Of a DNA stretch of 64,000 nucleotides, positions 1-64,000 are shown in pieces. The translations under genes were made by a program, and so were the position numbers. Origin of the DNA: Alteromonadaceae bacterium Bs31 (lineage in GTDB: Bacteria > Pseudomonadota > Gammaproteobacteria > Pseudomonadales > Cellvibrionaceae); contig FXAI01000005.1 in the NCBI GenBank assembly GCA_900177435.1, forward strand, positions 233,897-297,896, given 5' to 3'. The notes beneath the pieces are model-generated. The model was not told the DNA's origin. It was given only the letters and a program-made list of their open reading frames with translations, and ran no database searches. How positions within the stretch are numbered: position 1 is the first letter of the stretch; every line of letters begins with the position of its first letter.

Positions 1-483
1 TTTATTTATCTCGACATGAGATACAACAACCTCGACTTCCGCGCCATCCAGAAGCGGCACTTTCACCGTGTCGCCAATGGCGGGCCGTAAATTTTTAACG
101 CCCTCGAGTTTGACTACCTCGTAAGATTTAACTTGCTCGCTCAGCGGTATGCTGGGTTTTTCGTTTATGGTTTTCTCTACTTTCCAACTTTTAGCGGGCT
201 CATTAAGCGGTGTTTTACTGGAGATTGTATCCGTATCGTCGGCGAGAATGCTTTCGGCTTGCTTGATAGTGTTTTCCAATTCGATTAGGGCTTTCTCTGT
301 GTCTACGTTGTGGAGCGAACCTGGTGTGTGTGCATGTGAATTTGGTATTGCTTCTTTTCCTGTCGTTCTCGTTGGGGTGCGAGCATCCTTGTATAGCTGC
401 CATTGGGGCTTAGATACAACAGTAAAAAACACCGCAGATACCAGGGCTGAGCCAGCAATAAAATAAAAAAGTGTTTTTTTCAT
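1..483 (-). CDS. N-terminal part of an unrecognised secreted protein
   Basis: An open frame runs from an ATG at 483 down to the window edge, giving the first 161 residues of a longer protein. It starts with MKKTLFYFIAGSALVSAVFF, a lysine start followed by a hydrophobic stretch, which is a signal peptide or membrane anchor. A polar, low-complexity linker follows. The last visible part (about residues 121-161) has a 'GDTVKVPLLDGAEVEV' segment that looks like a small beta-rich domain. I do not recognise the family. Such an N-terminal segment occurs in some secreted metallopeptidases of marine gammaproteobacteria, but no catalytic motif is in the window, so this is only a guess. It is divergent from the flagellin gene. 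Confidence 0.65.
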   Translation of the reverse strand, partial: MKKTLFYFIAGSALVSAVFFTVVSKPQWQLYKDARTPTRTTGKEAIPNSHAHTPGSLHNVDTEKALIELENTIKQAESILADDTDTISSKTPLNEPAKSWKVEKTINEKPSIPLSEQVKSYEVVKLEGVKNLRPAIGDTVKVPLLDGAEVEVVVSHVEINK

Positions 484-510
484 GGTAAGTTCCAGCAATG
501 CACCTATCTG

Positions 511-539
511 TTTATAAGTGATGAAACCGTATTTAACAA
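511..539 (-). promoter_or_regulatory. Candidate sigma-70 promoter of the minus-strand secreted protein
   Basis: Read on the minus strand: TTGTTA (-35, 4/6), 17 bases, then TATAAA (-10, 5/6). It ends 27 bases before the ATG at 483, so the leader would be short. Found by eye; not tested. Confidence 0.4.
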
Positions 540-655
540 ATGTAAACACGAAATAGCGGCAATTATTTTACCTCTCAATAGACAAATGTTGCCGGTTTTA
601 CTCGTTAAAGAATAAATAGGTGACAGATAAGCCAAAAAAACAGTGTTTTTCATAC

Positions 656-672
656 TTGGCATACCCGTTGCA
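656..672 (+). promoter_or_regulatory. Sigma-54 promoter of flagellin 1
   Basis: TTGGCATACCCGTTGCA matches the -24/-12 consensus TGGCAC-N5-TTGCA with one change (C to T) and the exact GG-N10-GC spacing. The predicted start of transcription is near 683, about 94 bases before the flagellin ATG. No convincing sigma-28 site was found in the same intergenic region. Confidence 0.75.
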
Positions 673-776
673 ATTTCCTCTGTGTATTCCTCTGCTGTTC
701 CAGAATGCTGACAGTCAGAAAGAATTAGTGCTATCACCACGCGGTGAATAGCGACTCATGTTACAGGAGAAAAATT

Positions 777-2519
777 ATGCCTTTAGTTATTAACACTAAC
801 GTTGCCGCACTTAATGCTCAGCGACAACTGGTTAATTCCGGTAATGATATGAGTCAAGCTATGGAGCGACTTGCGTCTGGTAAACGAATTAATACTGCTC
901 GTGATGATGCTGCTGGCTTGGCAATTTCTAACCGACAAACCTCTCAAATTCGTGGTTTGGACCAAGCCATCCGAAATGCAAACGATGGGGTCTCCCTAAT
1001 CCAGACCGCCGAAGGTGCGCTGGATGAGGTGACCAATATTTTGCAGCGAATGCGAGAACTTTCCATTCAGTCTGCTAACGGAATTTATTCTGATGTGGAC
1101 CGTTCTACACTCGATGCCGAGGCTCAACAGCTAAAAGCAGAAATCGATCGTATTGCATCCTCGACAACTTTTAACGGACAGCCCTTGCTGGACGGAAGCT
1201 TGAGTGACGTTGCATTGCAGGTGGGTTCCGAAGCGTATCAGACAATTGATTTGTCTATTCAAGGTTTTAGTACTTCCTCACTGGGCGGTACCTCGGGAGA
1301 CATTGTTGGTGAAGTTACACTAGCGGGCCTGGATTCTTTAACGGCATTCGATGGCACAGCGACAAACAGTATTACCGTTAATGATATTACTCTCAGTAGC
1401 CTAGCGGGTATTTCCGCTGCAGACTCAGTGAATGACGCCTTAGCGATAATTAATGCCGACCTGGATGGTAAAGGTGCGGAAGCTTCAACGCTGGTATCCG
1501 TCGAAGCGGACGCAGCAGGAAGTGGTGTACTGGCTGGTACCAATACCGTCGATATCGTTTTAACGGATGCCGATGGCAATGACCAGTCTTATGTAATATC
1601 AGGAACCAGCAACCTCATTGAATTAGCTGAGGCGATTAATTCAGATACTATTCTTGATGCAAAAATTAACGATGCCGGGAAATTAATTTTATCGGCTGAA
1701 AATGCTGAGAGTGTCAACATAACAGATGCTTCCGGAGCCACAGGTTTAGGCGCAGGGCAACTAGCAACAGATATCTTTTTTGCCCTGGTCTTTACCGACA
1801 CCAGTTCTGCCAGTAACGGTGTTAACTTTGTTACCGATGGCGCAACTGCAGATGTGCAAGCGCTGGGAATAAACACCCAGGATACCGAAGGCAACATTAT
1901 TGGTGTTGCCGGTATAGGTGAAACCAACACCGTACAAAAAGGCGATTTAATTATAAATGGTGTGGATGTCCCTAGCTTTACGGGTGTGGCAGGGGCTGCG
2001 GCAACTATCGATATTGCTATAGTTGCCATCAACTCCATCTCCGAGCAAACGGGCGTTGTTGCCTATGCAGAAACCACAACCACCATTGGTATGCGTTCCA
2101 CCAAGGGGAATGAAATATCGATTAAATACGGTGATGGTGCGACTGCTCAGGACGTATTGGATGCTACCGGTTTGCTCGAGCGAAATGCGCTTAGTGGCAG
2201 CGGGTCAGTTGCGGGTATCGCCATTGACACGGCAGAAGGTGCCCAGCAAGCCATTGATGTGATCGATGTTGCTCTTGAGCAAATTAACTCAACACGATCG
2301 GACCTCGGTGCAATTAACAACAGGTTAGACTTCACTATGAGCAACCTGGCCAATGTTTCCGAAAAAACCTCAGCCGCACGTTCCCGAATAGTGGATGCCG
2401 ATTTCGCATCTGAAACATCCGAGCTGAGCCGAGCACAGGTTTTACAGCAGGCCTCTCAAGCCATGTTGGCCCAGGCGAATGCCCAGCCCCAGCAGGTGCT
2501 TCAGCTTTTGCAGGGCTAG
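777..2519 (+). CDS. fliC: Flagellin 1
   Basis: Filament subunit, 580 residues, exported by the flagellar type III system. The N-terminal D0/D1 domain (residues 1 to about 165) is typical: MPLVINTNVAALNAQRQ, 'ASGKRIN', '[11 protein letters not shown]' and 'QRMRELSIQSANG'. The C-terminal D1/D0 domain (about 490-580) has '[11 protein letters not shown]' and '[11 protein letters not shown]' and ends in LLQG. The roughly 320-residue middle is acidic, rich in Thr/Ala/Gly/Asp and longer than in E. coli-length flagellins; it contains flagellin-IN-like repeats. A GTG 33 bases upstream is in frame, but the ATG at 777 follows 'caggag' at good spacing and begins the conserved N-terminus. Promoter is sigma-54 type, unlike the paralogue at 2903. 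Confidence 0.97.
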   Translation: MPLVINTNVAALNAQRQLVNSGNDMSQAMERLASGKRINTARDDAAGLAISNRQTSQIRGLDQAIRNANDGVSLIQTAEGALDEVTNILQRMRELSIQSANGIYSDVDRSTLDAEAQQLKAEIDRIASSTTFNGQPLLDGSLSDVALQVGSEAYQTIDLSIQGFSTSSLGGTSGDIVGEVTLAGLDSLTAFDGTATNSITVNDITLSSLAGISAADSVNDALAIINADLDGKGAEASTLVSVEADAAGSGVLAGTNTVDIVLTDADGNDQSYVISGTSNLIELAEAINSDTILDAKINDAGKLILSAENAESVNITDASGATGLGAGQLATDIFFALVFTDTSSASNGVNFVTDGATADVQALGINTQDTEGNIIGVAGIGETNTVQKGDLIINGVDVPSFTGVAGAAATIDIAIVAINSISEQTGVVAYAETTTTIGMRSTKGNEISIKYGDGATAQDVLDATGLLERNALSGSGSVAGIAIDTAEGAQQAIDVIDVALEQINSTRSDLGAINNRLDFTMSNLANVSEKTSAARSRIVDADFASETSELSRAQVLQQASQAMLAQANAQPQQVLQLLQG

Positions 2520-2539
2520 CCTGACTCTCCTATGTAAGG

Positions 2540-2569
2540 GGTGCGCCTTAGTTAGTTATAAGGTGCGCC
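2540..2569 (+). terminator. Hairpin after flagellin 1
   Basis: GGTGCGCCTTA (2540-2550) pairs with TAAGGTGCGCC (2559-2569) over 11 positions, two of them G-U, with an 8-base loop, 21 bases after the stop codon. There is no immediate T-run, but T-rich sequence follows near 2590. Probably a terminator or 3'-end stabiliser for a very abundant mRNA. Confidence 0.5.
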
Positions 2570-2732
2570 ATCTTACGCTTTATGTGCCTTTTTTATATTC
2601 CCACTGTTTTAGCTTCCTATTGATCTAAGCCTTAGTGAGTGAATTGGGGGGAATTATTCATTAAAAGCCCGTATGTTCTCTCTGTTATTTTTATGTAAGC
2701 TTATGAAAAACAAGGGGAAATACCTTATTAGT

Positions 2733-2766
2733 CCCTGCATATCAAAGTAAATAGCGGGGCTTTTTA
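2733..2766 (+). terminator. Weak terminator between the flagellin genes
   Basis: CCCTGC (2733-2738) pairs with GCGGGG (2754-2759), including one G-U, across a 15-base loop and is followed by CTTTTTATT. It sits just upstream of the sigma-28 site of flagellin 2. The rest of the 383-base gap (2520-2902) holds no gene that I can see. Confidence 0.35.
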
Positions 2767-2773
2767 TTCATAC

Positions 2774-2800
2774 TAAAGTTTATCCTGTATTAGCCGAAAA
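2774..2800 (+). promoter_or_regulatory. Sigma-28 (FliA) promoter of flagellin 2
   Basis: TAAAGTTT, 11 bases, GCCGAAAA: the -35 box matches the FliA consensus TAAAGTTT-N11-GCCGATAA perfectly and the -10 box differs at one base. Start of transcription would be near 2807, giving a leader of about 95 bases before the ATG at 2903. Confidence 0.85.
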
Positions 2801-2902
2801 GCTGGGTATGAGCGCCAAATCATATTAAAAAGGCGATCTACAAATAAGCAGCCGGACGTTTTAGGCTGGCATTTTTCAGAAACTTTAGATGGGAGGCTTA
2901 TC

Positions 2903-4666
2903 ATGCCTTTAGTAGTCAACAGTAACATTCCTTCACTGAACGCCCAGCGTCAGTTGCTGCAGTCCGGCGCAGACTTGGATAAAGCCAGTGAACGTTTGGC
3001 ATCCGGTAAACGCATTAACTCTGCGGCGGATGACGCGGCGGGTCTTGCCATTTCCAACCGTCAAACGTCTCAGATTCGCGGCCTCGACCAGGCAATTCGA
3101 AATGCAAACGACGGTATTTCACTTATTCAAACCGCCGAAGGAGCATTGGACGAAACAACCAATATTCTTCAACGTATGCGTGAGCTGGCCATTCAGTCAG
3201 CTAACGGCATCTACTCCGATGCAGATAGGGGTACTCTGGATGCAGAAGTTCAGCAGTTAAAAGCTGAAATTGATCGTATTGCCGATACAACCGCTTTTAA
3301 CGGCCAAAATATTCTAGATGGCTCCCTGGGAGATGTAGCCTTGCAGGTTGGTTCTGAATCCAATCAAACCATCGACCTTTCCATTGACGGTTTTAATACC
3401 AATTCATTGGGTGGATCTGCGGGTGATATCGTTGGTGAAGCATCCGGAGGTCTTGCATCCTTGCAAGCATTTACCGGTGCTGCAGCGGATAACACGCTGT
3501 ACATCAATGATGTGGCTTTGAGCACCCTTGCCAATGCCACAACGGTAAATGAGGCAATGACCACCATCAACTCAGACCTGGACGGTAAAGGTGCGGAAGC
3601 GTCTTCCCTCGTTTCCTACACTGCGAACGACACTGGTGACGGTCAGTTAATTGCCGGTACAGATAATTTGGTTATCACCGTTGTGGATGGCGATGGCGAA
3701 ACCCAAGCCTACTCCATTACTGGTACCAATAGTTTGCAGGAATTAGCGGATAAAATATCTTCAGATACCACAGTTACGGCCTCCATAAGCGATAAAGGAA
3801 AGCTTGTTTTAAGTCAGGAAAACGCGACCTCCATTGTCGTTACTGACGGCGCAGGAACCGAAGCGGCAGACGCAGCAGGTATCGATGGCGCTGAATTAAC
3901 GAATTTCCGTTTAGTGCTAACAGACACCAGTGCTGATAAAAGCGGCGTGAAAGTGGAAGGCGGTGATGACACAGCGGCTACTGCTAACATGATGACCCTG
4001 GTTCAGGCTGCAGGCCTGGATGTACAGGACGACATGGGTAATCTGCAAGGTTCAGATATTGCCAACAGTGCAGGCCTTAATGCGGGTGACCTTATTATTA
4101 ATGGCGTAGAAATCGGTGCAGTTGCAAACGAAGCAAGCGTCGGTGCACAGCGAACGTCTTTAATTGAAGCGATAAACAAACTTAGCAGCGAAACTGGTGT
4201 AGTTGCATCGATAGGTGTGAATGATGGTGCTGCCGGTATTGCCTTAAGTTCGGTAACGGGCGACCTGAGCATTAAGTACGGTGACAATACTACTGCGGCG
4301 ATAGTCTTCGGTGATACCGGTTTGCAGGAGCGTAATTCCGCTGCAGGTGCTGGCTCAATTGCTGGTGTTAGCGTGGGAAGCGAGTCCAAGGCACAGGCAG
4401 CGATAGGTACCATCGACACCGCTCTAGAGCAAATCAACGCCACTCGCGCAGATTTGGGTGCGATTAATAACCGCCTCGACTTTACTGTATCCAACCTGGG
4501 TAATGTATCTGAAAACACCTCAGCTGCTCGATCTCGAATCGTGGACGCTGACTTCGCTTCAGAAACGGCAAACCTCAGCAGGGCACAGGTACTGCAGCAG
4601 GCTTCACAGGCAATGTTGGCGCAGGCTAATGCACGGCCTCAACAAGTACTTTCACTCTTACAGTAA
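2903..4666 (+). CDS. fliC: Flagellin 2
   Basis: Second filament subunit, 587 residues. The N-terminal ~165 and C-terminal ~95 residues are nearly the same as in flagellin 1 ('[21 protein letters not shown]', '[19 protein letters not shown]'), showing paralogy by duplication. The middle keeps the same layout (several '[11 protein letters not shown]' and 'GDLIINGVE' type segments shared in order) but has diverged strongly. Start ATG follows 'gggagg' at good spacing. It is driven by a sigma-28 promoter, so it should appear after hook completion, later than flagellin 1. FlaG follows 90 bases downstream. Confidence 0.97.
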
Positions 4667-4698
4667 CCTGAAGGTAAGTACACCAAAAGGTAACTTGG

Positions 4699-4732
4699 TT
4701 CCCCGGTTTGCGTTCTACTAGCAACTGGGGAA
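4699..4732 (+). terminator. Hairpin between flagellin 2 and flaG
   Basis: TTCCCC (4699-4704) pairs with GGGGAA (4727-4732); inner bases (GGTT with AACT) extend the stem. There is no T-run. It could act as an mRNA 3' barrier or partial terminator that keeps flaG expression below that of flagellin. Confidence 0.35.
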
Positions 4733-4755
4733 TTAAGGGAGAAGAGGGTTAACCC

Positions 4756-5148
4756 ATGATTGAAGTACGAAATACAGCACCAGCACCGCTACAGTCAGCT
4801 GTGCCTGCTTCATCAAAGGGGGCTGTTGAAGCTCGGAGTACTGGTGGCAATAATTTGCCGAGTACTATTGAAAACCAGACAAAAAATTCCGCAGACGAGG
4901 TGTCACAAGCACCGAAGCGAGAGGAGCCGAAACTGGAGTCGGCGGTTGCAACAATTAGCGATTATGTGCAATCCATTCAAAGGGATCTACAATTTTCAAT
5001 AGATGATGAGCTTGAAAAAACCGTAATTAAAGTGGTCGATGGTGATTCGGGAGAATTGATTCGACAGATTCCAGAAGAAGCGTTTCTGGAGTTGGCACGG
5101 AAGTTGAGAGAAGACGGAGAGTTACGGTTGGTGAATGCGCTTGGATAA
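4756..5148 (+). CDS. flaG: FlaG-family protein
   Basis: 130 residues. The N-terminal half (to about residue 65) is polar and poorly conserved; the C-terminal half has the FlaG family pattern: 'LQFSIDDELEKTVIKVVDGDSGELIRQIP' split over residues ~76-104, then a short helical end. FlaG proteins influence filament length in polar flagellates and usually lie between flagellin and fliD, as here. The ATG is preceded by a purine-rich 'gggagaagaggg'. Likely read from the sigma-28 promoter of flagellin 2, past the hairpin at 4699. Confidence 0.9.
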   Translation: MIEVRNTAPAPLQSAVPASSKGAVEARSTGGNNLPSTIENQTKNSADEVSQAPKREEPKLESAVATISDYVQSIQRDLQFSIDDELEKTVIKVVDGDSGELIRQIPEEAFLELARKLREDGELRLVNALG

Positions 5149-5162
5149 CACCGGTTAATTCA

Positions 5163-5228
5163 CTCTGGCTCAGCCAGAGATGAGGAAGGCGATAGGAAGG
5201 CGCGTGGAAAATCTACGCGTCTTTTGTT
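5163..5228 (+). terminator. Two hairpins after flaG
   Basis: CTCTGGC/GCCAGAG (5163-5179, loop TCA) is a perfect 7-bp hairpin 15 bases after the flaG stop. A second one, CGCGT/ACGCG (5201-5219), is followed by TCTTTTGTT. The second is the better candidate for a rho-independent terminator. No promoter with good spacing was found between it and fliD. Confidence 0.45.
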
Positions 5229-5323
5229 CATTTTTCAGCTCTGTATTTTTGGTTTTAAGCAGCACTTAAAGTACCGCTGTTGTTTATAAGGAAGTAAAGA
5301 ATGGTTGGTGAACGGAGAAGTAT

Positions 5324-7411
5324 ATGATTGATAACAATATTATCCAGTCGATTGGTGCCGGTTCCGGCATCGATACCTCCAACCTTACCAAACAGTTAAC
5401 GGAAATAGAGCGTGCGGCGCCACAAAATCGCATTGACACCAAGCGAGATAAAGCCGAAACGCAAATATCAGATTACGGCCTAATGAGCAACGCAATGGCC
5501 ACACTTCAAGATGCAGCCAATGTGTTAAGTGAGCCGGAAGGTTTATTCAGTAAATCTGCATCATTTACTCAGAGTAATGCTCTGGTTCCAGTTGAGTTAG
5601 ACACAGAAGTCCAACCCGGAACTTACACATTCACTGTAGAAGCTATCGCCAGTTCGCAATCCCTGACATCAGCATCGTTTGCTGCGCCTACGGATGCGGT
5701 AGGCGAAGGGGTTTTAACCTTTCGTTTTGGTAATGCCACAGTAGATGGTGCAGGCGCCATGCTTGCTCTCGACGGCTTCAGCCAGGATTTGGAGGCTGAC
5801 GAGGTCGACATTACCATTGACAGTAATAATAATTCTCTGGAAGGCCTGCGTGACACTATCAATGAGGCTGATTTTGGCGTTCAGGCCAGTATAGTAAACG
5901 ATGGTTTGAATGGTTACGTACTGCAGATTACGGCTGAATCGGGCGCTAATAATGAAATAGAAATATCCGTCGCTGAGGCGGGCGGTTCACCGACAGACAA
6001 CGACAATACCGGATTAAGCCGTTTTACCTTTAACGAAACTGCTTCGCAGTTAATACAAAAACAGGGAGGTCAGGACGCCGAGTTAAGCATTAATGGCTTA
6101 ACCGTGTATCGGGAATCCAATACTATCGATGACATAGTCGAGGGTTTGAAACTCGACATATTGGAGCCAGATCCCGGAACACCAATTACCATCACAATAA
6201 CCGATGACAAAGCCTTCGCAGAGCAAAATATTCGCGATTTTGTCGAAGCCTATAATTTATTCCTTGAAGCCATAGAACCCGCAATTGGCACTAAAGAGCA
6301 GGAAAACGAGGACGGGGATAATGAGAGAGTTATTGGTTCTTTGGCGAACGATGCGCTGGCTAAATCCATGTTGTCACAAATTAGAAGCGTTATTGGTAGC
6401 GCAACGCCTGGTTTAGCCGACTCAAGATATACCTCCTTGGGCGCTATAGGTATTCGTACAGAGCTGGACGGTACAATGAGTATCGATGATAAGTCCCTCA
6501 GCGAAGCTTTTGAAAAAGATTTTGAAGCTGTTCAAAAACTGTTTGCGCCCAATGTCACAACCAGTGACAACGACATTTACATTAACAGTTATAACGATTA
6601 CACCAGCGCGGGCGAATATGACATTGAGGTGACTACCGCGCCCTCAAAAGGTAACTATGAGGGTGGTACGCTGGGTGGAATAACAGCGTTTCCTGATTTT
6701 GATACAAGTGGCCAAGTCTACGAGTTTAGTATCGCCGTAAATGGTACTGCGTCCGGCATTATTACTATCGCCGAAGCAAGCTATGCCGATCAGGATGCCC
6801 TGGCCGCGGCTATTCAGGCAGGGATAAATAACGATAGCAATATCTCTGACGACGGTGCATCCGTAAGCGTTAGCTATAACTCAGATAATAATCGCTTTGA
6901 TATTGTTTCTAATAAATACGGTTCCTCCTCACAGGTAACCGTATTAACCGCACATACAGACATCGAGACCGACCTGGGCTTAGCGGTTGCTGCTGGCACG
7001 GCGGGCACTACTGTGGCAGGTACTGTGAATGGCACCGCCGGTTTCGGTTCTTCGAACGTTTTATTGCCCGCGATAGGACAGCCCGGTGAAGGTTTGGCGC
7101 TTATTGTTGGTGAGTCGGCGACAAGCGCAACCGTTAATTTCTCGCGCGGTTTTGCCGGTGAGTTAGATGCGCTACTCGAGGAGTTTTTGGGTGGCAATGG
7201 TTTGATTGCTACTCGGGAAACAAGCCTGGAAGATAGCCTGGATAAACTGGACGATGACCAGAAAAAGCTCGATCGTCGTATGTCTTCGTATGAGGAAAGA
7301 TTAATTAATCAATTTATAGCGATGGAGCGCATACTCGCCAGCCTTAATACCTCCGGCTCCTTTCTGGAAAACCTCATTGATACCTTGCCCTTCACCGCCA
7401 GTAGAGACTAA
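5324..7411 (+). CDS. fliD: Flagellar filament cap protein FliD
   Basis: 695 residues. FliD caps the growing filament and folds flagellin at the tip. The N-terminal coiled-coil part starts 'IIQSIGAGSGIDTSNLTKQL', typical of FliD_N (about residues 5-105). The FliD_C region follows, with 'AEQNIRDFVEAYN' near 305 and 'YTSLGAIGIRTELDGTMSI' near 370. The C-terminal coil ('DKLDDDQKKLDRRMSSYEERL', then 'RLINQFIAMERILASLN') is classic. At 695 residues it is longer than the common 450-480, because of an added Thr/Ala/Gly-rich middle (about 415-600), in step with the long flagellins. Start ATG follows 'cggagaag'. Confidence 0.96.
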   Translation: MIDNNIIQSIGAGSGIDTSNLTKQLTEIERAAPQNRIDTKRDKAETQISDYGLMSNAMATLQDAANVLSEPEGLFSKSASFTQSNALVPVELDTEVQPGTYTFTVEAIASSQSLTSASFAAPTDAVGEGVLTFRFGNATVDGAGAMLALDGFSQDLEADEVDITIDSNNNSLEGLRDTINEADFGVQASIVNDGLNGYVLQITAESGANNEIEISVAEAGGSPTDNDNTGLSRFTFNETASQLIQKQGGQDAELSINGLTVYRESNTIDDIVEGLKLDILEPDPGTPITITITDDKAFAEQNIRDFVEAYNLFLEAIEPAIGTKEQENEDGDNERVIGSLANDALAKSMLSQIRSVIGSATPGLADSRYTSLGAIGIRTELDGTMSIDDKSLSEAFEKDFEAVQKLFAPNVTTSDNDIYINSYNDYTSAGEYDIEVTTAPSKGNYEGGTLGGITAFPDFDTSGQVYEFSIAVNGTASGIITIAEASYADQDALAAAIQAGINNDSNISDDGASVSVSYNSDNNRFDIVSNKYGSSSQVTVLTAHTDIETDLGLAVAAGTAGTTVAGTVNGTAGFGSSNVLLPAIGQPGEGLALIVGESATSATVNFSRGFAGELDALLEEFLGGNGLIATRETSLEDSLDKLDDDQKKLDRRMSSYEERLINQFIAMERILASLNTSGSFLENLIDTLPFTASRD

Positions 7412-7434
7412 TTAAGCGGTTTATTGGTGCATAT

Positions 7435-7450
7435 ATTGCGTGCACGAAAC
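7435..7450 (+). promoter_or_regulatory. Possible sigma-54 promoter of the methyltransferase gene
   Basis: TGGTGCATATATTGCG keeps GG-N10-GC spacing and a perfect TTGC, but the -24 box is TGGTGC instead of TGGCAC. It lies 24 bases after the fliD stop and 58 before the next ATG. Weaker than the other sites in the window. Confidence 0.35.
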
Positions 7451-7508
7451 CTGCGGAGCGCTGTTTGGCCGCAAGCTGCCAATTTGAATAATCAGTACGG
7501 GAGTCTTA

Positions 7509-9518
7509 ATGCATTACCAATCCGCTGCGAATAAGGTAAACCCGAGAGGGAATAGCAAGCCTGTAACTCTGTGGTTTGAAGAGGCGATTGATAGGTACAC
7601 CAAGGGAAACCTCAAGGCAGCCAGGTCGCTGGCAAGTAGGGCCTTTAAGAAAAACCCTGACGATGCAAACGTGGAGTTTTTATACGGTTTATGTGCCGAG
7701 AAGGATGGTAATTCCACTGCGGCGATAAAACACTACCAAAATGCAATTGCTATTGGCGCTGAGTCCTTTGTTTACAAAAAGCAGCTTGCCGACTTATATC
7801 AGCGCTTAGCTAGTTTTGCATCCGCAGAAAAAATCTATCTAGAACTAAAAGCAGAACAGCCAGATAATAAAAAGATGTTGGAAAATATGGCCTTGAACTG
7901 GGCCGGAATGGGTAAGCATCTCAACAGCTTTTTACTGTACAAAGAAATGTATGATCTTGGTATTCTTGATAAAAAAAATCAGCCTAAGATGGCAGCAATG
8001 TTGGCTCAAGTAAAAGAGTCTGAACTCAGCGAGTCTCTTGAGGCCGCATTACTCACTACGCTGAGTTTTGACAATGTTTGCCATATTTTACTGTCTCAGC
8101 CCATTAGCCGGTACCTGACTAAAAAATTCGCGGGCTTGACTGAATTTAACCAAAAGGCTTTTGAGTCGCTAGTGCTAGACCCGCTATTTAACGCTGCGCT
8201 ATCAAGGTTGGTACTGGTGGGTGTTGCGCTTGAAAAAATAACACAAAAAGCTCGAGAGTTGATTCTGTGCCAAGCCTTGAGCGGGCAAACCCTCAGCCCT
8301 GTTTATACAGCGTTTGCGGCAAATATCGCCCGGCAGGCGGAGTTAAAAGAGTACGTGTTGTTTGTGGGAGATACAGAGCAGCAGCTATTAAAACAGCTGG
8401 AAGACCTGCTGGCTATTCAAGCGCTTAAGCCGGCTTGGTCTCCTGTGGATAGTGAGCTGATTTTACTCTGTCTCAGCATGTACACGCGTCTATCTAGCCT
8501 TAAATGTAGCGATAAATTTAGTGCAGTTGTTCTCGAAAAATGGCCAAACTTACTTCAGAGCATTGTAAAGTCGACAATTTTCGATGTCGAAGATGAAATA
8601 GCTCTTGCCGCAAAGGTGAGCTCATTAACACCGATAAAAGATGGGGTGTCATCCAGTGTTCAAGGTCAGTATGAGGAGAGCCCCTATCCACGTTGGGCAT
8701 CGGTCAATCACCACGCTCCACTTACTCCCCGTTCTTTCCTGAAAGCGCAATTTCCGTGGATAGAAGCTCCTGAGTCATTCACCAATTCCAGTATCGATGT
8801 GCTGGTCGCTGGGTGTGGTACCGGTAGGCAACCGGTTGAAATGGCCATGATGTTGCCTGGAAGTCGCATTTTTGCAATAGACCTCAGTCGCAGAAGTCTT
8901 GCCTATGCGAAAAGAAAAGCGAAAGAATTTGGGCTGAAAAATATTGAATTCCACCATGCAGATATTTTAAATCTCGGAGAGCTGAATAAAACCTTTGACC
9001 TGATTGTATCTACCGGTGTAATTCATCACATGGCGGAGCCTAATGCCGGCTGGGCAGTACTACGTGATTTACTGCGCGACGATGGTCTCTTGCATCTTGC
9101 TCTCTATAGCGCCGTTGCGCGAGAAGAAGTGAGAAAGCAAAGGGAGTTTATTTCAAAGCTCAAGCTGGAGCCCAGTGCGGAGAATATCCGCAAGTACCGA
9201 CAGGCAATGATGGATCGGGAGCCCAACAATAAACTCTATAAATACCACGATTTCTGGACAATGAGTGAATGCAGGGACCTGCTTTTTCATGTGCAGGAAC
9301 ACCAGTACACCTGGCTGGGTATAAAGCAGGCGTGTGACACCCTGGCGATGAAATTTCGTGGTGTGCAGGCCCCGGCAAAAATAATGAACAGGTTTTCTAA
9401 GCAGTTCGCGGATAATGATTCAAAAATGGATTTGACGTGTTGGCATGCCTTCGAGTTAAACAATCCAGCAGCCTTCAGTGGTATGTATAGCTTTTTGTGT
9501 TCAAAGGCACAAGCTTAA
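7509..9518 (+). CDS. TPR protein with SAM-dependent methyltransferase domain
   Basis: 669 residues. The N-terminal part (about 15-160) is helical with TPR-like repeats ('LYGLCAEKDGNSTAAIKHYQNAI'-type units). A long helical spacer follows. The C-terminal class I methyltransferase begins near residue 430, with motif I 'VLVAGCGTGRQP', acidic strand end 'IFAIDLSRRSL', 'FHHADIL' and motif IV-like 'LIVSTGVIHHM'. Such TPR-methyltransferases occur in glycan or protein modification loci. Lying between fliD and fliS, it may methylate flagellin side chains or a flagellin glycan, with the TPR part holding the substrate. That is inference from position; no nearby sugar-synthesis genes support the glycan version. 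It could instead be a general protein methyltransferase. Confidence 0.8.
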   Translation: MHYQSAANKVNPRGNSKPVTLWFEEAIDRYTKGNLKAARSLASRAFKKNPDDANVEFLYGLCAEKDGNSTAAIKHYQNAIAIGAESFVYKKQLADLYQRLASFASAEKIYLELKAEQPDNKKMLENMALNWAGMGKHLNSFLLYKEMYDLGILDKKNQPKMAAMLAQVKESELSESLEAALLTTLSFDNVCHILLSQPISRYLTKKFAGLTEFNQKAFESLVLDPLFNAALSRLVLVGVALEKITQKARELILCQALSGQTLSPVYTAFAANIARQAELKEYVLFVGDTEQQLLKQLEDLLAIQALKPAWSPVDSELILLCLSMYTRLSSLKCSDKFSAVVLEKWPNLLQSIVKSTIFDVEDEIALAAKVSSLTPIKDGVSSSVQGQYEESPYPRWASVNHHAPLTPRSFLKAQFPWIEAPESFTNSSIDVLVAGCGTGRQPVEMAMMLPGSRIFAIDLSRRSLAYAKRKAKEFGLKNIEFHHADILNLGELNKTFDLIVSTGVIHHMAEPNAGWAVLRDLLRDDGLLHLALYSAVAREEVRKQREFISKLKLEPSAENIRKYRQAMMDREPNNKLYKYHDFWTMSECRDLLFHVQEHQYTWLGIKQACDTLAMKFRGVQAPAKIMNRFSKQFADNDSKMDLTCWHAFELNNPAAFSGMYSFLCSKAQA

Positions 9519-9544
9519 TTATAAATAAATATTATGGGAGCCAC

Positions 9545-9571
9545 TAATGATTACACCATACTGGCCGATAG
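9545..9571 (+). promoter_or_regulatory. Sigma-28 (FliA) promoter of the first fliS
   Basis: TAATGATT, 11 bases, GCCGATAG. The -35 box matches 6/8 and the -10 box 7/8 of the FliA consensus with correct spacing. It lies 34 bases before the GTG start of fliS. Confidence 0.65.
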
Positions 9572-9605
9572 CCTTTGAGTAGTTACTTAAAATCGTGAGG
9601 TTGTT

Positions 9606-9983
9606 GTGAACGCGCAATTTGCTGTTGATTCTTATACTAAAGTACATCGCCAGGCCAATGCGGGGGTTGCATCGCCGCATAAATTGATTGATATGCTATA
9701 TGAAGGCGCTCTGGAAAGAATCTCTCAAGCTAAAGGCGCAATTCAATATGACAATATAGAATTACGCGGCCACAAAATTAATTCTGCGATTGCCATTATT
9801 GGCGGTTTACGTACCAGCCTCAATCCTGAGCAGGGTGGAGATATTGCCGAAAACCTCGATGCCCTCTATGTGTATTTGCAAACCATTCTCGCAAAAGCCC
9901 ACCGCACGGTGGATGTAGAGTTACTGGATGAGGCGTCAAAGCTACTGGGTGATATGAGAGACACCTGGAACCAAATCGCTTAA
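9606..9983 (+). CDS. fliS: Flagellin chaperone FliS (copy 1)
   Basis: 125 residues, the usual FliS length. FliS binds the C-terminal helices of flagellin in the cytoplasm and prevents early polymerisation. Visible family features: 'YTKVHRQANAGVASPHKLIDMLYEGALERI' (split at residues ~9-38), 'HKINSAIAIIGGLRTSLNPEQGGDIAENLDALYVY' and a helical C-terminus. The GTG start follows 'gtgagg' at workable spacing. Preceded by a sigma-28 site, like flagellin 2. About 45% similar by eye to the second copy at 10206. Confidence 0.93.
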   Translation: MNAQFAVDSYTKVHRQANAGVASPHKLIDMLYEGALERISQAKGAIQYDNIELRGHKINSAIAIIGGLRTSLNPEQGGDIAENLDALYVYLQTILAKAHRTVDVELLDEASKLLGDMRDTWNQIA

Positions 9984-10061
9984 ATATATCTCTTAGCGCT
10001 TAGTAAGCACTAGAAGTAAAAAAACTATTATCCAGCACTTCGCCCAGCGATGGCTTCAGCA

Positions 10062-10076
10062 GCCTGCAACGCAGGC
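10062..10076 (+). terminator. Hairpin after fliS copy 1
   Basis: GCCTGC-AAC-GCAGGC, a perfect 6-bp stem with a 3-base loop, 79 bases after the fliS stop. Short CTTC/GAAG arms flank it and could lengthen the fold. There is no T-run, so termination is uncertain. Confidence 0.3.
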
Positions 10077-10118
10077 CTTCCAGAAGACGCTACGCGGCGC
10101 TAAAAAAAAACCATTTTC

Positions 10119-10134
10119 TGGCACCTTCCCTGCA
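10119..10134 (+). promoter_or_regulatory. Sigma-54 promoter of the second fliS
   Basis: TGGCACCTTCCCTGCA: perfect -24 box, -12 box CTGCA, exact GG-N10-GC spacing. Predicted start of transcription is near 10145, giving a leader of about 60 bases before the ATG at 10206. Confidence 0.8.
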
Positions 10135-10156
10135 TTACACTCAAAACTAAGTAAAC

Positions 10157-10186
10157 AGCGGCATTTTTCCGCCGCTCAATTTTTTT
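10157..10186 (+). terminator. Hairpin and T-run inside the fliS2 leader
   Basis: AGCGGC (10157-10162) pairs with GCCGCT (10171-10176), loop ATTTTTCC, followed by CAATTTTTTT. It looks like a rho-independent terminator but lies between the sigma-54 start site (~10145) and the AGGAGG at 10195. It may end read-through from fliS1, attenuate fliS2, or both. Confidence 0.5.
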
Positions 10187-10205
10187 GGAATATCAGGAGG
10201 TAGCC

Positions 10206-10589
10206 ATGTCCGTGGCCCCAACTCTCGCAGCAAAAGAAATGGAAGAAAATGCTGATACTCTTTCATCTCACCGTGTAATTTCTTTACTTCTCGATGGCGC
10301 TTTGGAGCGTGTTTCTCAGGCAAAAGCTTGTGTGCGAGACGGTAATGAAACTGACAAAGTTATCCTTATCTCAAAATTAATCGGCATCGTTAATGGCTTG
10401 CGTCAATCCTTGAATATGGATCAAGGTGGTGCTATCGCGGTAAACCTGGAAAAGCTTTATCTTTATATGGCTGATCGTCTTGCCGCTTGCGAAAATGAAG
10501 AAGAGTTGCATGTACTTTCCGAAATTGGCGAGCTGATCGGTAATGTGAAGCAGGGCTGGGATGCGATAGCAGAACCCCAGGCAGGTTAA
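10206..10589 (+). CDS. fliS: Flagellin chaperone FliS (copy 2)
   Basis: 127 residues from the ATG at 10206, which has a perfect AGGAGG five bases upstream; an in-frame TTG 21 bases earlier is less likely. FliS features: 'SSHRVISLLLDGALERVSQAKACV', 'ISKLIGIVNGLRQSLNMDQGGAIAVNLEKLYLYM' (split) and a helical end. Two FliS copies beside two flagellins suggest one dedicated chaperone each. This copy has a sigma-54 promoter, like flagellin 1. It differs from copy 1 mainly at the N-terminus, the part that contacts flagellin in known FliS structures (family knowledge), which would fit distinct partners. Confidence 0.92.
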   Translation: MSVAPTLAAKEMEENADTLSSHRVISLLLDGALERVSQAKACVRDGNETDKVILISKLIGIVNGLRQSLNMDQGGAIAVNLEKLYLYMADRLAACENEEELHVLSEIGELIGNVKQGWDAIAEPQAG

Positions 10590-10638
10590 AATACCGTTTT
10601 TTATAGTGGTGCTTCTCGAAGATCCGATCTAAAGTTAT

Positions 10639-10699
10639 AGTCTCCTTGGCCGTTAACAGTGTTGTAACAACACTGTTTGCCGTCGACTTTAAGGAGACT
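10639..10699 (+). promoter_or_regulatory. Folded leader that covers the RBS of the FliT-like gene
   Basis: AGTCTCCTT (10639-10647) is the exact reverse complement of AAGGAGACT (10691-10699), which contains the ribosome-binding site. Between them sits a perfect 10-bp hairpin, AACAGTGTTG-TAA-CAACACTGTT (10655-10677), and GGC/GCC arms (10648-10650, 10679-10681) can pair as well. The whole is a nested stem that would hide the Shine-Dalgarno sequence. A second pairing, TAAAGT (10630-10635) with ACTTTA (10686-10691), could compete with it. Confidence 0.65.
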
Positions 10700-10701
10700 T
10701 C

Positions 10702-10989
10702 ATGTCTGTTATTCCTGCCAGTTTTACATCGCTAGTAAGAACTCGTCGTTCTCTGGAAAAAGCCTATCAATCGGGTGATTGGGAATCGGTTCGAGAAGTG
10801 GATGTACTATTGGGGGATTGCCTCAATCGCGCCTTTGATGACAGTGACCGCGATACCACAGTGCTTATTGAAGAGCTGGAAAAGGTCTTGCGTCTTTATG
10901 CCAACATCGTATCCACTTTGCCCGTTCAGGGCGTAGCTGCGGACTTAAAAATTGGTAACACACTTCAAAATAATCCTCCTCTGGATTGA
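10702..10989 (+). CDS. Small FliT-like flagellar protein
   Basis: 95 residues, predicted all-helical: 'SLVRTRRSLEKAYQSGDWESVREVDVLL' (split) then 'TTVLIEELEKVLRLYANIVS'. In polar flagellates the gene after fliS usually codes for a FliT-type chaperone, which guards FliD and can bind regulators. Length, helical pattern and position fit, but sequence identity to FliT is too weak by eye to give a symbol. ATG 10702 follows AAGGAGA at ideal spacing, and that site lies inside the folded leader at 10639-10699, so translation may be controlled. Confidence 0.75.
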   Translation: MSVIPASFTSLVRTRRSLEKAYQSGDWESVREVDVLLGDCLNRAFDDSDRDTTVLIEELEKVLRLYANIVSTLPVQGVAADLKIGNTLQNNPPLD

Positions 10990-11047
10990 CCCTGTTTGCT
11001 TAATAAGCCATTAAGCCCTCCAATTGTATAAAAAGCCTGTCATTAAT

Positions 11048-11076
11048 TTGACCCTTGGCGGTTTGTTGACTATTAC
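11048..11076 (+). promoter_or_regulatory. Candidate sigma-70 promoter of fleQ
   Basis: TTGACC, 17 bases, TATTAC (5/6 and 4/6). Transcription would start near 11083, about 100 bases before the fleQ ATG. A class I housekeeping promoter is expected for this master regulator. Confidence 0.5.
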
Positions 11077-11107
11077 TTATTGGAATTCAATTGATTACCT
11101 TCATTGA

Positions 11108-11121
11108 GTCAATTAATGGAC
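11108..11121 (+). promoter_or_regulatory. Candidate FleQ box upstream of fleQ
   Basis: GTCAATTAATGGAC matches the published Pseudomonas FleQ box pattern GTCAAT-N2-ATTGAC except for one base. It lies about 25 bases after the predicted fleQ start of transcription, a place where bound protein could block transcription, so autorepression is suggested. Confidence 0.5.
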
Positions 11122-11182
11122 GTTGCCTCGAGGCGAAGCCGTCGCTTTGACAGCTTGATGGTAAGAATACGGAACTGGTGTA

Positions 11183-12643
11183 ATGCTCTACGACAAAGAA
11201 ATCCTGGTAATCGAAGACAACGAGTCTTCCAGACACGACCTTGCTGTTGTTTTCAAATTTCTTACCGAGCAGGCACGCGCGGTCTCTTTTGCACAGTGGG
11301 AAAAAATGGCGCCAGAATTTAAGGCCTGCTGTCTGCCTGGCAGCGAGCGTGAACTGGGGGTGGTCTTCATTGGTTCCTGCGCGGCAGAGGTGGATATAAA
11401 AACCCATTTGGACACTATACGCACTGCCTGTGATAGCGCTCCCGTCGTTCTCATTGGAGAGCAGGAGGTATCTGACGATTGGGACCCCTACACCAAGCAC
11501 ATGGTTATAGAGACCCTCTCCTGGCCGGTTAGTTACACCGAGATGCTCAATGTCATACACCGGGCGCAAAGGTACAACGAGGCTCAAGCGCGTCAGAAAA
11601 TGGAAAAACACCAGCGACCGGTTCACTTGTTTCGCAGCCTTGTTGGCACCAGCCGGGAAATCCAGGCTGTGCGAGCGATGATGTCTCAGGTGGCGGACAA
11701 AGATGTAACCGTGCTGATAGAAGGTGAATCCGGAACGGGTAAGGAAGTTGTTGCTCGTAACCTCCATTACCATTCGGCGCGAAGAGACGGCCCTTTTGTG
11801 CCTGTGAACTGCGGGGCCATTCCTGCAGAGTTATTGGAAAGTGAATTGTTTGGCCATGAAAAAGGTGCATTCACTGGGGCAATAAATTCGAGGGCAGGGC
11901 GGTTTGAGCTGGCGGAAGGCGGAACGTTATTCCTGGATGAAATTGGAGATATGCCGCTGCACATGCAGGTGAAGATTCTGCGTGTATTGCAGGAAAAGAG
12001 CTATGAACGTGTAGGCGGCAACAAAACCTACAAAACCGATGTACGAATTATTGCTGCAACTCATCGTAACCTGGAAAAAATGATTGAAAGTGGTGGCTTT
12101 CGCGAAGACCTCTATTACCGGCTTAACGTATTCCCCATAGGTATGCCCTCTTTACGAGACAGAGCGGAAGATATCCCTCTGTTGATCAATGAGTTGATCT
12201 CCCGCTTGGAGAGCGAAAAACGTGGCTCAGTGCGTTTTAATTCTGCCGCCATTATGTCGCTGTGTGGCCATCCCTGGCCTGGAAATGTGCGTGAGCTGGC
12301 AAACCTGGTTGAGCGAATGGCAATCATGAATCCATTTGGCATAGTGGGTGTTCAGGATTTGCCAAAAAAATACCGTCACGTGGAAGATGCTGAAGATAGC
12401 GAAGAGTTTGAGGTTTTTGCGGAGGAGTCTAGAAAACCAACCATTGTAGGAGAAGGTGATATCGCCTTACTGCCGGAAAACGGCATCGACCTTAAAGAAT
12501 ACATTGCCGGGCTTGAGCAGAGCCTGATTCAGCAAGCATTGGATAATACCGGGGGAGTTGTGGCTCGTGCTGCAGAGCAGCTCACCATACGCAGAACAAC
12601 CCTGGTAGAAAAAATGCGCAAATATGGCCTGCAACGGGGATAA
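11183..12643 (+). CDS. fleQ: Flagellar master regulator FleQ (FlrA)
   Basis: 486 residues, sigma-54 activator at the top of the flagellar cascade. The N-terminal FleQ domain (1 to ~130) resembles a receiver but has 'VVFIGSC' where the phospho-Asp would be, as in other FleQ proteins. The AAA+ domain (~150-390) has 'HLFRSLVG' with the LFRS motif (149-152) that binds c-di-GMP in Pseudomonas FleQ, Walker A GESGTGKE (181-188), the sigma-54 loop GAFTGA (228-233) and 'LFLDEIGDM' Walker B. A Fis-type helix-turn-helix is at the end ('[22 protein letters not shown]'-type, ~458-480). The start ATG has a poor RBS. The usual next genes, fleSR, are displaced by purC. Confidence 0.96.
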
Positions 12644-12771
12644 ACCTGTTTTCCAGTTAACGGCCTCGTAGCAATTCCGCAATTTTTTGTTATCATTTGT
12701 CTCTTTCCTGTTCGCGGGGTTTCCCCCCGGCGATAACCCTACATTATCTAAAACTTTAAGCGAGAATCACT

Positions 12772-13875
12772 ATGAGCCTTGCAGAGCGCGTTCTTTCCGT
12801 TAATAACGACCTGCCCATCCGCACCGACCAAGCCGTTCACAGCGGCAAAGTTCGCTCCGTCTATTGGCTAAGCGAAGCTGACAGTAAGCGCCTGATAAAG
12901 GAGCGTGCATACAATGTTGCCGCCGATGCACCTTTGGCGATTATGGTGATTAGCGATCGTATTTCTGCCTTTGATTGTATCTGGCATGGTGAGGGCGGTA
13001 TGAACGGTGTACCAGGAAAAGGCGCTGCCTTGAATGCCATATCAAATCACTGGTTTCGACTGTTTCGTGAACAGGGTCTGGCTAACAGCCACATTCTTGA
13101 CATACCACACCCGTTTGTGTGGATTGTGCAGAAAGCTAAGCCTGTAATGATAGAAGCCATATGCCGTCAGTACATTACCGGTTCTATGTGGCGAGCCTAC
13201 AGTAAGGGCGAGCGGGACTTTTGTGGTATCCAGCTACCTGAAGGGCTGCAAAAGGATCAACAGCTACCAGAGTTGCTGATTACACCCTCCACCAAGGGTA
13301 TTTTGAAGGGCATCCCTGGCGTGCCAGAAGCGGATGATGTAAACATTACCCGCGCAAACATTGAACAAAATTTTCAGGCCTTCAATTTTCAAAATGCCAG
13401 TGACATCGACCTCTATGAAAAGCTACTCAAAGAAGGTTTTGATGTAATTACTGCTGAGCTGCAAAAGTTGGATCAAATTTTTGTAGATACCAAGTTTGAG
13501 TTCGGCTATGTGACCAACGCTGCGGGTGAGCAAGAGCTCATATATATGGATGAAGTGGGTACCCCGGACTCGTCCAGAATATGGGATGGTGCACATTACA
13601 GAGAAGGCAAGGTTATTGAAAAGTCTAAAGAGGAATTCCGCCAGCAGCTGCTTAATTATTTTCCAGACCCGGATATTCTGTTGAACAAAGACCGAATGGC
13701 GGAGCGTAGCAGTTTGGCGCGAGACACCGCATTGCCGGAGGAAATCCTTATGCAGATTTCGGCAACGTATACTCAGATTGCTGAAAAAATTACCGGTCAA
13801 TCACTTACCCTATCTGACAACCCCAAAGCAGAAATTATCGATGTGCTTGGCCGCGAGTATGGCTTGATCGTTTAA
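12772..13875 (+). CDS. purC: SAICAR synthase PurC (long form)
   Basis: 367 residues. Phosphoribosylaminoimidazole-succinocarboxamide synthase joins CAIR and aspartate in purine synthesis. Motifs: '[10 protein letters not shown]' near 24, '[14 protein letters not shown]' near 63, '[12 protein letters not shown]' near 130, '[15 protein letters not shown]' near 232 and '[14 protein letters not shown]' near 260. This is the ~367-residue type found beside or instead of the ~240-residue PurC in many gammaproteobacteria. It has no known link to motility; it lies between fleQ and fleSR, with its own terminator. The leader contains a GGGG/CCCC hairpin (about 12713-12733) and a possible -10 TATCAT near 12692. 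No PurR box was seen. Confidence 0.95.
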
Positions 13876-13920
13876 TTACACGATTACAACACACACACTA
13901 ACGCTATCTTTGTGTTCTGA

Positions 13921-13947
13921 AACCCGCCGGCATGGCGGGTTTTTTTT
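13921..13947 (+). terminator. Rho-independent terminator after purC
   Basis: AACCCGCC-GGCAT-GGCGGGTT, an 8-bp perfect stem running straight into a T-run (13940-13947), 46 bases after the purC stop. It separates purC from fleSR. Confidence 0.9.
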
Positions 13948-14036
13948 GCATGTATGCTGTGTCAATTCCCTGTCGTTAATCCGGCTCGGCCAAAGTTAAA
14001 CTTACTAAGTCATTGAATTTTATAATATAAATCTTC

Positions 14037-14052
14037 TGGCACTAGGCTTGCA
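14037..14052 (+). promoter_or_regulatory. Sigma-54 promoter of fleSR
   Basis: TGGCACTAGGCTTGCA: a perfect match to TGGCAC-N5-TTGCA. Start of transcription would be near 14064, some 45 bases before fleS. FleQ/FlrA-driven sigma-54 expression of fleSR/flrBC is established in Pseudomonas and Vibrio. Confidence 0.88.
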
Positions 14053-14108
14053 AATGAGCACTGTGTATCGAACGTTTGTGACGTATATTCGTCAGGAGAT
14101 TATTAGTC

Positions 14109-15332
14109 TTGCAGCCAGAACAACTGCTCCACCTTGCCGCGAACACCACGACAGAAATGGGCGATCGACACGAAAGCCTGGCGGCGGCGTTTGAGTTTTT
14201 TAATGATACATCGCAACAGCTTATGCGATCGTATCGCCTGCTGGAAAATAAAGTGCAGCAGCTCACGGCTGAGCTGGACACGCTGAGCGCAGAGAAAGCC
14301 GATGCAGACAATCGACAGGCAGAAACAGCAAATCAGATGGCTGTTTTACTTAAGGTTATGCCTGCAGGGGTGATTGTTTTGGACAGCCGAGGCTACATAA
14401 TTGAAGCAAACGCAGCAGCGCAAACACTGTTGCAGCTTCCCCTAAAGGGACGCCTCTGGCGCGAAATAATCAGTGACTGTTTTGCTCCGCGCAATGACGA
14501 TGGTCTTGAAGTATCGACCAAGAGCGGGCGTCGGGTTAACCTGGCTACCAGCTCACTGGACACCGGCGAGCCCAGCTGCGTGGGTGGCCAGATTATCCTG
14601 CTTACCGACCTTACCGAAACACGGAAACTACAGCAGCACGTGAGCCGTTCCGAGCGGCTTTCCGCGATGGGAAAAATGGTTTCTGCGCTGGCCCATCAAA
14701 TACGAACGCCGTTGTCTGCAGCAATGCTCTACGCAGACCACCTGTGTGGGAATTCCTTACCTGAACCCAAGCGACACGATTTCTCCCGTAAATTACATAG
14801 CAGACTGCAGCACATGGAGCGGCAGGTGCGCGACATGCTGTTGTTCGTAAAAAGTGAGTTACCCCTTAATGACCTGTTGACTTGCGAGCAACTGGTCCAA
14901 GGTTTACAGGAGGCAGCAGAAGTAGCGCTCAGCTCCTCGAAGTGCCAGTGTCGCTGGCAGAATTTGTCCAGTGGCGGCTTGCTTAAGTGTCACCGGGAAG
15001 CATTGATAAGCGCATTGATGAACCTGCTGGAAAACAGCATTCAGGCGAGCGATGGCCCGGCAAGCATTGAAATAATCCTCGCAGGGGGGCAAGAGGCGTT
15101 CACCATTACCCTGCGAGATAAGGGGCCGGGAATACCGCCACAATTGTTGGCTTCGGCTTGCGAAATTTTTATGACCACCAAATCACAGGGTACAGGTTTG
15201 GGCTTGGCGGTGGTTCAGTCGGTTGTGCGTGCGCACGGAGGTAGCTTAGAGCTGCATTCTCCTGAAGGGGAAGGTTTGACGGTAGAAATTCAACTCCCGG
15301 TTCATCAGCTAGCGGCCGTGAGCAGTGTTTAA
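14109..15332 (+). CDS. fleS: Sensor histidine kinase FleS (FlrB)
   Basis: 407 residues from a TTG that follows CAGGAG (14093-14098) by about 10 bases; the next in-frame ATG (14157) has no RBS. A soluble kinase: coiled-coil segment (about 36-78), PAS domain (about 80-170), phospho-acceptor helix 'SALAHQIRTPLSA' with His196, and an ATPase domain with 'LMNLLENSIQASDG' (N box), 'LRDKGPGIPP' (G1) and 'KSQGTGLGLAVVQSV' (G2). No membrane segment, as for FleS/FlrB, which sense assembly state from the cytoplasm. It phosphorylates FleR, encoded 30 bases downstream in the same sigma-54 operon. Confidence 0.94.
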   Translation: MQPEQLLHLAANTTTEMGDRHESLAAAFEFFNDTSQQLMRSYRLLENKVQQLTAELDTLSAEKADADNRQAETANQMAVLLKVMPAGVIVLDSRGYIIEANAAAQTLLQLPLKGRLWREIISDCFAPRNDDGLEVSTKSGRRVNLATSSLDTGEPSCVGGQIILLTDLTETRKLQQHVSRSERLSAMGKMVSALAHQIRTPLSAAMLYADHLCGNSLPEPKRHDFSRKLHSRLQHMERQVRDMLLFVKSELPLNDLLTCEQLVQGLQEAAEVALSSSKCQCRWQNLSSGGLLKCHREALISALMNLLENSIQASDGPASIEIILAGGQEAFTITLRDKGPGIPPQLLASACEIFMTTKSQGTGLGLAVVQSVVRAHGGSLELHSPEGEGLTVEIQLPVHQLAAVSSV

Positions 15333-15362
15333 TTAATTCAAATTTATTTGTTGGAGAAAGTG

Positions 15363-16820
15363 ATGACGAGCAGCAGTAACCGTTCAGCCGTAAATGCCAG
15401 ACTGCTAGTTGTAGAAGACGATGCCAATCTGCGTGAAGCCTTAGTCGATACGCTGCAGTTGGAGGGGTTTGAGGTAAGCGAAGCTGAGAATGCCGAAAAA
15501 GCGCTCGAAATATTGGAACGAGATTCCTCAATTGATTTGCTAATATCCGACGTGAATATGGGGAAAATGAGTGGTCATGACCTGTTGCAGTTTGTGCGAC
15601 AAAACTATGGTCACATCCCTGTTCTTCTGGTGACGGCTTACGCCAGCATCAGTGAATCTGTGAGCGCAATGCGCAACGGTGCTGTGGATTACTTGGTAAA
15701 ACCTTTTGAAGCAAAGTTGTTACTGGAAACAGTTAACAAGTTTATTGGCCATCAATCGAAAAATACCGATGAACCCATCGCTGTTTCCGATTCCAGTCAG
15801 CAGTTATTGCAGCTTGCTCGCCGAGTTGCTCAATCGGAGTCAACGGTTTTGGTGGTGGGTGAATCTGGTACAGGTAAAGAAGTATTGGCCAAATATATTC
15901 ATAACCAGTCCCCCAGAAAAGACAAACCCTTTATCGCAATCAACTGTGCAGCTATCCCGGAAAACATGCTGGAAGCCATGCTCTTTGGCCATGAAAAAGG
16001 CGCCTACACCGGGGCCTACCAATCCTCTCCGGGTAAGTTTGAGCAGGCCAATGGCGGTACCTTGTTGCTGGATGAAATCTCTGAAATGGATATGGGCTTA
16101 CAGGCGAAATTATTACGGGTTCTGCAAGAGCGTGAAGTTGAACGATTGGGGGGGAGAAAAAATATCGTGCTGGATGTGCGAGTGATTGCAACCTCCAACC
16201 GGGACATGCGTCAGCAAGTGGCTGAGGGTAAGTTTAGAGAAGATTTGTATTTCCGGCTAAGTGTATTGCCCCTGCAATGGGCTCCGCTTAGAGATCGCGT
16301 AGAAGATATTATTCCCTTGGCGGAAAGCCTGCTGCATCGACACGCAACAAAGCAACGCAGGCTAGGGGTGGAGTTAAGTCCCCAGGCGCGCAGTACCTTG
16401 CAAACTTATGCCTGGCCAGGAAACGTAAGAGAGCTGGATAACGTAATGCAACGCGCCTTGATACTGCAAGCAGGTGCGGTTATTTCGGAGCAGGATCTGG
16501 GCTTGGTAAATGACTACCAAAGCAGTGAAAAGCCCTCTCTTATGGATGCTGTTATGCAGCATACACGCGATACCATTTCAGCGATTCCAGCGCATCTCGC
16601 GAGTTCAGTAGAGCAGAAAGAAGAGCCAGACACCTCCATGCGCCTGGGTAAGGATCTAATGCAGCGGGAGTTTGAAATTATATTGCAAACCCTTAAGCAA
16701 GAACGTGGCAGTAAGAAAAATACCGCCGCTAAACTGGGTATTAGCCCTCGTACCCTTCGCTATAAGTTAGCGAAGTTCAGAGAAGAGGGCTTTAATGTGG
16801 AAGCACTTGCTTGTTATTAG
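15363..16820 (+). CDS. fleR: Sigma-54 response regulator FleR (FlrC)
   Basis: 485 residues from the ATG at 15363 with GGAG nearby; an in-frame TTG 15 bases earlier is less likely. Receiver domain: acidic pair 'VVEDD' (17-20), phospho-site Asp63 in 'LISDVNM', 'LLVTAYAS' and 'VDYLVKPF'. AAA+ domain: Walker A GESGTGKE (~167), the sigma-54 loop as GAYTGA (213-218, Phe replaced by Tyr, as in FleR/FlrC) and 'LLLDEISEM'. C-terminal Fis helix-turn-helix 'TAAKLGISPRTLRYKLAKF'. Activates class III sigma-54 promoters for basal body, hook and, in Vibrio, the main flagellin; the many -24/-12 sites in this window are likely targets. Confidence 0.96.
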   Translation: MTSSSNRSAVNARLLVVEDDANLREALVDTLQLEGFEVSEAENAEKALEILERDSSIDLLISDVNMGKMSGHDLLQFVRQNYGHIPVLLVTAYASISESVSAMRNGAVDYLVKPFEAKLLLETVNKFIGHQSKNTDEPIAVSDSSQQLLQLARRVAQSESTVLVVGESGTGKEVLAKYIHNQSPRKDKPFIAINCAAIPENMLEAMLFGHEKGAYTGAYQSSPGKFEQANGGTLLLDEISEMDMGLQAKLLRVLQEREVERLGGRKNIVLDVRVIATSNRDMRQQVAEGKFREDLYFRLSVLPLQWAPLRDRVEDIIPLAESLLHRHATKQRRLGVELSPQARSTLQTYAWPGNVRELDNVMQRALILQAGAVISEQDLGLVNDYQSSEKPSLMDAVMQHTRDTISAIPAHLASSVEQKEEPDTSMRLGKDLMQREFEIILQTLKQERGSKKNTAAKLGISPRTLRYKLAKFREEGFNVEALACY

Positions 16821-17287
16821 ACCGGTAATCAAATTCATGCTCCCGATGGTTTTGACTATCAACCGTGACATCTGCGTGTTTGCGCCTAAACAACTACACG
16901 GGCGGCCTTGCTTTGGCGGGCTCGCATAAGCCGTTGTTCTATGCGGGGGTGAAAGAGTAAGTGTTTATTAACTTAACCCCATATGTGTATTCTCCCCGTC
17001 GATAAATAGCTATTAGCTTGGCTCCTGTGTGTATTATTTCTTCAGGTTATAAACAGCGTGCTAAACGTTAATTTGAGTATGCCTTCTGCAAAATCTATCG
17101 CATACCTATCTAAGGGAGTGATAAATTATCGTTTCCAAAAAAAACACTTTTATGTATTATCCGAGTGAGGGCTGAAATTTAATTCAGCGTCATGGTCTTG
17201 TCATAATTAACGAGGAGTATAGAGGCAGTTAGTTTTCATTCATCGCCTTTTTTTTCTTAGCATTACTTAGCCTGGGAGTCTCTGGTT
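16821..17287 (+). other. 467-base intergenic region with no clear gene
   Basis: No supported frame, repeat or strong promoter was found. The stretch after the fleR stop has no obvious terminator. A GTCGATAA at about 16998-17005 resembles a FliA -10 box, but nothing like TAAAGTTT lies 11 bases upstream. The last ~90 bases are AT-rich with a 'gggag' RBS for the small gene at 17288. Confidence 0.5.
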
Positions 17288-17482
17288 ATGGGTATTGAGG
17301 TTTTGGATAGTTCTTCTGACTTGAACAACGTTATTCTGGAAGGCGCTATTGACGATTTAGATGATAGCGACGAGGGACCGGTAAGCGAGGGTATTTCTCT
17401 GGATGCCCGCAGGCGCTTAGAAAATAGAATCGAAGAATTGCGTCTTCGTAAAGAAGTTCAAGAGTTCGACTTTAATTTTTAG
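17288..17482 (+). CDS. PA3496-like small acidic protein
   Basis: 64 residues, acidic first half ('AIDDLDDSDEGPVSEG') and a charged helical second half ('LDARRRLENRIEELRLRKEVQEF'). The D-A-R-R-x-L-E-x-R-x-E-E-x-R-L-R-x-x pattern is that of the PA3496 family of putative envelope-integrity proteins, which are of this length. No signal peptide or membrane segment. Start ATG follows 'gggag'. It stands alone between fleR and fliE with its own strong terminator; a role in flagella is not implied. Function is not known. Confidence 0.75.
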   Translation: MGIEVLDSSSDLNNVILEGAIDDLDDSDEGPVSEGISLDARRRLENRIEELRLRKEVQEFDFNF

Positions 17483-17515
17483 GGCGTTTTATAGCCCGCA
17501 TAATCTGTAAGGCAA

Positions 17516-17550
17516 AAAGCACCGAGGTGCTGCCTCGGTGCTTTGTTTTA
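17516..17550 (+). terminator. Rho-independent terminator after the small protein gene
   Basis: AGCACCGAGG (17518-17527) pairs perfectly with CCTCGGTGCT (17533-17542), loop TGCTG; AA/TT extend it, and TTTGTTTT follows. Strong terminator. Confidence 0.93.
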
Positions 17551-17726
17551 CATTTTTTATTACGCTGCTACTTGCCAGCACAGCCTTTTTTATCTACTAC
17601 TTTTATCGCCTTTCGCTGTTACTGCTTTCTTAAGCTCAGTAATTTGTAGTTGCGCTCGTGCCAATGGCTTTATAGCGCAGCTGTGATATCTCTCTTCAGC
17701 GGAAACGTATTGCCGCCGGCAACAAC

Positions 17727-17742
17727 TGGCCCGGTTTGTGCA
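17727..17742 (+). promoter_or_regulatory. Sigma-54 promoter of the fliE operon
   Basis: TGGCCCGGTTTGTGCA keeps GG-N10-GC and differs from consensus at one base in each box. Start would be near 17754, 64 bases before fliE. fliE operons of Pseudomonas and Vibrio are sigma-54 dependent. Nothing else was identified in 17551-17817. Confidence 0.65.
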
Positions 17743-17817
17743 ATTCTCACCTTAGAATCACTTTTTCACATCATACGACAATTTTTTGTCGTCACTTTAC
17801 TGGGAGGTTAGCTGCCC

Positions 17818-18189
17818 GTGTCAGATCGAATGGATATTAATCGTTTGTTGCTGGAGATGCGCACGCTTAAACACCAGAGCACCGCTTTTGGTGGCCCGGG
17901 TGCCCTTGCTGCCAAAGATCGTGTAGGTGGCGCTGGTCAAACCAACGAGCTGCAAAAAGTTAACGGACCGCGTTTTGGTGAGTTAATGGAACAGGCTGTA
18001 AACAAAGTTAACGAAGTGCAGCAGGCGTCCAGTTCCATGTCGGAAGCTTATGTCCGCGGGGATCAAAATATTGACGTGACAGATGTAATGATCGCGTCCC
18101 AAAAAGCCGGGGTTGCATTTGATGCAATGGTACAGGTGCGAAACAAGCTGGTTGAAGCCTACCGGGATGTTATGAATATGCCCATTTAA
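17818..18189 (+). CDS. fliE: Basal-body protein FliE
   Basis: 123 residues, GTG start with 'gggagg' upstream. FliE joins the MS ring to the rod and is needed for export. The N-terminal ~45 residues are variable; the conserved C-terminal part has '[20 protein letters not shown]', '[20 protein letters not shown]' and '[19 protein letters not shown]', the FliE signature. First gene of fliEFGHIJ, with a sigma-54 site 76 bases upstream. Confidence 0.96.
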
Positions 18190-18249
18190 TATTTTCAGAA
18201 AACTGTCTTCAGTCCTATCCCTGAATTTTAAACGAGTAGCGAATAGAAA

Positions 18250-19923
18250 ATGGCAAATGCAGCGGTAGCAGGTAACGGAACCAACGATATTATCGACGGT
18301 TTTAATAATTTAAATTTGGTTCGTCAGGCGGGATTAATGATTGCGCTCGCTGCGAGCGTTGCCTTTGGTGTTGTTGTGGCATTTTGGAGCCAGGGCGAGG
18401 ACTATAAACCTCTGTACGGCAGCCTGGATCGATTAGACTCTTCGGAAGTTGGTCAGGTGCTCGATTTTCACGAAATTCCCTATAAGATAGATGGTTCCAG
18501 CGGCGCCCTGCTGGTAGCGGTGGATAAAGTACACAAGGCTCGCCTTGTTCTGGCTGAAAATGGTATTCAGGGTGATAACACTATCGGCTATGAATTACTC
18601 GACCAGGAGCAACCACTTGGCACTAGCCAGTTTATGGAAGCAACACGCTATCGCAGAGGGCTGGAGGGTGAGCTTGCCAGAACCATATCCAGTATAAATT
18701 CCGTGCGCGGTGCCAGGGTGCACTTGGCCATTCCCAAGCGAAGTGTTTTTGTACGCGATGGCAGAGAACCCAGTGCATCGGTATTTTTAGATTTATTTCC
18801 AGGTCGTCCCATTCTGCCAAAGCAAATTACCGGTATTGCAAACCTGGTGGCTTCCAGTATTCCAGAGTTGGACGTGGAGAATGTAACGGTGGTGGACCAA
18901 AGGGGGAACCTCTTATCCGTCGGCGTAGCGGATGAAAAACTGGTTATCGCCGCGCAGCACCTGGATTACACGCGAAAAATAGAAGACGACATCGTATTGC
19001 GGGTAAGGCGGCTGCTCACGCCCATAATTGGCGATGGAAATTTCAAAACAGAAGTTGCGGCAGACATTGATTTTACCGAGATCGAACAAGCCGCAGAATC
19101 ATTTAACCCAGACCTGCCAGCCCTTAGAAGTGAACAAACCGTCGATGAACAGCAAATAGGTAGTGCTGGTGCCGGAGGTATACCCGGAGCCCTTACTAAT
19201 CAGCCTCCGGCGGATGGACAGGCGCCAGAAGTGGCGAATGCTCGTGGCGGCCAAGAAGCAGCACCACCTCCCAGTAATACACGCACCCACTCCACGCGTA
19301 ACTTTGAGCTGGATAGAACTGTCAGCTACACCAAACATGAGAAAGGTCGCCTTCGCCGGCTTACCGTGGCGGTAGTGGTGGATGACAAGAAACGCATGAA
19401 CGCGGATAGCGGGGAGATGGAATCTACCCAATGGGCCGAAGGTGAACTGGAACGATTGTCTATACTGATACGTGACGCTGTGGGTTTTTCGGCAACACGT
19501 GGTGACAGTGTCAATGTGCTCAATGAGTCTTTCCTGCCTCTCCCTGATATGGGCGAGGCGGAAGAGCTGCCTATTTGGGAGTCTCCCAATGTGGTGAGAG
19601 CCTCTAAATATCTGGCCGGGGCGATCATTTTTATTGTTCTGGTATTTGGTTTGGGCAGGCCAGTACTGAAAAGCCTGGCCGGTGCAGGTACCAAAGCCAG
19701 AGAGCAAGACGAAGCGAAAGAAATTGCAGCGCTGCAAGCGGCAGGTATCGACTCCTTTGACTCTCTATCTGACGAGACAGTTACCCTAACAGGCGGGGAC
19801 GCGCTGGCCTTACCAAGCCCGGAAGAAAGCTATGAGCAGCAGCTTAACGCTGTTAAAGGGCTTGTGGCTGAAGATGCAGGGCGCGTTGCCCAGGTGATCA
19901 AACGTTGGATTAACGAAGAATGA
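18250..19923 (+). CDS. fliF: MS-ring protein FliF
   Basis: 557 residues. Forms the membrane-supramembrane ring on which the motor is built. First membrane segment at about residues 26-47 ('LMIALAASVAFGVVVAFW'). YscJ/FliF domains follow, with 'LYGSLDRLDSSEVGQVLD', 'GTSQFMEATRYRRGLEGELARTI' (split) and 'ASVFLDLFPGR'. A Pro/Ala/Gly-rich periplasmic loop lies at about 300-350. Second membrane segment is near 455-475 ('YLAGAIIFIVLVFGLGRPVL'). The cytoplasmic end ('GRVAQVIKRWINEE') is the FliG-binding tail. Its stop overlaps the fliG start (ATGA), which suggests translational coupling. Confidence 0.97.
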   Translation: MANAAVAGNGTNDIIDGFNNLNLVRQAGLMIALAASVAFGVVVAFWSQGEDYKPLYGSLDRLDSSEVGQVLDFHEIPYKIDGSSGALLVAVDKVHKARLVLAENGIQGDNTIGYELLDQEQPLGTSQFMEATRYRRGLEGELARTISSINSVRGARVHLAIPKRSVFVRDGREPSASVFLDLFPGRPILPKQITGIANLVASSIPELDVENVTVVDQRGNLLSVGVADEKLVIAAQHLDYTRKIEDDIVLRVRRLLTPIIGDGNFKTEVAADIDFTEIEQAAESFNPDLPALRSEQTVDEQQIGSAGAGGIPGALTNQPPADGQAPEVANARGGQEAAPPPSNTRTHSTRNFELDRTVSYTKHEKGRLRRLTVAVVVDDKKRMNADSGEMESTQWAEGELERLSILIRDAVGFSATRGDSVNVLNESFLPLPDMGEAEELPIWESPNVVRASKYLAGAIIFIVLVFGLGRPVLKSLAGAGTKAREQDEAKEIAALQAAGIDSFDSLSDETVTLTGGDALALPSPEESYEQQLNAVKGLVAEDAGRVAQVIKRWINEE

Positions 19924-20963
19924 GTACAGCAAACCCCCCGGCAACAGCAAACAAGGAAGGTAAACCCACGGTAAACCTGGCGCGCGTTGATCAAGCGGCC
20001 ATATTACTGATGACCCTTGGCGAAAAAAGCGCTGCCGAAATACTTAAGCATATGGGGCCAAAAGAAGTGCAGCGTCTCGGCACAGCCATGGCAGCGCTTA
20101 ATAATGTTCAACAATACGAAGTAGAAGTTGTGCTCTCCAGTTTTATGGAGGAGGTGAGAACTCAAACGGGCCTTGGCATGGGTGCCGATAGCTATATCCG
20201 CAACATGCTTGTGACAGCTTTGGGAGAAGATAAAGCCAACGGCTTAATTGACCGAATACTCTTGGGTGGCAATACCACCGGGCTGGATACATTAAAGTGG
20301 ATGGAGGCGCGTTCAGTCGCCGATATTATTCGCAATGAGCACCCGCAAATTCAGGCGATTGTTCTGGCCTATCTCGACGCAGACCAATCAGCCGAAATTC
20401 TTAGTTATTTTCCCGAAAAAGTGCGTTTAGATGTAATGATGCGAGTGGCGGCCTTAGATACGGTTCAGCCGGGAGCATTACAAGAACTAAACGATATTCT
20501 GGAAAAACAATTCTCTGGTAATGCCGGCTCGCAAACGAAAGACATGGGCGGCTTTAAAACAGCGGCTGAAATTGTTAACAACCTGGATAGCTCGGTAGGC
20601 AGCGAATTAATGGATTCCATTCGCGAAATCGACGACGATATGGGCAACCAGATTGCAGACCTTATGTTCGTCTTCGACAACCTGAAAGATGTGGATGACC
20701 GAGGTATTCAGGCACTGTTGCGCGAGGTGTCCTCCGATGTGCTTATTCTTGCTCTCAAGGGTGCAGACGAAGCTCTTCAGGAAAAAATATTTGGCAATAT
20801 GTCCAAACGGGCTGCAGAACTGCTGCGCGACGACCTGGAAGCCAAAGGGCCTGTCAAAATTTCCGAAGTGGAAGGTGCACAAAAAGAAATACTTACCATT
20901 GCTCGACGTATGGCAGACGCAGGCGAAATTGCTCTGGGTGGCAGCGGCGAAGAAATGCTCTAA
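19920..20963 (+). CDS. fliG: Motor switch protein FliG
   Basis: 347 residues. FliG couples the C-ring to the stator and sets rotation direction. 'DQAAILLMTLGEKSAAEILKHMGPKEVQRLG' (split, residues ~23-55) starts the N-terminal FliF-binding domain. The middle domain has 'IIRNEHPQIQAIVLAYLD', ending in the EHPQ motif region that binds FliM. The C-terminal domain has the charged helix 'DLMFVFDNLKDVDDRGIQALLREV' (split) that contacts MotA. Overlaps fliF by four bases. Confidence 0.97.
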   Translation: MSTANPPATANKEGKPTVNLARVDQAAILLMTLGEKSAAEILKHMGPKEVQRLGTAMAALNNVQQYEVEVVLSSFMEEVRTQTGLGMGADSYIRNMLVTALGEDKANGLIDRILLGGNTTGLDTLKWMEARSVADIIRNEHPQIQAIVLAYLDADQSAEILSYFPEKVRLDVMMRVAALDTVQPGALQELNDILEKQFSGNAGSQTKDMGGFKTAAEIVNNLDSSVGSELMDSIREIDDDMGNQIADLMFVFDNLKDVDDRGIQALLREVSSDVLILALKGADEALQEKIFGNMSKRAAELLRDDLEAKGPVKISEVEGAQKEILTIARRMADAGEIALGGSGEEML

Positions 20964-20987
20964 GCCTATTTGCATAAGGGCAAATTT

Positions 20988-21791
20988 ATGACTGATGTAT
21001 CGAAGCAGGCCAACCGGCTTTCTCAGGAAGGGCTGGGAGAGGTTTCCTCCTGGAAATTACCCAGCATAGGCGACAAGAAAAAAGTTGTAAAAAGTGCCCA
21101 GCGAGAGCGTTTGGAAAAAAAACAACAATCAGCACGTGAAAAAGTAGAGAACGTGAGCGCGCATAAAAAACCAAAGCCGCTCACGGCAGATGAGTTAAAA
21201 GCGATTGCAGACCAGGCTCAGCAAGAAGGTTATGCCGACGGTTTTAAGGAAGGCATGGACAAGGGACTGAAGCAGGGAGAGGCAAGCGGTCGTGAAAGTG
21301 GGGAAAAAAAGGCCTATACAGAAGTAAAATCTTTTTTGGATGATGAAAAGTCCCGCTTTTCTCAGATTGCGGATCGCCTGATGGAGCCCATGCAGCAGCA
21401 GGAGCAACTACTGGAAAAAACAGTAGTGGAATTGGCGATACAGATAGCTGCGCACTTACTACAAACTGAAATTGAATCCTCCCCCGAAAAGTTGGTACGA
21501 GTAGTCAACTCCGCGATAAGCGCTTTACCTGTTGGGGCAAAAAATATATCTGTGTTTGTTAATGAAGAAGATGCAAAGCTCATCGACAGTGTGCTGCCCG
21601 AGCAACATCGGAATTGGCGTTTAATTGACGACAATTCACTTGCCAGTGGTGGGTGCCGAGTGGAAACGGCAGAAAGCTTTATCGATTATTCCGTCGAGTC
21701 TCGCATTGCTGAATATCTATCGGCGGCGCAAGAGCACAATCTAGAGCCGTTAGAGGACGCTCAGACCCCTTCCAATGCGGCGAAGCAGTGA
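20988..21791 (+). CDS. fliH: Flagellar export regulator FliH
   Basis: 267 residues from ATG 20988 ('aaggg' upstream; an in-frame TTG at 20970 is less likely). FliH binds the FliI ATPase and docks it to FlhA and the C-ring. The N-terminal half is basic and polar; a GxxxG-rich segment '[22 protein letters not shown]' is split at residues ~83-104, a FliH hallmark; the C-terminal domain (about 150-245) has '[17 protein letters not shown]'. Ends by overlapping the fliI start (TGATG). Confidence 0.94.
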
Positions 21792-23308
21792 TGGCAGTGC
21801 TAAACCCTCCCATTCTGCAAAGACTAAAAAAATACCAGCATTTTGAGGCCCTGGACGTTCATCCCGAGCCACAGGGACGGCTCACTCGCCTGGTGGGCTT
21901 AACACTGGAAGCCGTAGGTCTAAATATTTCTGTTGGTCGCCAATGTAAGATTATTCTCGGTAATAAAAGAGAAGTGGAAGCCGAGGTTGTCGGTTTTCAC
22001 AATGACAAAACATTTTTAATGCCTGTTCAAAAAGTGGAAGGTTTACAGCCTGGTGCAAGGGTTGTCCCTATACATGCCCATAAAAATCTATCTATGGGTG
22101 ATCATTTACGCGGGCGTATACTCAATGGTATTGGCCAGCCATTGGATGGCTTGGGGGCTGTCAATAGTTCGTCTAAGGTAGATCTGGAACCTAGCACCAT
22201 TAACCCGCTGCATCGGCACCCCATTGATCAGCCGCTGGATGTTGGCATTCGCGCGATCAATTCGCTGCTTACTGTGGGCAAAGGTCAGCGCATTGGTTTA
22301 TTTGCTGGTAGTGGTGTTGGTAAAAGTGTATTGCTAGGTATGATGACGCGCTTCACCACGGCGGACATCGTAGTGGTGGGCTTAATTGGCGAGCGAGGGC
22401 GAGAAGTTAAGGAGTTTGTCGATCATATCCTCGGCAAAGACGGCCTGACAAAAGCAGTGGTTGTGGCCGCACCGGCAGATGATGCACCCTTGATGCGCTT
22501 GCGAGCGGCGCAGCTCTCTACGCGTATTGCTGAATATTTTCGCGATCAGGGAAAAAATGTTCTCCTGCTCATGGATTCTCTTACCCGCTTTGCTCAGGCT
22601 CAACGGGAAATATCGCTTGCCATTGGTGAGCCCCCAGCCACCAAAGGGTATCCACCCAGCGTATTCTCAAAAATACCGGAGCTTGTGGAGCGAGCGGGTA
22701 ACGCAGATAAGGGGGGTGGTTCTATTACTGCCTTCTACACCGTATTGACGGAAGGGGATGATCTACAGGACCCTATTGCTGATGCCTCCAGGGCCATACT
22801 GGATGGTCACATTGTTTTGTCCCGTGACCTGGCGGAAGAAGGAGTATACCCAGCGATAGATATCGAGGCTTCGGTAAGCCGGGTAATGCCTAATATTGTG
22901 GATGAGGGGCACTTACAACAGGCACAGAAATTTAAGCAACTACTGGCTCGGTATAGAGCGAACAAAGATTTAATTGCGATAGGCGCTTATGCCACGGGAA
23001 GCGATGCCAATATAGACGCAGCGATCGAAAGGCAGCCATTCCTTAAAGAATTTATCATGCAGAAAATGTCTGAATCCTGTGCTTACCTTCAAAGCCGGCA
23101 GCAATTGCAAGGGGTTATACAGCCTGCAAGCGTAAACAATCAACAGCAAGCGGCTAATACCGAGCAAAACGGCCGACAACTCAATACGCAAGTACAAAAC
23201 ACTCAGCAACAAACCGGTCGTCCTTCGAACAATCAACTGCAAGCCTCTCCTTTACAAAAGCAGGCGAGGCAAAAAAATGCTCGGCCACTGGCCCGATCTA
23301 GGTCATGA
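21791..23308 (+). CDS. fliI: Flagellar export ATPase FliI, with an extra Gln-rich tail
   Basis: 505 residues from ATG 21791. F1-beta-like ATPase of the flagellar type III export system. Walker A GSGVGKS at 173-179, '[14 protein letters not shown]', '[17 protein letters not shown]' (Walker B region), '[15 protein letters not shown]' and '[20 protein letters not shown]'. The core ends near residue 440 ('[11 protein letters not shown]'). About 65 more residues, rich in Gln and Asn and ending basic ('[11 protein letters not shown]'), are not part of usual ~440-450-residue FliI proteins. The fliJ start overlaps the stop. Confidence 0.97.
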
Positions 23309-23745
23309 GTTTACCTTCAAAGCGGATTCAAATTGTTATTGATCTTGCGCGACGAAAGCTGGACGCCGCCGCCACGGAGTTACAGCTAAAACAGCAAGCC
23401 TTAAAGCAGGAGCGAGACAAATTAGGTGATTTGAGTGACTATTATCAGCATTACTCTGAATTATTTGCAAATAAAGTGATGGGCGTAAGAGCCAGAGATG
23501 TAGCGAATTCCAGATTGTTTTTGCAGCAGATGACTCAGGCAATTAAAGCACAGGAGCAGCAGTTACTTTTTGCCGAGAAAACCGTTGTGACTGCACAACA
23601 GCTCTGGCACGGATGTTACCTAAAGGTTCAATCGCTAATAGATTTGCAGCAGCGTTATGTTACTGAAGAACAACATGACTTAGAGAAAAAGGAGCAGCGC
23701 CTGGTGGAAGAATGGCTTACTTCCCGGCAGCCGCGTCAAGGTTGA
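23305..23745 (+). CDS. fliJ: Flagellar export stalk protein FliJ
   Basis: 146 residues, predicted to be one long antiparallel coiled coil throughout, as in FliJ (related to the F1 gamma stalk). It fits within the FliI ring and contacts FlhA. Features: '[19 protein letters not shown]', a basic/Gln-rich heptad pattern and '[12 protein letters not shown]' at the end. Length matches the family. Last gene of fliEFGHIJ; the next gene is on the other strand, 49 bases away. Confidence 0.93.
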
Positions 23746-23794
23746 GTTTAGTGTGACTGAACATTTTCAGCGGCTATTTAGTTGATAAAAGACA

Positions 23795-25513
23795 TTAGTT
23801 AATTAAAGACAGGCAGCAGCGGTAGTGTACTGCACGGCTGTCTTCCTGGTGAAGAATCTCACCCTGCAGGCTGTAGCGACGGTAATCGCCCTCGGCATTT
23901 TTTAGTCTAATGGCACTTGTCATGGTGCTAAGGTTAGATAAACTAATCGTAAGCTCCTTTCTCAATTGATGTTCGTCATCGGGGTGAACCCTGTCAAATA
24001 TTTCCATATTACGATAGATGTTTTTTTCAAGCTCTGTCGTAAAGCCCAACAGCTCCAAGGCAATCTCGCTCCACATCACTGTTCCCTTTTCCAAGTCCCA
24101 CTCGAAACTGGCCAGGGTGCCGTCATGCTGCAGCTCATGTTTCACATGAGGCGCTTCCGCTTCGGATTTTTTTAATTCTTCTCGGAGGTCCGCGTTTTCC
24201 AACAGCATAGAGTAGGCGAAAGTAACATTGTCCATAAAGCTGCTAAAGCTGCTGAAACTACTTTCAGAATGTTGTCTCGCTCGCTGACCAAAAAAACTTA
24301 GAATTCCCCACAAATTATTTTTGCAAAAGATAGGGAAGTGAACACAGGTATCGAATTCGCCATCGGAACGACTGCGAATAGCTTTAGGAGGAAACTCCTC
24401 CGGGGCGCAAACATAGTCGGGGTTATTGCCAGTGATAACGGTGGTTTCGGTGTGCTCAAAAATTTTGTGCGTGTGCATGTGAGCACGCCGGTTGCGGTCA
24501 TAGACAACGCAAGAGAGCACACCAAAATGCATAAACTCGCTAAACAACGGCGCCAGGCACATTATTTTATCCAGCTGAGAAAATACAATATCTCGGGTGA
24601 GTTCGAAGCTGTTGTTAAGTAAAGAGCTGGTATAGTCAGTGTTGGAGAGCACGGCATTGCTTTCTTCAGCTATCTTCTTGTTGTTTTGCTCGGCCTTGTG
24701 TTGCACACACAAGGTGGGTGCAATAGTAATCGCTGCACTGGGCATCACTTTACTATGTATCATGCGCTCCAATGTGCTAATACAGCGATTTGCCAACAGG
24801 TCCAGATTCTGGTCGATATAGCTGAGTTCTGGTGTCAGTACCTTCATTAGCCGAATGGCGTCGAAGGCAACAATATCAATTTCCCCAGGGAAAGAGACGC
24901 CAGCTTCTTCAATTTTTTTGATGAAGCCCATCGCGGTGTGGCCTGCACCGCAGAACACGCCAGTGCATTTAGACATGCGTTGCAGAAACTCTGTGCCTGC
25001 GCTGAGACCGCCAGAAAATATAGTGTCTGGAGCAACGATTAGCTGTTCAGAACCAGAAGGTAGCCCGTGGGATTTCTGCAGCTCACAAAAACGCTCGTAG
25101 CGTTTTCGCAAATCGTACTGGGTTATATCACCAACATAGAGGAGTTTTTGATGACCCTTTTGGGTCAGGTATTCAAAGGCAAGCTCTGCCCCCTGAGCAT
25201 TGTCACTGGCGATTACTGGAATATCTAAGGGAAAATAGTCGTGTGCGACGGCAACCACTGGAATCTGCCGGTTTTGCAGCCTTTCCACCAGTTTTGGGTT
25301 GGCTGCATTTCGAATAACAATGACGCCATCCAGATCATTCACGCCAACCGCCAAGTTGTAGCTGCCAAAACCGTCTGTGCGAATTGCGCTAAAACGGTAA
25401 TTTTTCGCTTCACAGCCTTGCCTTATCTGGTTGATGATCTCTCCCATATAGTCGCCCTGGAGGTACGGTGTGATAACTCCAAGGTGAAGAGGTTGACTTG
25501 AACTGCTGAACAT
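23795..25513 (-). CDS. LacI-type sensor / GAF-like / PAS protein with no output domain
   Basis: 572 residues from ATG 25513 (GGAG five bases upstream; an in-frame upstream codon at 25537 is less likely). Residues ~10-270 form a periplasmic-binding-protein fold of the LacI/GalR sensor type: 'LHLGVITPYLQGDYMGEII', 'LDGVIVIRNAAN', 'IPVIASDNAQGAELAFEYL', 'GHQKLLYVGD', 'FCGAGHTAMGF' and 'IVAFDAIRLM'. Residues ~290-460 look like a GAF domain; ~475-570 is a PAS domain ('FEWDLEKGTVMWSEIALELLG', 'RVHPDDEHQLRKEL'). There is no signal peptide, no helix-turn-helix, no kinase and no GGDEF. It may sense a sugar-like ligand in the cytoplasm and act through protein contacts. Function unknown. Confidence 0.8.
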   Translation of the reverse strand: MFSSSSQPLHLGVITPYLQGDYMGEIINQIRQGCEAKNYRFSAIRTDGFGSYNLAVGVNDLDGVIVIRNAANPKLVERLQNRQIPVVAVAHDYFPLDIPVIASDNAQGAELAFEYLTQKGHQKLLYVGDITQYDLRKRYERFCELQKSHGLPSGSEQLIVAPDTIFSGGLSAGTEFLQRMSKCTGVFCGAGHTAMGFIKKIEEAGVSFPGEIDIVAFDAIRLMKVLTPELSYIDQNLDLLANRCISTLERMIHSKVMPSAAITIAPTLCVQHKAEQNNKKIAEESNAVLSNTDYTSSLLNNSFELTRDIVFSQLDKIMCLAPLFSEFMHFGVLSCVVYDRNRRAHMHTHKIFEHTETTVITGNNPDYVCAPEEFPPKAIRSRSDGEFDTCVHFPIFCKNNLWGILSFFGQRARQHSESSFSSFSSFMDNVTFAYSMLLENADLREELKKSEAEAPHVKHELQHDGTLASFEWDLEKGTVMWSEIALELLGFTTELEKNIYRNMEIFDRVHPDDEHQLRKELTISLSNLSTMTSAIRLKNAEGDYRRYSLQGEILHQEDSRAVHYRCCLSLIN

Positions 25514-25877
25514 TTTGGCTCCAGTTAAGTAAAGCAAAATTTTTTAGGCCTGATTACGGCCTATCCATTACTCGCTCTCCACGCCGGCAGGGCTTGCTTG
25601 CTCCATAAGCTGGCGCCTATTGTCACAAACACTGAGAGATTATTCCATAGGGCGGGCATTGCTCGGAGTGAATGGTGGTAAAAATTTGTAAGATCTTTGA
25701 CTTGAGAAAAGTGTGCCAACCAAATTTCTATAGCCACAGGGTGTTTTATTCCCAAAAACCTTTAATTCGTTCATTTTGAGAAAGTAAAGTTTTAAAAAAT
25801 TGACTAAAAACACTGTAAATCGCTAATTACTGCACTTTCTAGCAAGTTCTACAACAACAGCTAGACTTAGGATAATC

Positions 25878-25921
25878 CCACCCCGAGGGCATCGCAATGC
25901 CCACTGTTAAGCCGGGTGTGG
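25878..25921. promoter_or_regulatory. Nested inverted repeat upstream of the second chemotaxis operon
   Basis: Outer arms CCACCCCG (25878-25885) and CGGGTGTGG (25913-25921) pair over 8 bp with one bulged T. Inside is a perfect hairpin, GGGCAT-CGCA-ATGCCC (25887-25902). It lies in a gene-free region (25514-26052) that holds the start regions of both divergent genes. A further short arm pair (AGCG/CGCT) lies near 26000. Either a structured 5' leader or small RNA, or an operator; the strand is not decided. The rest of the gap shows no clear promoter: a GATAAT at 25871 has only a weak -35. Confidence 0.5.
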
Positions 25922-26052
25922 CTATTCATGAATGTTTGAATTCTGGAAAGCTGGCTTGGTAAATACAGTTGGGAGACGGAGTATAGGCATCGTTATAGCG
26001 AAGTTAAACGCTAAGCCCTGCTATTGGAATACCTTGAAAAGGAGAGGTGCGT

Positions 26053-26337
26053 ATGGCTTCCACAGTAAGTTTTAATTTGCCCGAGAATTTAACCATCGCA
26101 AACATACATGGTTTACATGAAGATTTTGAGGCGCTGGTGGATAAGGAAGAGTGTGATGCCATTGTGTTGCGAGCAGATGGCGTGCAGCGTGCCGATACAG
26201 CGGGCCTGCAGTTAATAGCGGCCTTTGTAAAGGCGTCTCGGGAAAGGCAGATACAGGTCAGTTGGGATCATCCTTCAGAGAAACTCTGCACTGTTGCTGC
26301 ATTGTTAGGGCTTGAGAAGATGATAGGTATTCACTGA
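26053..26337 (+). CDS. STAS-domain protein at the head of the second chemotaxis operon
   Basis: 94 residues from ATG 26053, with 'aggagagg' upstream (an in-frame GTG six bases earlier is possible). A lone STAS domain (anti-sigma-factor-antagonist fold): 'NLTIANIHGLHEDFEALVD', 'CDAIVLRADGVQRADTAGLQLIAAF' (split) and 'LEKMIGIH'. The usual phosphorylated Ser position of the D-S-S-G loop is D-T-A-G here, as in MlaB-type STAS proteins, so switching by a serine kinase is uncertain. The gene is 79 bases before cheY and likely co-transcribed, so it may tie the array to another partner. Confidence 0.85.
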   Translation: MASTVSFNLPENLTIANIHGLHEDFEALVDKEECDAIVLRADGVQRADTAGLQLIAAFVKASRERQIQVSWDHPSEKLCTVAALLGLEKMIGIH

Positions 26338-26416
26338 TACATCGCTGTAGCACCAAGACCGGACGATAAGCGTCAAATTTAACCCTCGTGATTACCGAAA
26401 TTTGGAGACTGTTTTT

Positions 26417-26779
26417 ATGGCCAAAATACTCGCCGTTGATGATTCTGCATCGATGAGACAAATGGTTAGCTTTACATTGAAAGGTGCCGGGCATGATGTT
26501 TGTGAGGCGTCGGATGGAGTGGAAGCGCTGAAACTGGCGAAGGCCGAGAGGGGAGTTGATTTGGTGATATCTGATATTAATATGCCAAATATGGATGGCA
26601 TATCTTTGATAAAAGAGTTGCGTCAACTGCCAGCGTTTAAGTTTACCCCCATTCTTATGTTAACCACAGAATCGGGTAGCGAAAAAAAATCAGAAGGTAA
26701 AGCGGCGGGGGCAACAGGCTGGATAGTTAAGCCATTTAACCCGGACCAGCTGTTGGCCACTATTGGTAAAGTTCTCTGA
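26417..26779 (+). CDS. cheY: CheY-type response regulator (system 2)
   Basis: 120 residues from ATG 26417; an in-frame TTG at 26402 is less likely. A single receiver domain with all active-site residues: Asp8/Asp9 in 'AVDDSAS', phospho-acceptor Asp53 in 'ISDINMPNMDG', Thr83 in 'MLTTES' and Lys105 in 'IVKPF'. It is the first catalytic gene of a set in the order cheY-cheA-cheW-receptor-cheR-cheD-cheB, the same order as the Pseudomonas aeruginosa che2 cluster. Whether it acts on the motor or on a different output cannot be told from sequence. Confidence 0.93.
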   Translation: MAKILAVDDSASMRQMVSFTLKGAGHDVCEASDGVEALKLAKAERGVDLVISDINMPNMDGISLIKELRQLPAFKFTPILMLTTESGSEKKSEGKAAGATGWIVKPFNPDQLLATIGKVL

Positions 26780-26855
26780 CTGAATTTGTAGCAGATACCA
26801 GAAACTAATTCTGGCGCGGGATGCATACATATTAAAGCGGGTAGCAAGGTAAAAA

Positions 26856-29402
26856 ATGTCGATCGACCTATCGCAATTTCATCAGGTTTTCTACGAGGAG
26901 AGCTTCGAAGGGCTTGATGTAATGGAAGCTGCTCTCATGGAGCTGGACCTCAATAATATTGATGATGAAACCATAAATGCAATATTCAGGTCTGCTCACT
27001 CAATTAAAGGCGGCAGTGCCACCTTTGGTTTTTCCTCTGTTTCTGAATTTACTCACGACCTTGAAACAATACTGGATCAAGTAAGGTCGGGTAAACGACA
27101 ATTCCGTGATTCAGATATAAATATCTGCCTAAAATCCGTCGATTGTATGAGAGAAATGCTACAGCTGCTTCAGGCTGGCGAGGATGGTCATACAAAGAAT
27201 TCCGCAGAATTAAAAGATTGTTTCGCCAGAATGCTGGCGGGTGAGCAAGCCGAGCTATCCCAAGCCGAGCTATCCCAAGCAGAGCTATCCCAAGCAGAGC
27301 TATCCCAAGCAGAGCCATTACAAGCAGACCTACCCCAGATAGACGTGCCCACTGCAGCACCGGAAACCACAGAAGCTCTCTCGCAAGAAGCGCCTGCTAA
27401 TGTGGCGGCAGAGGATGGTGTTGAGAGCATCTGGCGTATTAATTTCGAGCCGAGCGAAGATATTTTACGAACAGGTAATGACGTCGCAAGAATGTTTCGT
27501 GAACTGGCAGAGTTAGGCCAGTTGCTCAGTATAGAGACGCAATCCAACCTGCCTCCTTTCAATGTGCTGGATGCAGAAAAGTGCTATTTAAGTTGGACTA
27601 TTCTGTTTGCCTGTAAAAAAGACAAGTGCTTTATAGAGGAGGTCTTCGAGTGGGTGGCAGATGAGTCTAACTTAGAGGTGACGCCGGCGGCTTCCGCGCA
27701 GGAATGGCACATTTGCTTTGTTCCCGGCGAGAATATACTTCGCTCAGGTAACGAACCATCGCGTTTGCTCAATGTGCTTTCCGAGTTTGGCAAGCTACAC
27801 GTTCGTGTCAATGACAAAAACCTTCCCGCTATACGCTTGATGGACCACGAAAGCTGTTACCTAAGCTGGGATATTTATTTACATGCGGAACAGGCGCTAA
27901 CAGAAGAGGCAATTCGGGAGGTTTTTGAATGGGTACTGGATGAGTCTCAGCTGAGCGTCAGCAGGCTGGCAAGTGCTTCTTCCGCGAATGAAATTACTGC
28001 CGTTTCCGAAGTGCCGCAAGCAGAAGTTGCTGAGCCAGCAGATGTGGTGCCTTTGGGCTCTGTGCAAAATACGTCGCAAGAGCAGCAGATCACCACGCCG
28101 GAAACTGTGCAGGAAAAGCCAAAATCAAAAACGGCGGTTCAGAAAAAAAATACCGAAACGGGCTCTATTCGTGTTGGTATCGACAAAGTCGATAACCTGA
28201 TCAATATGGTGGGAGAGCTGGTGATCACCCAGTCAATGCTGGGGCAACTGGGTACCGAATTTGATGTAGAACGCATTCCCAAGTTAATGGAAGGCCTGGG
28301 TCAGCTTGAGCAAAACACCCGGGAATTGCAGGAAAGCGTTATGCGAATACGCATGTTGCCCATAAGTTTTGCTTTTAGTCGTTTTCCGCGAATGGTTCGT
28401 GATTTAGGGCAGTCTCTCGGAAAAGAATTACAGTTGGTGATGATTGGCGAGCAAACCGAACTGGACAAAACGGTAATGGAAAAAATAGGCGACCCCTTGG
28501 TACATCTGGTTCGTAATGCTGTTGATCACGGCATTGAGCAGCCAGAGGAACGGGAAGCCAGCGGAAAGCCTCGCTCTGGCACCATAACGCTCAATGCCTA
28601 CCATCAGGGCGGTAATGTTGTTATAGAAATAAGTGATGATGGAAAAGGGCTCGATAAGCAACGCATTGTAGAAAAGGCTTTAGAAAAGGGGCTTATTACT
28701 AAAGCGGAAGTAGAACTGCTGACGGATGAACATGCCTTTGACCTTATTTTTCAGCCCGGTTTTTCCACCGCTCAAGAGGTGAGTGATGTGTCGGGCCGCG
28801 GGGTTGGGATGGACGTTGTGCGCCGTAATATTCAGGCACTTAATGGCACGGTTGAAATCAACTCCCAAAAAGACCAAGGTTCAAAAATCACTATACGTTT
28901 GCCCTTAACCCTGGCGATTCTTGATGGTCAGCTGGTTCGAGTTGGCACCAATACCTATATTTTCCCTTTGGTTTCTATTGTGGAATCGTTGCAGTATCGG
29001 AAAGAGCTGATCAGCAGCGTAGCCGGTGGTTGCAATGTCTTCAAATTGCGTGACGATTATGTGCCGATTATTGAGTTGCACAAGATTTTTTCTGTACAAG
29101 CAGATAGTGATTACCTGGATCAAGCGCTTATGGTTGTGGTCGAGTCCGATGGCGAAAAAGTAGGGATCGTTGTTGACGAACTGCTTGCTCAACAACAGGT
29201 TGTTATTAAGAGCCTTGAACAGAACTATAAACGCGTGGAGGGAATTTCCGGCGCAACAATATTGGGTGATGGCACAGTGGCATTAATTCTGGATACTGTC
29301 GGGATGGTGAAGCTGGCTGGTGATAAATTTGGCATGGCTAACCAGCTTGCTCATTTAAAAAACGACGATCACCAGAATTTGTCCAGTCAACTGACCGGTT
29401 AA
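26856..29402 (+). CDS. cheA: Chemotaxis histidine kinase CheA (system 2)
   Basis: 848 residues. HPt domain at 1 to ~110 with phospho-site His48 in 'RSAHSIKGGSATFGF'. A linker follows that contains four exact five-residue repeats (QAELS). Two copies of a related ~85-residue domain are at about 190-275 and 285-372 ('WRINFEPSEDILRTGND' and 'WHICFVPGENILRSGNE'), in place of a standard P2. The dimerisation, ATPase and CheW-like domains follow: 'VDNLINMVGELVITQSML', 'HLVRNAVDHGIEQP' (N box), 'ISDDGKGLD', 'SGRGVGMDVV' and 'LPLTLAILDGQLVRVG'. Start ATG follows 'gcaagg'. Distinct from the CheA at 54167, so the strain has two signalling systems. Confidence 0.96.
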   Translation: MSIDLSQFHQVFYEESFEGLDVMEAALMELDLNNIDDETINAIFRSAHSIKGGSATFGFSSVSEFTHDLETILDQVRSGKRQFRDSDINICLKSVDCMREMLQLLQAGEDGHTKNSAELKDCFARMLAGEQAELSQAELSQAELSQAELSQAEPLQADLPQIDVPTAAPETTEALSQEAPANVAAEDGVESIWRINFEPSEDILRTGNDVARMFRELAELGQLLSIETQSNLPPFNVLDAEKCYLSWTILFACKKDKCFIEEVFEWVADESNLEVTPAASAQEWHICFVPGENILRSGNEPSRLLNVLSEFGKLHVRVNDKNLPAIRLMDHESCYLSWDIYLHAEQALTEEAIREVFEWVLDESQLSVSRLASASSANEITAVSEVPQAEVAEPADVVPLGSVQNTSQEQQITTPETVQEKPKSKTAVQKKNTETGSIRVGIDKVDNLINMVGELVITQSMLGQLGTEFDVERIPKLMEGLGQLEQNTRELQESVMRIRMLPISFAFSRFPRMVRDLGQSLGKELQLVMIGEQTELDKTVMEKIGDPLVHLVRNAVDHGIEQPEEREASGKPRSGTITLNAYHQGGNVVIEISDDGKGLDKQRIVEKALEKGLITKAEVELLTDEHAFDLIFQPGFSTAQEVSDVSGRGVGMDVVRRNIQALNGTVEINSQKDQGSKITIRLPLTLAILDGQLVRVGTNTYIFPLVSIVESLQYRKELISSVAGGCNVFKLRDDYVPIIELHKIFSVQADSDYLDQALMVVVESDGEKVGIVVDELLAQQQVVIKSLEQNYKRVEGISGATILGDGTVALILDTVGMVKLAGDKFGMANQLAHLKNDDHQNLSSQLTG
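27246..27305 (+). repeat. 15-bp tandem repeat inside cheA (system 2)
   Basis: Four copies of a 15-base unit (caagccgagctatcc, some with c to a at one position), then decayed copies to about 27335. Each encodes QAELS. Since 15 is a multiple of three, gain or loss of units would change linker length without breaking the frame. Confidence 0.9.
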
Positions 29403-29444
29403 CGGTATACAGAATAGCTAAGTTTTTTTGGCGGAGAGAGGCGT

Positions 29445-30014
29445 ATGCAAGCACAAACGGGCACAACGGTTAGTGCACAAGCAATGGCTGGGAACACGCA
29501 GTCTGCAGATGTGACAGATTTGAGTGCCGAGGTTAACGATCAGTACCTCACGTTTATTATGGCTGGCGAAGAATACGGTGTAGATATTCTATGCGTTCAG
29601 GAAATTCGCGGCTGGGAATCTGCAACACCACTTCCAAATGCGCCCAGTCATATAAAAGGCGTGATTAATTTGCGTGGCACCATCGTGCCGATAGTGGACC
29701 TACGGCAGTGTTTCGGCTTAGAGGGAATCGAATACACCTCTGTGACCGTGGTAATTGTTTTAAAGGTGCATACCGATGACGGTGACAGAATTATGGGCAT
29801 AGTCGTAGACGCAGTATCCGATGTTTACTCTCTTGCAGCACAAGATATGCGCACCGCTCCAGATCTCGGAAGTGCCGTAAACACTGAATTTATTCGCGGT
29901 TTGGTTAACGTGCAAGACAAAATGGTTATCTTGTTGGATATTGATAAATTATTGACATTGGATGATGTCCCAAATGTATCTAACCTGGCCGAACAGTTGA
30001 GTAAGGCTTTGTAA
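29445..30014 (+). CDS. cheW: CheW coupling protein (system 2)
   Basis: 189 residues. A CheW domain spans about residues 25-170 with a polar ~22-residue N-terminal tail. Motifs: 'YLTFIMAGEEYGVDILCVQEIRGW' (split), 'LPNAPSHIKGVINLRGTIVPIVDLR' (split), 'GIVVDAVSDVYSL' and 'EFIRGLVNVQDKMVILLDIDKLL' (split). CheW links the receptor tip to CheA. Its position directly between cheA and the receptor gene at 30031 points to a dedicated coupling protein for that array. Confidence 0.94.
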   Translation: MQAQTGTTVSAQAMAGNTQSADVTDLSAEVNDQYLTFIMAGEEYGVDILCVQEIRGWESATPLPNAPSHIKGVINLRGTIVPIVDLRQCFGLEGIEYTSVTVVIVLKVHTDDGDRIMGIVVDAVSDVYSLAAQDMRTAPDLGSAVNTEFIRGLVNVQDKMVILLDIDKLLTLDDVPNVSNLAEQLSKAL

Positions 30015-30030
30015 AGGATGAGTACTCATT

Positions 30031-32775
30031 ATGAATAGCATACTGTCTCTTATAGGTTTTGGTCGATCTCGCGCATGCAAAGAACTCGCAGAAAAAATGG
30101 CTGCAGTGAGCAGAACTCAGGCAATCATAGAGTTCGATTTGTCGGGGAATATTCTTGAAGCAAACGAGAATTTTTTGGCGCTCATGGGCTACCAAAAAGT
30201 TGAGGTTATAGGCAGTCACCATAAAATGTTTGTGGAGCAGGACTACGCAGTATCGCCGGAATATCAGGAGTTTTGGGCACGGCTGGCGCGAGGCGAGCAC
30301 ACTGTTCAAGAGTTCAAAAGGGTAGCAAAGGGCGGTAAGGAGGTATGGATACAGGGTTCGTATAATCCTATCTTCGACGATGCGGGACGAGCCTACAAAG
30401 TGGTGAAATTTGCTAGCGATGTTACAGAAAGAAAGTTGCAAGAACTGACCAACAAGCGAACCGCCAATCTGGCGAATGCGCTTAAACAGTGCCAGGCCAA
30501 TGTGATGCTGGCTGACAATAACCTGGATATCGTATATCTCAATGATACTGTCAAGGAAATGCTTTCGTCCAACGAAAGTGATATCCAGCAACACCTTCCT
30601 GATTTTGCAGTGGAAAAATTGATAGGAACTAATGTTGACAGTTTTCATGTAAATCCGGCGCATCAGCGGAAATTACTGGCGTCCTTGCACGAGACCTACA
30701 GTACAGATATTAAAATAGGGGATTTAATTTTTGGCTTGATTGCCAGCCCTTGGTTCGACGGCGACGGTAATCGTCTTGGTACATTGGTCGAGTGGGAAGA
30801 TAAAACGCAGCGCTTGGCTCAGGAGAGGGAAAACAAGCAGCAGGCAGACGCCAACTTGCGTATTCGTCAGGCACTGGATGTGTGTGACACCAGTGTAATG
30901 CTTGCAGATAAAGATATGAATATCATCTATATGAATGAAGCAGTTCAAAAGATGCTGCAAGAACGGGAGCAAGGTATCCGTGAGGCACTACCAGACTTTA
31001 CCGTCAAGAACCTTATTGGAACCTGTGTTGATGATTTTCACAAAAACCCTTCGCATCAGCGTAATTTGTTGGGCGACTTAAGAGACACTTATCAGGCAGA
31101 TATAAAGCTTTCCGAGCTAACATTTGGACTGACAGCTACGCCAATATTCAATAGCAAAGGTGAGCGGCTGGGTACAGTGGTGGAGTGGGATGACAAAACT
31201 GAGCGCCTCGCCAAGGAAGCGCAAGAGCAGTCACAGGCTGCTGAGAATGCGCGAGTTAAACAGGCACTCGATAATGTTACCACCAACGTGATGATCGCGG
31301 ATAACGATGCCAATATAATCTATTTAAATAATGCTGTGCTGCAAATGATGAGTAACGCCGAAGCAGATATTCGCAAAGCGCTTCCTAATTTTGACGCTTC
31401 GAAATTGAGTGGCGTTAATATGGATGTTTTCCACAAAGACCCCTCCCATCAAAGAAACCTTCTCAGCAAGCTTACATCCACCTACCATGGCAAGGCAGAA
31501 GTGGGAGGACGAACATTTACTGTAATAGCAAACCCGATTGTGGTTGATGGTCAGCGCATAGGCTCAGTGGTTGAGTGGGCCGACCGAACAGGAGAGGTGG
31601 CAATTGAAGGCGAAATCGATTCTATGGTTGAAGCCGCTCGCTCGGGTGATTTTAGTAAGCAAATATTGCTGGATGGTAAATCGGGGTTCTTTAAAAATCT
31701 GGGTGAAGGCCTGAATGATTTAGTCGGCACAGTGGAGGTAGCGCTCAACGACATTATCCGAATGCTGGGGGCGATGTCGCGAGGGGATTTGTCTGAGCGA
31801 ATAACGCGGGAATATCTCGGTGCCTTTGGCAAGATGAAAGATGACGCCAATGCAACGGCAGATAAGCTTACGGAAGTTATTACAAAAATCAGGTCGGCCT
31901 CATCGGCAATTGGCTCTGCTTCCAGTGAAATAGCCCAAGGCAATGCGGATTTAAGTCAGCGCACCGAAGAGCAGGCTTCCTCACTGGAAGAAACAGCGTC
32001 GAGCATGGAGCAGATGACGTCCACAGTGAAACAGAGTGCAGACAATGCTATACAGGCCAGCAGTTTGGCTCAGGAAACACAGGAGAAAGCACAGCAGGGT
32101 GGAGACGTGGTTGAGAGAGCTGTGGTGTCCATGGAAGAAATCAATACCTCCAGTAAAAAAATAAGCGACATTATCGGCGTTATTGACGAAATTGCCTTTC
32201 AAACAAATCTGTTGGCACTAAACGCTGCGGTGGAAGCCGCAAGAGCCGGTGAGCAGGGTCGTGGTTTCGCAGTTGTGGCTGGAGAAGTTAGAAATCTTGC
32301 ACAGCGCTCAGCGGGCGCGGCTAAAGAGATTAAAGAATTGATTCGAGACAGTGTTGGCAAGGTGCAGGATGGTACGGCGCTGGTCAATGAATCTGGAGGA
32401 ACCCTGGAGGGAATAGTTGCTTCAGTGGAAGCGGTTACCTCTATGATGCGAGAAATTGCCGATGCAGCGAAAGAGCAAACTTCGGGTATCGAACAAGTCA
32501 ATACCGCTGTGAGTCAAATGGATGAAATGACTCAACAAAATGCAGCTTTGGTTGAAGAGGCTTCAGCCGCGGGTGAGGCGATGGCCGACCAGGCTCGCGA
32601 ACTAACTCAAATAGTGGACTTTTTCTCCGTAGCGGCGAATAGCCAGGTAAGTTCACCTGCGTTGCAATCTGCATCGACACAGAGTAGCCGTGTGAAACGC
32701 AGCCGTAGTGATCAAATGGAAATTCAGCGCTTTGATACCAAGTCGGGTAGTGATGATGAGTGGGAAGATTTTTAG
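30031..32775 (+). CDS. Soluble PAS-repeat chemoreceptor with CheR tether
   Basis: 914 residues with no membrane segment. Order: PAS (about 20-135), three closely related PAS-like repeats (about 150-265, 280-395 and 410-515), two HAMP units (about 525-565 and 575-620) and a methyl-accepting signalling domain (about 640-870) with the tip '[20 protein letters not shown]'. Each repeat carries an F-H-x-[ND]-P-x-H-Q-R-like segment; the paired histidines are at 206/211, 337/342 and 468/473, spaced exactly 131 residues apart. The protein ends in E-W-E-D-F, which fits the x-W-x-x-F pentapeptide that tethers CheR. Layout resembles the cytoplasmic receptor Aer2/McpB of the P. aeruginosa che2 cluster, which binds haem. 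Haem binding here is inference. Confidence 0.94.
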
Positions 32776-32845
32776 CCTCGCCTTCTTAGGGTTAAGATAG
32801 ATGGGCCTTGCTGCTCGAGAAGACTTTTCTGAACGGGAGTTTCCC

Positions 32846-33646
32846 ATGTCGGACGCTAACTTCGTTCAGATAAAAAATATCGCCTATTCGCTGACGGGTA
32901 TCAATCTATCTAACCATAAAAAGAATATGGTTTATGGGCGCCTTACCCGACGCTTGCGTCGACTTTCCATGAACGACTTCAATCAGTATTGTGAGCTAAT
33001 TTCACAGGAAAAATGTGAAGAGCACGTTGAATTTGTTAATGCGATTACCACAAATTTAACGTCATTTTTTCGGGAAAGCCACCATTTTGAATACCTTGCG
33101 AACAGCGTGCTACCAGAGCTCTACGTCAAAAATAAAACAACTAAAAAAATTAGAATATGGTCAGCGGGTTGCTCGACAGGAGAGGAGCCCTATTCAATAG
33201 CGATGGTGGTTAAATCGCTGGCAATGTTTAATGCATGGGATGTGAAAATACTTGCAACCGACCTGGACTCGTCGGTTGTCGATCGAGCTAAAATAGGCGT
33301 GTATCCCACGGAACGAGCAGAAGCCATTGAGGCCCGGTATCGTCAGTACCTGAGTGTTAATTCCAGAGAAAACGTTGTACGCGTAAAAGATCCAGTGCGT
33401 GCACGAATCACCTTCAAAAATCTTAATCTTTTATCCTCTTGGCCCATGAAGGGGCCCTTTGACATAATATTTTGTCGCAATGTGGTTATCTATTTTGATG
33501 CTGAAACACAAAGAAAGTTATTCGATAGATACGCCGATATTTTGCGATCTGACGGACACCTGTTTATCGGGCATTCAGAGAGCTTGCATAATATTACCAA
33601 GCGCTTTACGTCATTGGGTAGAACAATCTATCAACGAGTGAGCTAG
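32846..33646 (+). CDS. cheR: Chemoreceptor methyltransferase CheR
   Basis: 266 residues from ATG 32846, which has GGGAG at good spacing; an in-frame ATG at 32801 has no clear RBS. CheR adds methyl groups to receptor glutamates. N-terminal helical domain with 'FVQIKNIAYSLTGINLSNHK', then 'NAITTNLTSFFRES' and the SAM-binding 'IRIWSAGCSTGEEPYSIAMV', 'KILATDLDSSVVDRAK' and 'FDIIFCRNVVIYFD'. It directly follows a receptor with a CheR-binding pentapeptide, the same link seen in P. aeruginosa che2. The window's main chemotaxis system at 52889-61819 has no cheR of its own. Confidence 0.95.
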   Translation: MSDANFVQIKNIAYSLTGINLSNHKKNMVYGRLTRRLRRLSMNDFNQYCELISQEKCEEHVEFVNAITTNLTSFFRESHHFEYLANSVLPELYVKNKTTKKIRIWSAGCSTGEEPYSIAMVVKSLAMFNAWDVKILATDLDSSVVDRAKIGVYPTERAEAIEARYRQYLSVNSRENVVRVKDPVRARITFKNLNLLSSWPMKGPFDIIFCRNVVIYFDAETQRKLFDRYADILRSDGHLFIGHSESLHNITKRFTSLGRTIYQRVS

Positions 33647-33680
33647 AAGAGTGATGGCATGCTAAGGGAGTAAAAAGGGG

Positions 33681-34334
33681 TTGTCTTACACAAGTAGCAA
33701 GCAGGGGTATACGCCAGTAAAACCAATTCAGGGTTTTGAGCATATAAACCGTTATTGGGATAAGCGCATGGAGGTGCCCGCAGCGAAAATACTACCTGGC
33801 GAATGTTACGTAAGCAGTTCCGGCGAAATGATCTCAACCGTATTGGGTTCGTGTGTTGCCGCATGTATTCGAGATAGAGTTAAGGGTGTTGGCGGCATGA
33901 ATCATTTTATGCTGCCCGTACAAACGACGGATCGAATTATTAGCCGGCCCAGTAGTGTGAACGCAGAGTTATGTTATGGCAACTGGGCAATGGAGTATCT
34001 TATTAACGCCATCCTTAAACAAGGTGGTAAGAGAGAGAGGCTAGAGGTAAAAGTTTTCGGTGGAGGTCGAGTACTCAGCAGTATGACGAATATTGATATC
34101 GGCAGGCGTAACATCGATTTTGTGTTGACCTACCTTGATAAGGACGGCTTGCAGATAAGTGCGCAAGACCTGGGTAGCGACTACCCAAGGAAAGTGCTTT
34201 ATTTTCCCGATACGGGTGCAGTGAAGCTCAAGAAATTGAGAACCCGGGCAAACAACACTATTGAAAAGCGAGAGAGGGAATACCTGGATTCTATGGTATC
34301 CAAGCCGAAGGCGGGCGATGTGGAGTTGTTTTGA
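33681..34334 (+). CDS. cheD: Receptor deamidase CheD
   Basis: 217 residues from a TTG that follows GGGAG/AAAAGGGG; an in-frame ATG at 33768 would remove 29 residues. CheD deamidates glutamines on receptors. Catalytic features: 'SVLGSC' type motif as 'TVLGSCVAACIRD' (Cys of G-S-C), 'GGMNHFMLPV' (His) and 'LEVKVFGGGRVL'. The C-terminal ~50 residues are basic and variable. Sits between cheR and cheB as in the P. aeruginosa che2 cluster. The start codon is the least certain point. Confidence 0.92.
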   Translation: MSYTSSKQGYTPVKPIQGFEHINRYWDKRMEVPAAKILPGECYVSSSGEMISTVLGSCVAACIRDRVKGVGGMNHFMLPVQTTDRIISRPSSVNAELCYGNWAMEYLINAILKQGGKRERLEVKVFGGGRVLSSMTNIDIGRRNIDFVLTYLDKDGLQISAQDLGSDYPRKVLYFPDTGAVKLKKLRTRANNTIEKREREYLDSMVSKPKAGDVELF

Positions 34335-34419
34335 TTTTTCGCGAGCAGATTAACTGTAAAACATGTTAACTTAATAGGTCTGGATATTGACTTGAGCGTG
34401 GAGATGGGCGGGCAGAAAC

Positions 34420-35496
34420 TTGACGGATAGCGCAGCAAAGAAAGTTAAAGTCTTAGTGGTTGATGACTCAGCACTCATACGTGCGCTGCTGAACGAAGTG
34501 CTTGGTTCGGACCAGCGTATTGATGTTGTGGGAAGTGCCTGTGACCCCTACGAAGCCAGAGAACTGATAAAACAGTTGTCTCCTGATGTGCTCACGTTGG
34601 ATATAGAAATGCCGCGTATGAATGGCATCGCTTTTCTTAAAAACTTGATGCGCCTTAGGCCTATGCCGGTAGTGATGATATCCACACTTACCCAAGAAGG
34701 TGCTCCGGCAACCCTGGAAGCCTTAGAACTCGGAGCGGTGGACTTCGTACCAAAACCCAAAAATGAGGGTGGCGGTGCGCTTGCTCGCTATGCAGATACC
34801 ATTATCGAGAAAGTGCTTTGTGCGGCAGGTGCCAATGTACTTGCCCGCACGGAGAAAAATGAGCATAGCTTCGTAGAAAAACGGAATGAATTTGCGCAGC
34901 TGGTGCAGCAGGCCAAACAAATAAAACCCGGTTTTATCTGTGCTATTGGTGCTTCGACAGGCGGCACCGAGGCCATTAAGGAAGTCGTTACATCGCTTCC
35001 TGTGGGCGGTCCTCCCGTGCTTATAACTCAGCATATTCCCGCAGTGTTTAGTGCATCTTTTGCGCGAAGGGTTGATCAAGCCTCCCTTGTTAAGGTGTAT
35101 GAAGCAGAACATGGCCAGAAAATTGAGCAAGGCTGTGTGTATATCGCCCCGGGCGATGCTCACCTAAGGTTACAAAAAATAGGTGAGCACTATATTTGTC
35201 ACCTATCTCAGGACGATCCCATTAATCGGCACCGTCCATCGGTAGAGGCCTTGTTTGATTCGGTTGTGAACTGTGCTGGAGCTAAATCCCTTGGTGTATT
35301 ATTGACCGGTATGGGGGCAGATGGCGCCGAAGCTCTTATGCGAATGAAAGAATCTGGCGCCGTAACAGTTGCGCAAGACGAAGAGAGTAGTGTCGTTTGG
35401 GGTATGCCTGGCGCAGCTGTTAAGTTAGGCGCCGCTAAAGTCGTACTTCCTTTGGATAAAATAGGGCGTTATATCTTAACGCAGGCCTTTTCTTAG
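34420..35496 (+). CDS. cheB: Chemotaxis methylesterase CheB (system 2)
   Basis: 358 residues from a TTG start with a weak purine-rich upstream segment. Receiver domain with Asp15/Asp16 ('VVDDSA') and phospho-site Asp61 ('TLDIEMPRMNG'). The methylesterase domain has Ser179 in 'GASTGGTEA', His205 in 'ITQHIP' and Asp301 in 'GMGADGAEAL', so the triad is complete. It removes methyl groups from receptors when activated by CheA. Last gene of the second chemotaxis set; a second cheB is at 56435 and differs strongly in its linker. Confidence 0.95.
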   Translation: MTDSAAKKVKVLVVDDSALIRALLNEVLGSDQRIDVVGSACDPYEARELIKQLSPDVLTLDIEMPRMNGIAFLKNLMRLRPMPVVMISTLTQEGAPATLEALELGAVDFVPKPKNEGGGALARYADTIIEKVLCAAGANVLARTEKNEHSFVEKRNEFAQLVQQAKQIKPGFICAIGASTGGTEAIKEVVTSLPVGGPPVLITQHIPAVFSASFARRVDQASLVKVYEAEHGQKIEQGCVYIAPGDAHLRLQKIGEHYICHLSQDDPINRHRPSVEALFDSVVNCAGAKSLGVLLTGMGADGAEALMRMKESGAVTVAQDEESSVVWGMPGAAVKLGAAKVVLPLDKIGRYILTQAFS

Positions 35497-35685
35497 GCCA
35501 ACATTTGTCGCGTATTGGTCTATTATTACTGGTGGGGAGTTTAAGTGCTTGGAGTGGCTCCCCTCACAGCTGAGATTAATATCAATTTACTGTGGTAATA
35601 TGCGACAGCTTTAGGGTGCTCGAGTTTACGGGTACTGAACTGATGAAGTTTTATTCGATAGCTAATACATGTAGAGACATTCATT

Positions 35686-35994
35686 ATGACAATCAAGTCC
35701 GAAATCTCTGATAACGGAAAAACATTAAAAATATCTATTGAAGGCCGGTTTGATGCATCATCCTTAGATGATTTTCGCAAGGCATATGAAGATGTGGATT
35801 CTAACGCGCTGGAAGCCTACTGCGTCGATTTGGGTGAAACCGTTCATCTCGACAGCTCTGCACTGGGCATGCTTTTAGTGCTAAGGGATTTTGCCGGAGG
35901 TGATAGCGCCCGTATCACCATTGACAATTGCAGCCCGGAAGTAAAAAAAATCTTTGCTATTTCCAGTTTTGAACAGCTGTTTACCATTCAATAA
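35686..35994 (+). CDS. hsbA: STAS anti-sigma antagonist, HsbA-type
   Basis: 102 residues. A lone STAS domain: 'KTLKISIEGRFDASSLDDF', 'YCVDLGETVHLDSSALGMLLVL' (split) with a D-S-S-A loop that keeps the Ser phosphorylation site, and 'SFEQLFTIQ'. In Pseudomonas, HsbA is switched by its partner HsbR and then affects FlgM and c-di-GMP output. The partner gene follows directly here, which supports the name. Its closest paralogue in the window, at 26053, lacks that Ser. Confidence 0.85.
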   Translation: MTIKSEISDNGKTLKISIEGRFDASSLDDFRKAYEDVDSNALEAYCVDLGETVHLDSSALGMLLVLRDFAGGDSARITIDNCSPEVKKIFAISSFEQLFTIQ

Positions 35995-36050
35995 CACCAA
36001 TTTGGTTTGCGCGCTTTTGTTATGAACCCAAGCGCGTAACAAACCTTTAA

Positions 36051-37808
36051 GTGAGTGCCTCTGTGACGAATGGCAGTGATCAGCAGTTAACAATACTTCT
36101 GGCAGAAGATTCCGCACCAGATCGTTTAATACTGGAATCGATAGTAGTTAAAGCTGGCCACCGAGCCATAGTCGCATCCGATGGCCTGGAAGCTGTACAA
36201 GCTTTCACCAATCAGTCTCCCGATATCATCATGCTCGATGTGCTGATGCCCAACATGGGCGGAATTAGCGCTGCACGTGAAATTCGACACCTGGCCAAGG
36301 ATGAATTCATCCCCATTATTTTTCTTACCTCTCTGTCCGATGATGAGTCACTGGTAGAGTGTATAGAAGCCGGCGGCGATGATTTCCTTCCCAAGCCTTA
36401 CAACCCTGTTGTACTGCAATCAAAAATAAAAGCATTTTCGCGCATGCGTGATATGCATTTAACCCTGGCACAACAAAAATCTTTAATTGAAGCGCATAAC
36501 CGGCACTTGATTCAGGAGCAAACGGTTGCCAAGCAGGTGTACGATAAAATTGCTCATTCAGGTTGTCTGGATCTGGATATTATCAATTTTTACATGTCGC
36601 CCCTGGCTGTGTTTAATGGCGACGTTCTCGTTGCAGAAATCAGCCCGAGTGGCAGCATCATGATATTGCTTGGCGATTTCACCGGGCATGGTTTGCCTGC
36701 TGCTATCGGTTCGATGCCGCTGGCCTCCACCTTCTACGGTATGGTGCGAAAAGGATTTTCCATGGCGGATATCCTTAAAGAAATTAACTCCAAGCTGCAT
36801 CAAATACTACCGATTGGCTTCTTCTGCTGTGCCACCTGTATAGATATAAATTTAGAGAAACGGCGCATGCGAATCTGGAATGGCGGTTTGCCAGAAAGCT
36901 TTTTATTCCGTGCATCTAGCAACAGTTACGAGCTGCTTCAATCTAAAAATTTGCCTCTTGGTGTGCTTTCTGAGCAAAATTTTCGGGCGGATTCAAAACG
37001 TGTACCACTGGAGATGGGCGACCGCTTCTTTATGTGGTCGGACGGCGTTTTTGAAGCGCGCAATAAAACCGGGGAAATGTTTGGCGAAGAAAGGCTTCAT
37101 CGTATTATGGAGGGAAGTAAGGGGTCTTCTGCTTTGTTCGATGAAATCCTGGGGCAAGTACATAATCATATTGGTGAGTCGGATAAAGACGACGATATTT
37201 CTTTAATAGAAATTAGGATTGAAGAGTTTCCTGTAAAGCGGCTCAACGAGGAAGCTCATACAAATACCAAAGGGCAGTTAGTGGACTGGTCCATGACCTT
37301 TGAAGTTTCTGAAACAAGCCTAAAAGAATTTGATCCCTTGCCCCTACTGGTGAATATTATTTCCGAGGTGCCTGGGCTAAAGGATAGAAGTACCACACTC
37401 TATACCGTGTTGGCCGAGATGTACGCAAATGCACTGGAACATGGTGTTTTGGGCATATCGTCCAAGTTAAAAAGTACACCTGCGGGCTTCGGTGAGTTTT
37501 ATCGCCTGAAACATGAACGTATTGCGGCGCTGGAAACGGGCTGGGTTAGAATCAGCCTTACGCACCATGCGGAAGATACCGGCGGCCTGCTGAATATTCG
37601 ATTTCAAGACAGCGGTAAAGGCTTTGATAGCGGCCGTGTCTCCCAGGTGTTGGAGGGAGCAAGTAACCAGGTTAACAATGACCCGGGAAGCTATTCAGGA
37701 AGAGGCTTCTCCTTGATGCGTTCCATCTGCGAGCGTTTGACAATACACCCTCCAGGTAATGATATTGAAGTGGATTTCCGCTGGCATATGGATGATGGGC
37801 ATGACTAG
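36051..37808 (+). CDS. hsbR: HsbR-type response regulator with phosphatase and kinase domains
   Basis: 585 residues from a GTG; no good RBS is visible, so the start may be at the GTG 12 bases later. Receiver domain (about 12-130) with 'LLAEDSAPDR' and 'IIMLDVLMPNMGG'. A PP2C/SpoIIE-type phosphatase follows (about 185-390; 'ISPSGSIMILLGDFTGHGLPAA' split, 'MWSDGVFEARN', 'DDDISLIEI'). A C-terminal HATPase anti-sigma-kinase domain (about 430-580) has 'LAEMYANALEHGVLG' and 'RFQDSGKGFD'. This is the domain set of HsbR (PA3346 type), which phosphorylates and dephosphorylates HsbA. An Hpt protein gene follows, which could feed phosphate to the receiver. Confidence 0.92.
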   Translation: MSASVTNGSDQQLTILLAEDSAPDRLILESIVVKAGHRAIVASDGLEAVQAFTNQSPDIIMLDVLMPNMGGISAAREIRHLAKDEFIPIIFLTSLSDDESLVECIEAGGDDFLPKPYNPVVLQSKIKAFSRMRDMHLTLAQQKSLIEAHNRHLIQEQTVAKQVYDKIAHSGCLDLDIINFYMSPLAVFNGDVLVAEISPSGSIMILLGDFTGHGLPAAIGSMPLASTFYGMVRKGFSMADILKEINSKLHQILPIGFFCCATCIDINLEKRRMRIWNGGLPESFLFRASSNSYELLQSKNLPLGVLSEQNFRADSKRVPLEMGDRFFMWSDGVFEARNKTGEMFGEERLHRIMEGSKGSSALFDEILGQVHNHIGESDKDDDISLIEIRIEEFPVKRLNEEAHTNTKGQLVDWSMTFEVSETSLKEFDPLPLLVNIISEVPGLKDRSTTLYTVLAEMYANALEHGVLGISSKLKSTPAGFGEFYRLKHERIAALETGWVRISLTHHAEDTGGLLNIRFQDSGKGFDSGRVSQVLEGASNQVNNDPGSYSGRGFSLMRSICERLTIHPPGNDIEVDFRWHMDDGHD

Positions 37809-37873
37809 CCTTAGCCTGTATCTCAAAAGTGCATTTGATCCGTTGTTGGTTTTTATTAGGGGGAGATAAAGCG

Positions 37874-38212
37874 ATGAGTGACGTCGATCTTGATACTGGA
37901 ATGCTTGAAGGTTTGCGCGAGCTTCTTGGTGAAAAATTTGTTGAGCTAATAAGCACCTTTAATTCGGATTGCCGCGCCAGGCTTGACCGGATAAAAGTGG
38001 GCTTGGAAGAACAAAATTTTGATGTGATTCGCAACGAATCCCATGGCGTAAAGGGCAGTTGCAGGAATATGGGTGCCAATTCTCTGGCTGCTTTGGCTGG
38101 AGCGTTGGAAGATAAAGCCGTTGCGCGTGACGCAACTGAAATGGAGCAACTTTTTTCCGCTGCTGAGCAACAATTTGCCGCTATTGCCGACAAATTGAGG
38201 GCTCTCCTCTAA
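37874..38212 (+). CDS. Hpt phosphotransfer protein
   Basis: 112 residues from ATG 37874, with 'gggggag' upstream; an in-frame ATG at 37829 is less likely. A single histidine-phosphotransfer domain with the active His in 'NESHGVKGSCRNMG' and helical 'LAALAGALEDKAV'. In Pseudomonas the order STAS-HsbR-Hpt-fliK is the same (PA3347-PA3345-like genes). The likely partners are the HsbR receiver and an unlinked hybrid kinase. Confidence 0.92.
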   Translation: MSDVDLDTGMLEGLRELLGEKFVELISTFNSDCRARLDRIKVGLEEQNFDVIRNESHGVKGSCRNMGANSLAALAGALEDKAVARDATEMEQLFSAAEQQFAAIADKLRALL

Positions 38213-38254
38213 GCCTTCCCCTAATTTAGGCGGCTCACACTGCCGCTTCTGAGC

Positions 38255-38270
38255 TGGCACAAGCCTTGCT
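38255..38270 (+). promoter_or_regulatory. Sigma-54 promoter of fliK
   Basis: TGGCACAAGCCTTGCT is a full match to TGGCAC-N5-TTGCW. Start of transcription would be near 38281, leaving a ~140-base leader before fliK. A short GCGGC/GCCGC hairpin lies just upstream (38230-38246) and may be the end of the previous operon. Confidence 0.88.
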
Positions 38271-38421
38271 CTTCTCTACTCGTTCCTGCGTTTTAGCTTA
38301 GCCGAACAATCGGGTGAATACCTCTATCAGGGGGCGTTGACTGTGTGCCGGGCAAAGCGACCTGACACAGGGAACCAAGCCATGTTTGGCTTTACAAATA
38401 ACATAGCTGCGAGTAGAAAAC

Positions 38422-39777
38422 ATGCACTCAATTCTTGATGTCAACAGCACTGCAGAGCTTAATACATTGCCTCCTGCAAGGCCTGCCAAATCGGATAAGT
38501 CCGAGTCCCCGTCATTTAAAGATTCGTTAAAAGATCAGCAGGCAGAGCAGACGTCCAGCCCGAGGGATGTCCGCCGTTCAAATCAGCAAACCGAGCCGGC
38601 AAAATCTGAGGCTGGCAAGGGCTCGGAGCAGAGCGCAGCGGCTAGCTCTTCAGAGGAGAAGATGAACAGCCAGGTAGATTCTTCTCAGCATAAAGATGAG
38701 ATTGTTACACATGACAAAACGCTTACTGAGCATGCAGAGCTACCAGGAGCAGAATCACTTCAGCCAGGCTCAGTTCAAACCATACCCATAACCGGCGCTC
38801 AAGAGCTGTTAAGTGATACTGAGCTTAACGAAATGGTGGTGGAGCAAGGTGTAATGAATGCGGCACCAGAGGCTGTAGCGGAAGACTGGATACCTGAGTC
38901 GCACATTGCAGTAGCTGAGCCTGAAAATATTGACGGTGGAATACTTGCACCTTTGGCTCAGGAGAAACTGGTAAAACCTTTATCCGGTGTGCTTGGTCAC
39001 CCTGAATCCACTAACAAAAGCATCCATGACGCAAATGTTTCAGCCAGCCGCCCTCTCGTTACTGCACTGCATACTGGTACTGCAGCTAGCGCTGATGTGG
39101 CTTTAGAGACTGAGCAAACTCTGGAGCTGGAGACTTTTTCTATTAAGGAGAAAGGGGCTTTGCTATCGTTAGATAACAAAGCCTTAACCCAGGGCAAGAC
39201 AGCACTGGAGCAAAACAGCCTGTTGAAGACAGGGGCAATCACCTTGGATAGTATACCGGGGCTTGTTGAAGAACATAGCGAACCGGCAAAACCGGCCGGT
39301 TCTGTGCCCATCTTTGCCAACCTTGTTTCAAGTAGTTCAGAAGCCTCCGCCGCTCGTATGCAGATGCCAGTTAATATCAGCTTTGGTAAGCCGGAGTGGA
39401 ACACCATGGTTGCTGAGCGTGCCGCCATGATGGCAGCGCAAAATATTACCACTGCAGACTTGCAGCTGGATCCCCCTGAGTTAGGCCCATTGCAGGTTCG
39501 AGTGCAGGTACATAATGATCAAGTGAGTGTGCACTTCACCTCAGCTCATGCAAACGTTCGTGATGCTTTGGATCAAAGCGCGATGCGATTGCGAGAACTA
39601 TGTGAGCAGCAAGGCATGAATTTATTGGACGTGAATGTTTCAGATCAGCAACAAGGGTTTGAAGAGCACGCACAATCGTCAGAACAAAATTCGCAGGCTG
39701 GCGATGAAGCTGAGCCAACGGAAAGCCAGCAATCTCTCACTTTCACTGCAACAGGCGGTATTGATTATTACGCTTGA
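38422..39777 (+). CDS. fliK: Hook-length control protein FliK
   Basis: 451 residues. FliK measures the hook and switches export from hook to filament subunits. The first ~300 residues are low-complexity, rich in Ser, Glu, Ala and Gln, as expected for the ruler part. The conserved C-terminal domain (about 310-425) has 'SFGKPEWNTMVAERAAMM', 'ADLQLDPPELGPLQVRV' and 'VSVHFTSAHANVRDAL', the Flg_hook pattern. An acidic Gln-rich tail follows. RBS is weak. It has its own sigma-54 promoter and a 253-base gap before fliL. Confidence 0.93.
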   Translation: MHSILDVNSTAELNTLPPARPAKSDKSESPSFKDSLKDQQAEQTSSPRDVRRSNQQTEPAKSEAGKGSEQSAAASSSEEKMNSQVDSSQHKDEIVTHDKTLTEHAELPGAESLQPGSVQTIPITGAQELLSDTELNEMVVEQGVMNAAPEAVAEDWIPESHIAVAEPENIDGGILAPLAQEKLVKPLSGVLGHPESTNKSIHDANVSASRPLVTALHTGTAASADVALETEQTLELETFSIKEKGALLSLDNKALTQGKTALEQNSLLKTGAITLDSIPGLVEEHSEPAKPAGSVPIFANLVSSSSEASAARMQMPVNISFGKPEWNTMVAERAAMMAAQNITTADLQLDPPELGPLQVRVQVHNDQVSVHFTSAHANVRDALDQSAMRLRELCEQQGMNLLDVNVSDQQQGFEEHAQSSEQNSQAGDEAEPTESQQSLTFTATGGIDYYA

Positions 39778-39975
39778 GCCAAGCTCAAAAAACGAAAAAA
39801 ATAGCCGTTTTCAGTCCATAAGTTTTAGGGCCACTTGCCACTTTCTCTCCCACCGGCGAACAGCTTGTTGCTGTTAACTCGCCAGGCCTCATTCGCCGTG
39901 CTTGGGCGCAGAGTAAAAATCTCAGAAATTCTTCGCTTTACGGTCTACATTTAGCAATAGGTAGTGACAAGAGGA

Positions 39976-39991
39976 TGGCATATCTCTTGCT
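39976..39991 (+). promoter_or_regulatory. Sigma-54 promoter of the fliL operon
   Basis: TGGCATATCTCTTGCT: exact GG-N10-GC spacing, one change in the -24 box, perfect TTGCT. Start near 40003, giving a ~28-base leader that includes 'ggaaag' before fliL. No terminator with a T-run is visible in the gap after fliK (39778-39975). Confidence 0.75.
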
Positions 39992-40030
39992 CACTGGTAA
40001 GTATCCACGCTGAAAAGACGGAAAGTTGAC

Positions 40031-40564
40031 ATGGCGGATGAAGACGAGACAGACAGCAATACAGAAGACGAACAGCCGACCAGCGGTGGCAGCAAGAAAA
40101 AGCTGATTCTACTGGTGGTGCTCGCATTGCTTATTGTTGCTACCTCTGTAGGCGGAACCTTAGTTGCGTTGAAATTTTTGGGCTCGCCAGAGCCGGTTGC
40201 AGAAGAGGCGCTTACGGAAGAAGACGCAGCGCCACCTCCGCCCTCGCCAGCCATTTACTATCCGCTAAAGCCCGCCATTATTGTTAATTTTGATGTTAAA
40301 GGGCGGCAGCGCTATTTACAGGCGGACCTGACTTTACTGACGCGCGAAAATGATGTGATATCGGCGATAGAGTTACATATGCCGAAGATTCGAAATGGCT
40401 TGAATTTATTAATCGGCAGCCAGTTGTACGAAGAAATTCAAACCGCAGAAGGGAAGGAACTGTTGCGGCAGCAGTGCTTGCAGGAGCTGCAAAATATATT
40501 ACAGGAAGAAATAGGCAAGCCGGGGCTAGAGCAAGTGTTATTCACTAACTTTGTAATGCAATAG
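40031..40564 (+). CDS. fliL: Basal-body-associated protein FliL
   Basis: 177 residues. Acidic Asp/Glu/Thr-rich start, one membrane segment at about residues 22-44 ('LILLVVLALLIVATSVGG') and a periplasmic domain with 'YPLKPAIIVNFDVKGRQRYLQ' (split) and 'GKPGLEQVLFTNFVMQ' at the very end, the FliL signature. FliL surrounds and supports the stator. First gene of a tight set fliLMNOPQR-flhB. Confidence 0.95.
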   Translation: MADEDETDSNTEDEQPTSGGSKKKLILLVVLALLIVATSVGGTLVALKFLGSPEPVAEEALTEEDAAPPPPSPAIYYPLKPAIIVNFDVKGRQRYLQADLTLLTRENDVISAIELHMPKIRNGLNLLIGSQLYEEIQTAEGKELLRQQCLQELQNILQEEIGKPGLEQVLFTNFVMQ

Positions 40565-40571
40565 GTTAACT

Positions 40572-41573
40572 GTGCAAGATTTACTCTCACAAGACGAAAT
40601 TGACGCGCTCCTCCACGGTGTAGATGACGGTGATATAGAAACGGAGAGCGACCTGGATGTTGGGGGAATAAAACCCTACGACCTTACCAGTCAGGATCGT
40701 ATCGTGCGTGGGCGAATGCCCACGCTGGAAATGATAAATGAACGCTTCGCCCGTTATACGCGAATTAGTATGTTCAACTTGTTGCGCCGCACGGCAGATG
40801 TTTCTGTTGGCGGAATTCAAATTCAAAAATTTGGAGAATACGTACATACCCTCTATGTCCCAACCAGTTTGAATATGGTGAAGTTCCGCCCTCTACGCGG
40901 TACGGCTTTAATTATTCTCGATGCCAAGCTGGTGTTTAAGTTGGTGGATAATTTTTTTGGCGGCGATGGCAGGCATGCAAAAATTGAGGGGCGGGAATTT
41001 ACACCCACGGAGCTGCGTGTTGTACAAATGGTGCTTGAGCAGGTTTTTGTCGATTTAAGGGAAGCGTGGAAGGCCGTAAAGGTTATTGATTTTGAGTATA
41101 TAAACTCTGAAGTTAATCCTTCCATGGCGAATATCGTAAGCCCCAGTGAAGTGGTAGTGGTGAGTACTTTCCATGTTGAATTGGATGGTGGTGGTGGAGA
41201 GTTACATATCACAATGCCTTACTCCATGGTGGAACCTATTCGCGAAGTTTTGGATGCAGGGCTGCAATCCGATACCGATGAGCGTGATCTTCGTTGGGTG
41301 CAGGCATTGCGGGAAGATGTTATGGAAGCTCGCGTCGACCTGGAGTGCGATGTGGTGCGCAGAGAAATCAGCCTGCGCGACATCGTAGAGTTAAAAGAGG
41401 GAGATATTATTCCCATTACCCTTCCAGAATCTCATATTGCTACGGCAAATGGTGTACCTATGTTTAAAACGCAGTTCGGTCAGAGTAACGATAATCTGGC
41501 TTTAAAAGTCTTAGGGCATATAGAACGACCACAAGTCCATGTGGCATCGGAAGACGGAGGCGGTCATGAGTGA
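40572..41573 (+). CDS. fliM: Motor switch protein FliM
   Basis: 333 residues, GTG start 7 bases after fliL. C-ring protein that binds phosphorylated CheY. N-terminal CheY-binding peptide 'LLSQDEIDALLHGV' (residues 4-17), then the middle domain ('FARYTRISMFNLLRRTADVS', 'PLRGTALIILDAKLVF', 'NFFGGDGR') and the C-terminal SpoA-like domain ('LKEGDIIPITLPE', 'PMFKTQFGQSNDNLALKVL'). The end overlaps the fliN start. Full length for the family. Confidence 0.97.
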   Translation: MQDLLSQDEIDALLHGVDDGDIETESDLDVGGIKPYDLTSQDRIVRGRMPTLEMINERFARYTRISMFNLLRRTADVSVGGIQIQKFGEYVHTLYVPTSLNMVKFRPLRGTALIILDAKLVFKLVDNFFGGDGRHAKIEGREFTPTELRVVQMVLEQVFVDLREAWKAVKVIDFEYINSEVNPSMANIVSPSEVVVVSTFHVELDGGGGELHITMPYSMVEPIREVLDAGLQSDTDERDLRWVQALREDVMEARVDLECDVVRREISLRDIVELKEGDIIPITLPESHIATANGVPMFKTQFGQSNDNLALKVLGHIERPQVHVASEDGGGHE

Positions 41574-41985
41574 TGACGACCTAGACCAGGAGAGCATGGC
41601 TGACGAATGGGCGGCCGCCATGGAAGAACAAGACGAAACAGATACTGCTGCCGCTGCAGCAGAGACGATGGAACTCGACGAGTTCGATTCCGTCGCTGCC
41701 GAAACGGCCGCCGTTGAAGCGGGTAACCCCGATTTAGATGTTATTTTGGATATCCCCGTTAATATCTCAATGGAGGTTGGCCGAACCGCCATTACTATTC
41801 GTAATTTGCTCCAATTAAATCAAGGTTCAGTCATCGAGTTGGATCGCTTGGCGGGTGAACCATTGGATGTGCTGGTGAACGGTACACTAATAGCACATGG
41901 TGAAGTTGTGGTAGTGAACGAAAAATTTGGTATACGTATGACCGATGTGATAAGTCCATCGGAACGTATTAAAAAGCTACGCTAG
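41566..41985 (+). CDS. fliN: Motor switch protein FliN
   Basis: 139 residues from ATG 41566 (GGAGG eight bases upstream, overlapping the fliM stop); the in-frame upstream codon at 41539 lies within fliM. An acidic Ala/Glu-rich N-terminal stretch (~55 residues), then the conserved SpoA domain: 'LDVILDIPVNISMEVGRT', 'LLQLNQGSVIELDRLAGEPLDV' (split) and 'GEVVVVNEKFGIRMTDVIS' (split). C-ring subunit and export docking site. Confidence 0.96.
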   Translation: MSDDDLDQESMADEWAAAMEEQDETDTAAAAAETMELDEFDSVAAETAAVEAGNPDLDVILDIPVNISMEVGRTAITIRNLLQLNQGSVIELDRLAGEPLDVLVNGTLIAHGEVVVVNEKFGIRMTDVISPSERIKKLR

Positions 41986-41994
41986 GGTGGCCGT

Positions 41995-42618
41995 GTGAGA
42001 AACACTCAGCGTTCGGGTAAATCGCAAAAGTACTTGCGATTTTTTTATGTTTTCTCCACCTTATTTTTATTAAGTATGGCTTCGTTTGCTCTTGCGAACA
42101 GCGAACAGCCTCAATCACAAGAACATCAATCACAAGTTCTTAATTCCCAAGAACTTCAAGCAAAAGAAACTCAAGCAAAAGAGCCACAAGTACCTGAAGC
42201 CTCGCAGCAAGAGAGTAGTGCTTCATCTCAGGCGTCTGAGCGCCCAGCGCCTCCTGCTGTATTAGCGCCTACCAGAGTTTTAGGGCAAGTGGTTTTTGGG
42301 CTTATTATTATCACTGTCATAATCCTGGTGCTGGCCTGGCTGGCAAAACGCATGGGCTACGGTAATACAAGTGCGAATGGTCGAATGCGTATACTGGGTA
42401 ACATGCCCCTCGGTAGTCGAGAAAAGGCCGTGCTGGTTGAAGTGAATGGCAAACAGTTGCTGCTGGGCGTAACCGCCGCTTCCGTTAATTGTCTGCATGA
42501 ATTTGATGCGCTAGAGCACCAGCAAACGTCAATTGAGCCTTCTCGCCCTGCTGAGGCAAGCGGCACACAAGACTTTTCAGGCTACTTGAAAAAGATCCTC
42601 ACGCAAGGCACTAAATGA
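41995..42618 (+). CDS. fliO: Export apparatus protein FliO
   Basis: 207 residues, GTG start. An N-terminal hydrophobic signal-like segment ('[19 protein letters not shown]', residues ~15-33), a periplasmic stretch with degenerate Gln/Ser/Glu repeats (about 36-82), a membrane segment at about 98-120 ('[16 protein letters not shown]'), then the cytoplasmic FliO domain ('[29 protein letters not shown]', split). FliO helps assemble the FliP ring. The signal segment and repeat stretch make it longer than the E. coli protein (~120). Four-base overlap with fliP. Confidence 0.92.
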
Positions 42619-43421
42619 AAAAAGTAATAGCGCTAATACTACTGATTTTTTTCATCCCACTCACGGCTAGTGCGCAGCAAAGTGAGGCGATCACCTCGGC
42701 CGAGAGCATGCTGCAGCAGGGTGTACAAGGGTTTAAGCCCATCGATGGCTTACCCGCAGTAACGGTAAAAACAAATGCAGATGGAAGCCAGGAATACACA
42801 GTAACACTGCAGATTTTGTTCTTAATGACGGCGCTAACATTTTTGCCGGCCATTTTGATGATGATGACCTCATTCACCCGTATTATTATTGTGTTTTCCA
42901 TACTAAGGCAGGCTTTAGGTTTACAGCAGTCACCCTCCAATCAAATATTGATTGGTTTGTCGCTATTTCTAACCTTTTTTATAATGTCGCCAGTGTTAAC
43001 AGAAGTTAACGAAAACGCCATGCAACCCTATATCAATGAGCAAATATCTGCCGGAGTTGCGCTGGAGAATACCAAAGAACCCTTTCGCAAGTTTATGCTG
43101 GCTAACACCAGAGAGTCAGATTTAGATTTGTTTTTCCAGATAGGGCGAATTGAGCCAGTAAACGACGCAAGTGAAATTCCCTTTAGTGTTCTTACCCCTG
43201 CGTTTATTACCTCTGAGTTAAAAACAGCTTTTCAAATCGGTTTTATTATTTTTATACCCTTTTTAGTTATTGATATCGTGGTTGCCAGCGTATTAATGGC
43301 GATGGGTATGATGATGCTGTCGCCATTAATTATTTCTCTGCCATTTAAGATTATGCTGTTTGTATTAGTAGATGGTTGGGGTTTGATTATCGGAACACTC
43401 GCCGCAAGCTTTGGAATTTAA
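42615..43421 (+). CDS. fliP: Export gate protein FliP
   Basis: 268 residues. A cleavable signal peptide ('[17 protein letters not shown]') and four membrane segments; the loop '[21 protein letters not shown]' (split), '[18 protein letters not shown]' and '[18 protein letters not shown]' are FliP signatures. With FliQ and FliR it forms the export pore inside the MS ring. Starts inside the end of fliO. Confidence 0.97.
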
Positions 43422-43422
43422 C

Positions 43423-43692
43423 ATGACACCTGAAGTTGCTTTGGAACTATTTGGACGAGCATTTTTCTTAACGGTAATGATGGTGGTTGTTATTGTTGGC
43501 CCCAGTTTGTTTGTGGGCCTGATGGTCAGCACCTTTCAAGCGGCAACGCAGATAAACGAGCAAACCCTGAGTTTTTTACCACGATTACTGGTGACTCTTG
43601 CCACAATCATTATCACTGGGCCGTGGTTGCTACAACAATTGACCGATCTCTTTACTGGATTAATGTTGCAAGTTCCTGAGCTTATTGGTTAG
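43423..43692 (+). CDS. fliQ: Export gate protein FliQ
   Basis: 89 residues from ATG 43423, one base after the fliP stop codon; the in-frame upstream TTG at 43411 lies within fliP. Two membrane helices, with 'VGLMVSTFQAATQINEQTLSFLP' (split) between them, the FliQ/YscS motif. Length is the family norm. Confidence 0.96.
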   Translation: MTPEVALELFGRAFFLTVMMVVVIVGPSLFVGLMVSTFQAATQINEQTLSFLPRLLVTLATIIITGPWLLQQLTDLFTGLMLQVPELIG

Positions 43693-43697
43693 AGCGT

Positions 43698-44471
43698 ATG
43701 GAGCTTTCTGAACTTCAAATTACCGCGTTTATTCAGCAGTATTACCTGCCCTTTGTGCGTATTGGTGCGATGTTAATGGTCATGCCGGTAATAGGTTCTC
43801 GTCTTGTTAACCCGAGGGTAAGATTAGTCCTCGCGGTTATGGTTAGTCTCCTGTCTGTACCCTTATTGCCACCTATGCCGCAGCTTGAGTTACTGAGTAT
43901 GAGTGGTTTCGGTTTTATCATACAGGAAGCAGCGGTAGGCCTTATTATTGGTTTTACCTTTCAAATCATATTTCAAATGTTCGTGCTCAGTGGGCAGTAC
44001 ATAGCCATGAAAATGGGCTTGGGTTTCGCCTCCATGAATGACCCTACCAATGGTGTGCAAACCACCGTTTTATCTCAATTTTTTCTGATGATGGTCACGC
44101 TGATGTTTGTTGTGTCCAACGGTCATTTAACCCTTCTTGCTTTTGTAGTTGAAAGCTTCCAGGTCTTGCAACCGGGGAATTTCTATTTAAAGCCTGCTGT
44201 TTTTATTGAAGTGGCCTCCTTGGGTGGCTGGATGTTTGCCTCTGCGCTGGTGTTTGCATTGCCGGTAGTAACATCTTTGTTATTTGTAAACATTGCTTTT
44301 GGGGTTATGAGCCGCGCCGCGCCGCAGTTAAATATTTTTGCTATTGGTTTTCCCATTACTCTGATGTGCGGTCTTTTTCTGGTCTGGTTGGGCTTAAGCA
44401 ACTTTAGCGATATTTACGAAAACACCATGAGCTTCGGTTTTTACCAAATCGACCGGCTCATTAATCTCTAG
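43698..44471 (+). CDS. fliR: Export gate protein FliR
   Basis: 257 residues, ATG 5 bases after fliQ. Six hydrophobic segments. Motifs: 'YYLPFVRIGAMLMVMPVIGS', 'EAAVGLIIGFTFQIIFQ', 'GLGFASMNDPTNG' and 'APQLNIFAIGFPITLMCGL'. Completes the FliPQR pore. flhB follows nine bases later. Confidence 0.96.
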   Translation: MELSELQITAFIQQYYLPFVRIGAMLMVMPVIGSRLVNPRVRLVLAVMVSLLSVPLLPPMPQLELLSMSGFGFIIQEAAVGLIIGFTFQIIFQMFVLSGQYIAMKMGLGFASMNDPTNGVQTTVLSQFFLMMVTLMFVVSNGHLTLLAFVVESFQVLQPGNFYLKPAVFIEVASLGGWMFASALVFALPVVTSLLFVNIAFGVMSRAAPQLNIFAIGFPITLMCGLFLVWLGLSNFSDIYENTMSFGFYQIDRLINL

Positions 44472-44480
44472 GGTAGGGCC

Positions 44481-45614
44481 GTGGCAGAAGACGACAGCTC
44501 ACAAGAAAAGACAGAAGAGGCGACGCCGAGGCGCCAGGAAAAGGCGCGCGAAGAGGGACAGATTCCTCGCTCGAAGGAGCTGACCACAACGGCTGTACTG
44601 CTGGCAAGTTCTTTTGGGCTACTGTTTTTCGGCGGTGTAATCGCCAATGGTCTGCTTAATATTCTACGCTTTAATTTCAGCCTCGAGCGTGAAGCCCTGT
44701 TTGATGTGAATACCATGTTGAGTCACCTTGGTAGCTCCTTTTGGCAAGCCATGCTAAGCCTATTACCTTTCTTTGCCATGGTTTTACTTGCCGCTATTGT
44801 GGGCCCTATGGCCTTAGGTGGTTGGCTATTTAGTGGGAAATCCATTGCTCCAAAACTAAACCGAATGGACCCAATTAAGGGCTTGGGTAGAATGTTTTCT
44901 GTCAAGTCCCTGGTGGAGCTAGTCAAAGCCATTGGAAAAGTGTTTGTCGTTATTACAGTCGCCCTGGTTTTACTGGCTAGTATGCAGGATTCCCTGCTTG
45001 GCCTGGCAGGCGAGGGCGTCGAGCGCGGGGTTCGCCACTCACTGACACTTAGTCTTTGGGCTGCGATTTTATTGTCGTGCTCAACCATTGTTATTGCAAT
45101 TGTGGATATCCCTTTCCAGATATGGGATCACTCCAAAAAGCTAAAAATGTCTCGACAGGACATAAAAGATGAAATGAAAGATACCGAAGGCAAGCCTGAG
45201 GTTAAGAGCAAGATCAGACAAATGCAGCAGCAAATGGCCCAGTCTCGAATGATGTCGTCTGTACCGGAAGCCGATGTAGTTATTACCAACCCTACCCATT
45301 ACTCCGTTGCTCTAAAATATAATCCCGACATGATGGAAACACCCGTTTTGCTAGCCAAGGGTGTTGATGTGATAGCGCTGAAGATTCGTGAAGTTGCCAC
45401 TGAGCATAAAATAGAAAAGGTGGAAGCTCCTCTGCTGGCGCGGGCTATTTACCATACCACGGATCTGGAAGAAGAGATTCCTGAGGGATTGTATGTGGCC
45501 GTCGCGCAGGTACTGGCTTACGTATTCCAGCTGAGAGAATACCGTAAGGGAAAAGGGGATAGGCCTAATTATCCCCGGCGCTTGGATATACCGAATGATA
45601 TGCGTGATTATTAA
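44481..45614 (+). CDS. flhB: Export substrate-switch protein FlhB
   Basis: 377 residues, GTG start. N-terminal 'SSQEKTEEATPRRQEKAREEGQIPRSKEL' (split), four membrane segments and a cytoplasmic domain with the self-cleavage site N-P-T-H ('VVITNPTHYSVAL', residues ~269-281). 'MSRQDIKDEMKDTEGKP' is the basic connector. FlhB works with FliK to switch export specificity. flhA would normally be next; here a minus-strand gene lies between them. Confidence 0.97.
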   Translation: MAEDDSSQEKTEEATPRRQEKAREEGQIPRSKELTTTAVLLASSFGLLFFGGVIANGLLNILRFNFSLEREALFDVNTMLSHLGSSFWQAMLSLLPFFAMVLLAAIVGPMALGGWLFSGKSIAPKLNRMDPIKGLGRMFSVKSLVELVKAIGKVFVVITVALVLLASMQDSLLGLAGEGVERGVRHSLTLSLWAAILLSCSTIVIAIVDIPFQIWDHSKKLKMSRQDIKDEMKDTEGKPEVKSKIRQMQQQMAQSRMMSSVPEADVVITNPTHYSVALKYNPDMMETPVLLAKGVDVIALKIREVATEHKIEKVEAPLLARAIYHTTDLEEEIPEGLYVAVAQVLAYVFQLREYRKGKGDRPNYPRRLDIPNDMRDY

Positions 45615-45736
45615 GGCCACTTGGGGTTGCCAGATAATTATTCAACACTGCATATTGGTCACTGCAATATCTCTCGCATAGGGTAATTCACTCGGCCGCT
45701 ATTTAAACCATCCTTTGTTGCTCAAACAGAAGAACA

Positions 45737-45778
45737 ACTGCCAAAAACTAGCAGCGATTGCTGCTAGTTTTTGGCAGT
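45737..45778. terminator. Bidirectional terminator between flhB and the TPR gene
   Basis: A perfect 19-bp inverted repeat, 45737-45755 and 45760-45778, loop GATT. Each arm contains a five-base A- or T-run, so it can act on both strands. It lies between the convergent genes flhB and the minus-strand gene ending at 45819. Confidence 0.85.
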
Positions 45779-45818
45779 GTTGGCGGGTGTGGTGAGCGCA
45801 ATGTTAGCTTAATGCCGC

Positions 45819-47078
45819 TTAAAGCCCTGCTCTCATTTCTCGCAATAATTTTAATTTCGCCTGGTAGCCCTCGCTTTCGCCGTCTGAGGTGGCGTTTTGC
45901 TGGGCCTTTGTCGCGGATTTGATACTGTTTTCATAATCGCCAAGCTGGTGATACGCGTAGGCGAGCTCAATATGAAATTTGGCCTCCATGGGTTTGATCT
46001 TGGCGGCTTTTCGTAGCAGTGCAATGGCACTTTTGTAGTCCCCCAGGCTCATGTCGGCGACGGCCAGCTTTTCGAGATAATAGGGGTTATGTTTACTGTA
46101 CCTCTCCACTTTTCTTGCAAACTTTGCAGCCGCTTCGTGCCGACCGGTTTGGCGATAGAGGATGTAAGTATTATTTATAATGGAAAGGTTTCTTTTATCG
46201 TGCTTTAGGCCATTTAAATAAGCCTGTTCAGCTAGGTCCAGGTGGCCGGTAATTTTGTAGGCTACTCCCAGGTTCGACCATACTGACCCAATTCTTTTAT
46301 TGATATCTATAGATTTACGCATATAGGCAATAGCAGAGGCGTAGTCGCCCTTTTCCATTTGCAGCATTGCGAGATTGTTGTAGTACTCAGCAAAGGCCTT
46401 TTTGTCGCTAACCTCTGTACTCTTAAAGTGTTGTGAAACCCGTGCTGCGAAGGCGTCCGCAAACTCCACCGTAATTTTGTTGCCGGGCACCTTCACTGAT
46501 ACGTTTATATGACCAGGAACAACGTAGAACTGATCCTTATCTAACCATTCGCGCGGTACTTCAACGACTTGGAATTTTGCATTGAGCCCAACATAACGCG
46601 CGGCAGCAACATAAAGGGCGGCATGAGATAGGCAGTTACCTTTGCCTTGGTCGAAGGTCTCTTGCGCGGTGAGCGTGCTTTCGTAGTCGTACACTATTCC
46701 GAGGAACATCGGTTTAAAAAGCAGCCGGTGTAGTTCAACCGCGCGATGACGTTTGTCTTTAATATGACTGATAGACCGGTCTAAAACGGATTTAATCTCA
46801 TCGTTAATCGAAAGAATATCGATATCCGGTACATGTGGTAGTGTACTTAAATCAAGAAAACTCTGCGGCAAGGGTGTAGGTGCCGTGGTGAGTTCCTGAT
46901 AGAGGCGTTCTGGGGAATAATTTGTTGAAACGGCTTTTTCTGAAAAACCAGAGTCTAAGCGCAATGGGCCATTACTGGCGTTTACGCTCGCGCCTAGCGC
47001 CAGTGTGATGTTAGCCGCTATAAAGCTGATGGCCAGTTTTCTTTTGAAACCGACTCGTAATTGTACTTTTTTTACCAT
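45819..47078 (-). CDS. Exported transglutaminase-like protein with TPR repeats
   Basis: 419 residues from ATG 47078 (GAGG six bases upstream; a longer frame begins at 47135). N-terminal signal segment ('KLAISFIAANITLALGASVNA', split). The first domain (about 90-215) resembles the transglutaminase/cysteine-protease fold: Cys149 in 'GKGNCLSHAALYVAAARY', His190 in 'VVPGHINVSV' and Asp208 in 'VEFADAF', a plausible catalytic triad. At least four TPR repeats follow (about 225-405; 'GSVWSNLGVAYKITGHLDLAEQAYLNGL' type units, split). Probably acts in the periplasm. The gene interrupts the usual flhB-flhA pair; function and link to flagella are unknown. Confidence 0.8.
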   Translation of the reverse strand: MVKKVQLRVGFKRKLAISFIAANITLALGASVNASNGPLRLDSGFSEKAVSTNYSPERLYQELTTAPTPLPQSFLDLSTLPHVPDIDILSINDEIKSVLDRSISHIKDKRHRAVELHRLLFKPMFLGIVYDYESTLTAQETFDQGKGNCLSHAALYVAAARYVGLNAKFQVVEVPREWLDKDQFYVVPGHINVSVKVPGNKITVEFADAFAARVSQHFKSTEVSDKKAFAEYYNNLAMLQMEKGDYASAIAYMRKSIDINKRIGSVWSNLGVAYKITGHLDLAEQAYLNGLKHDKRNLSIINNTYILYRQTGRHEAAAKFARKVERYSKHNPYYLEKLAVADMSLGDYKSAIALLRKAAKIKPMEAKFHIELAYAYHQLGDYENSIKSATKAQQNATSDGESEGYQAKLKLLREMRAGL

Positions 47079-47246
47079 GGCAGGCCTCGCTTGGATAATC
47101 GCTTGCACCGCCCCCTTTATCTTCAATAATAGCACTTTTCTATTTGTCTTGTTATCTCTTTAGTGCTTGCTCATTCGCTGCTTCGATAGATTATTTTTTG
47201 TTATTAAAAGTAAAAATGGCCTTTTTTTATTCCCAGCACTGCGCTT

Positions 47247-47262
47247 GGGAACACTTCTTGCC
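47247..47262 (+). promoter_or_regulatory. Possible sigma-54 promoter of flhA
   Basis: GGGAACACTTCTTGCC: correct GG-N10-GC spacing, perfect TTGC, but two changes in the -24 box. Predicted start near 47274, 46 bases before flhA. Expected by analogy with Pseudomonas, where flhA operons are sigma-54 dependent. Confidence 0.45.
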
Positions 47263-47319
47263 ATTAAGCCATAGACCTGCATTTTCGTGACAATAAATTG
47301 TCGCTTTTTTGGGAATTCT

Positions 47320-49560
47320 ATGGCTGAAACCTTTTTCGAGCATCTTAAATCTCTCCCCGGTAACGTAAGCAGGGAAAGCACCGTCAGTGGCCTTCGCGGT
47401 GTGGGCCACGGCAACTTAAGTGCACCCATTCTACTCCTCATGCTTTTGGGGATGATGACCTTACCTTTACCCGCATTTCTGCTGGATATGTTTTTCTCGT
47501 TTAACATCGCTCTTTCCATTGTGGTGGTACTGGTGGCGGTCTACTCCTTACGTCCTCTGGATTTTGCTGTTTTCCCTACCATTTTGTTGATTTCTACTCT
47601 GTTGCGTCTTGCCTTAAACGTGGCCTCCACGCGAGTGGTGTTGTTAGAAGGGCATCAGGGTGGCGATGCAGCGGGAAAGGTCATTCAAGCCTTTGGCGAA
47701 GTGGTGATTGGCGGTAATTACGCTGTGGGGCTGGTGGTTTTCATCATTCTCATCATTATTAACTTTGTAGTGGTTACCAAGGGTGCGGGCAGGGTTTCAG
47801 AAGTCAGCGCTCGCTTTACTCTGGATGCCATGCCCGGTAAACAAATGGCCATTGATGCTGATTTGAACGCCGGTTTAATCGATCAGGAGGAAGCCCGAAC
47901 ACGTCGCGCAGATGTTGCCTCAGAGGCGGACTTCTACGGGGCTATGGATGGTGCCAGTAAGTTCGTGCGAGGTGATGCAGTCGCAGGCATTCTCATTCTG
48001 GTTATCAACATTATTGGTGGCCTGGGCATTGGTATGGTTCAGCACGACCTGGAATTTGCCGATGCGCTGGAAAAATACGTTCTGCTAACCATTGGCGATG
48101 GGCTGGTTGCGCAAATTCCTTCTCTGCTGCTTTCCACCGCGACCGCCATTATGGTGACGCGTGTTAACAGCTCAGAGGACATGAACCGCCAGGTGCTGTC
48201 GCAAATGTTCACCTCCCCAAAAGCCATGGCTGTTGCCGGTGCCATTTTGTTTGTTATGGGTATTATCCCGGGAATGCCCCATGTGCCTTTTGTAGGCTTG
48301 GCTGTCGTATGTGGATTTCTTGCCTACTTCATTCACTTCAAGCAACAACAGGTGGAAGTGGTGGAGGAGGGTGGCTTTCAGTCCGGAACATTTGGTGCTG
48401 TGCCGCATGTTGGCGCCGCTCCTCCCGGTGCGCCGCCGACAGGCTTGCCAGCACCAGAGGGCGGTGTCCCGGTTCCCGCCAATATGGAGCCCACAGAGGT
48501 GAGTTGGGACGATGTAACCCCGGTAGATATCATTGGTTTGGAAGTGGGCTACCGCCTGATTCCGCTGGTGGATAAAAGCCAGAATGGCGAATTGTTAGGC
48601 CGTATTAAAGGCGTGCGCAAAAAGCTCAGTCAGGATCTCGGTTTTCTGATCCCGGCCGTTCATATCCGTGACAACCTAGATCTCCTGCCCAGCGGCTATC
48701 GCATTACCTTAATGGGCGTAACAGTGGGAGAGGGCGAAGTTTTTCCTGACCGCTCGCTGGCCATTAACCCAGGGCAGGTGTTTGGCAAAGTGGAAGGCAC
48801 TGCAACCGTCGATCCCGCTTTTGGCCTGGAGGCGGTGTGGATTGATGAAGCACAGCGAGATAAAGCACAAACTCTCGGTTATACCGTGGTTGATGCCAGC
48901 ACGGTAGCCGCCACTCACCTCAATCAAATAATCCAAACGCACACCCACGAGCTGATCGGTCATGAAGACGTACAAAAGTGGCTGGACCTGCTGGCCGAGA
49001 AATCTCCCAAGCTGGTGGAGGAGCTGGTTCCCAACACGATTTCAGTAAATCAATTACTGAAGGTATTGCAGGCACTTCTTAAAGAGAAAGTGCCGGTGAA
49101 AGATATGCGCACCATTGCCGAGGCTCTGGCGGCGCATGGCTCGAAGAATCACGATACCACCTCCCTTACGGCCATTGCTCGGGCCTCGTTGGCAAGACAG
49201 ATTGTTCAAGGCATTGTTGGCCAGGACGTGAACATGCCGGTTATAACCTTTGATCCGGCACTGGAACAGTTGTTGCTACAGTCTGTTCAACAGGCACAAA
49301 AATCTGGCGCTGAAGACGGCGCACTGATAGAGCCACAGCTAGCAGAACGTTTGAACAACTCCCTGGTGGCAGCGGGTAAAAAACAGGAAATGGCAGGTAA
49401 GCCCATTGTTCTGTTGGTTGCCGCCCCCTTGAGGTCGATGATGGCCCAGTTTGTTCGTTTCAACATTCCGGACATGCAAGTGCTGGCCTACAACGAAGTG
49501 CCCGACAACAAGCAAATCACCATAGAAGCCAGTGTTGGCGGTGAAGTACTTAACGGCTGA
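47320..49560 (+). CDS. flhA: Export gate protein FlhA
   Basis: 746 residues from ATG 47320; the in-frame codon at 47287 lies near the possible promoter and is unlikely. Eight N-terminal membrane segments; the FHIPEP region is represented by '[29 protein letters not shown]' (split), '[13 protein letters not shown]', '[18 protein letters not shown]' and '[24 protein letters not shown]'-like segments. The cytoplasmic domain begins near 345. It has a Pro/Gly-rich insert (about residues 365-388) that makes it longer than the ~690-residue norm. It docks chaperone-bound cargo. 28 bases separate it from flhF. Confidence 0.97.
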   Translation: [746 protein letters not shown]

Positions 49561-49588
49561 TTCGCCGGAATAACAGGAGATAGAGACC

Positions 49589-51064
49589 ATGCATCCTACA
49601 GGCAATAACCTCGTCAAGCGCTTTGTAGCCCCTTCCATGCGGCGTGCATTGGACCTTGTGCGTGAAGAGCTTGGGCCAGAAGCGGTTATCCTCTCCAGCC
49701 AGAAAGTGCCGGGAGGTGTAGAAGTGGTTACCTCTCTCGAGCCGGATCTACCTACTCGTGGAATTGACGTTCGCAGAGAATTTGGTCGGAATTTTGACGC
49801 CGAGCTTGATCGGGCAATGCCCAGCGACTCCGCCTGGCAAATGCAAGCCGGCGTTGATCAAGCCGCTGCTCAATATTCTGGTCGGGTGGAGCTCAACGAG
49901 CCTGGGCAGCCAGCCAAACGAGGCGAACAGTTAGCCCGGGAAATCGAGCGTGCCCGCGAGCGTATGATGGACGCCAAGCGGCGCGCAAAAGAAGGTGAGC
50001 AGCCCATCAGTCAACTGGCCGAGGCGCCTGCGCCAAGGCCGGAGCCCACAGCCGAGCACAAGGCTCACAAGCAAGAAGAAAGAGCGCAGAGTTATGCGCC
50101 CGAGCAGCAGTCCACACACAGCCAGGCTGCAGCCGTTGATGAAGCGCGTTTGGACTCTCTGCAAAGCGAGCTGGCAGATATGCGTATGTTGCTGGAACAG
50201 CAATTTTGGCGCATGTCTAAGAGCGAAGAGCCGGTCTCAATGCCACAGCAAATAAACATGCCGGTGAGTTTTTCTGTGCTCAATGAGCATATGAACCGCT
50301 TGGGTTTGCCCTCGGAAATTGCTCAGCGCTTGTTAAGCGAAGCTGGGCCGTCCAACAAAGTAAGCACCAGCTGGCGCAACTGCATGGCGCGCTTGGCAAA
50401 GAATATTCCCGTTGAACAACAGGATATGCTAGGCAAAGGCGGAATATTTGCTTTCGTCGGTCAGACGGGCGTGGGTAAAACCACCACTATTGCCAAACTG
50501 GCCGCGCGCTATGTACTGGACCATGGCCCGGGCAAGGTTGCATTAGTGACTACCGATACCTACCGCGTGGGTGCTTATGATCAGCTTCGCTCCCTGGGGC
50601 GAATACTCAATGTACCCGTGCGCGCTGTCGACTCGGAGAACAGCCTGATTACTGTGTTGGCCAAGCTGCGTCAGTTCCCTCTCATTCTTATCGATACCGC
50701 CGGCTTCCGCCACGGCGACCCACTGCTGAAAGACCAGCTTCGCAAACTCGACAGCTGTCCCGGGCTTAAGCGGATTCTGGTGATGGCCTGTAACAGCCAG
50801 CAGCAAACTATGAAGGCTTCCACGCATGCTTACAAATCTTCCAGCGGCATTGATGCCTGTGTTCTCACCAAACTGGATGAAGCCGCAAGCCTGGGTGAAG
50901 CTATCGGCGTGGTACTCGAGCGCGGTATTCCCGTTGCCTATACCACTGATGGTCAGGAAATACCCAAAGATATCAAACGCGCCAGCGGCCACCAAATGGT
51001 AGCGGCGGCGGTGGCACTTATGAAATCAGGTGGGCATGCGGAGATGGAGAAAAACAGTATCTAA
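49589..51064 (+). CDS. flhF: Flagellar GTPase FlhF
   Basis: 491 residues. SRP-type GTPase that places the flagellum at the pole. N-terminal B domain (to about 270) is low-complexity, rich in Glu, Gln and Ala, after 'KRFVAPSMRRALDLVREELGPEAVI' (split). NG domain: 'FAFVGQTGVGKTTTIAKLA' (G1, near 291-298), 'LVTTDTYRVGAYDQL' (G2), 'LILIDTAGFRHGD' (G3) and 'DACVLTKLDEAASLGEAI' (G4). RBS 'caggag'. Followed by fleN, the number regulator. Polar placement fits a polar flagellum. Confidence 0.96.
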   Translation: MHPTGNNLVKRFVAPSMRRALDLVREELGPEAVILSSQKVPGGVEVVTSLEPDLPTRGIDVRREFGRNFDAELDRAMPSDSAWQMQAGVDQAAAQYSGRVELNEPGQPAKRGEQLAREIERARERMMDAKRRAKEGEQPISQLAEAPAPRPEPTAEHKAHKQEERAQSYAPEQQSTHSQAAAVDEARLDSLQSELADMRMLLEQQFWRMSKSEEPVSMPQQINMPVSFSVLNEHMNRLGLPSEIAQRLLSEAGPSNKVSTSWRNCMARLAKNIPVEQQDMLGKGGIFAFVGQTGVGKTTTIAKLAARYVLDHGPGKVALVTTDTYRVGAYDQLRSLGRILNVPVRAVDSENSLITVLAKLRQFPLILIDTAGFRHGDPLLKDQLRKLDSCPGLKRILVMACNSQQQTMKASTHAYKSSSGIDACVLTKLDEAASLGEAIGVVLERGIPVAYTTDGQEIPKDIKRASGHQMVAAAVALMKSGGHAEMEKNSI

Positions 51065-51106
51065 GCATCTCAACATTCGTCATCTATACTTCAGAAGACC
51101 CTAACT

Positions 51107-51976
51107 ATGAATTTGGTAAAACTGCCGCAAAATCGAGACCCAGGCCCTATGAATGCTCATCGACCCATAAAAGTCATTGCTGTTACTGGCGGTAAAGGCG
51201 GAGTGGGTAAAACCAACTTATCTGTAAACCTCAGTATTGCGCTTGCTGAGTTGCGCCGCCGAGTGGTGCTGATGGATGCCGACCTGGGCTTGGCGAACGT
51301 GGATGTTCTGCTGGGTTTGCAGGCCAAACACACTATTACCGACGTTCTGGATGGCAGCAAGGGCCTGCGCGATATCCTGCTGAATGGGCCTGCGGGTATT
51401 AAAGTGGTTCCCGCCTCTTCAGGGGTGCAGGGAATGACAAGCCTTACCCCGCAGGAACATGCCGCTCTGGTATACGCGTTTAATGAACTGAGTGAATTGC
51501 TGGATGTATTAGTGGTGGATACCGCTGCCGGCATATCTGAAACCGTTGTTAGTTTTGTGCGGGCCGCTCAGGAAGTAATTATTGTTGTTTGTGATGAGCC
51601 GTCTTCCATCACCGATGCTTATGCCCTGATAAAATTACTGAATTCCGAGCACGGCGTGTTTCGCTTCCGCGTTATCGCCAATATGACCCGCAGTAATCAG
51701 GAAGGCATTAATTTATTCAACAAGCTAAACGCAGTATGTGATCGCTTTCTTGATGCCTCGTTGCAGTATTTGGGGCATGTTCCCTTCGATGAAAACGTTC
51801 GCAAAGCAGTGCAAAAAAGGCAGGCTCTCATACAGTTTGCTCCCCGTTCAAAAGCAGCGTCAGCCATACGCGTTATGGCTCAAAAAATTGATCAGTGGCC
51901 GGTACAGGCCAGTGCTCGTGGCCACCTTGAGTTTTTCCTCGAACGCTTACTGGCGGCAAATGCCAGTGGCTATTGA
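51107..51976 (+). CDS. fleN: Flagellar number regulator FleN (FlhG)
   Basis: 289 residues. MinD-like ATPase that limits flagellar number and antagonises FleQ. Deviant Walker A 'VTGGKGGVGKTNLSVNLS' (residues ~28-40), 'VVLMDADLGLANVDVLLGL', 'LDVLVVDTAAGISETVVSFV' (split) and 'VCDEPSSITDAYALIK'. The N-terminal ~22 residues before the P-loop include 'NRDPGP'. The ATG at 51107 is used; an internal ATG at 51149 is possible. Follows flhF and precedes fliA, as in Pseudomonas. Confidence 0.95.
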   Translation: MNLVKLPQNRDPGPMNAHRPIKVIAVTGGKGGVGKTNLSVNLSIALAELRRRVVLMDADLGLANVDVLLGLQAKHTITDVLDGSKGLRDILLNGPAGIKVVPASSGVQGMTSLTPQEHAALVYAFNELSELLDVLVVDTAAGISETVVSFVRAAQEVIIVVCDEPSSITDAYALIKLLNSEHGVFRFRVIANMTRSNQEGINLFNKLNAVCDRFLDASLQYLGHVPFDENVRKAVQKRQALIQFAPRSKAASAIRVMAQKIDQWPVQASARGHLEFFLERLLAANASGY

Positions 51977-52004
51977 GCGAGGGACTTTTACGTAAACATA
52001 ATGT

Positions 52005-52751
52005 ATGGCAGTTTCCGCGGCAGACAATCTGATGGTATATGAACAAACGCAGGAAGCGGCAATAAATATCAGAGTCGAAGACTATCTCTATCTCGTCAAT
52101 CGAATAGCTCACCACATCATGGGGCGCATGCCTTCCAATGTGCAGGTGGATGACTTGATTCAGGCTGGCATGGTAGGGCTGCTGGAGGCTGCTCAAAAAT
52201 ATGACGCCGAGAAAGGCGCCAGTTTCGAAACCTACGCCGGCATTCGTATTCGTGGAGCCATTGTTGATGAAATGCGCCGTGGTGATTGGGCGCCGCGCTC
52301 TGTACACCGCAATACTCGGCGTGTCGCAGACGCCATTAAAAAGGTGGAAGCCAGTTTGGGGCGGGATGCAAAAGATGTAGAAGTTGCCCGTGAGCTGGAT
52401 ATATCACTTGATGAATACCACGAAATGCTGCGTGACACTAATTCCACACGCTTATTCAGCCTGGAAGAAACCTTCGAGGAAGACGAGGGCAGGCTGCGAC
52501 AGAGTAACGTCAGCGAAGCCTTGCTCGGGCCCGCAGAAGGCGTGCAGAAACGCTCACTGCAGCAAGCGCTTGTAGAAGCGATTAAAAACCTCCCTGAAAG
52601 GGAGCAATTGGTACTGTCCCTCTATTACGACAAAGAGCTCAATTTAAAAGAAATAGGCCTGGTGCTTGGCGTATCCGAATCAAGAGTTAGCCAGATTCAC
52701 AGTCAGGCGGCACTGCGTTTACGTGCGCGCCTTTCAGATTGGCAGCGGTAA
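52005..52751 (+). CDS. fliA: Flagellar sigma factor FliA (sigma-28)
   Basis: 248 residues. Region 2: 'LVNRIAHHIMGRMPSNVQVDDLIQAGMVGLLEAAQKYD' (split) and 'FETYAGIRIRGAIVDEMRRGDW' (split). Region 3: 'RDAKDVEVARELDISLDEYHEML' (split). Region 4: 'LPEREQLVLSLYYDKELNLKEIGLVLGVSESRVSQIHSQA' (split). Directs late genes; the sites at 2774 and 9545 in this window are good candidates. Its anti-sigma FlgM is not in the window. Confidence 0.97.
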   Translation: MAVSAADNLMVYEQTQEAAINIRVEDYLYLVNRIAHHIMGRMPSNVQVDDLIQAGMVGLLEAAQKYDAEKGASFETYAGIRIRGAIVDEMRRGDWAPRSVHRNTRRVADAIKKVEASLGRDAKDVEVARELDISLDEYHEMLRDTNSTRLFSLEETFEEDEGRLRQSNVSEALLGPAEGVQKRSLQQALVEAIKNLPEREQLVLSLYYDKELNLKEIGLVLGVSESRVSQIHSQAALRLRARLSDWQR

Positions 52752-52888
52752 GCCTTAAAAACTGGCTTGCTGGCAATGAGCGACTAGACTAGTAAAAGAG
52801 GCATAAGACGGCGCGTGGGTATACCGATATCTGCGTATTGTCACTTTAGAATACACACTCTTCCCAGCGCGGGAATGCGGAGGTTGCA

Positions 52889-53275
52889 TTGGACAAAAAC
52901 ATGAAAATCCTCATTGTTGATGATTTTTCAACAATGCGGCGCATCATTAAAAACCTGTTAAGAGATCTTGGGTTTACCAATACGCAGGAAGCCGATGATG
53001 GCACCACAGCACTGCCGATGTTGCGCAGTGGCGACTTTGATTTTTTGGTAACCGATTGGAACATGCCCGGCATGACCGGCATTGATCTTTTAAAAGAGGT
53101 AAGGGCGGACTCCAAGCTTGTTGGTTTGCCCGTTTTAATGGTGACGGCCGAGGCAAAACGCGATCAAATTATTGAAGCCGCGCAGGCGGGTGTAAACGGC
53201 TATGTGGTCAAACCTTTTACCGCGCAAGTATTGAAGGAAAAAATCGACAAAATCTTCGAACGTGTGGATGGCTGA
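52889..53275 (+). CDS. cheY: CheY, motor response regulator (system 1)
   Basis: 128 residues from a TTG that follows GGAGG by five bases; the ATG at 52901 would be 17 bases away, so TTG is preferred. Receiver with Asp11/Asp12 ('LIVDDFSTM'), Asp56 ('[11 protein letters not shown]'), Thr86 ('[12 protein letters not shown]') and Lys108 ('YVVKPF'). The 'DWNMPGMTG' and 'MVTAEAKR' parts are closest to motor-binding CheY. It heads cheYZA, so it is the CheY that binds FliM. Confidence 0.96.
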
Positions 53276-53296
53276 TCAGCCAGGCGGAATTTATTT

Positions 53297-54094
53297 ATGG
53301 ACCACAAACCAATTCACGCTCACGATCAGGAATTCCTTACGCAGCTGGAGGAATGCTCCAACAACCTTGTCGAGAAATTACAGAGCGATAATTACAACGA
53401 AGCTTCCCAGCTTATTCATACTCTGGTGGAAGCGCGTGACCGCCATATTTTTACCAGTGTAGGACAGCTTACGCGAGCCCTGCACAACGCCATTGTCAAT
53501 TTTCATGTTGATGCAGATCTGGATTCAGAGCCACCCGAAGTAAATAATTCCGAGATACGCGACGCCACCAGTCGCCTGAACTATGTTATTTCCATGACTC
53601 AGGACGCAGCAGATAAAACCATGGATAAAGTGGAGGCCGTTGCCCCCATTGCCATGAACCTGGGCCAGGAAGCCACCCGCTTGCGAAATGAATGGCATCG
53701 ACTCAAGCGCCGCGAAATCACCAAAGAAGAATTTAAAGAGCTATACAACCAAATGGGTGACTTCCTCGATCAAATGGATGAGGGCACACAGCAGCTAAAT
53801 AAATCCTTACAAGACATTATTTTGGAACAAGGCTTTCAGGATCTCACCGGCCAGGTGCTTCGCAAGGTCATCAGTCTCATAACTGAGGTTGAAGATGAAC
53901 TTGTTAATTTAATGCGCATAGCGGGACAGGTGGAGCAGGTTACAGGTATGGCCACTCCGGGTGCGGCTCAAGATAGTAAGAAAGCAGTCGATAAAAGTGC
54001 TGCAGAGGGGCCACAGATTCATGCAGACCGCCGAGACGATGTCGTGTCGGGCCAGGACGACGTGGATGACCTGTTATCGAGTCTGGGATTTTAA
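53297..54094 (+). CDS. cheZ: CheY-P phosphatase CheZ
   Basis: 265 residues. All-helical; long coiled-coil hairpin in the middle. The active segment 'DIILEQGFQDLTGQVLRKVI' (residues ~173-192) contains the catalytic Gln of the F-Q-D-L-T-G-Q motif. The C-terminus 'GQDDVDDLLSSLGF' is the CheY-binding peptide. Only one CheZ is in the window; it lies with the system 1 cheY, so system 2 may lack a phosphatase. Confidence 0.96.
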   Translation: MDHKPIHAHDQEFLTQLEECSNNLVEKLQSDNYNEASQLIHTLVEARDRHIFTSVGQLTRALHNAIVNFHVDADLDSEPPEVNNSEIRDATSRLNYVISMTQDAADKTMDKVEAVAPIAMNLGQEATRLRNEWHRLKRREITKEEFKELYNQMGDFLDQMDEGTQQLNKSLQDIILEQGFQDLTGQVLRKVISLITEVEDELVNLMRIAGQVEQVTGMATPGAAQDSKKAVDKSAAEGPQIHADRRDDVVSGQDDVDDLLSSLGF

Positions 54095-54166
54095 GCGCTG
54101 ACGAATTTAGAAATTTGCAGCAAATAATTTATGCAAGTGTTTGGTACGAACACCTAGGAGCAATGA

Positions 54167-56383
54167 ATGGCGTTTGGCGATGACGAAGACATCCTACAGG
54201 ACTTCCTTGTCGAAGCTGGAGAGATAATCGAGCAACTGTCAGAGCAGTTGGTTGATCTTGAACAGCGCCCAGATGATAAAGACCTCCTCAACGCTATCTT
54301 TCGTGGATTCCATACCGTTAAAGGCGGCGCCGGCTTCCTGCAATTAAATGCCATGGTGGACTGTTGCCATGTCACTGAAAATCTATTTGATATTCTGCGA
54401 AATGGCGCACGTGAAGTAACGCCAGAGCTCATGGACGTAGTGCTGCAGGCCCTGGATACCGTAAACAGCCAATTCGCGGAGGTTTCCGCACGCGAAGCCC
54501 CAAGCCCGGCAGACCCATCATTGATACAAGCGCTTGAGCGCATGGTTGCCGGTGAAGACAGTGCTGCATCGGAACCACAGGCAGCGGCTGACACCGCTGC
54601 AACTGCGCCAGGCGAAATTGATATCAGCGATGATGAATTCGAAGGCTTTCTCGATGCAATAAACGATGAACCCGCCGCGCCGGCCACTGCAGCTCCCGTG
54701 GCTAGTTCTGGCTCAGATGAAATCAGCGAAGATGAATTTGAAGCCCTGCTCGACCAGCTGCACGGAGCGGGTAAAGGGCCGAAGGCGGGCAGTTCAGCGC
54801 AGGTTCCACCGCCTGCAAAGCCTGTAGAAAAAAGTGCAACAACATCTGATGAAATTTCACCGGATGAGTTTGAATCCTTACTTGACCAATTACATGGTTC
54901 TGGAAAAGCGCCCGGCGCGGCTGAAAACCAAGTTAAGAATACGCCGGATTTAATTTCAGACGACGAATTTGAAGATCTTCTGGATCAGTTGCATGGCAAG
55001 GGCAAAGGCCCCACCATTGAGCCAAAAGCCCCAGCGGAAAACTCGCCCCCTGCAGCCGAAAAAACCGCTGCGAAAAAAGAAACCAGCACAGCGACAAAAG
55101 CAAGCCCGCCACCTGCAGTACAAAGTAGTGCAGACAAAGCGCCAGCTCGCGAAGCGGCGAAACCACCGGCACCGAAAACCCGAGAAGCAACAAACCAGGC
55201 AGCGGCGGCCAACGCCGAAACTACGGTTCGAGTAGATACCCAACGGCTGGATGACATCATGAATATGGTGGGCGAATTGGTGCTGGTGCGAAACCGGCTG
55301 GTTCGCTTGGGTTTGGAATCGGCCGATGAATCAATGCAAAAAGCGGTTGCTAACCTCGATGTGGTAACGGCAGATTTACAAACCTCTGTAATGAAAACCC
55401 GCATGCAGCCGATCAAAAAAGTGTTCGGTCGCTTTCCGCGAGTGGTGCGTGATCTGGCCCGTAACCTTAAGAAAGAAATTAACCTCGAATTACAGGGTGA
55501 AGAAACCGACCTTGATAAAAACCTGGTAGAGGCCTTAGCAGATCCACTGGTTCACTTGGTGCGTAATTCTGTAGATCATGGAATAGAGCTCCCAGGAGTG
55601 CGCGAAGGAAAAGGGAAATCGCGTGTCGGTAAGGTTATTTTAGCCGCCGAGCAGGAAGGAGATCACATCCTCTTATCCATCAGTGATGATGGCGCAGGTA
55701 TGGATGCCGATAAACTGCGGGAAAAAGCTGTCGAAAAAGGCTTGCTGGATACCGACGCAGCGGCACGCCTGACAGATACAGAAGCCTTTAATTTAATCTT
55801 CGCCCCCGGTTTCTCAATGAAGAAAGAAATCTCCGATGTATCAGGCCGGGGAGTGGGCATGGATGTGGTGAAAACAAAAATCACCCAGCTTAATGGTTCT
55901 ATCGAAATTGATTCGAAAGTAGGTGAAGGCACCTGCATGCGCATCAAAGTGCCACTCACTCTGGCAATTATGCCCACACTAATGGTCATGTTGGGACAGC
56001 AGACCTTTGCATTGCCTTTAGTGAGTGTGAATGAAATATTTCACATGGACCTCACCAAGAGCAATATTGTCGATGGTCAGGAATGTATTACTATCCGCGA
56101 GAAAGCAATACCTATTTTCCATTTAAAACGCTGGCTGGTTAAGAAAAACATTAGCTTCGATGTTCCAGAAGAGGGGCACGTGGTTATCGTCTCTGTTGGT
56201 ACGCAACGTGTTGGTTTTGTGGTCGACCAATTAATTGGGCAAGAGGAGGTGGTTATTAAACCTCTGGGTAAGATGTTGCACGGAACACCAGGCATGGCCG
56301 GAGCAACAATTACGGGTGATGGCACAATCGCGTTAATTTTAGATGTACCCAGTATGTTAAAGCGCTACGCAGGAAATGCCTAA
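54167..56383 (+). CDS. cheA: Chemotaxis histidine kinase CheA (system 1)
   Basis: 738 residues. HPt domain with His49 in 'RGFHTVKGGAGFLQL'. The linker has four copies of an acidic motif, D-[EI]-x-S-x-D-E-F-E-x-[LF]-L-D, at about 151-165, 184-200, 228-244 and 261-276, three of them followed by 'QLHG.GK'. A Pro/Ala/Lys-rich stretch leads to the dimerisation domain ('LDDIMNMVGELVLVRNRLV', split), ATPase ('HLVRNSVDHGIELP', 'ISDDGAGMD', 'SGRGVGMDVVK') and CheW-like domain. Start ATG has 'ctaggag' upstream. Central kinase for motor control with cheY, cheZ and cheB alongside. Confidence 0.96.
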   Translation: MAFGDDEDILQDFLVEAGEIIEQLSEQLVDLEQRPDDKDLLNAIFRGFHTVKGGAGFLQLNAMVDCCHVTENLFDILRNGAREVTPELMDVVLQALDTVNSQFAEVSAREAPSPADPSLIQALERMVAGEDSAASEPQAAADTAATAPGEIDISDDEFEGFLDAINDEPAAPATAAPVASSGSDEISEDEFEALLDQLHGAGKGPKAGSSAQVPPPAKPVEKSATTSDEISPDEFESLLDQLHGSGKAPGAAENQVKNTPDLISDDEFEDLLDQLHGKGKGPTIEPKAPAENSPPAAEKTAAKKETSTATKASPPPAVQSSADKAPAREAAKPPAPKTREATNQAAAANAETTVRVDTQRLDDIMNMVGELVLVRNRLVRLGLESADESMQKAVANLDVVTADLQTSVMKTRMQPIKKVFGRFPRVVRDLARNLKKEINLELQGEETDLDKNLVEALADPLVHLVRNSVDHGIELPGVREGKGKSRVGKVILAAEQEGDHILLSISDDGAGMDADKLREKAVEKGLLDTDAAARLTDTEAFNLIFAPGFSMKKEISDVSGRGVGMDVVKTKITQLNGSIEIDSKVGEGTCMRIKVPLTLAIMPTLMVMLGQQTFALPLVSVNEIFHMDLTKSNIVDGQECITIREKAIPIFHLKRWLVKKNISFDVPEEGHVVIVSVGTQRVGFVVDQLIGQEEVVIKPLGKMLHGTPGMAGATITGDGTIALILDVPSMLKRYAGNA

Positions 56384-56434
56384 GCTAGCTTAACTTGCAG
56401 GCATTTTTAAAAGCATTTTTTTCGAGGAGATAAT

Positions 56435-57571
56435 GTGCCCTATAAGGTACTGATAGTTGATGACTCGAGTTTTTTTCAACACCGATTGAAAGAGATAATA
56501 GGTGAAAATCCAGAGCTCGATGTTGTTGGCATTGCAGCGAACGGACAGGAAGCTATCGATATGGCTGCCCGCTTACAGCCCGATATTATATCGATGGATT
56601 ACGAAATGCCGCTCCTCAACGGTGTGTCGGCGGTACGAGCCATTATGGCTGAACGCCCGGTGCCGATCGTGATGTTCTCATCAATGACCTATGAAGGCGC
56701 AGCGATTACCTTAGAAGCATTGGACGCCGGAGCGGTAGATTTTATTCCAAAGAATTTTGCTGAAGTATCCAATAATTCAGCCCAGCTAAGAAAACGCCTG
56801 CAAGAAAAATTAATTGAGTTCGCTTCAAAAGCTAAGCCTGTTCCCAGCCGATCCACAGAAGAACTGGCTGCAGAGGCGAGTATTCGCTCGCAGCGAGCAA
56901 AGGAAAAAACCGCTGCACTCAGGGAGCGTTTAGCGCGAAGACCAGAGGCACAGTCGCCCACAAGTACAAATTCTTCCCCTAATACTGCAGCACACACCAG
57001 CCTTAAAGGAAAGGTGCGCCTTGTTGTTATAGGAGCCTCTACGGGGGGGCCGGTTGCCTTATCCGACATTATTATTAACCTGCCTGCTAACTTTCCTCTA
57101 CCGGTACTGGTAGTGCAGCATATGCCAGAAAACTTTACCAAAGCATTTGCAGAAAGGTTGAATCGTCAGTCTGCTCTCTCAGTTAAAGAGGCAGAAACCG
57201 GAGATGCGATAGTTCGCGGCACAGTACTAATAGCACCCGGTGGCAAACAAATGATGCTTGATCGAACAGGTAAAACCGTCAAAGTTATCGCCGGTGATGA
57301 TCGTGTTAACTATAAACCCTGTGTCGATATTACCTTTGCGTCAGTAGCTAATTTTCTGGGTGACAAGGCCTTGGGCATAGTCCTAACTGGTATGGGTGCC
57401 GATGGTTGTGAGGGCGCAAGGCTTTTAAAAAGTAAAGGTGCTTATATCTGGAGCCAGGATGAAGCCTCCTCAGTGGTGTATGGTATGCCCGCTGCAGTTG
57501 CCAGAGCCGGCTTGAGTGACGCGGTATTACCCTTGGCAGATATTTGTCCGCGCTTGACCAGTGATCTATAG
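56435..57571 (+). CDS. cheB: Chemotaxis methylesterase CheB (system 1)
   Basis: 378 residues, GTG start with 'gaggag' upstream. Receiver with 'LIVDDSS' and phospho-site Asp55 ('IISMDYEMPLLNG'). The linker (about 130-190) is long and basic/Ser-rich. The methylesterase domain has 'VVIGASTGGPVAL' (Ser), 'VVQHMPENF' (His) and 'LTGMGADGCEGARLL' (Asp). Second CheB of the window; no cheR is beside it. Confidence 0.94.
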   Translation: MPYKVLIVDDSSFFQHRLKEIIGENPELDVVGIAANGQEAIDMAARLQPDIISMDYEMPLLNGVSAVRAIMAERPVPIVMFSSMTYEGAAITLEALDAGAVDFIPKNFAEVSNNSAQLRKRLQEKLIEFASKAKPVPSRSTEELAAEASIRSQRAKEKTAALRERLARRPEAQSPTSTNSSPNTAAHTSLKGKVRLVVIGASTGGPVALSDIIINLPANFPLPVLVVQHMPENFTKAFAERLNRQSALSVKEAETGDAIVRGTVLIAPGGKQMMLDRTGKTVKVIAGDDRVNYKPCVDITFASVANFLGDKALGIVLTGMGADGCEGARLLKSKGAYIWSQDEASSVVYGMPAAVARAGLSDAVLPLADICPRLTSDL

Positions 57572-57573
57572 CG

Positions 57574-58314
57574 ATGGATTTCCTCAGTATACTCGGCGTT
57601 ATTATCGGTTTTGCCGCCTTGCTCGGCGGAAATTATATTGAGGGTGGTAGCTGGGCATCACTGGCTAATGGTCCTGCAGCTTTAATTGTGCTGGGAGGAA
57701 CATTTGGCGCTGCTATTCTACAAACGCCCATGGCGGGGCTAAGAAGGGCGATGTCGCTTTTTAGTTGGATATTCAAGCCCCCAAGGCAACAGTTTAAGCA
57801 GGGTATTGGAAGAGTGGTAGGCTGGGCGAAATCTGCCAGGAAGGAAGGCCTGCTTGGCCTGGAAAATATTGCCGAGCGTGAAAAGGACGCTTTTTCGAAA
57901 AAGGGCCTACAGCTTTTGGTCGATGGCAGTGAGCCTGATGTTATTCGCCATGTACTGGAAACCGATTTAATTGTTGCCGAGCAACGGGATCACGACGCTG
58001 TACAGTTTTACGAAAGCATGGGCGGTTACGCACCAACTATCGGCATTATTGGCGCGGTAATGGGCCTTATTCACGTCATGCAACATTTGGCCGATCCCTC
58101 AGAACTGGGCCCCGGTATAGCGGTTGCTTTCGTCGCCACTATTTACGGTGTGGCCTTTGCCAATTTGTTTTTATTGCCCATTGCCAATAAATTAAAAGCG
58201 TGCATTAAAGAGCAGTCTCAATTCAGGGAGTTGCTCATCGAAGGCATTATCGCCATTGCGGATGGCGAAAACCCAAGGGCCATTGAAATGAAACTCAGCG
58301 GATATTTACACTGA
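57574..58314 (+). CDS. motC: Stator protein MotC (MotA/PomA family)
   Basis: 246 residues, two bases after cheB. Four membrane segments ('ILGVIIGFAALLGGNYIEGG' near 5-24, 'GPAALIVLGGTFGAAILQTP', 'YAPTIGIIGAVMGLIHVMQHL', 'IAVAFVATIYGVAFANLFLLP', split). 'GGYAPTIGIIGAVMGL' and the charged cytoplasmic loop between segments 2 and 3 match MotA/PomA; this is the MotC type of Pseudomonas. It forms the ion channel of the stator with MotD. Confidence 0.95.
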   Translation: MDFLSILGVIIGFAALLGGNYIEGGSWASLANGPAALIVLGGTFGAAILQTPMAGLRRAMSLFSWIFKPPRQQFKQGIGRVVGWAKSARKEGLLGLENIAEREKDAFSKKGLQLLVDGSEPDVIRHVLETDLIVAEQRDHDAVQFYESMGGYAPTIGIIGAVMGLIHVMQHLADPSELGPGIAVAFVATIYGVAFANLFLLPIANKLKACIKEQSQFRELLIEGIIAIADGENPRAIEMKLSGYLH

Positions 58315-58336
58315 TTGCAGCCTGAGGTTCCCCATA

Positions 58337-59227
58337 ATGGTATTACGTCGCCGCGTCAGCATCGAAACCAAAACTAACCACGAGCGCTGGCTGGTTTCCT
58401 ATTCTGATTTTATTACCCTTTTATTCGCTTTTTTTGTAGTGATGTATTCTGTTTCTCAGGTGAACGAGGAAAAATACCGCGTTTTGTCCGAGACATTTCA
58501 GTCCGCTTTCTCCCAGCAAGCAAACCAGGCAGAGCCTGCCAAAGAGGCTGGTGAAATTGCCTCTCTGCAACAGTTAGAAACTGAGCTTACAGCTGTTTTG
58601 CAAGGCTTGATTGAGCAAGGCTCTATTTCAGTTTGGGGTAACGAAGATTGGGTGGAAATCGAAATTAATTCCAATGTTTTATTTGATAGCGCCAGCGCCG
58701 ACCCAAGCTCACAGGCGCAACAAGTATTTTCAGAAGTAGCCGATGTGCTTGCACCGTTTGAAAATGCGGTAGCAGTAAGTGGCCATACCGATAATATCCC
58801 CATACGTAATTCTCGCTTCGCAAGTAATTGGGAGTTGTCCTCTGCCAGGGCGGTGGCAGTCGTAAAATTGTTGGCCTACGGCGGGGTTGGCCCTGCGCGT
58901 CTTTCGGCAATTGGCTATGGAGAATATCAAGCGCTTGCCGATAACTCTACTGAACAGGGTAGAGCTGAAAACCGACGTGTTGTACTCAGGGTAGCGAAAG
59001 ATAAGGCGGCAGTACCTCGAGAAGGCGCAGTGGAGTTAATGGCTCAGGCAGGTCAACAAGCGCTTGAAGAGCCTGTGCCAGGCGAACAAGGCTCACCCGC
59101 TATTCAGCCCTCAGTGCCTCAGCAGGACGACATTCAGGAGAACGTGGTTCCGGAGGAGGCAATCGAGCCCATTAAACTGCCTAACGGTGGCTTATTATTT
59201 ACCAGTGATGCAAAAGGACGAGGCTGA
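58337..59227 (+). CDS. motD: Stator protein MotD (MotB/PomB family)
   Basis: 296 residues. One membrane segment at about residues 22-42, with the ion-binding Asp in 'SYSDFITLLFAFFVVMYS'. A periplasmic OmpA-like peptidoglycan-binding domain (about 125-225) has 'FDSASADPSSQAQQVF', 'VSGHTDNIPI' and 'NRRVVLRV'. The C-terminal ~70 residues are Glu/Gln/Pro-rich. As Asp is surrounded by proton-type residues, H+ use is likely, but that cannot be settled by eye. Confidence 0.94.
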   Translation: MVLRRRVSIETKTNHERWLVSYSDFITLLFAFFVVMYSVSQVNEEKYRVLSETFQSAFSQQANQAEPAKEAGEIASLQQLETELTAVLQGLIEQGSISVWGNEDWVEIEINSNVLFDSASADPSSQAQQVFSEVADVLAPFENAVAVSGHTDNIPIRNSRFASNWELSSARAVAVVKLLAYGGVGPARLSAIGYGEYQALADNSTEQGRAENRRVVLRVAKDKAAVPREGAVELMAQAGQQALEEPVPGEQGSPAIQPSVPQQDDIQENVVPEEAIEPIKLPNGGLLFTSDAKGRG

Positions 59228-59382
59228 GGCACGTTAATTGCGTAATACTATTAACAGCTATTAGGCCGCTACTAAGCCGAAAATCAAATTGTGTAGTTGG
59301 CTTAATAAATACGGAGAAATAAGAGCTTTAGGAATAGAAAACTCTTAGAAAACAGGTGTTGGATAGATTGTTTAATAAAAGG

Positions 59383-59409
59383 AATTGCCGCATAAGCGGC
59401 AATTTTTTT
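59383..59409 (+). terminator. Rho-independent terminator between motD and parC
   Basis: AATTGCCGC-ATAA-GCGGCAATT (59383-59404), a 9-bp perfect stem that runs into a T-run ending at 59409. It lies 26 bases before the chosen parC start. The earlier in-frame codon at 59385 lies inside this hairpin, which argues against it. Confidence 0.88.
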
Positions 59410-59435
59410 CCAAAAGGTTTTATAACGGTAAATTT

Positions 59436-60239
59436 GTGCAGGTTTGGACAGTAGCGAATCAAAAGGGTGGGGTTGGTAAAACCACCACCAGCGTTGCCCT
59501 CGGCGGCTTGGCCGCAGAGGCGGGCAAGCGTGTCTTACTGGTGGATTTTGATCCGCATGGCTCGTTAAGTTGCTACTTTCGACAAAATCCGGATTTACTA
59601 ACTGAATCTGCATTTACCTTGTTCGATCAATCTCAAACGCTCAATCACAATGTTATTGAAAAGCTGATAATCGCAACGCCATTTTCTGGAATAAGCCTGC
59701 TGCCGGCCTCTACAGCCCTGGCAACCCTTGAGAGAAAAGCGATTGGTGGAGGTATGGGCCTGGTCTTGTCGAAAACCTTGTCCATGGTTTTTGATGATTT
59801 TGACTTGTGCATTATTGATTGCCCGCCACAACTCGGCGTATTAATGGTAAATGCAATCGCCGCCTGTAATCAGTTGGTTATTCCGGTGCAAACAGAGTTT
59901 CTTGCCATAAAAGGTTTGGAAAGAATTCTCCACACTTTACAAATGATGGCGCGTTCCCGTAAGCAGGTGTTGACATACCATATTGTGCCCACAATGTTTG
60001 ACAGGCGTACGCAGGCATGTGTCAGCAGTTTGCGTGCAATTAGAAATAGTTTTGGTGAACAGGTGTGGGCTGGAAAAATACCCATCGATACGCGCTTTCG
60101 AGATGCAAGTAAAGCGGGTGTTCCTCCGCATTTATATGATGTGAATAGTCGGGGGTTGGCTGCCTATCGTTCCTTGTATCACTTTTTGCATGAGCATAAA
60201 CCTGGCATACCGGCGTCTGCCGCTGGAGGTGTCGGGTGA
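59436..60239 (+). CDS. ParA-like array-positioning ATPase ParC
   Basis: 267 residues from GTG 59436 ('VQVWTVANQKGGVGKTTTSV'). A ParA/Soj-type ATPase: deviant Walker A K-G-G-V-G-K-T-T near residues 9-16, 'RVLLVDFDPHGSLSCYF', 'DLCIIDCPPQLGVLMVNAI' and 'VIPVQTEFLAIKG'. In Vibrio and Pseudomonas the ParA-like gene between motD and cheW is ParC, which places chemotaxis arrays at the pole. Neighbour parP overlaps its stop by four bases, which fits. No ParB or parS is nearby. Confidence 0.88.
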   Translation: MQVWTVANQKGGVGKTTTSVALGGLAAEAGKRVLLVDFDPHGSLSCYFRQNPDLLTESAFTLFDQSQTLNHNVIEKLIIATPFSGISLLPASTALATLERKAIGGGMGLVLSKTLSMVFDDFDLCIIDCPPQLGVLMVNAIAACNQLVIPVQTEFLAIKGLERILHTLQMMARSRKQVLTYHIVPTMFDRRTQACVSSLRAIRNSFGEQVWAGKIPIDTRFRDASKAGVPPHLYDVNSRGLAAYRSLYHFLHEHKPGIPASAAGGVG

Positions 60240-61213
60240 GCGGTTCAGACCCTTTAATGGATTACTTTGAGGAGCTTTTATCTGAGCGTGTGCCGTTGGA
60301 TGATCCTGGGCAGCAGGAAGATATAAAGCAAGAACCAGAACCAGCTAGCGAGCCGACAAAGCCGCTGAATAAAAGCAGTTCAGGTCTGCTCAAAGAAAAT
60401 GTTCCGCATGTTGAAAGTGAGCCGCCGGCAGTACTTGTTGAACCCGAGCCCATGGCAAAAAAAGCCCCGGCTCCAGCCAAGCCCCCTAAGTTGGATCAGG
60501 AGAGAATTGCTCAGCTGGAAACGACCAAAAGAGCAGAGCTGCAGTTATTGCTGAATCGTCAGGTCTCCACCACGGTCACACCGGCGCAAGCACCAGAAGT
60601 GGCGGCCCCGGAAGCTGCAGCTCTGAGCGAACAGCAAGCCGTAGAAGCTGAGATGCGTGCGAAATTGGGTGCGCCAGAGCTGGAGGCCACTAGTGTACTT
60701 ACTCAGGAACAGGCCTTCGCGCACAGTATCAACTCTGTATTGGAGTGGGCAGAGAATGGCAGGCCTCAGTGGGCTCAGGAGCGCTTTGATGCGCTGCTTT
60801 TTGACGTTGGCGGTTTGACACTGGCCGTGCCATTGATTGCCCTTGGTCAAATTCAAAATATCGGCGAAGAATTGACGCCCATTTTCGGCCAGTCCGATTG
60901 GTTTATGGGTCTATTGAATACCCCCCAGGGCCAGGTTCGCACGGTAAACACGGCATTATTTGTTATGCCGGAAAAGTACTCAGACAAATTTGTAGAGACC
61001 GCCAAGTATGTGATCTCTATTGATGGCTTACCCTGGGGCCTCGCCGTGGACTCTGTTAACCAGCCCATCTCACTGGACCCTGCAGACGTAAAGTGGCGCA
61101 GTTCGCGCAGCTCTCGACCCTGGCTGGCGGGCACGGTTAAATCTGCCATGTGTGCCCTTATTGATATTCCGCAGATGGGGGCAATGCTGCGGGCGTCTGA
61201 ATCTTCCAAGTAA
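60236..61213 (+). CDS. ParP-like CheW-domain protein
   Basis: 325 residues, GTG start overlapping the parC stop. The first ~180 residues are Pro/Ala/Glu-rich with a short 'MDYFEELLSE' start. The C-terminal CheW-like (AIF-type) domain (about 190-320) has 'FDALLFDVGGLTLAVPLIAL', 'WFMGLLNTPQGQVRTVNTALFV' (split) and 'SIDGLPWGLAVDSVNQPI'. ParP links ParC to CheA and receptors in Vibrio. The layout, position and overlap all match; direct evidence of function is lacking. Confidence 0.87.
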   Translation: MSGSDPLMDYFEELLSERVPLDDPGQQEDIKQEPEPASEPTKPLNKSSSGLLKENVPHVESEPPAVLVEPEPMAKKAPAPAKPPKLDQERIAQLETTKRAELQLLLNRQVSTTVTPAQAPEVAAPEAAALSEQQAVEAEMRAKLGAPELEATSVLTQEQAFAHSINSVLEWAENGRPQWAQERFDALLFDVGGLTLAVPLIALGQIQNIGEELTPIFGQSDWFMGLLNTPQGQVRTVNTALFVMPEKYSDKFVETAKYVISIDGLPWGLAVDSVNQPISLDPADVKWRSSRSSRPWLAGTVKSAMCALIDIPQMGAMLRASESSK

Positions 61214-61333
61214 GCTATAAAAAATACCGCTGTTCACTGGCATAGAAGCTGCAATTAACTATATTAAAAGGTAAATGCGGCGTAGTGCGTCTAAAAATTG
61301 ACGTGTCAGCGTTAACCTAGAGGATGACGAAGA

Positions 61334-61819
61334 ATGGCAGCGAATTCCAATACCAAAAAATCCAGCGAAGATCCTGTATTGCAGTGGGTAACCTTCAAGC
61401 TCGCGGGCGAAACCTATGGTGTGAACGTAATGCAGGTGCAAGAAGTGCTGCGATACACCGAGATTGCTCCCGTGCCAGGTGCACCAAGCTATGTGATTGG
61501 GATCATCAACCTGCGTGGTAATGTTGTTACCGTCATCGACACTCGAGAGCGTTTTGCTTTGCCGCCGGGAGAGATCACGGATAACAGCCGTATCGTTATT
61601 ATCGAAGCTGATAGCCATGTGGTCGGCATCTTGGTGGATAGCGTTGCGGAGGTGGTCTATCTAAGGCAATCAGAAATAGAGACCGCGCCCAATGTAGGTA
61701 ACGATGAGAGTGCCAAGTTTATTCAGGGTGTCTGCCATAAAAATGATGAGTTGTTGATTTTGATTGAGCTGGACAAATTGCTCACTGATGATGAATGGGC
61801 TGAAATAGAAGCCGTATAA
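61334..61819 (+). CDS. cheW: CheW coupling protein (system 1)
   Basis: 161 residues. CheW domain with a short basic N-terminal tail: 'LQWVTFKLAGETYGVNVMQVQEVLRY' (split), 'VPGAPSYVIGIINLRGNVVTVIDTRERF' (split), 'VGILVDSVAEVVYL' and 'FIQGVCHKNDELLILIELDKLL' (split). Follows parP by 120 bases. Couples the main CheA (54167) to receptors. ATG 61334 is used; no strong RBS, 'agaggatg' upstream. Confidence 0.95.
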   Translation: MAANSNTKKSSEDPVLQWVTFKLAGETYGVNVMQVQEVLRYTEIAPVPGAPSYVIGIINLRGNVVTVIDTRERFALPPGEITDNSRIVIIEADSHVVGILVDSVAEVVYLRQSEIETAPNVGNDESAKFIQGVCHKNDELLILIELDKLLTDDEWAEIEAV

Positions 61820-61837
61820 TTTTTAACGAAGGTCGCA

Positions 61838-62254
61838 ATGATAGAACTTTTTTACAATGAGACTTTTCTTCCATGGATAGTGGTTGTGGGCTTCTGCGCA
61901 TTGAATTTTTTATTGTTGTTATTTGTTAACGGGAAAGCGAAAAACCAACAACGAGAATACAACAATCGCTTGAGGGAAATGGATAAAAAACTTCGTGTAG
62001 TTATATCGGGCTCCCTTGGTGTTGGTCAGCGTATAATCTCCCTGGAGAAAAAGCTGCATTCTTTGGAAAATAAGCAAGATAGCATGGAAAAAAATGATGT
62101 GGACTTTTCCTATGCGCGGGCGCAAATGCTTATTGAGCAAGGGGTAGATGTTAAAACCGTTGCCGCTAACAGTGGTTTGTCATCTTCTGAGGTGGATTTA
62201 ATGCGCATGCTGCACGAGCATAGCAGGCAGGGTCATGTTGCTGTTCACAGCTGA
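61838..62254 (+). CDS. DUF2802 membrane protein
   Basis: 138 residues. One N-terminal membrane segment at about residues 11-30 ('WIVVVGFCALNFLLLLFVNG'), a coiled-coil stretch ('RLREMDKKLRVVIS', 'LEKKLHSLENKQDSME') and a conserved C-terminal helix-turn-helix-like part ('ARAQMLIEQGVDVKTVAANSGLSSSEVDLMRML', split). This is the DUF2802 family, found next to cheW in Pseudomonas (PA1465 type). Function unknown; linkage suggests a role in motility or array placement. Confidence 0.85.
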   Translation: MIELFYNETFLPWIVVVGFCALNFLLLLFVNGKAKNQQREYNNRLREMDKKLRVVISGSLGVGQRIISLEKKLHSLENKQDSMEKNDVDFSYARAQMLIEQGVDVKTVAANSGLSSSEVDLMRMLHEHSRQGHVAVHS

Positions 62255-62873
62255 GCAAACGAATTACTCAAATACTCTTCGATCCAGTTGGCTGGCACTT
62301 TTAGGCAAGTCGCTTCTGGCTTTTCTCATTTTTATCGCTCTGGGATTTTTTAGCGGATGCTCCATTTCCGATCGAACCACCTATGAAGATGGAGAAGGGC
62401 GAATTCCAGAAAAAGTTTTCTCGGATATACGTAGGGGGAAAACTGAAAAAAGCTGGCTTGTTTCACAGCTGGGCGAGCCAGACATTTTGCAAAGTGGCCC
62501 AGACTCAAAAGAAATTTATACCTACCGTTTGATGCGAGCACAGGAAAAGCACGCAGATCTGTTAATTTTTTTACGCTACGACGGTGTTTCGCGTGATGTG
62601 GAATATTTCCATGTGTTTTTCGAAAATAACATTGTTCGCAGGCATTGGCGCGATAGTGTTTCTGAAGTGCAAACCCGTCGCTACTTCGGGAAAATAACTC
62701 CGGAACCTGTCGAAACGGTGGCGCAGGAACAAACTGCGTTCGATGTGGAACCGGAACATAAGTCAGAGCTCACACCACCTTCTTCCTCCTCCATGTTAGC
62801 CCCATCGCCATCCCAGCCTGAAGAAGTGCCAAATGGTTGGACCGCTGAAGCAAAGCGTGAGCTGGCCTTGTAG
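62235..62873 (+). CDS. Predicted lipoprotein
   Basis: 212 residues, start ATG overlapping the DUF2802 gene, with 'ggcaggg' upstream. A hydrophobic stretch ends in a lipobox ('ALGFFSGC', Cys near residue 43), so the signal segment is unusually long; a later start would shorten it. After the Cys comes a BamE/SmpA-like part ('SDIRRGKTEKSWLVSQLGEPD', split). The last ~55 residues are Pro/Ser/Glu-rich. Family not recognised with confidence. Probably anchored in the outer membrane facing the periplasm. Confidence 0.7.
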   Translation: MLLFTAEQTNYSNTLRSSWLALLGKSLLAFLIFIALGFFSGCSISDRTTYEDGEGRIPEKVFSDIRRGKTEKSWLVSQLGEPDILQSGPDSKEIYTYRLMRAQEKHADLLIFLRYDGVSRDVEYFHVFFENNIVRRHWRDSVSEVQTRRYFGKITPEPVETVAQEQTAFDVEPEHKSELTPPSSSSMLAPSPSQPEEVPNGWTAEAKRELAL

Positions 62874-62885
62874 GGCTTTTTCTTG

Positions 62886-63650
62886 CTACTTGGCTTGCGC
62901 CTCAAATTGGCCGCCAGTAAGGCCTATGCTGTCGTCTCCCATTAAGAATAAATAGCGATTCATTATTTCTTGCGCAGCGGTAACTGTAGCGGGGTCTTCT
63001 GCAGGATAGGCAGCAGCTCGCATGCGAGTGCGGATGGCTCCCGGGTTAATGGAGTTAAAGCGAATATTTTTCTGTTCGTCGTATTCGTCAGCCAGGGTTT
63101 GCATGAGGTTTTCTGTGGCTGCCTTACTGGCAGCGTAGGCACCCCAATAGGCGCGCCCTTTGTAGCCAACCCCGGAACCAGTAAAAACCACGCTGGCACT
63201 GTTACTGTTGCGCAGCAGGGGCATGAGCGCCCGGGTTAGCAGGAAAGGTGCTGTAACGTTAACCTGAAATACCTTTTGCCACTGCTCGAGCGAATAATTG
63301 GTAATGGGGGTGCGAGGGCCGAGTTCGCCGGCATTGTGCAACAGCCCGTCTACACGGCCAAATTCATTGTTCAGCACATCGGCCGTGGCAGAAAAATCCT
63401 GTTCTGCTGCGCCTTCGAAATTCATCGGCACAATGGCCGGTTGGGGCCAGCCTTTATTTTCAATCTCATCGTAAACGGCTTCGAGTTTTGACAGGGTTCG
63501 CCCCAGTAAAACCAGCGTTGCGCCGTGTTGCGCAAAAGAGAGCGCAGCTGCTTTTCCAATACCGTCACCGGCGCCGGTAACAAGAATGATTTTTTCCTTT
63601 AACAGGTTGTCTGGCGCTGCATAGTTTGCAAGGGTGCGAGAGTCGGCCAT
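62886..63650 (-). CDS. yciK: Short-chain dehydrogenase (YciK-like)
   Basis: 254 residues from ATG 63650 (GGAAGGG upstream; a longer frame begins at 63710). Classical SDR: NAD(P)-binding 'ILVTGAGDGIGKAAALSF' (TGxxxGxG), 'GLLHNAGELGP' (NAG), Ser in 'VVFTGSGVGYKG', catalytic Y-x3-K in 'WGAYAASKAATEN' and 'NSINPGAIRTRM'. The YciK family is this length; substrate is unknown. Follows the phosphatase gene by 20 bases, the same pair as in Pseudomonas (PA3172-PA3173). Confidence 0.93.
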   Translation of the reverse strand: MADSRTLANYAAPDNLLKEKIILVTGAGDGIGKAAALSFAQHGATLVLLGRTLSKLEAVYDEIENKGWPQPAIVPMNFEGAAEQDFSATADVLNNEFGRVDGLLHNAGELGPRTPITNYSLEQWQKVFQVNVTAPFLLTRALMPLLRNSNSASVVFTGSGVGYKGRAYWGAYAASKAATENLMQTLADEYDEQKNIRFNSINPGAIRTRMRAAAYPAEDPATVTAAQEIMNRYLFLMGDDSIGLTGGQFEAQAK

Positions 63651-63670
63651 TAATGCCCTTCCTTTTGAAT

Positions 63671-64000
63671 TTATTCGGAGATGTCTAAGTATGCCTGAAT
63701 TATAGGCCATAGCTCTTTGGCGCTGGTCACGCTATGGGTAGCGCCCCAGTTATCAGGATGATCACCAGCGGGGATATAGCCATAGCCAACAGCGATGGTT
63801 GGCATACCTGCATTCAGGCCGCACTGGATATCGCGCAGGTGATCGCCAATATAAATAGCATTTTCACTGTTACACGCGGCTTGTTTGCAGGCGAGGTACA
63901 AAGCCTCCGGAGAGGGTTTTCTTTCTTTAACGTGTTCGGGGCAAATAGTTGCTACAGGTTCAGAAGCAAATTTAATCTGCTTCATCAGTGGTTCGGTGTA
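63671..64000 (-). CDS. HAD phosphatase, Gph/MupP-like (C-terminal part)
   Basis: 109 codons up to the window edge; the N-terminal half lies outside. HAD motif III/IV region: 'KERKPSPEALYLACKQ' (Lys and Pro of motif III), 'NAIYIGDHLRDIQCGLNAGMPTIAVGYGY' (split; motif IV Asp pair G-D-x-x-x-D). This family includes phosphoglycolate phosphatase Gph and MurNAc-6-P phosphatase MupP. With yciK next to it the arrangement is that of the Pseudomonas ubiG-mupP-yciK operon, so MupP is more likely. Not decided from this part. Confidence 0.85.
   Translation of the reverse strand, partial: YTEPLMKQIKFASEPVATICPEHVKERKPSPEALYLACKQAACNSENAIYIGDHLRDIQCGLNAGMPTIAVGYGYIPAGDHPDNWGATHSVTSAKELWPIIQAYLDISE

Follow-up and report, generated by a model that had tools for sequence, protein, structure and literature searches.

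The window, the whole stretch of 64,000 nucleotides analysed here, contains a flagellar locus with two flagellin genes and two fliS genes, each preceded by a candidate promoter site. Its features are as follows (+, forward strand).

657..672, +, sigma-54-like site of flagellin A, TGGCATACCCGTTGCA, score 16.8
777..2519, +, flagellin A (sigma-54 class), ATG start, Pfam Flagellin_N and Flagellin_C
2502..2504, +, flagellin A, codon of Q within its tail ...VLQLLQG, from the sequence
2774..2800, +, sigma-28-like site of flagellin B, 0 mismatches to TAAAGTTT-N11-GCCGAWAA
2903..4666, +, flagellin B (sigma-28 class), Pfam Flagellin_N and Flagellin_C
4652..4654, +, flagellin B, codon of S within its tail ...VLSLLQ, from the sequence
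between flagellin B and FliS1, flaG, fliD and a TPR-methyltransferase gene
9545..9571, +, sigma-28-like site of FliS1, 3 mismatches
9606..9983, +, FliS1, Pfam FliS 121 bits; codons of Tyr10 (9633-9635), Lys57 (9774-9776) and Ser60 (9783-9785)
10119..10134, +, sigma-54-like site of FliS2, TGGCACCTTCCCTGCA
10206..10589, +, FliS2, a FliS paralogue, ATG start with AGGAGG ahead of it, Pfam FliS 86 bits; codons of Leu7 at the place of the docking Tyr (10224-10226), Leu54 (10365-10367) and Lys57 (10374-10376)
10630..10656, +, sigma-28-like site of the fleP/fliT-like gene, 2 mismatches, recurring in relatives
10702..10989, +, small gene ahead of fleQ, which we take to be fleP/fliT-like from the gene order; Pfam search of its product gave no match
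11183..12643, +, fleQ/flrA, sigma-54 activator, Pfam FleQ and Sigma54_activat
14109-16820, fleS/fleR-like ORFs, identified by eye
47287..49560, +, FlhA, the export gate, with conserved residues of the FliS-docking cleft

The source genome encodes two FliS and two complete flagellins; one more Flagellin_C match, a weak one immediately before the window start, was read as FlgL. Both FliS exceed the cut-off of the Pfam profile (PF02561, 26.7 bits). In the residue alignment Leu54 and Lys57 of FliS2 correspond to FliS1 positions 57 and 60. Flagellin A combines a predicted upstream -24/-12 site with a sigma-54 activator gene (fleQ) and the fleS/fleR-like ORFs in the locus, as expected of a sigma-54-dependent flagellin of the Vibrio/Shewanella type.

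An earlier note had placed a sigma-54 site ahead of the first flagellin and a near-perfect sigma-28 site ahead of the second, and had divided the fliS copies between sigma-28 (first) and sigma-54 (second). All these sites were recovered as predictions. A pattern built post hoc on the two sigma-54-like sites has four matches in 64 kb against 0.38 expected. The sigma-28 pattern with at most three mismatches also has four matches in the window, against 1.78 expected, and thus the site of FliS1 taken alone is not above chance. The split is settled by the conservation of the predicted sites upstream of FliS genes across the family.

The 250 bases upstream of these genes were scored with weight matrices written from general sigma-54 and sigma-28 consensus sequences. 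Candidate sigma-54 sites (score at least 12; 2.1% in shuffled sequences) precede 38 of the 39 FliS2 genes. The sole exception, L108, scores 11.6 and has another site at -257; the site of L118 was found once the gene start had been re-anchored. Candidate sigma-28 sites (score at least 11.5; 2.0% in shuffled sequences) precede 72 of the 85 FliS1 genes, none of which has a sigma-54-like site in this region. The 13 genes below the threshold include two from the genus of the window, L036 (8.6) and L037 (11.1). A third group, FliS3, encoded after fleP, was considered as a sigma-54 copy and rejected, as neither type of site was observed within 250 bases upstream of any of the 34 genes. Conservation of the FliS promoter split in the genera bearing FliS2 is thus supported by the predicted sites.

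The second difference between the copies concerns the tyrosine that docks FliS on FlhA (Tyr10 in Salmonella). It is present in FliS1 of the window, as in all 125 FliS outside the FliS2 group (FliS1 85/85, FliS3 34/34, FliS of second systems 6/6), and absent from all 39 FliS2 in the residue table and from three further ones. Tyr10 is described as absolutely conserved and as required for FliS to form its complex with FlhA (PMC5932034), the B. subtilis FliS variant Y7A,Y10A is described as similar to a fliS deletion (PMC6070490), and substitutions of FliS tyrosines are described to reduce docking, secretion or motility (PMC5932034, PMC6070490, PMC8527033). FliS2 is therefore better regarded as a paralogue with the FliS fold than as an established export chaperone, and a pair of equivalent export chaperones is unlikely. 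The AlphaFold2 model of FliS2 (pLDDT 93) indeed has the FliS fold, the best match being 6lea (TM 0.93 by target). The N-terminus of FliS2 has its own motif M[SAT][VI]xxTxAA, where M1 is invariant and T6, A8 and A9 are each shared by 90% or more of the 32 rows, and residues 7-14 are helical in the model. Given this conserved motif, FliS2 could dock through other residues. The cleft of FlhA in the window retains I440, D456, F459 and L461, identical to the aligned PDB FlhA (positions counted by hand on the alignment).

In the FliS tree FliS2 is a single clade with support 100/100. It occurs in 44 of the 144 genomes of the family and in 18 of the 32 genera. The bacteria concerned are marine relatives of shipworm symbionts. 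Flagellin promoters were read in 79 of 87 genomes; five of the other eight (G008, G010, G036, G140, G142, as opposed to G014, G054, G126) carry FliS2. Every FliS2 genome so read has a sigma-54 flagellin (36/36, or 39/39 with three FliS2 copies added later), and FliS2 was found in none of the 22 genomes without a sigma-54 flagellin, two of which have an unclassed flagellin. However, the FliS2 genomes make up one FliS1 clade. The FliS changes thus count as single events, and the co-occurrence, not being independent, is weak evidence. Genus g9 (18 genomes) has sigma-54 flagellins and no FliS2. Outside the family, among the matches listed (best first, 390 genomes of the order sampled), FliS2-type copies occur only in G388 and G407 from a second family, both possibly contaminants, since one assembly is 6% contaminated and the other 64% complete. 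A search for related loci with FliS2 as the query gave no match, and the named loci could not serve as a fresh test set, as all 13 with FliS2 were already among the genomes used.

The third difference lies in the flagellin-tail site. In FliS2 genomes the basic residue of this site is placed exclusively, one helical turn earlier in FliS1 than in FliS2: position 57 is basic in 44 of 44 FliS1 and position 60 in one, whereas all 39 FliS2 have Leu at the equivalent of 57 and a basic residue at the equivalent of 60. The remaining FliS of the family have a basic residue at position 60 in 79 of 81 cases. It is not universal, since three (L248, L256, L284) of 11 more records outside the matched family genomes have a non-basic residue there, the other eight being basic. 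The equivalent residue of H. pylori, Arg56, is described as bonding Leu512 of FlaB (PMC7248283). FliS1 has 44 conserved columns, 24 of which are the same in FliS2, including Leu68, Gly77 and Tyr88 of the tail pocket (FliS1 numbering). On the other hand, the pocket aromatic at position 32 (Tyr28 in H. pylori) is Tyr or Phe in all 44 FliS1 of FliS2 genomes, whereas 37 of 39 FliS2 have Leu or Met there, so that binding of flagellin by FliS2 is not assured.

The flagellin tails differ in step with the promoters. Only flagellins scoring 590 bits or more and with complete upstream DNA entered the comparison, a selection that excludes genera g20, g23, g25 and g27; two flagellins of unclear class were kept out of the class counts. 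In FliS2 genomes the tail residue beside the basic contact is Q in 37 of 39 sigma-54 flagellins and S in 37 of 38 sigma-28 flagellins; G037 and G001 depart from the Q rule. Q is also found in one sigma-28 flagellin and, in genomes lacking FliS2, in 7 of 18 flagellins of the sigma-54 class. The Q/S difference stays tied to the promoter class despite at least 12 class changes forced by the starred branches of the full-length flagellin tree. However, over their last 60 residues the two flagellins of one genome are on average 85% identical (38 pairs), and hence both could be bound by the same FliS; in S. oneidensis a single FliS is described to bind both flagellins in a two-hybrid test (PMC3120886).

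The proposal of two matched flagellin-chaperone pairs, made in the earlier note, is thus partly supported. The promoter split, the sigma-54 flagellin in every FliS2 genome with a promoter read, the concerted differences of tails and FliS sites and the precedent of an early, hook-proximal flagellin in S. putrefaciens argue for it; the loss of Tyr from FliS2 argues against two equivalent export chaperones, and the absence of FliS2 from g9 and the S. oneidensis FliS that binds both flagellins also tell against the proposal as worded. A strict pairing rule is opposed by g9 and by the confinement of the FliS changes to one clade.

We suggest, with a probability of about 0.45, that ancient FliS paralogues have split one job, FliS2 holding the early flagellin A and FliS1 exporting. 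FliS1, made from its sigma-28 site and retaining the docking Tyr, would be the regular export chaperone serving mainly the late flagellin B. FliS2, made from its sigma-54 site alongside flagellin A while the hook is being built, would bind the flagellin A tail and, lacking Tyr, dock poorly on FlhA; flagellin A would therefore be held soluble until the gate switches. It would then form the first, hook-proximal filament, perhaps after being handed over to FliS1. Holding and docking would apparently be separated between two paralogues that differ at single residues, FliS2 being a natural FliS clade without a residue described as absolutely conserved. A more elaborate version is a tentative one: a chaperone code in which the lysine of the sigma-28 FliS, shifted by one helical turn, favours the late flagellin, the non-docking sigma-54 FliS holds the early one, and promoter class, tail residue and docking together set the order of assembly. 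The case bears on how bacteria export several flagellins in sequence.

One alternative, which we consider unlikely, is that FliS2 acts as a full export chaperone for flagellin A, docking on FlhA via its N-terminal motif or another surface, so that two export routes run in parallel. The motif is conserved rather than decayed and helical in part, and the promoter match and the tail code fit; however, published accounts give the Tyr as absolutely conserved and its substitution as impairing docking, secretion or motility, and the FlhA cleft of the window is unchanged. It is improbable that FliS2 serves mainly in regulation: produced before the hook is complete, it would bind FlgM or an early non-flagellin client and tune the release of sigma-28. 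Salmonella FliS is described to bind FlgM, lowering its secretion, and fliS to be expressed from a class 2 promoter while the hook is assembled (PMC8527033), and the missing docking Tyr and pocket aromatic suit a non-export role; yet other tail-pocket residues are conserved, and the Q/S and 57/60 patterns point to flagellin. Finally, it is equally improbable that FliS2 is a supply copy, any early FliS sufficing and the residue changes being drift in one clade. This could be argued from their single-event mapping, from g9 and from Shewanella (the S. oneidensis FliS with two partners, the S. putrefaciens FliS made without FliA), but Tyr loss in 39/39, the fixed 60 versus 57 placing and a new conserved N-terminal motif do not resemble drift.

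Returning to the division of holding and export between the paralogues, we found no description of a sigma-54-driven FliS lacking the docking Tyr in the open-access literature searched, which gave nothing closer than the following systems. In family f20, presumably of the Pseudomonas type judging by gene order, the six FliS pairs read have Tyr in both copies and a sigma-28 site ahead of the second copy; the first copy has no clear sigma-54 site in five of the six (L181 scores 13.1). FliS2 was therefore rejected as an orthologue of Pseudomonas fliS', both f20 copies retaining Tyr and falling outside the FliS2 clade. The likeness to Pseudomonas fliS/fliS' (FliS2 in P. aeruginosa) is in the two adjacent FliS described in some P. 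aeruginosa strains. Control of FliS differs by species, being described as FliA-dependent in P. putida KT2440 and class II in P. aeruginosa PAK (PMC8036289). Vibrio cholerae has the same sigma-54/sigma-28 split of flagellins, but there the sigma-54 flagellin, FlaA, is the major one and the sigma-28 flagellins are minor, and the account (PMC7064773) does not mention FliS. Helicobacter pylori is similar in having two spatially separated flagellins and an RpoN-dependent partner of FliS, HP1076 (PMC7248283); however, it is described with one FliS, and HP1076 is not a FliS. In Salmonella (fliDST) a single gene has two promoters, in contrast to two genes with one promoter each in the window. There is also a likeness to Shewanella FlaA-FlaB, where the upstream flagellin is described as FliA-independent and the downstream one as sigma-28-dependent, the early FlaA of S. 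putrefaciens is made without FliA and located near the hook (PMC6299084), and the S. oneidensis gene order, flaA-flaB-flaG-fliD-SO3234-fliS-flrA, resembles that of the window. Unlike the window, Shewanella is described with one FliS; that of S. oneidensis binds both flagellins, and that of S. putrefaciens is FliA-independent. Split flagellins and FliS duplicates are thus already known.

The window comes from a member of the Cellvibrionaceae, and its gene order is flagellin A, flagellin B, flaG, fliD, a TPR-methyltransferase gene, fliS1, fliS2, a fleP/fliT-like gene and fleQ; the two FliS and two full flagellins are the genome's complement. The four sigma-54- and sigma-28-like sites assigned by the earlier note to the flagellin and fliS genes are present as described, the sigma-28-like site of fliS1 being not above chance within the window alone. 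A fifth site, sigma-28-like, precedes the fleP-like gene. Other features are as follows.

7509-9518, TPR-methyltransferase gene, between fliD and fliS1
10630-10656, sigma-28-like site, the fleP/fliT-like gene's own, recurring in many relatives
10702-10989, fleP/fliT-like gene
12772-13875, purC-like gene between fleQ and fleS (name read by eye)
14037-14052, sigma-54-like site preceding the fleS-like ORF
from 14109, fleS-like kinase ORF after the purC-like gene (name read by eye)
61238-61253, fourth sigma-54-like site

A Pseudomonas review places fleP in class II in its text and in II and IV in its table (PMC8036289). TPR-methyltransferase-like genes occur in five of 91 fetched flagellar regions (L037, L044, L077, L106, L107), with the window's place and strand only in L037; a role in flagellin modification is a guess.

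The 250 bases before each start in the relatives' regions were scored with weight matrices built from consensus sequences. Sigma-54 scores of at least 12 were observed in 38 of 39 FliS2 genes (shuffled 2.1%), at -49 to -121. FliS1 genes have a sigma-28 site in 72/85 cases (shuffled 2.0%) and a sigma-54 site in none of 85; weak sites occur even within the window's genus (8.6 in L036, 11.1 in L037). Neither site was found in this stretch upstream of 34 genes for FliS3, the copy after fleP. Genomes with two full flagellins read have, as a rule, one sigma-54 and one sigma-28 site. Members of genera g14, g18, g21, g22 and g23 mostly carry a single flagellin (exceptions with two, G045 and G068); genera g20, g25 and g27 have at least two flagellins without a clear sigma-54 site. 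In g25 and g27 (L106, L107, L110) both flagellins have sigma-28-like sites, one of them weak in L110 (11.8), and there is one FliS, on the opposite strand in L106 and L107.

In the tree of 164 FliS, FliS2 forms one clade (100/100), FliS3 a weaker grouping (36/96), and FliS1 and second-flagellum FliS are further groups. The latter, from five genomes of g9 and from G141 of genus g31 (L122-L126, L060), stand beside another fliD and seemingly belong to a second flagellar system; in G021 such a FliS is the only one found. A profile search found FliS2, one copy each, in 44 of 144 family genomes and 18 of 32 genera. Flagellin promoters were read in 79 of 87 tabulated genomes, and a sigma-54 flagellin is present in 57 of the 79. 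FliS2 is tabulated in 36 of the 57, the profile search adds three (G035, G056, G058), and the remaining 18, of which 16 have FliS3, all belong to genus g9. FliS2 was found in none of the 22 genomes without a sigma-54 flagellin, G030 and G059 among these having one flagellin unclassed. However, the FliS1 of FliS2 genomes form a single clade (44 rows, 99/94), and thus this co-occurrence is not independent evidence.

Salmonella FliS Tyr10, called absolutely conserved, inserts into FlhA and bonds Asp456 (PMC5932034; see also PMC6070490, PMC8527033). This tyrosine is present in FliS1 (85/85), FliS3 (34/34) and second-system FliS (6/6) and in none of 39 FliS2, 38 of which have no Tyr within 16 residues before the SPH-like anchor. 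The FliS2 N-terminus has a conserved pattern of its own, and the predicted structure of the whole FliS2 protein is FliS-like (pLDDT 93, FliS structures being the best matches). The window's FlhA retains I440, D456, F459 and L461, counted by hand.

The flagellin residue directly before the terminal Leu-Leu in FliS2 genomes is Q in 37/39 sigma-54 and S in 37/38 sigma-28 flagellins; in FliS2-less genomes Q occurs in only 7/18 sigma-54 flagellins, judged from row names (Fisher p 1e-5, kinship ignored). Position 60 (FliS1 numbering) is basic in FliS2 (39/39), FliS1 of FliS2-less genomes (41/41), FliS3 (32/34) and second-system FliS (6/6). By eye, it is also basic in aligned FliS of Salmonella, B. 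subtilis, H. pylori and A. aeolicus, the species being presumed for two of the four. FliS1 of FliS2 genomes differ, with a basic position 60 in 1/44 but a basic position 57, one turn earlier, in 44/44; position 57 is Leu in 39/39 FliS2. In 37/39 FliS2 a Leu or Met replaces another pocket residue, the aromatic of FliS1 position 32. Of 11 more records that do not belong to the matched family genomes, 8 have a basic position 60 and 3 lack it, so this feature is not universal. In H. pylori the equivalent of position 60, Arg56, forms a bond with Leu512 in the tail of the flagellin FlaB (PMC7248283); by alignment, the Q/S residue would adjoin this bond.

The full-length flagellin tree, with the last six residues removed, was labelled by sigma-54 flagellins of FliS2 genomes. 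Its starred branches force at least 12 label changes, and several same-genome pairs are sisters, compared with 6 changes for the N-terminal 150 residues and 7 for the C-terminal 89, both trees being poorly resolved (starred inner branches 15/118 and 6/117). Thus the gene middles look homogenised within genomes, as by gene conversion, but the ends, including the FliS-binding tail, tied to promoter class, which suggests selection on the ends.

Two matched flagellin-chaperone pairs, early and late, had been proposed. Promoter match and tail code support the pairing, but early FliS2 lacks the tyrosine and is therefore unlikely to be a standard export chaperone. We favour a holding role (probability about 0.45): FliS2 would hold the early flagellin, and export would fall to FliS1. 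A fuller version, in which the FliS1 lysine shift favours the late flagellin, is more tentative, given the non-basic position 60 in 3/11 records and the lost aromatic. An alternative docking mode of FliS2 is rather unlikely, and an FlgM or checkpoint role and a plain supply copy are both improbable.

Searches of open-access papers turned up no description of a genome whose FliS genes are divided between sigma-54 and sigma-28, nor of a FliS lineage lacking the docking tyrosine. Sigma-54/sigma-28 flagellin pairs with ordered assembly are already known (PMC3120886, PMC6299084, PMC7064773), as are FliS duplicates (PMC8036289), fliS1 and fliS2 of C. difficile apparently being another case.
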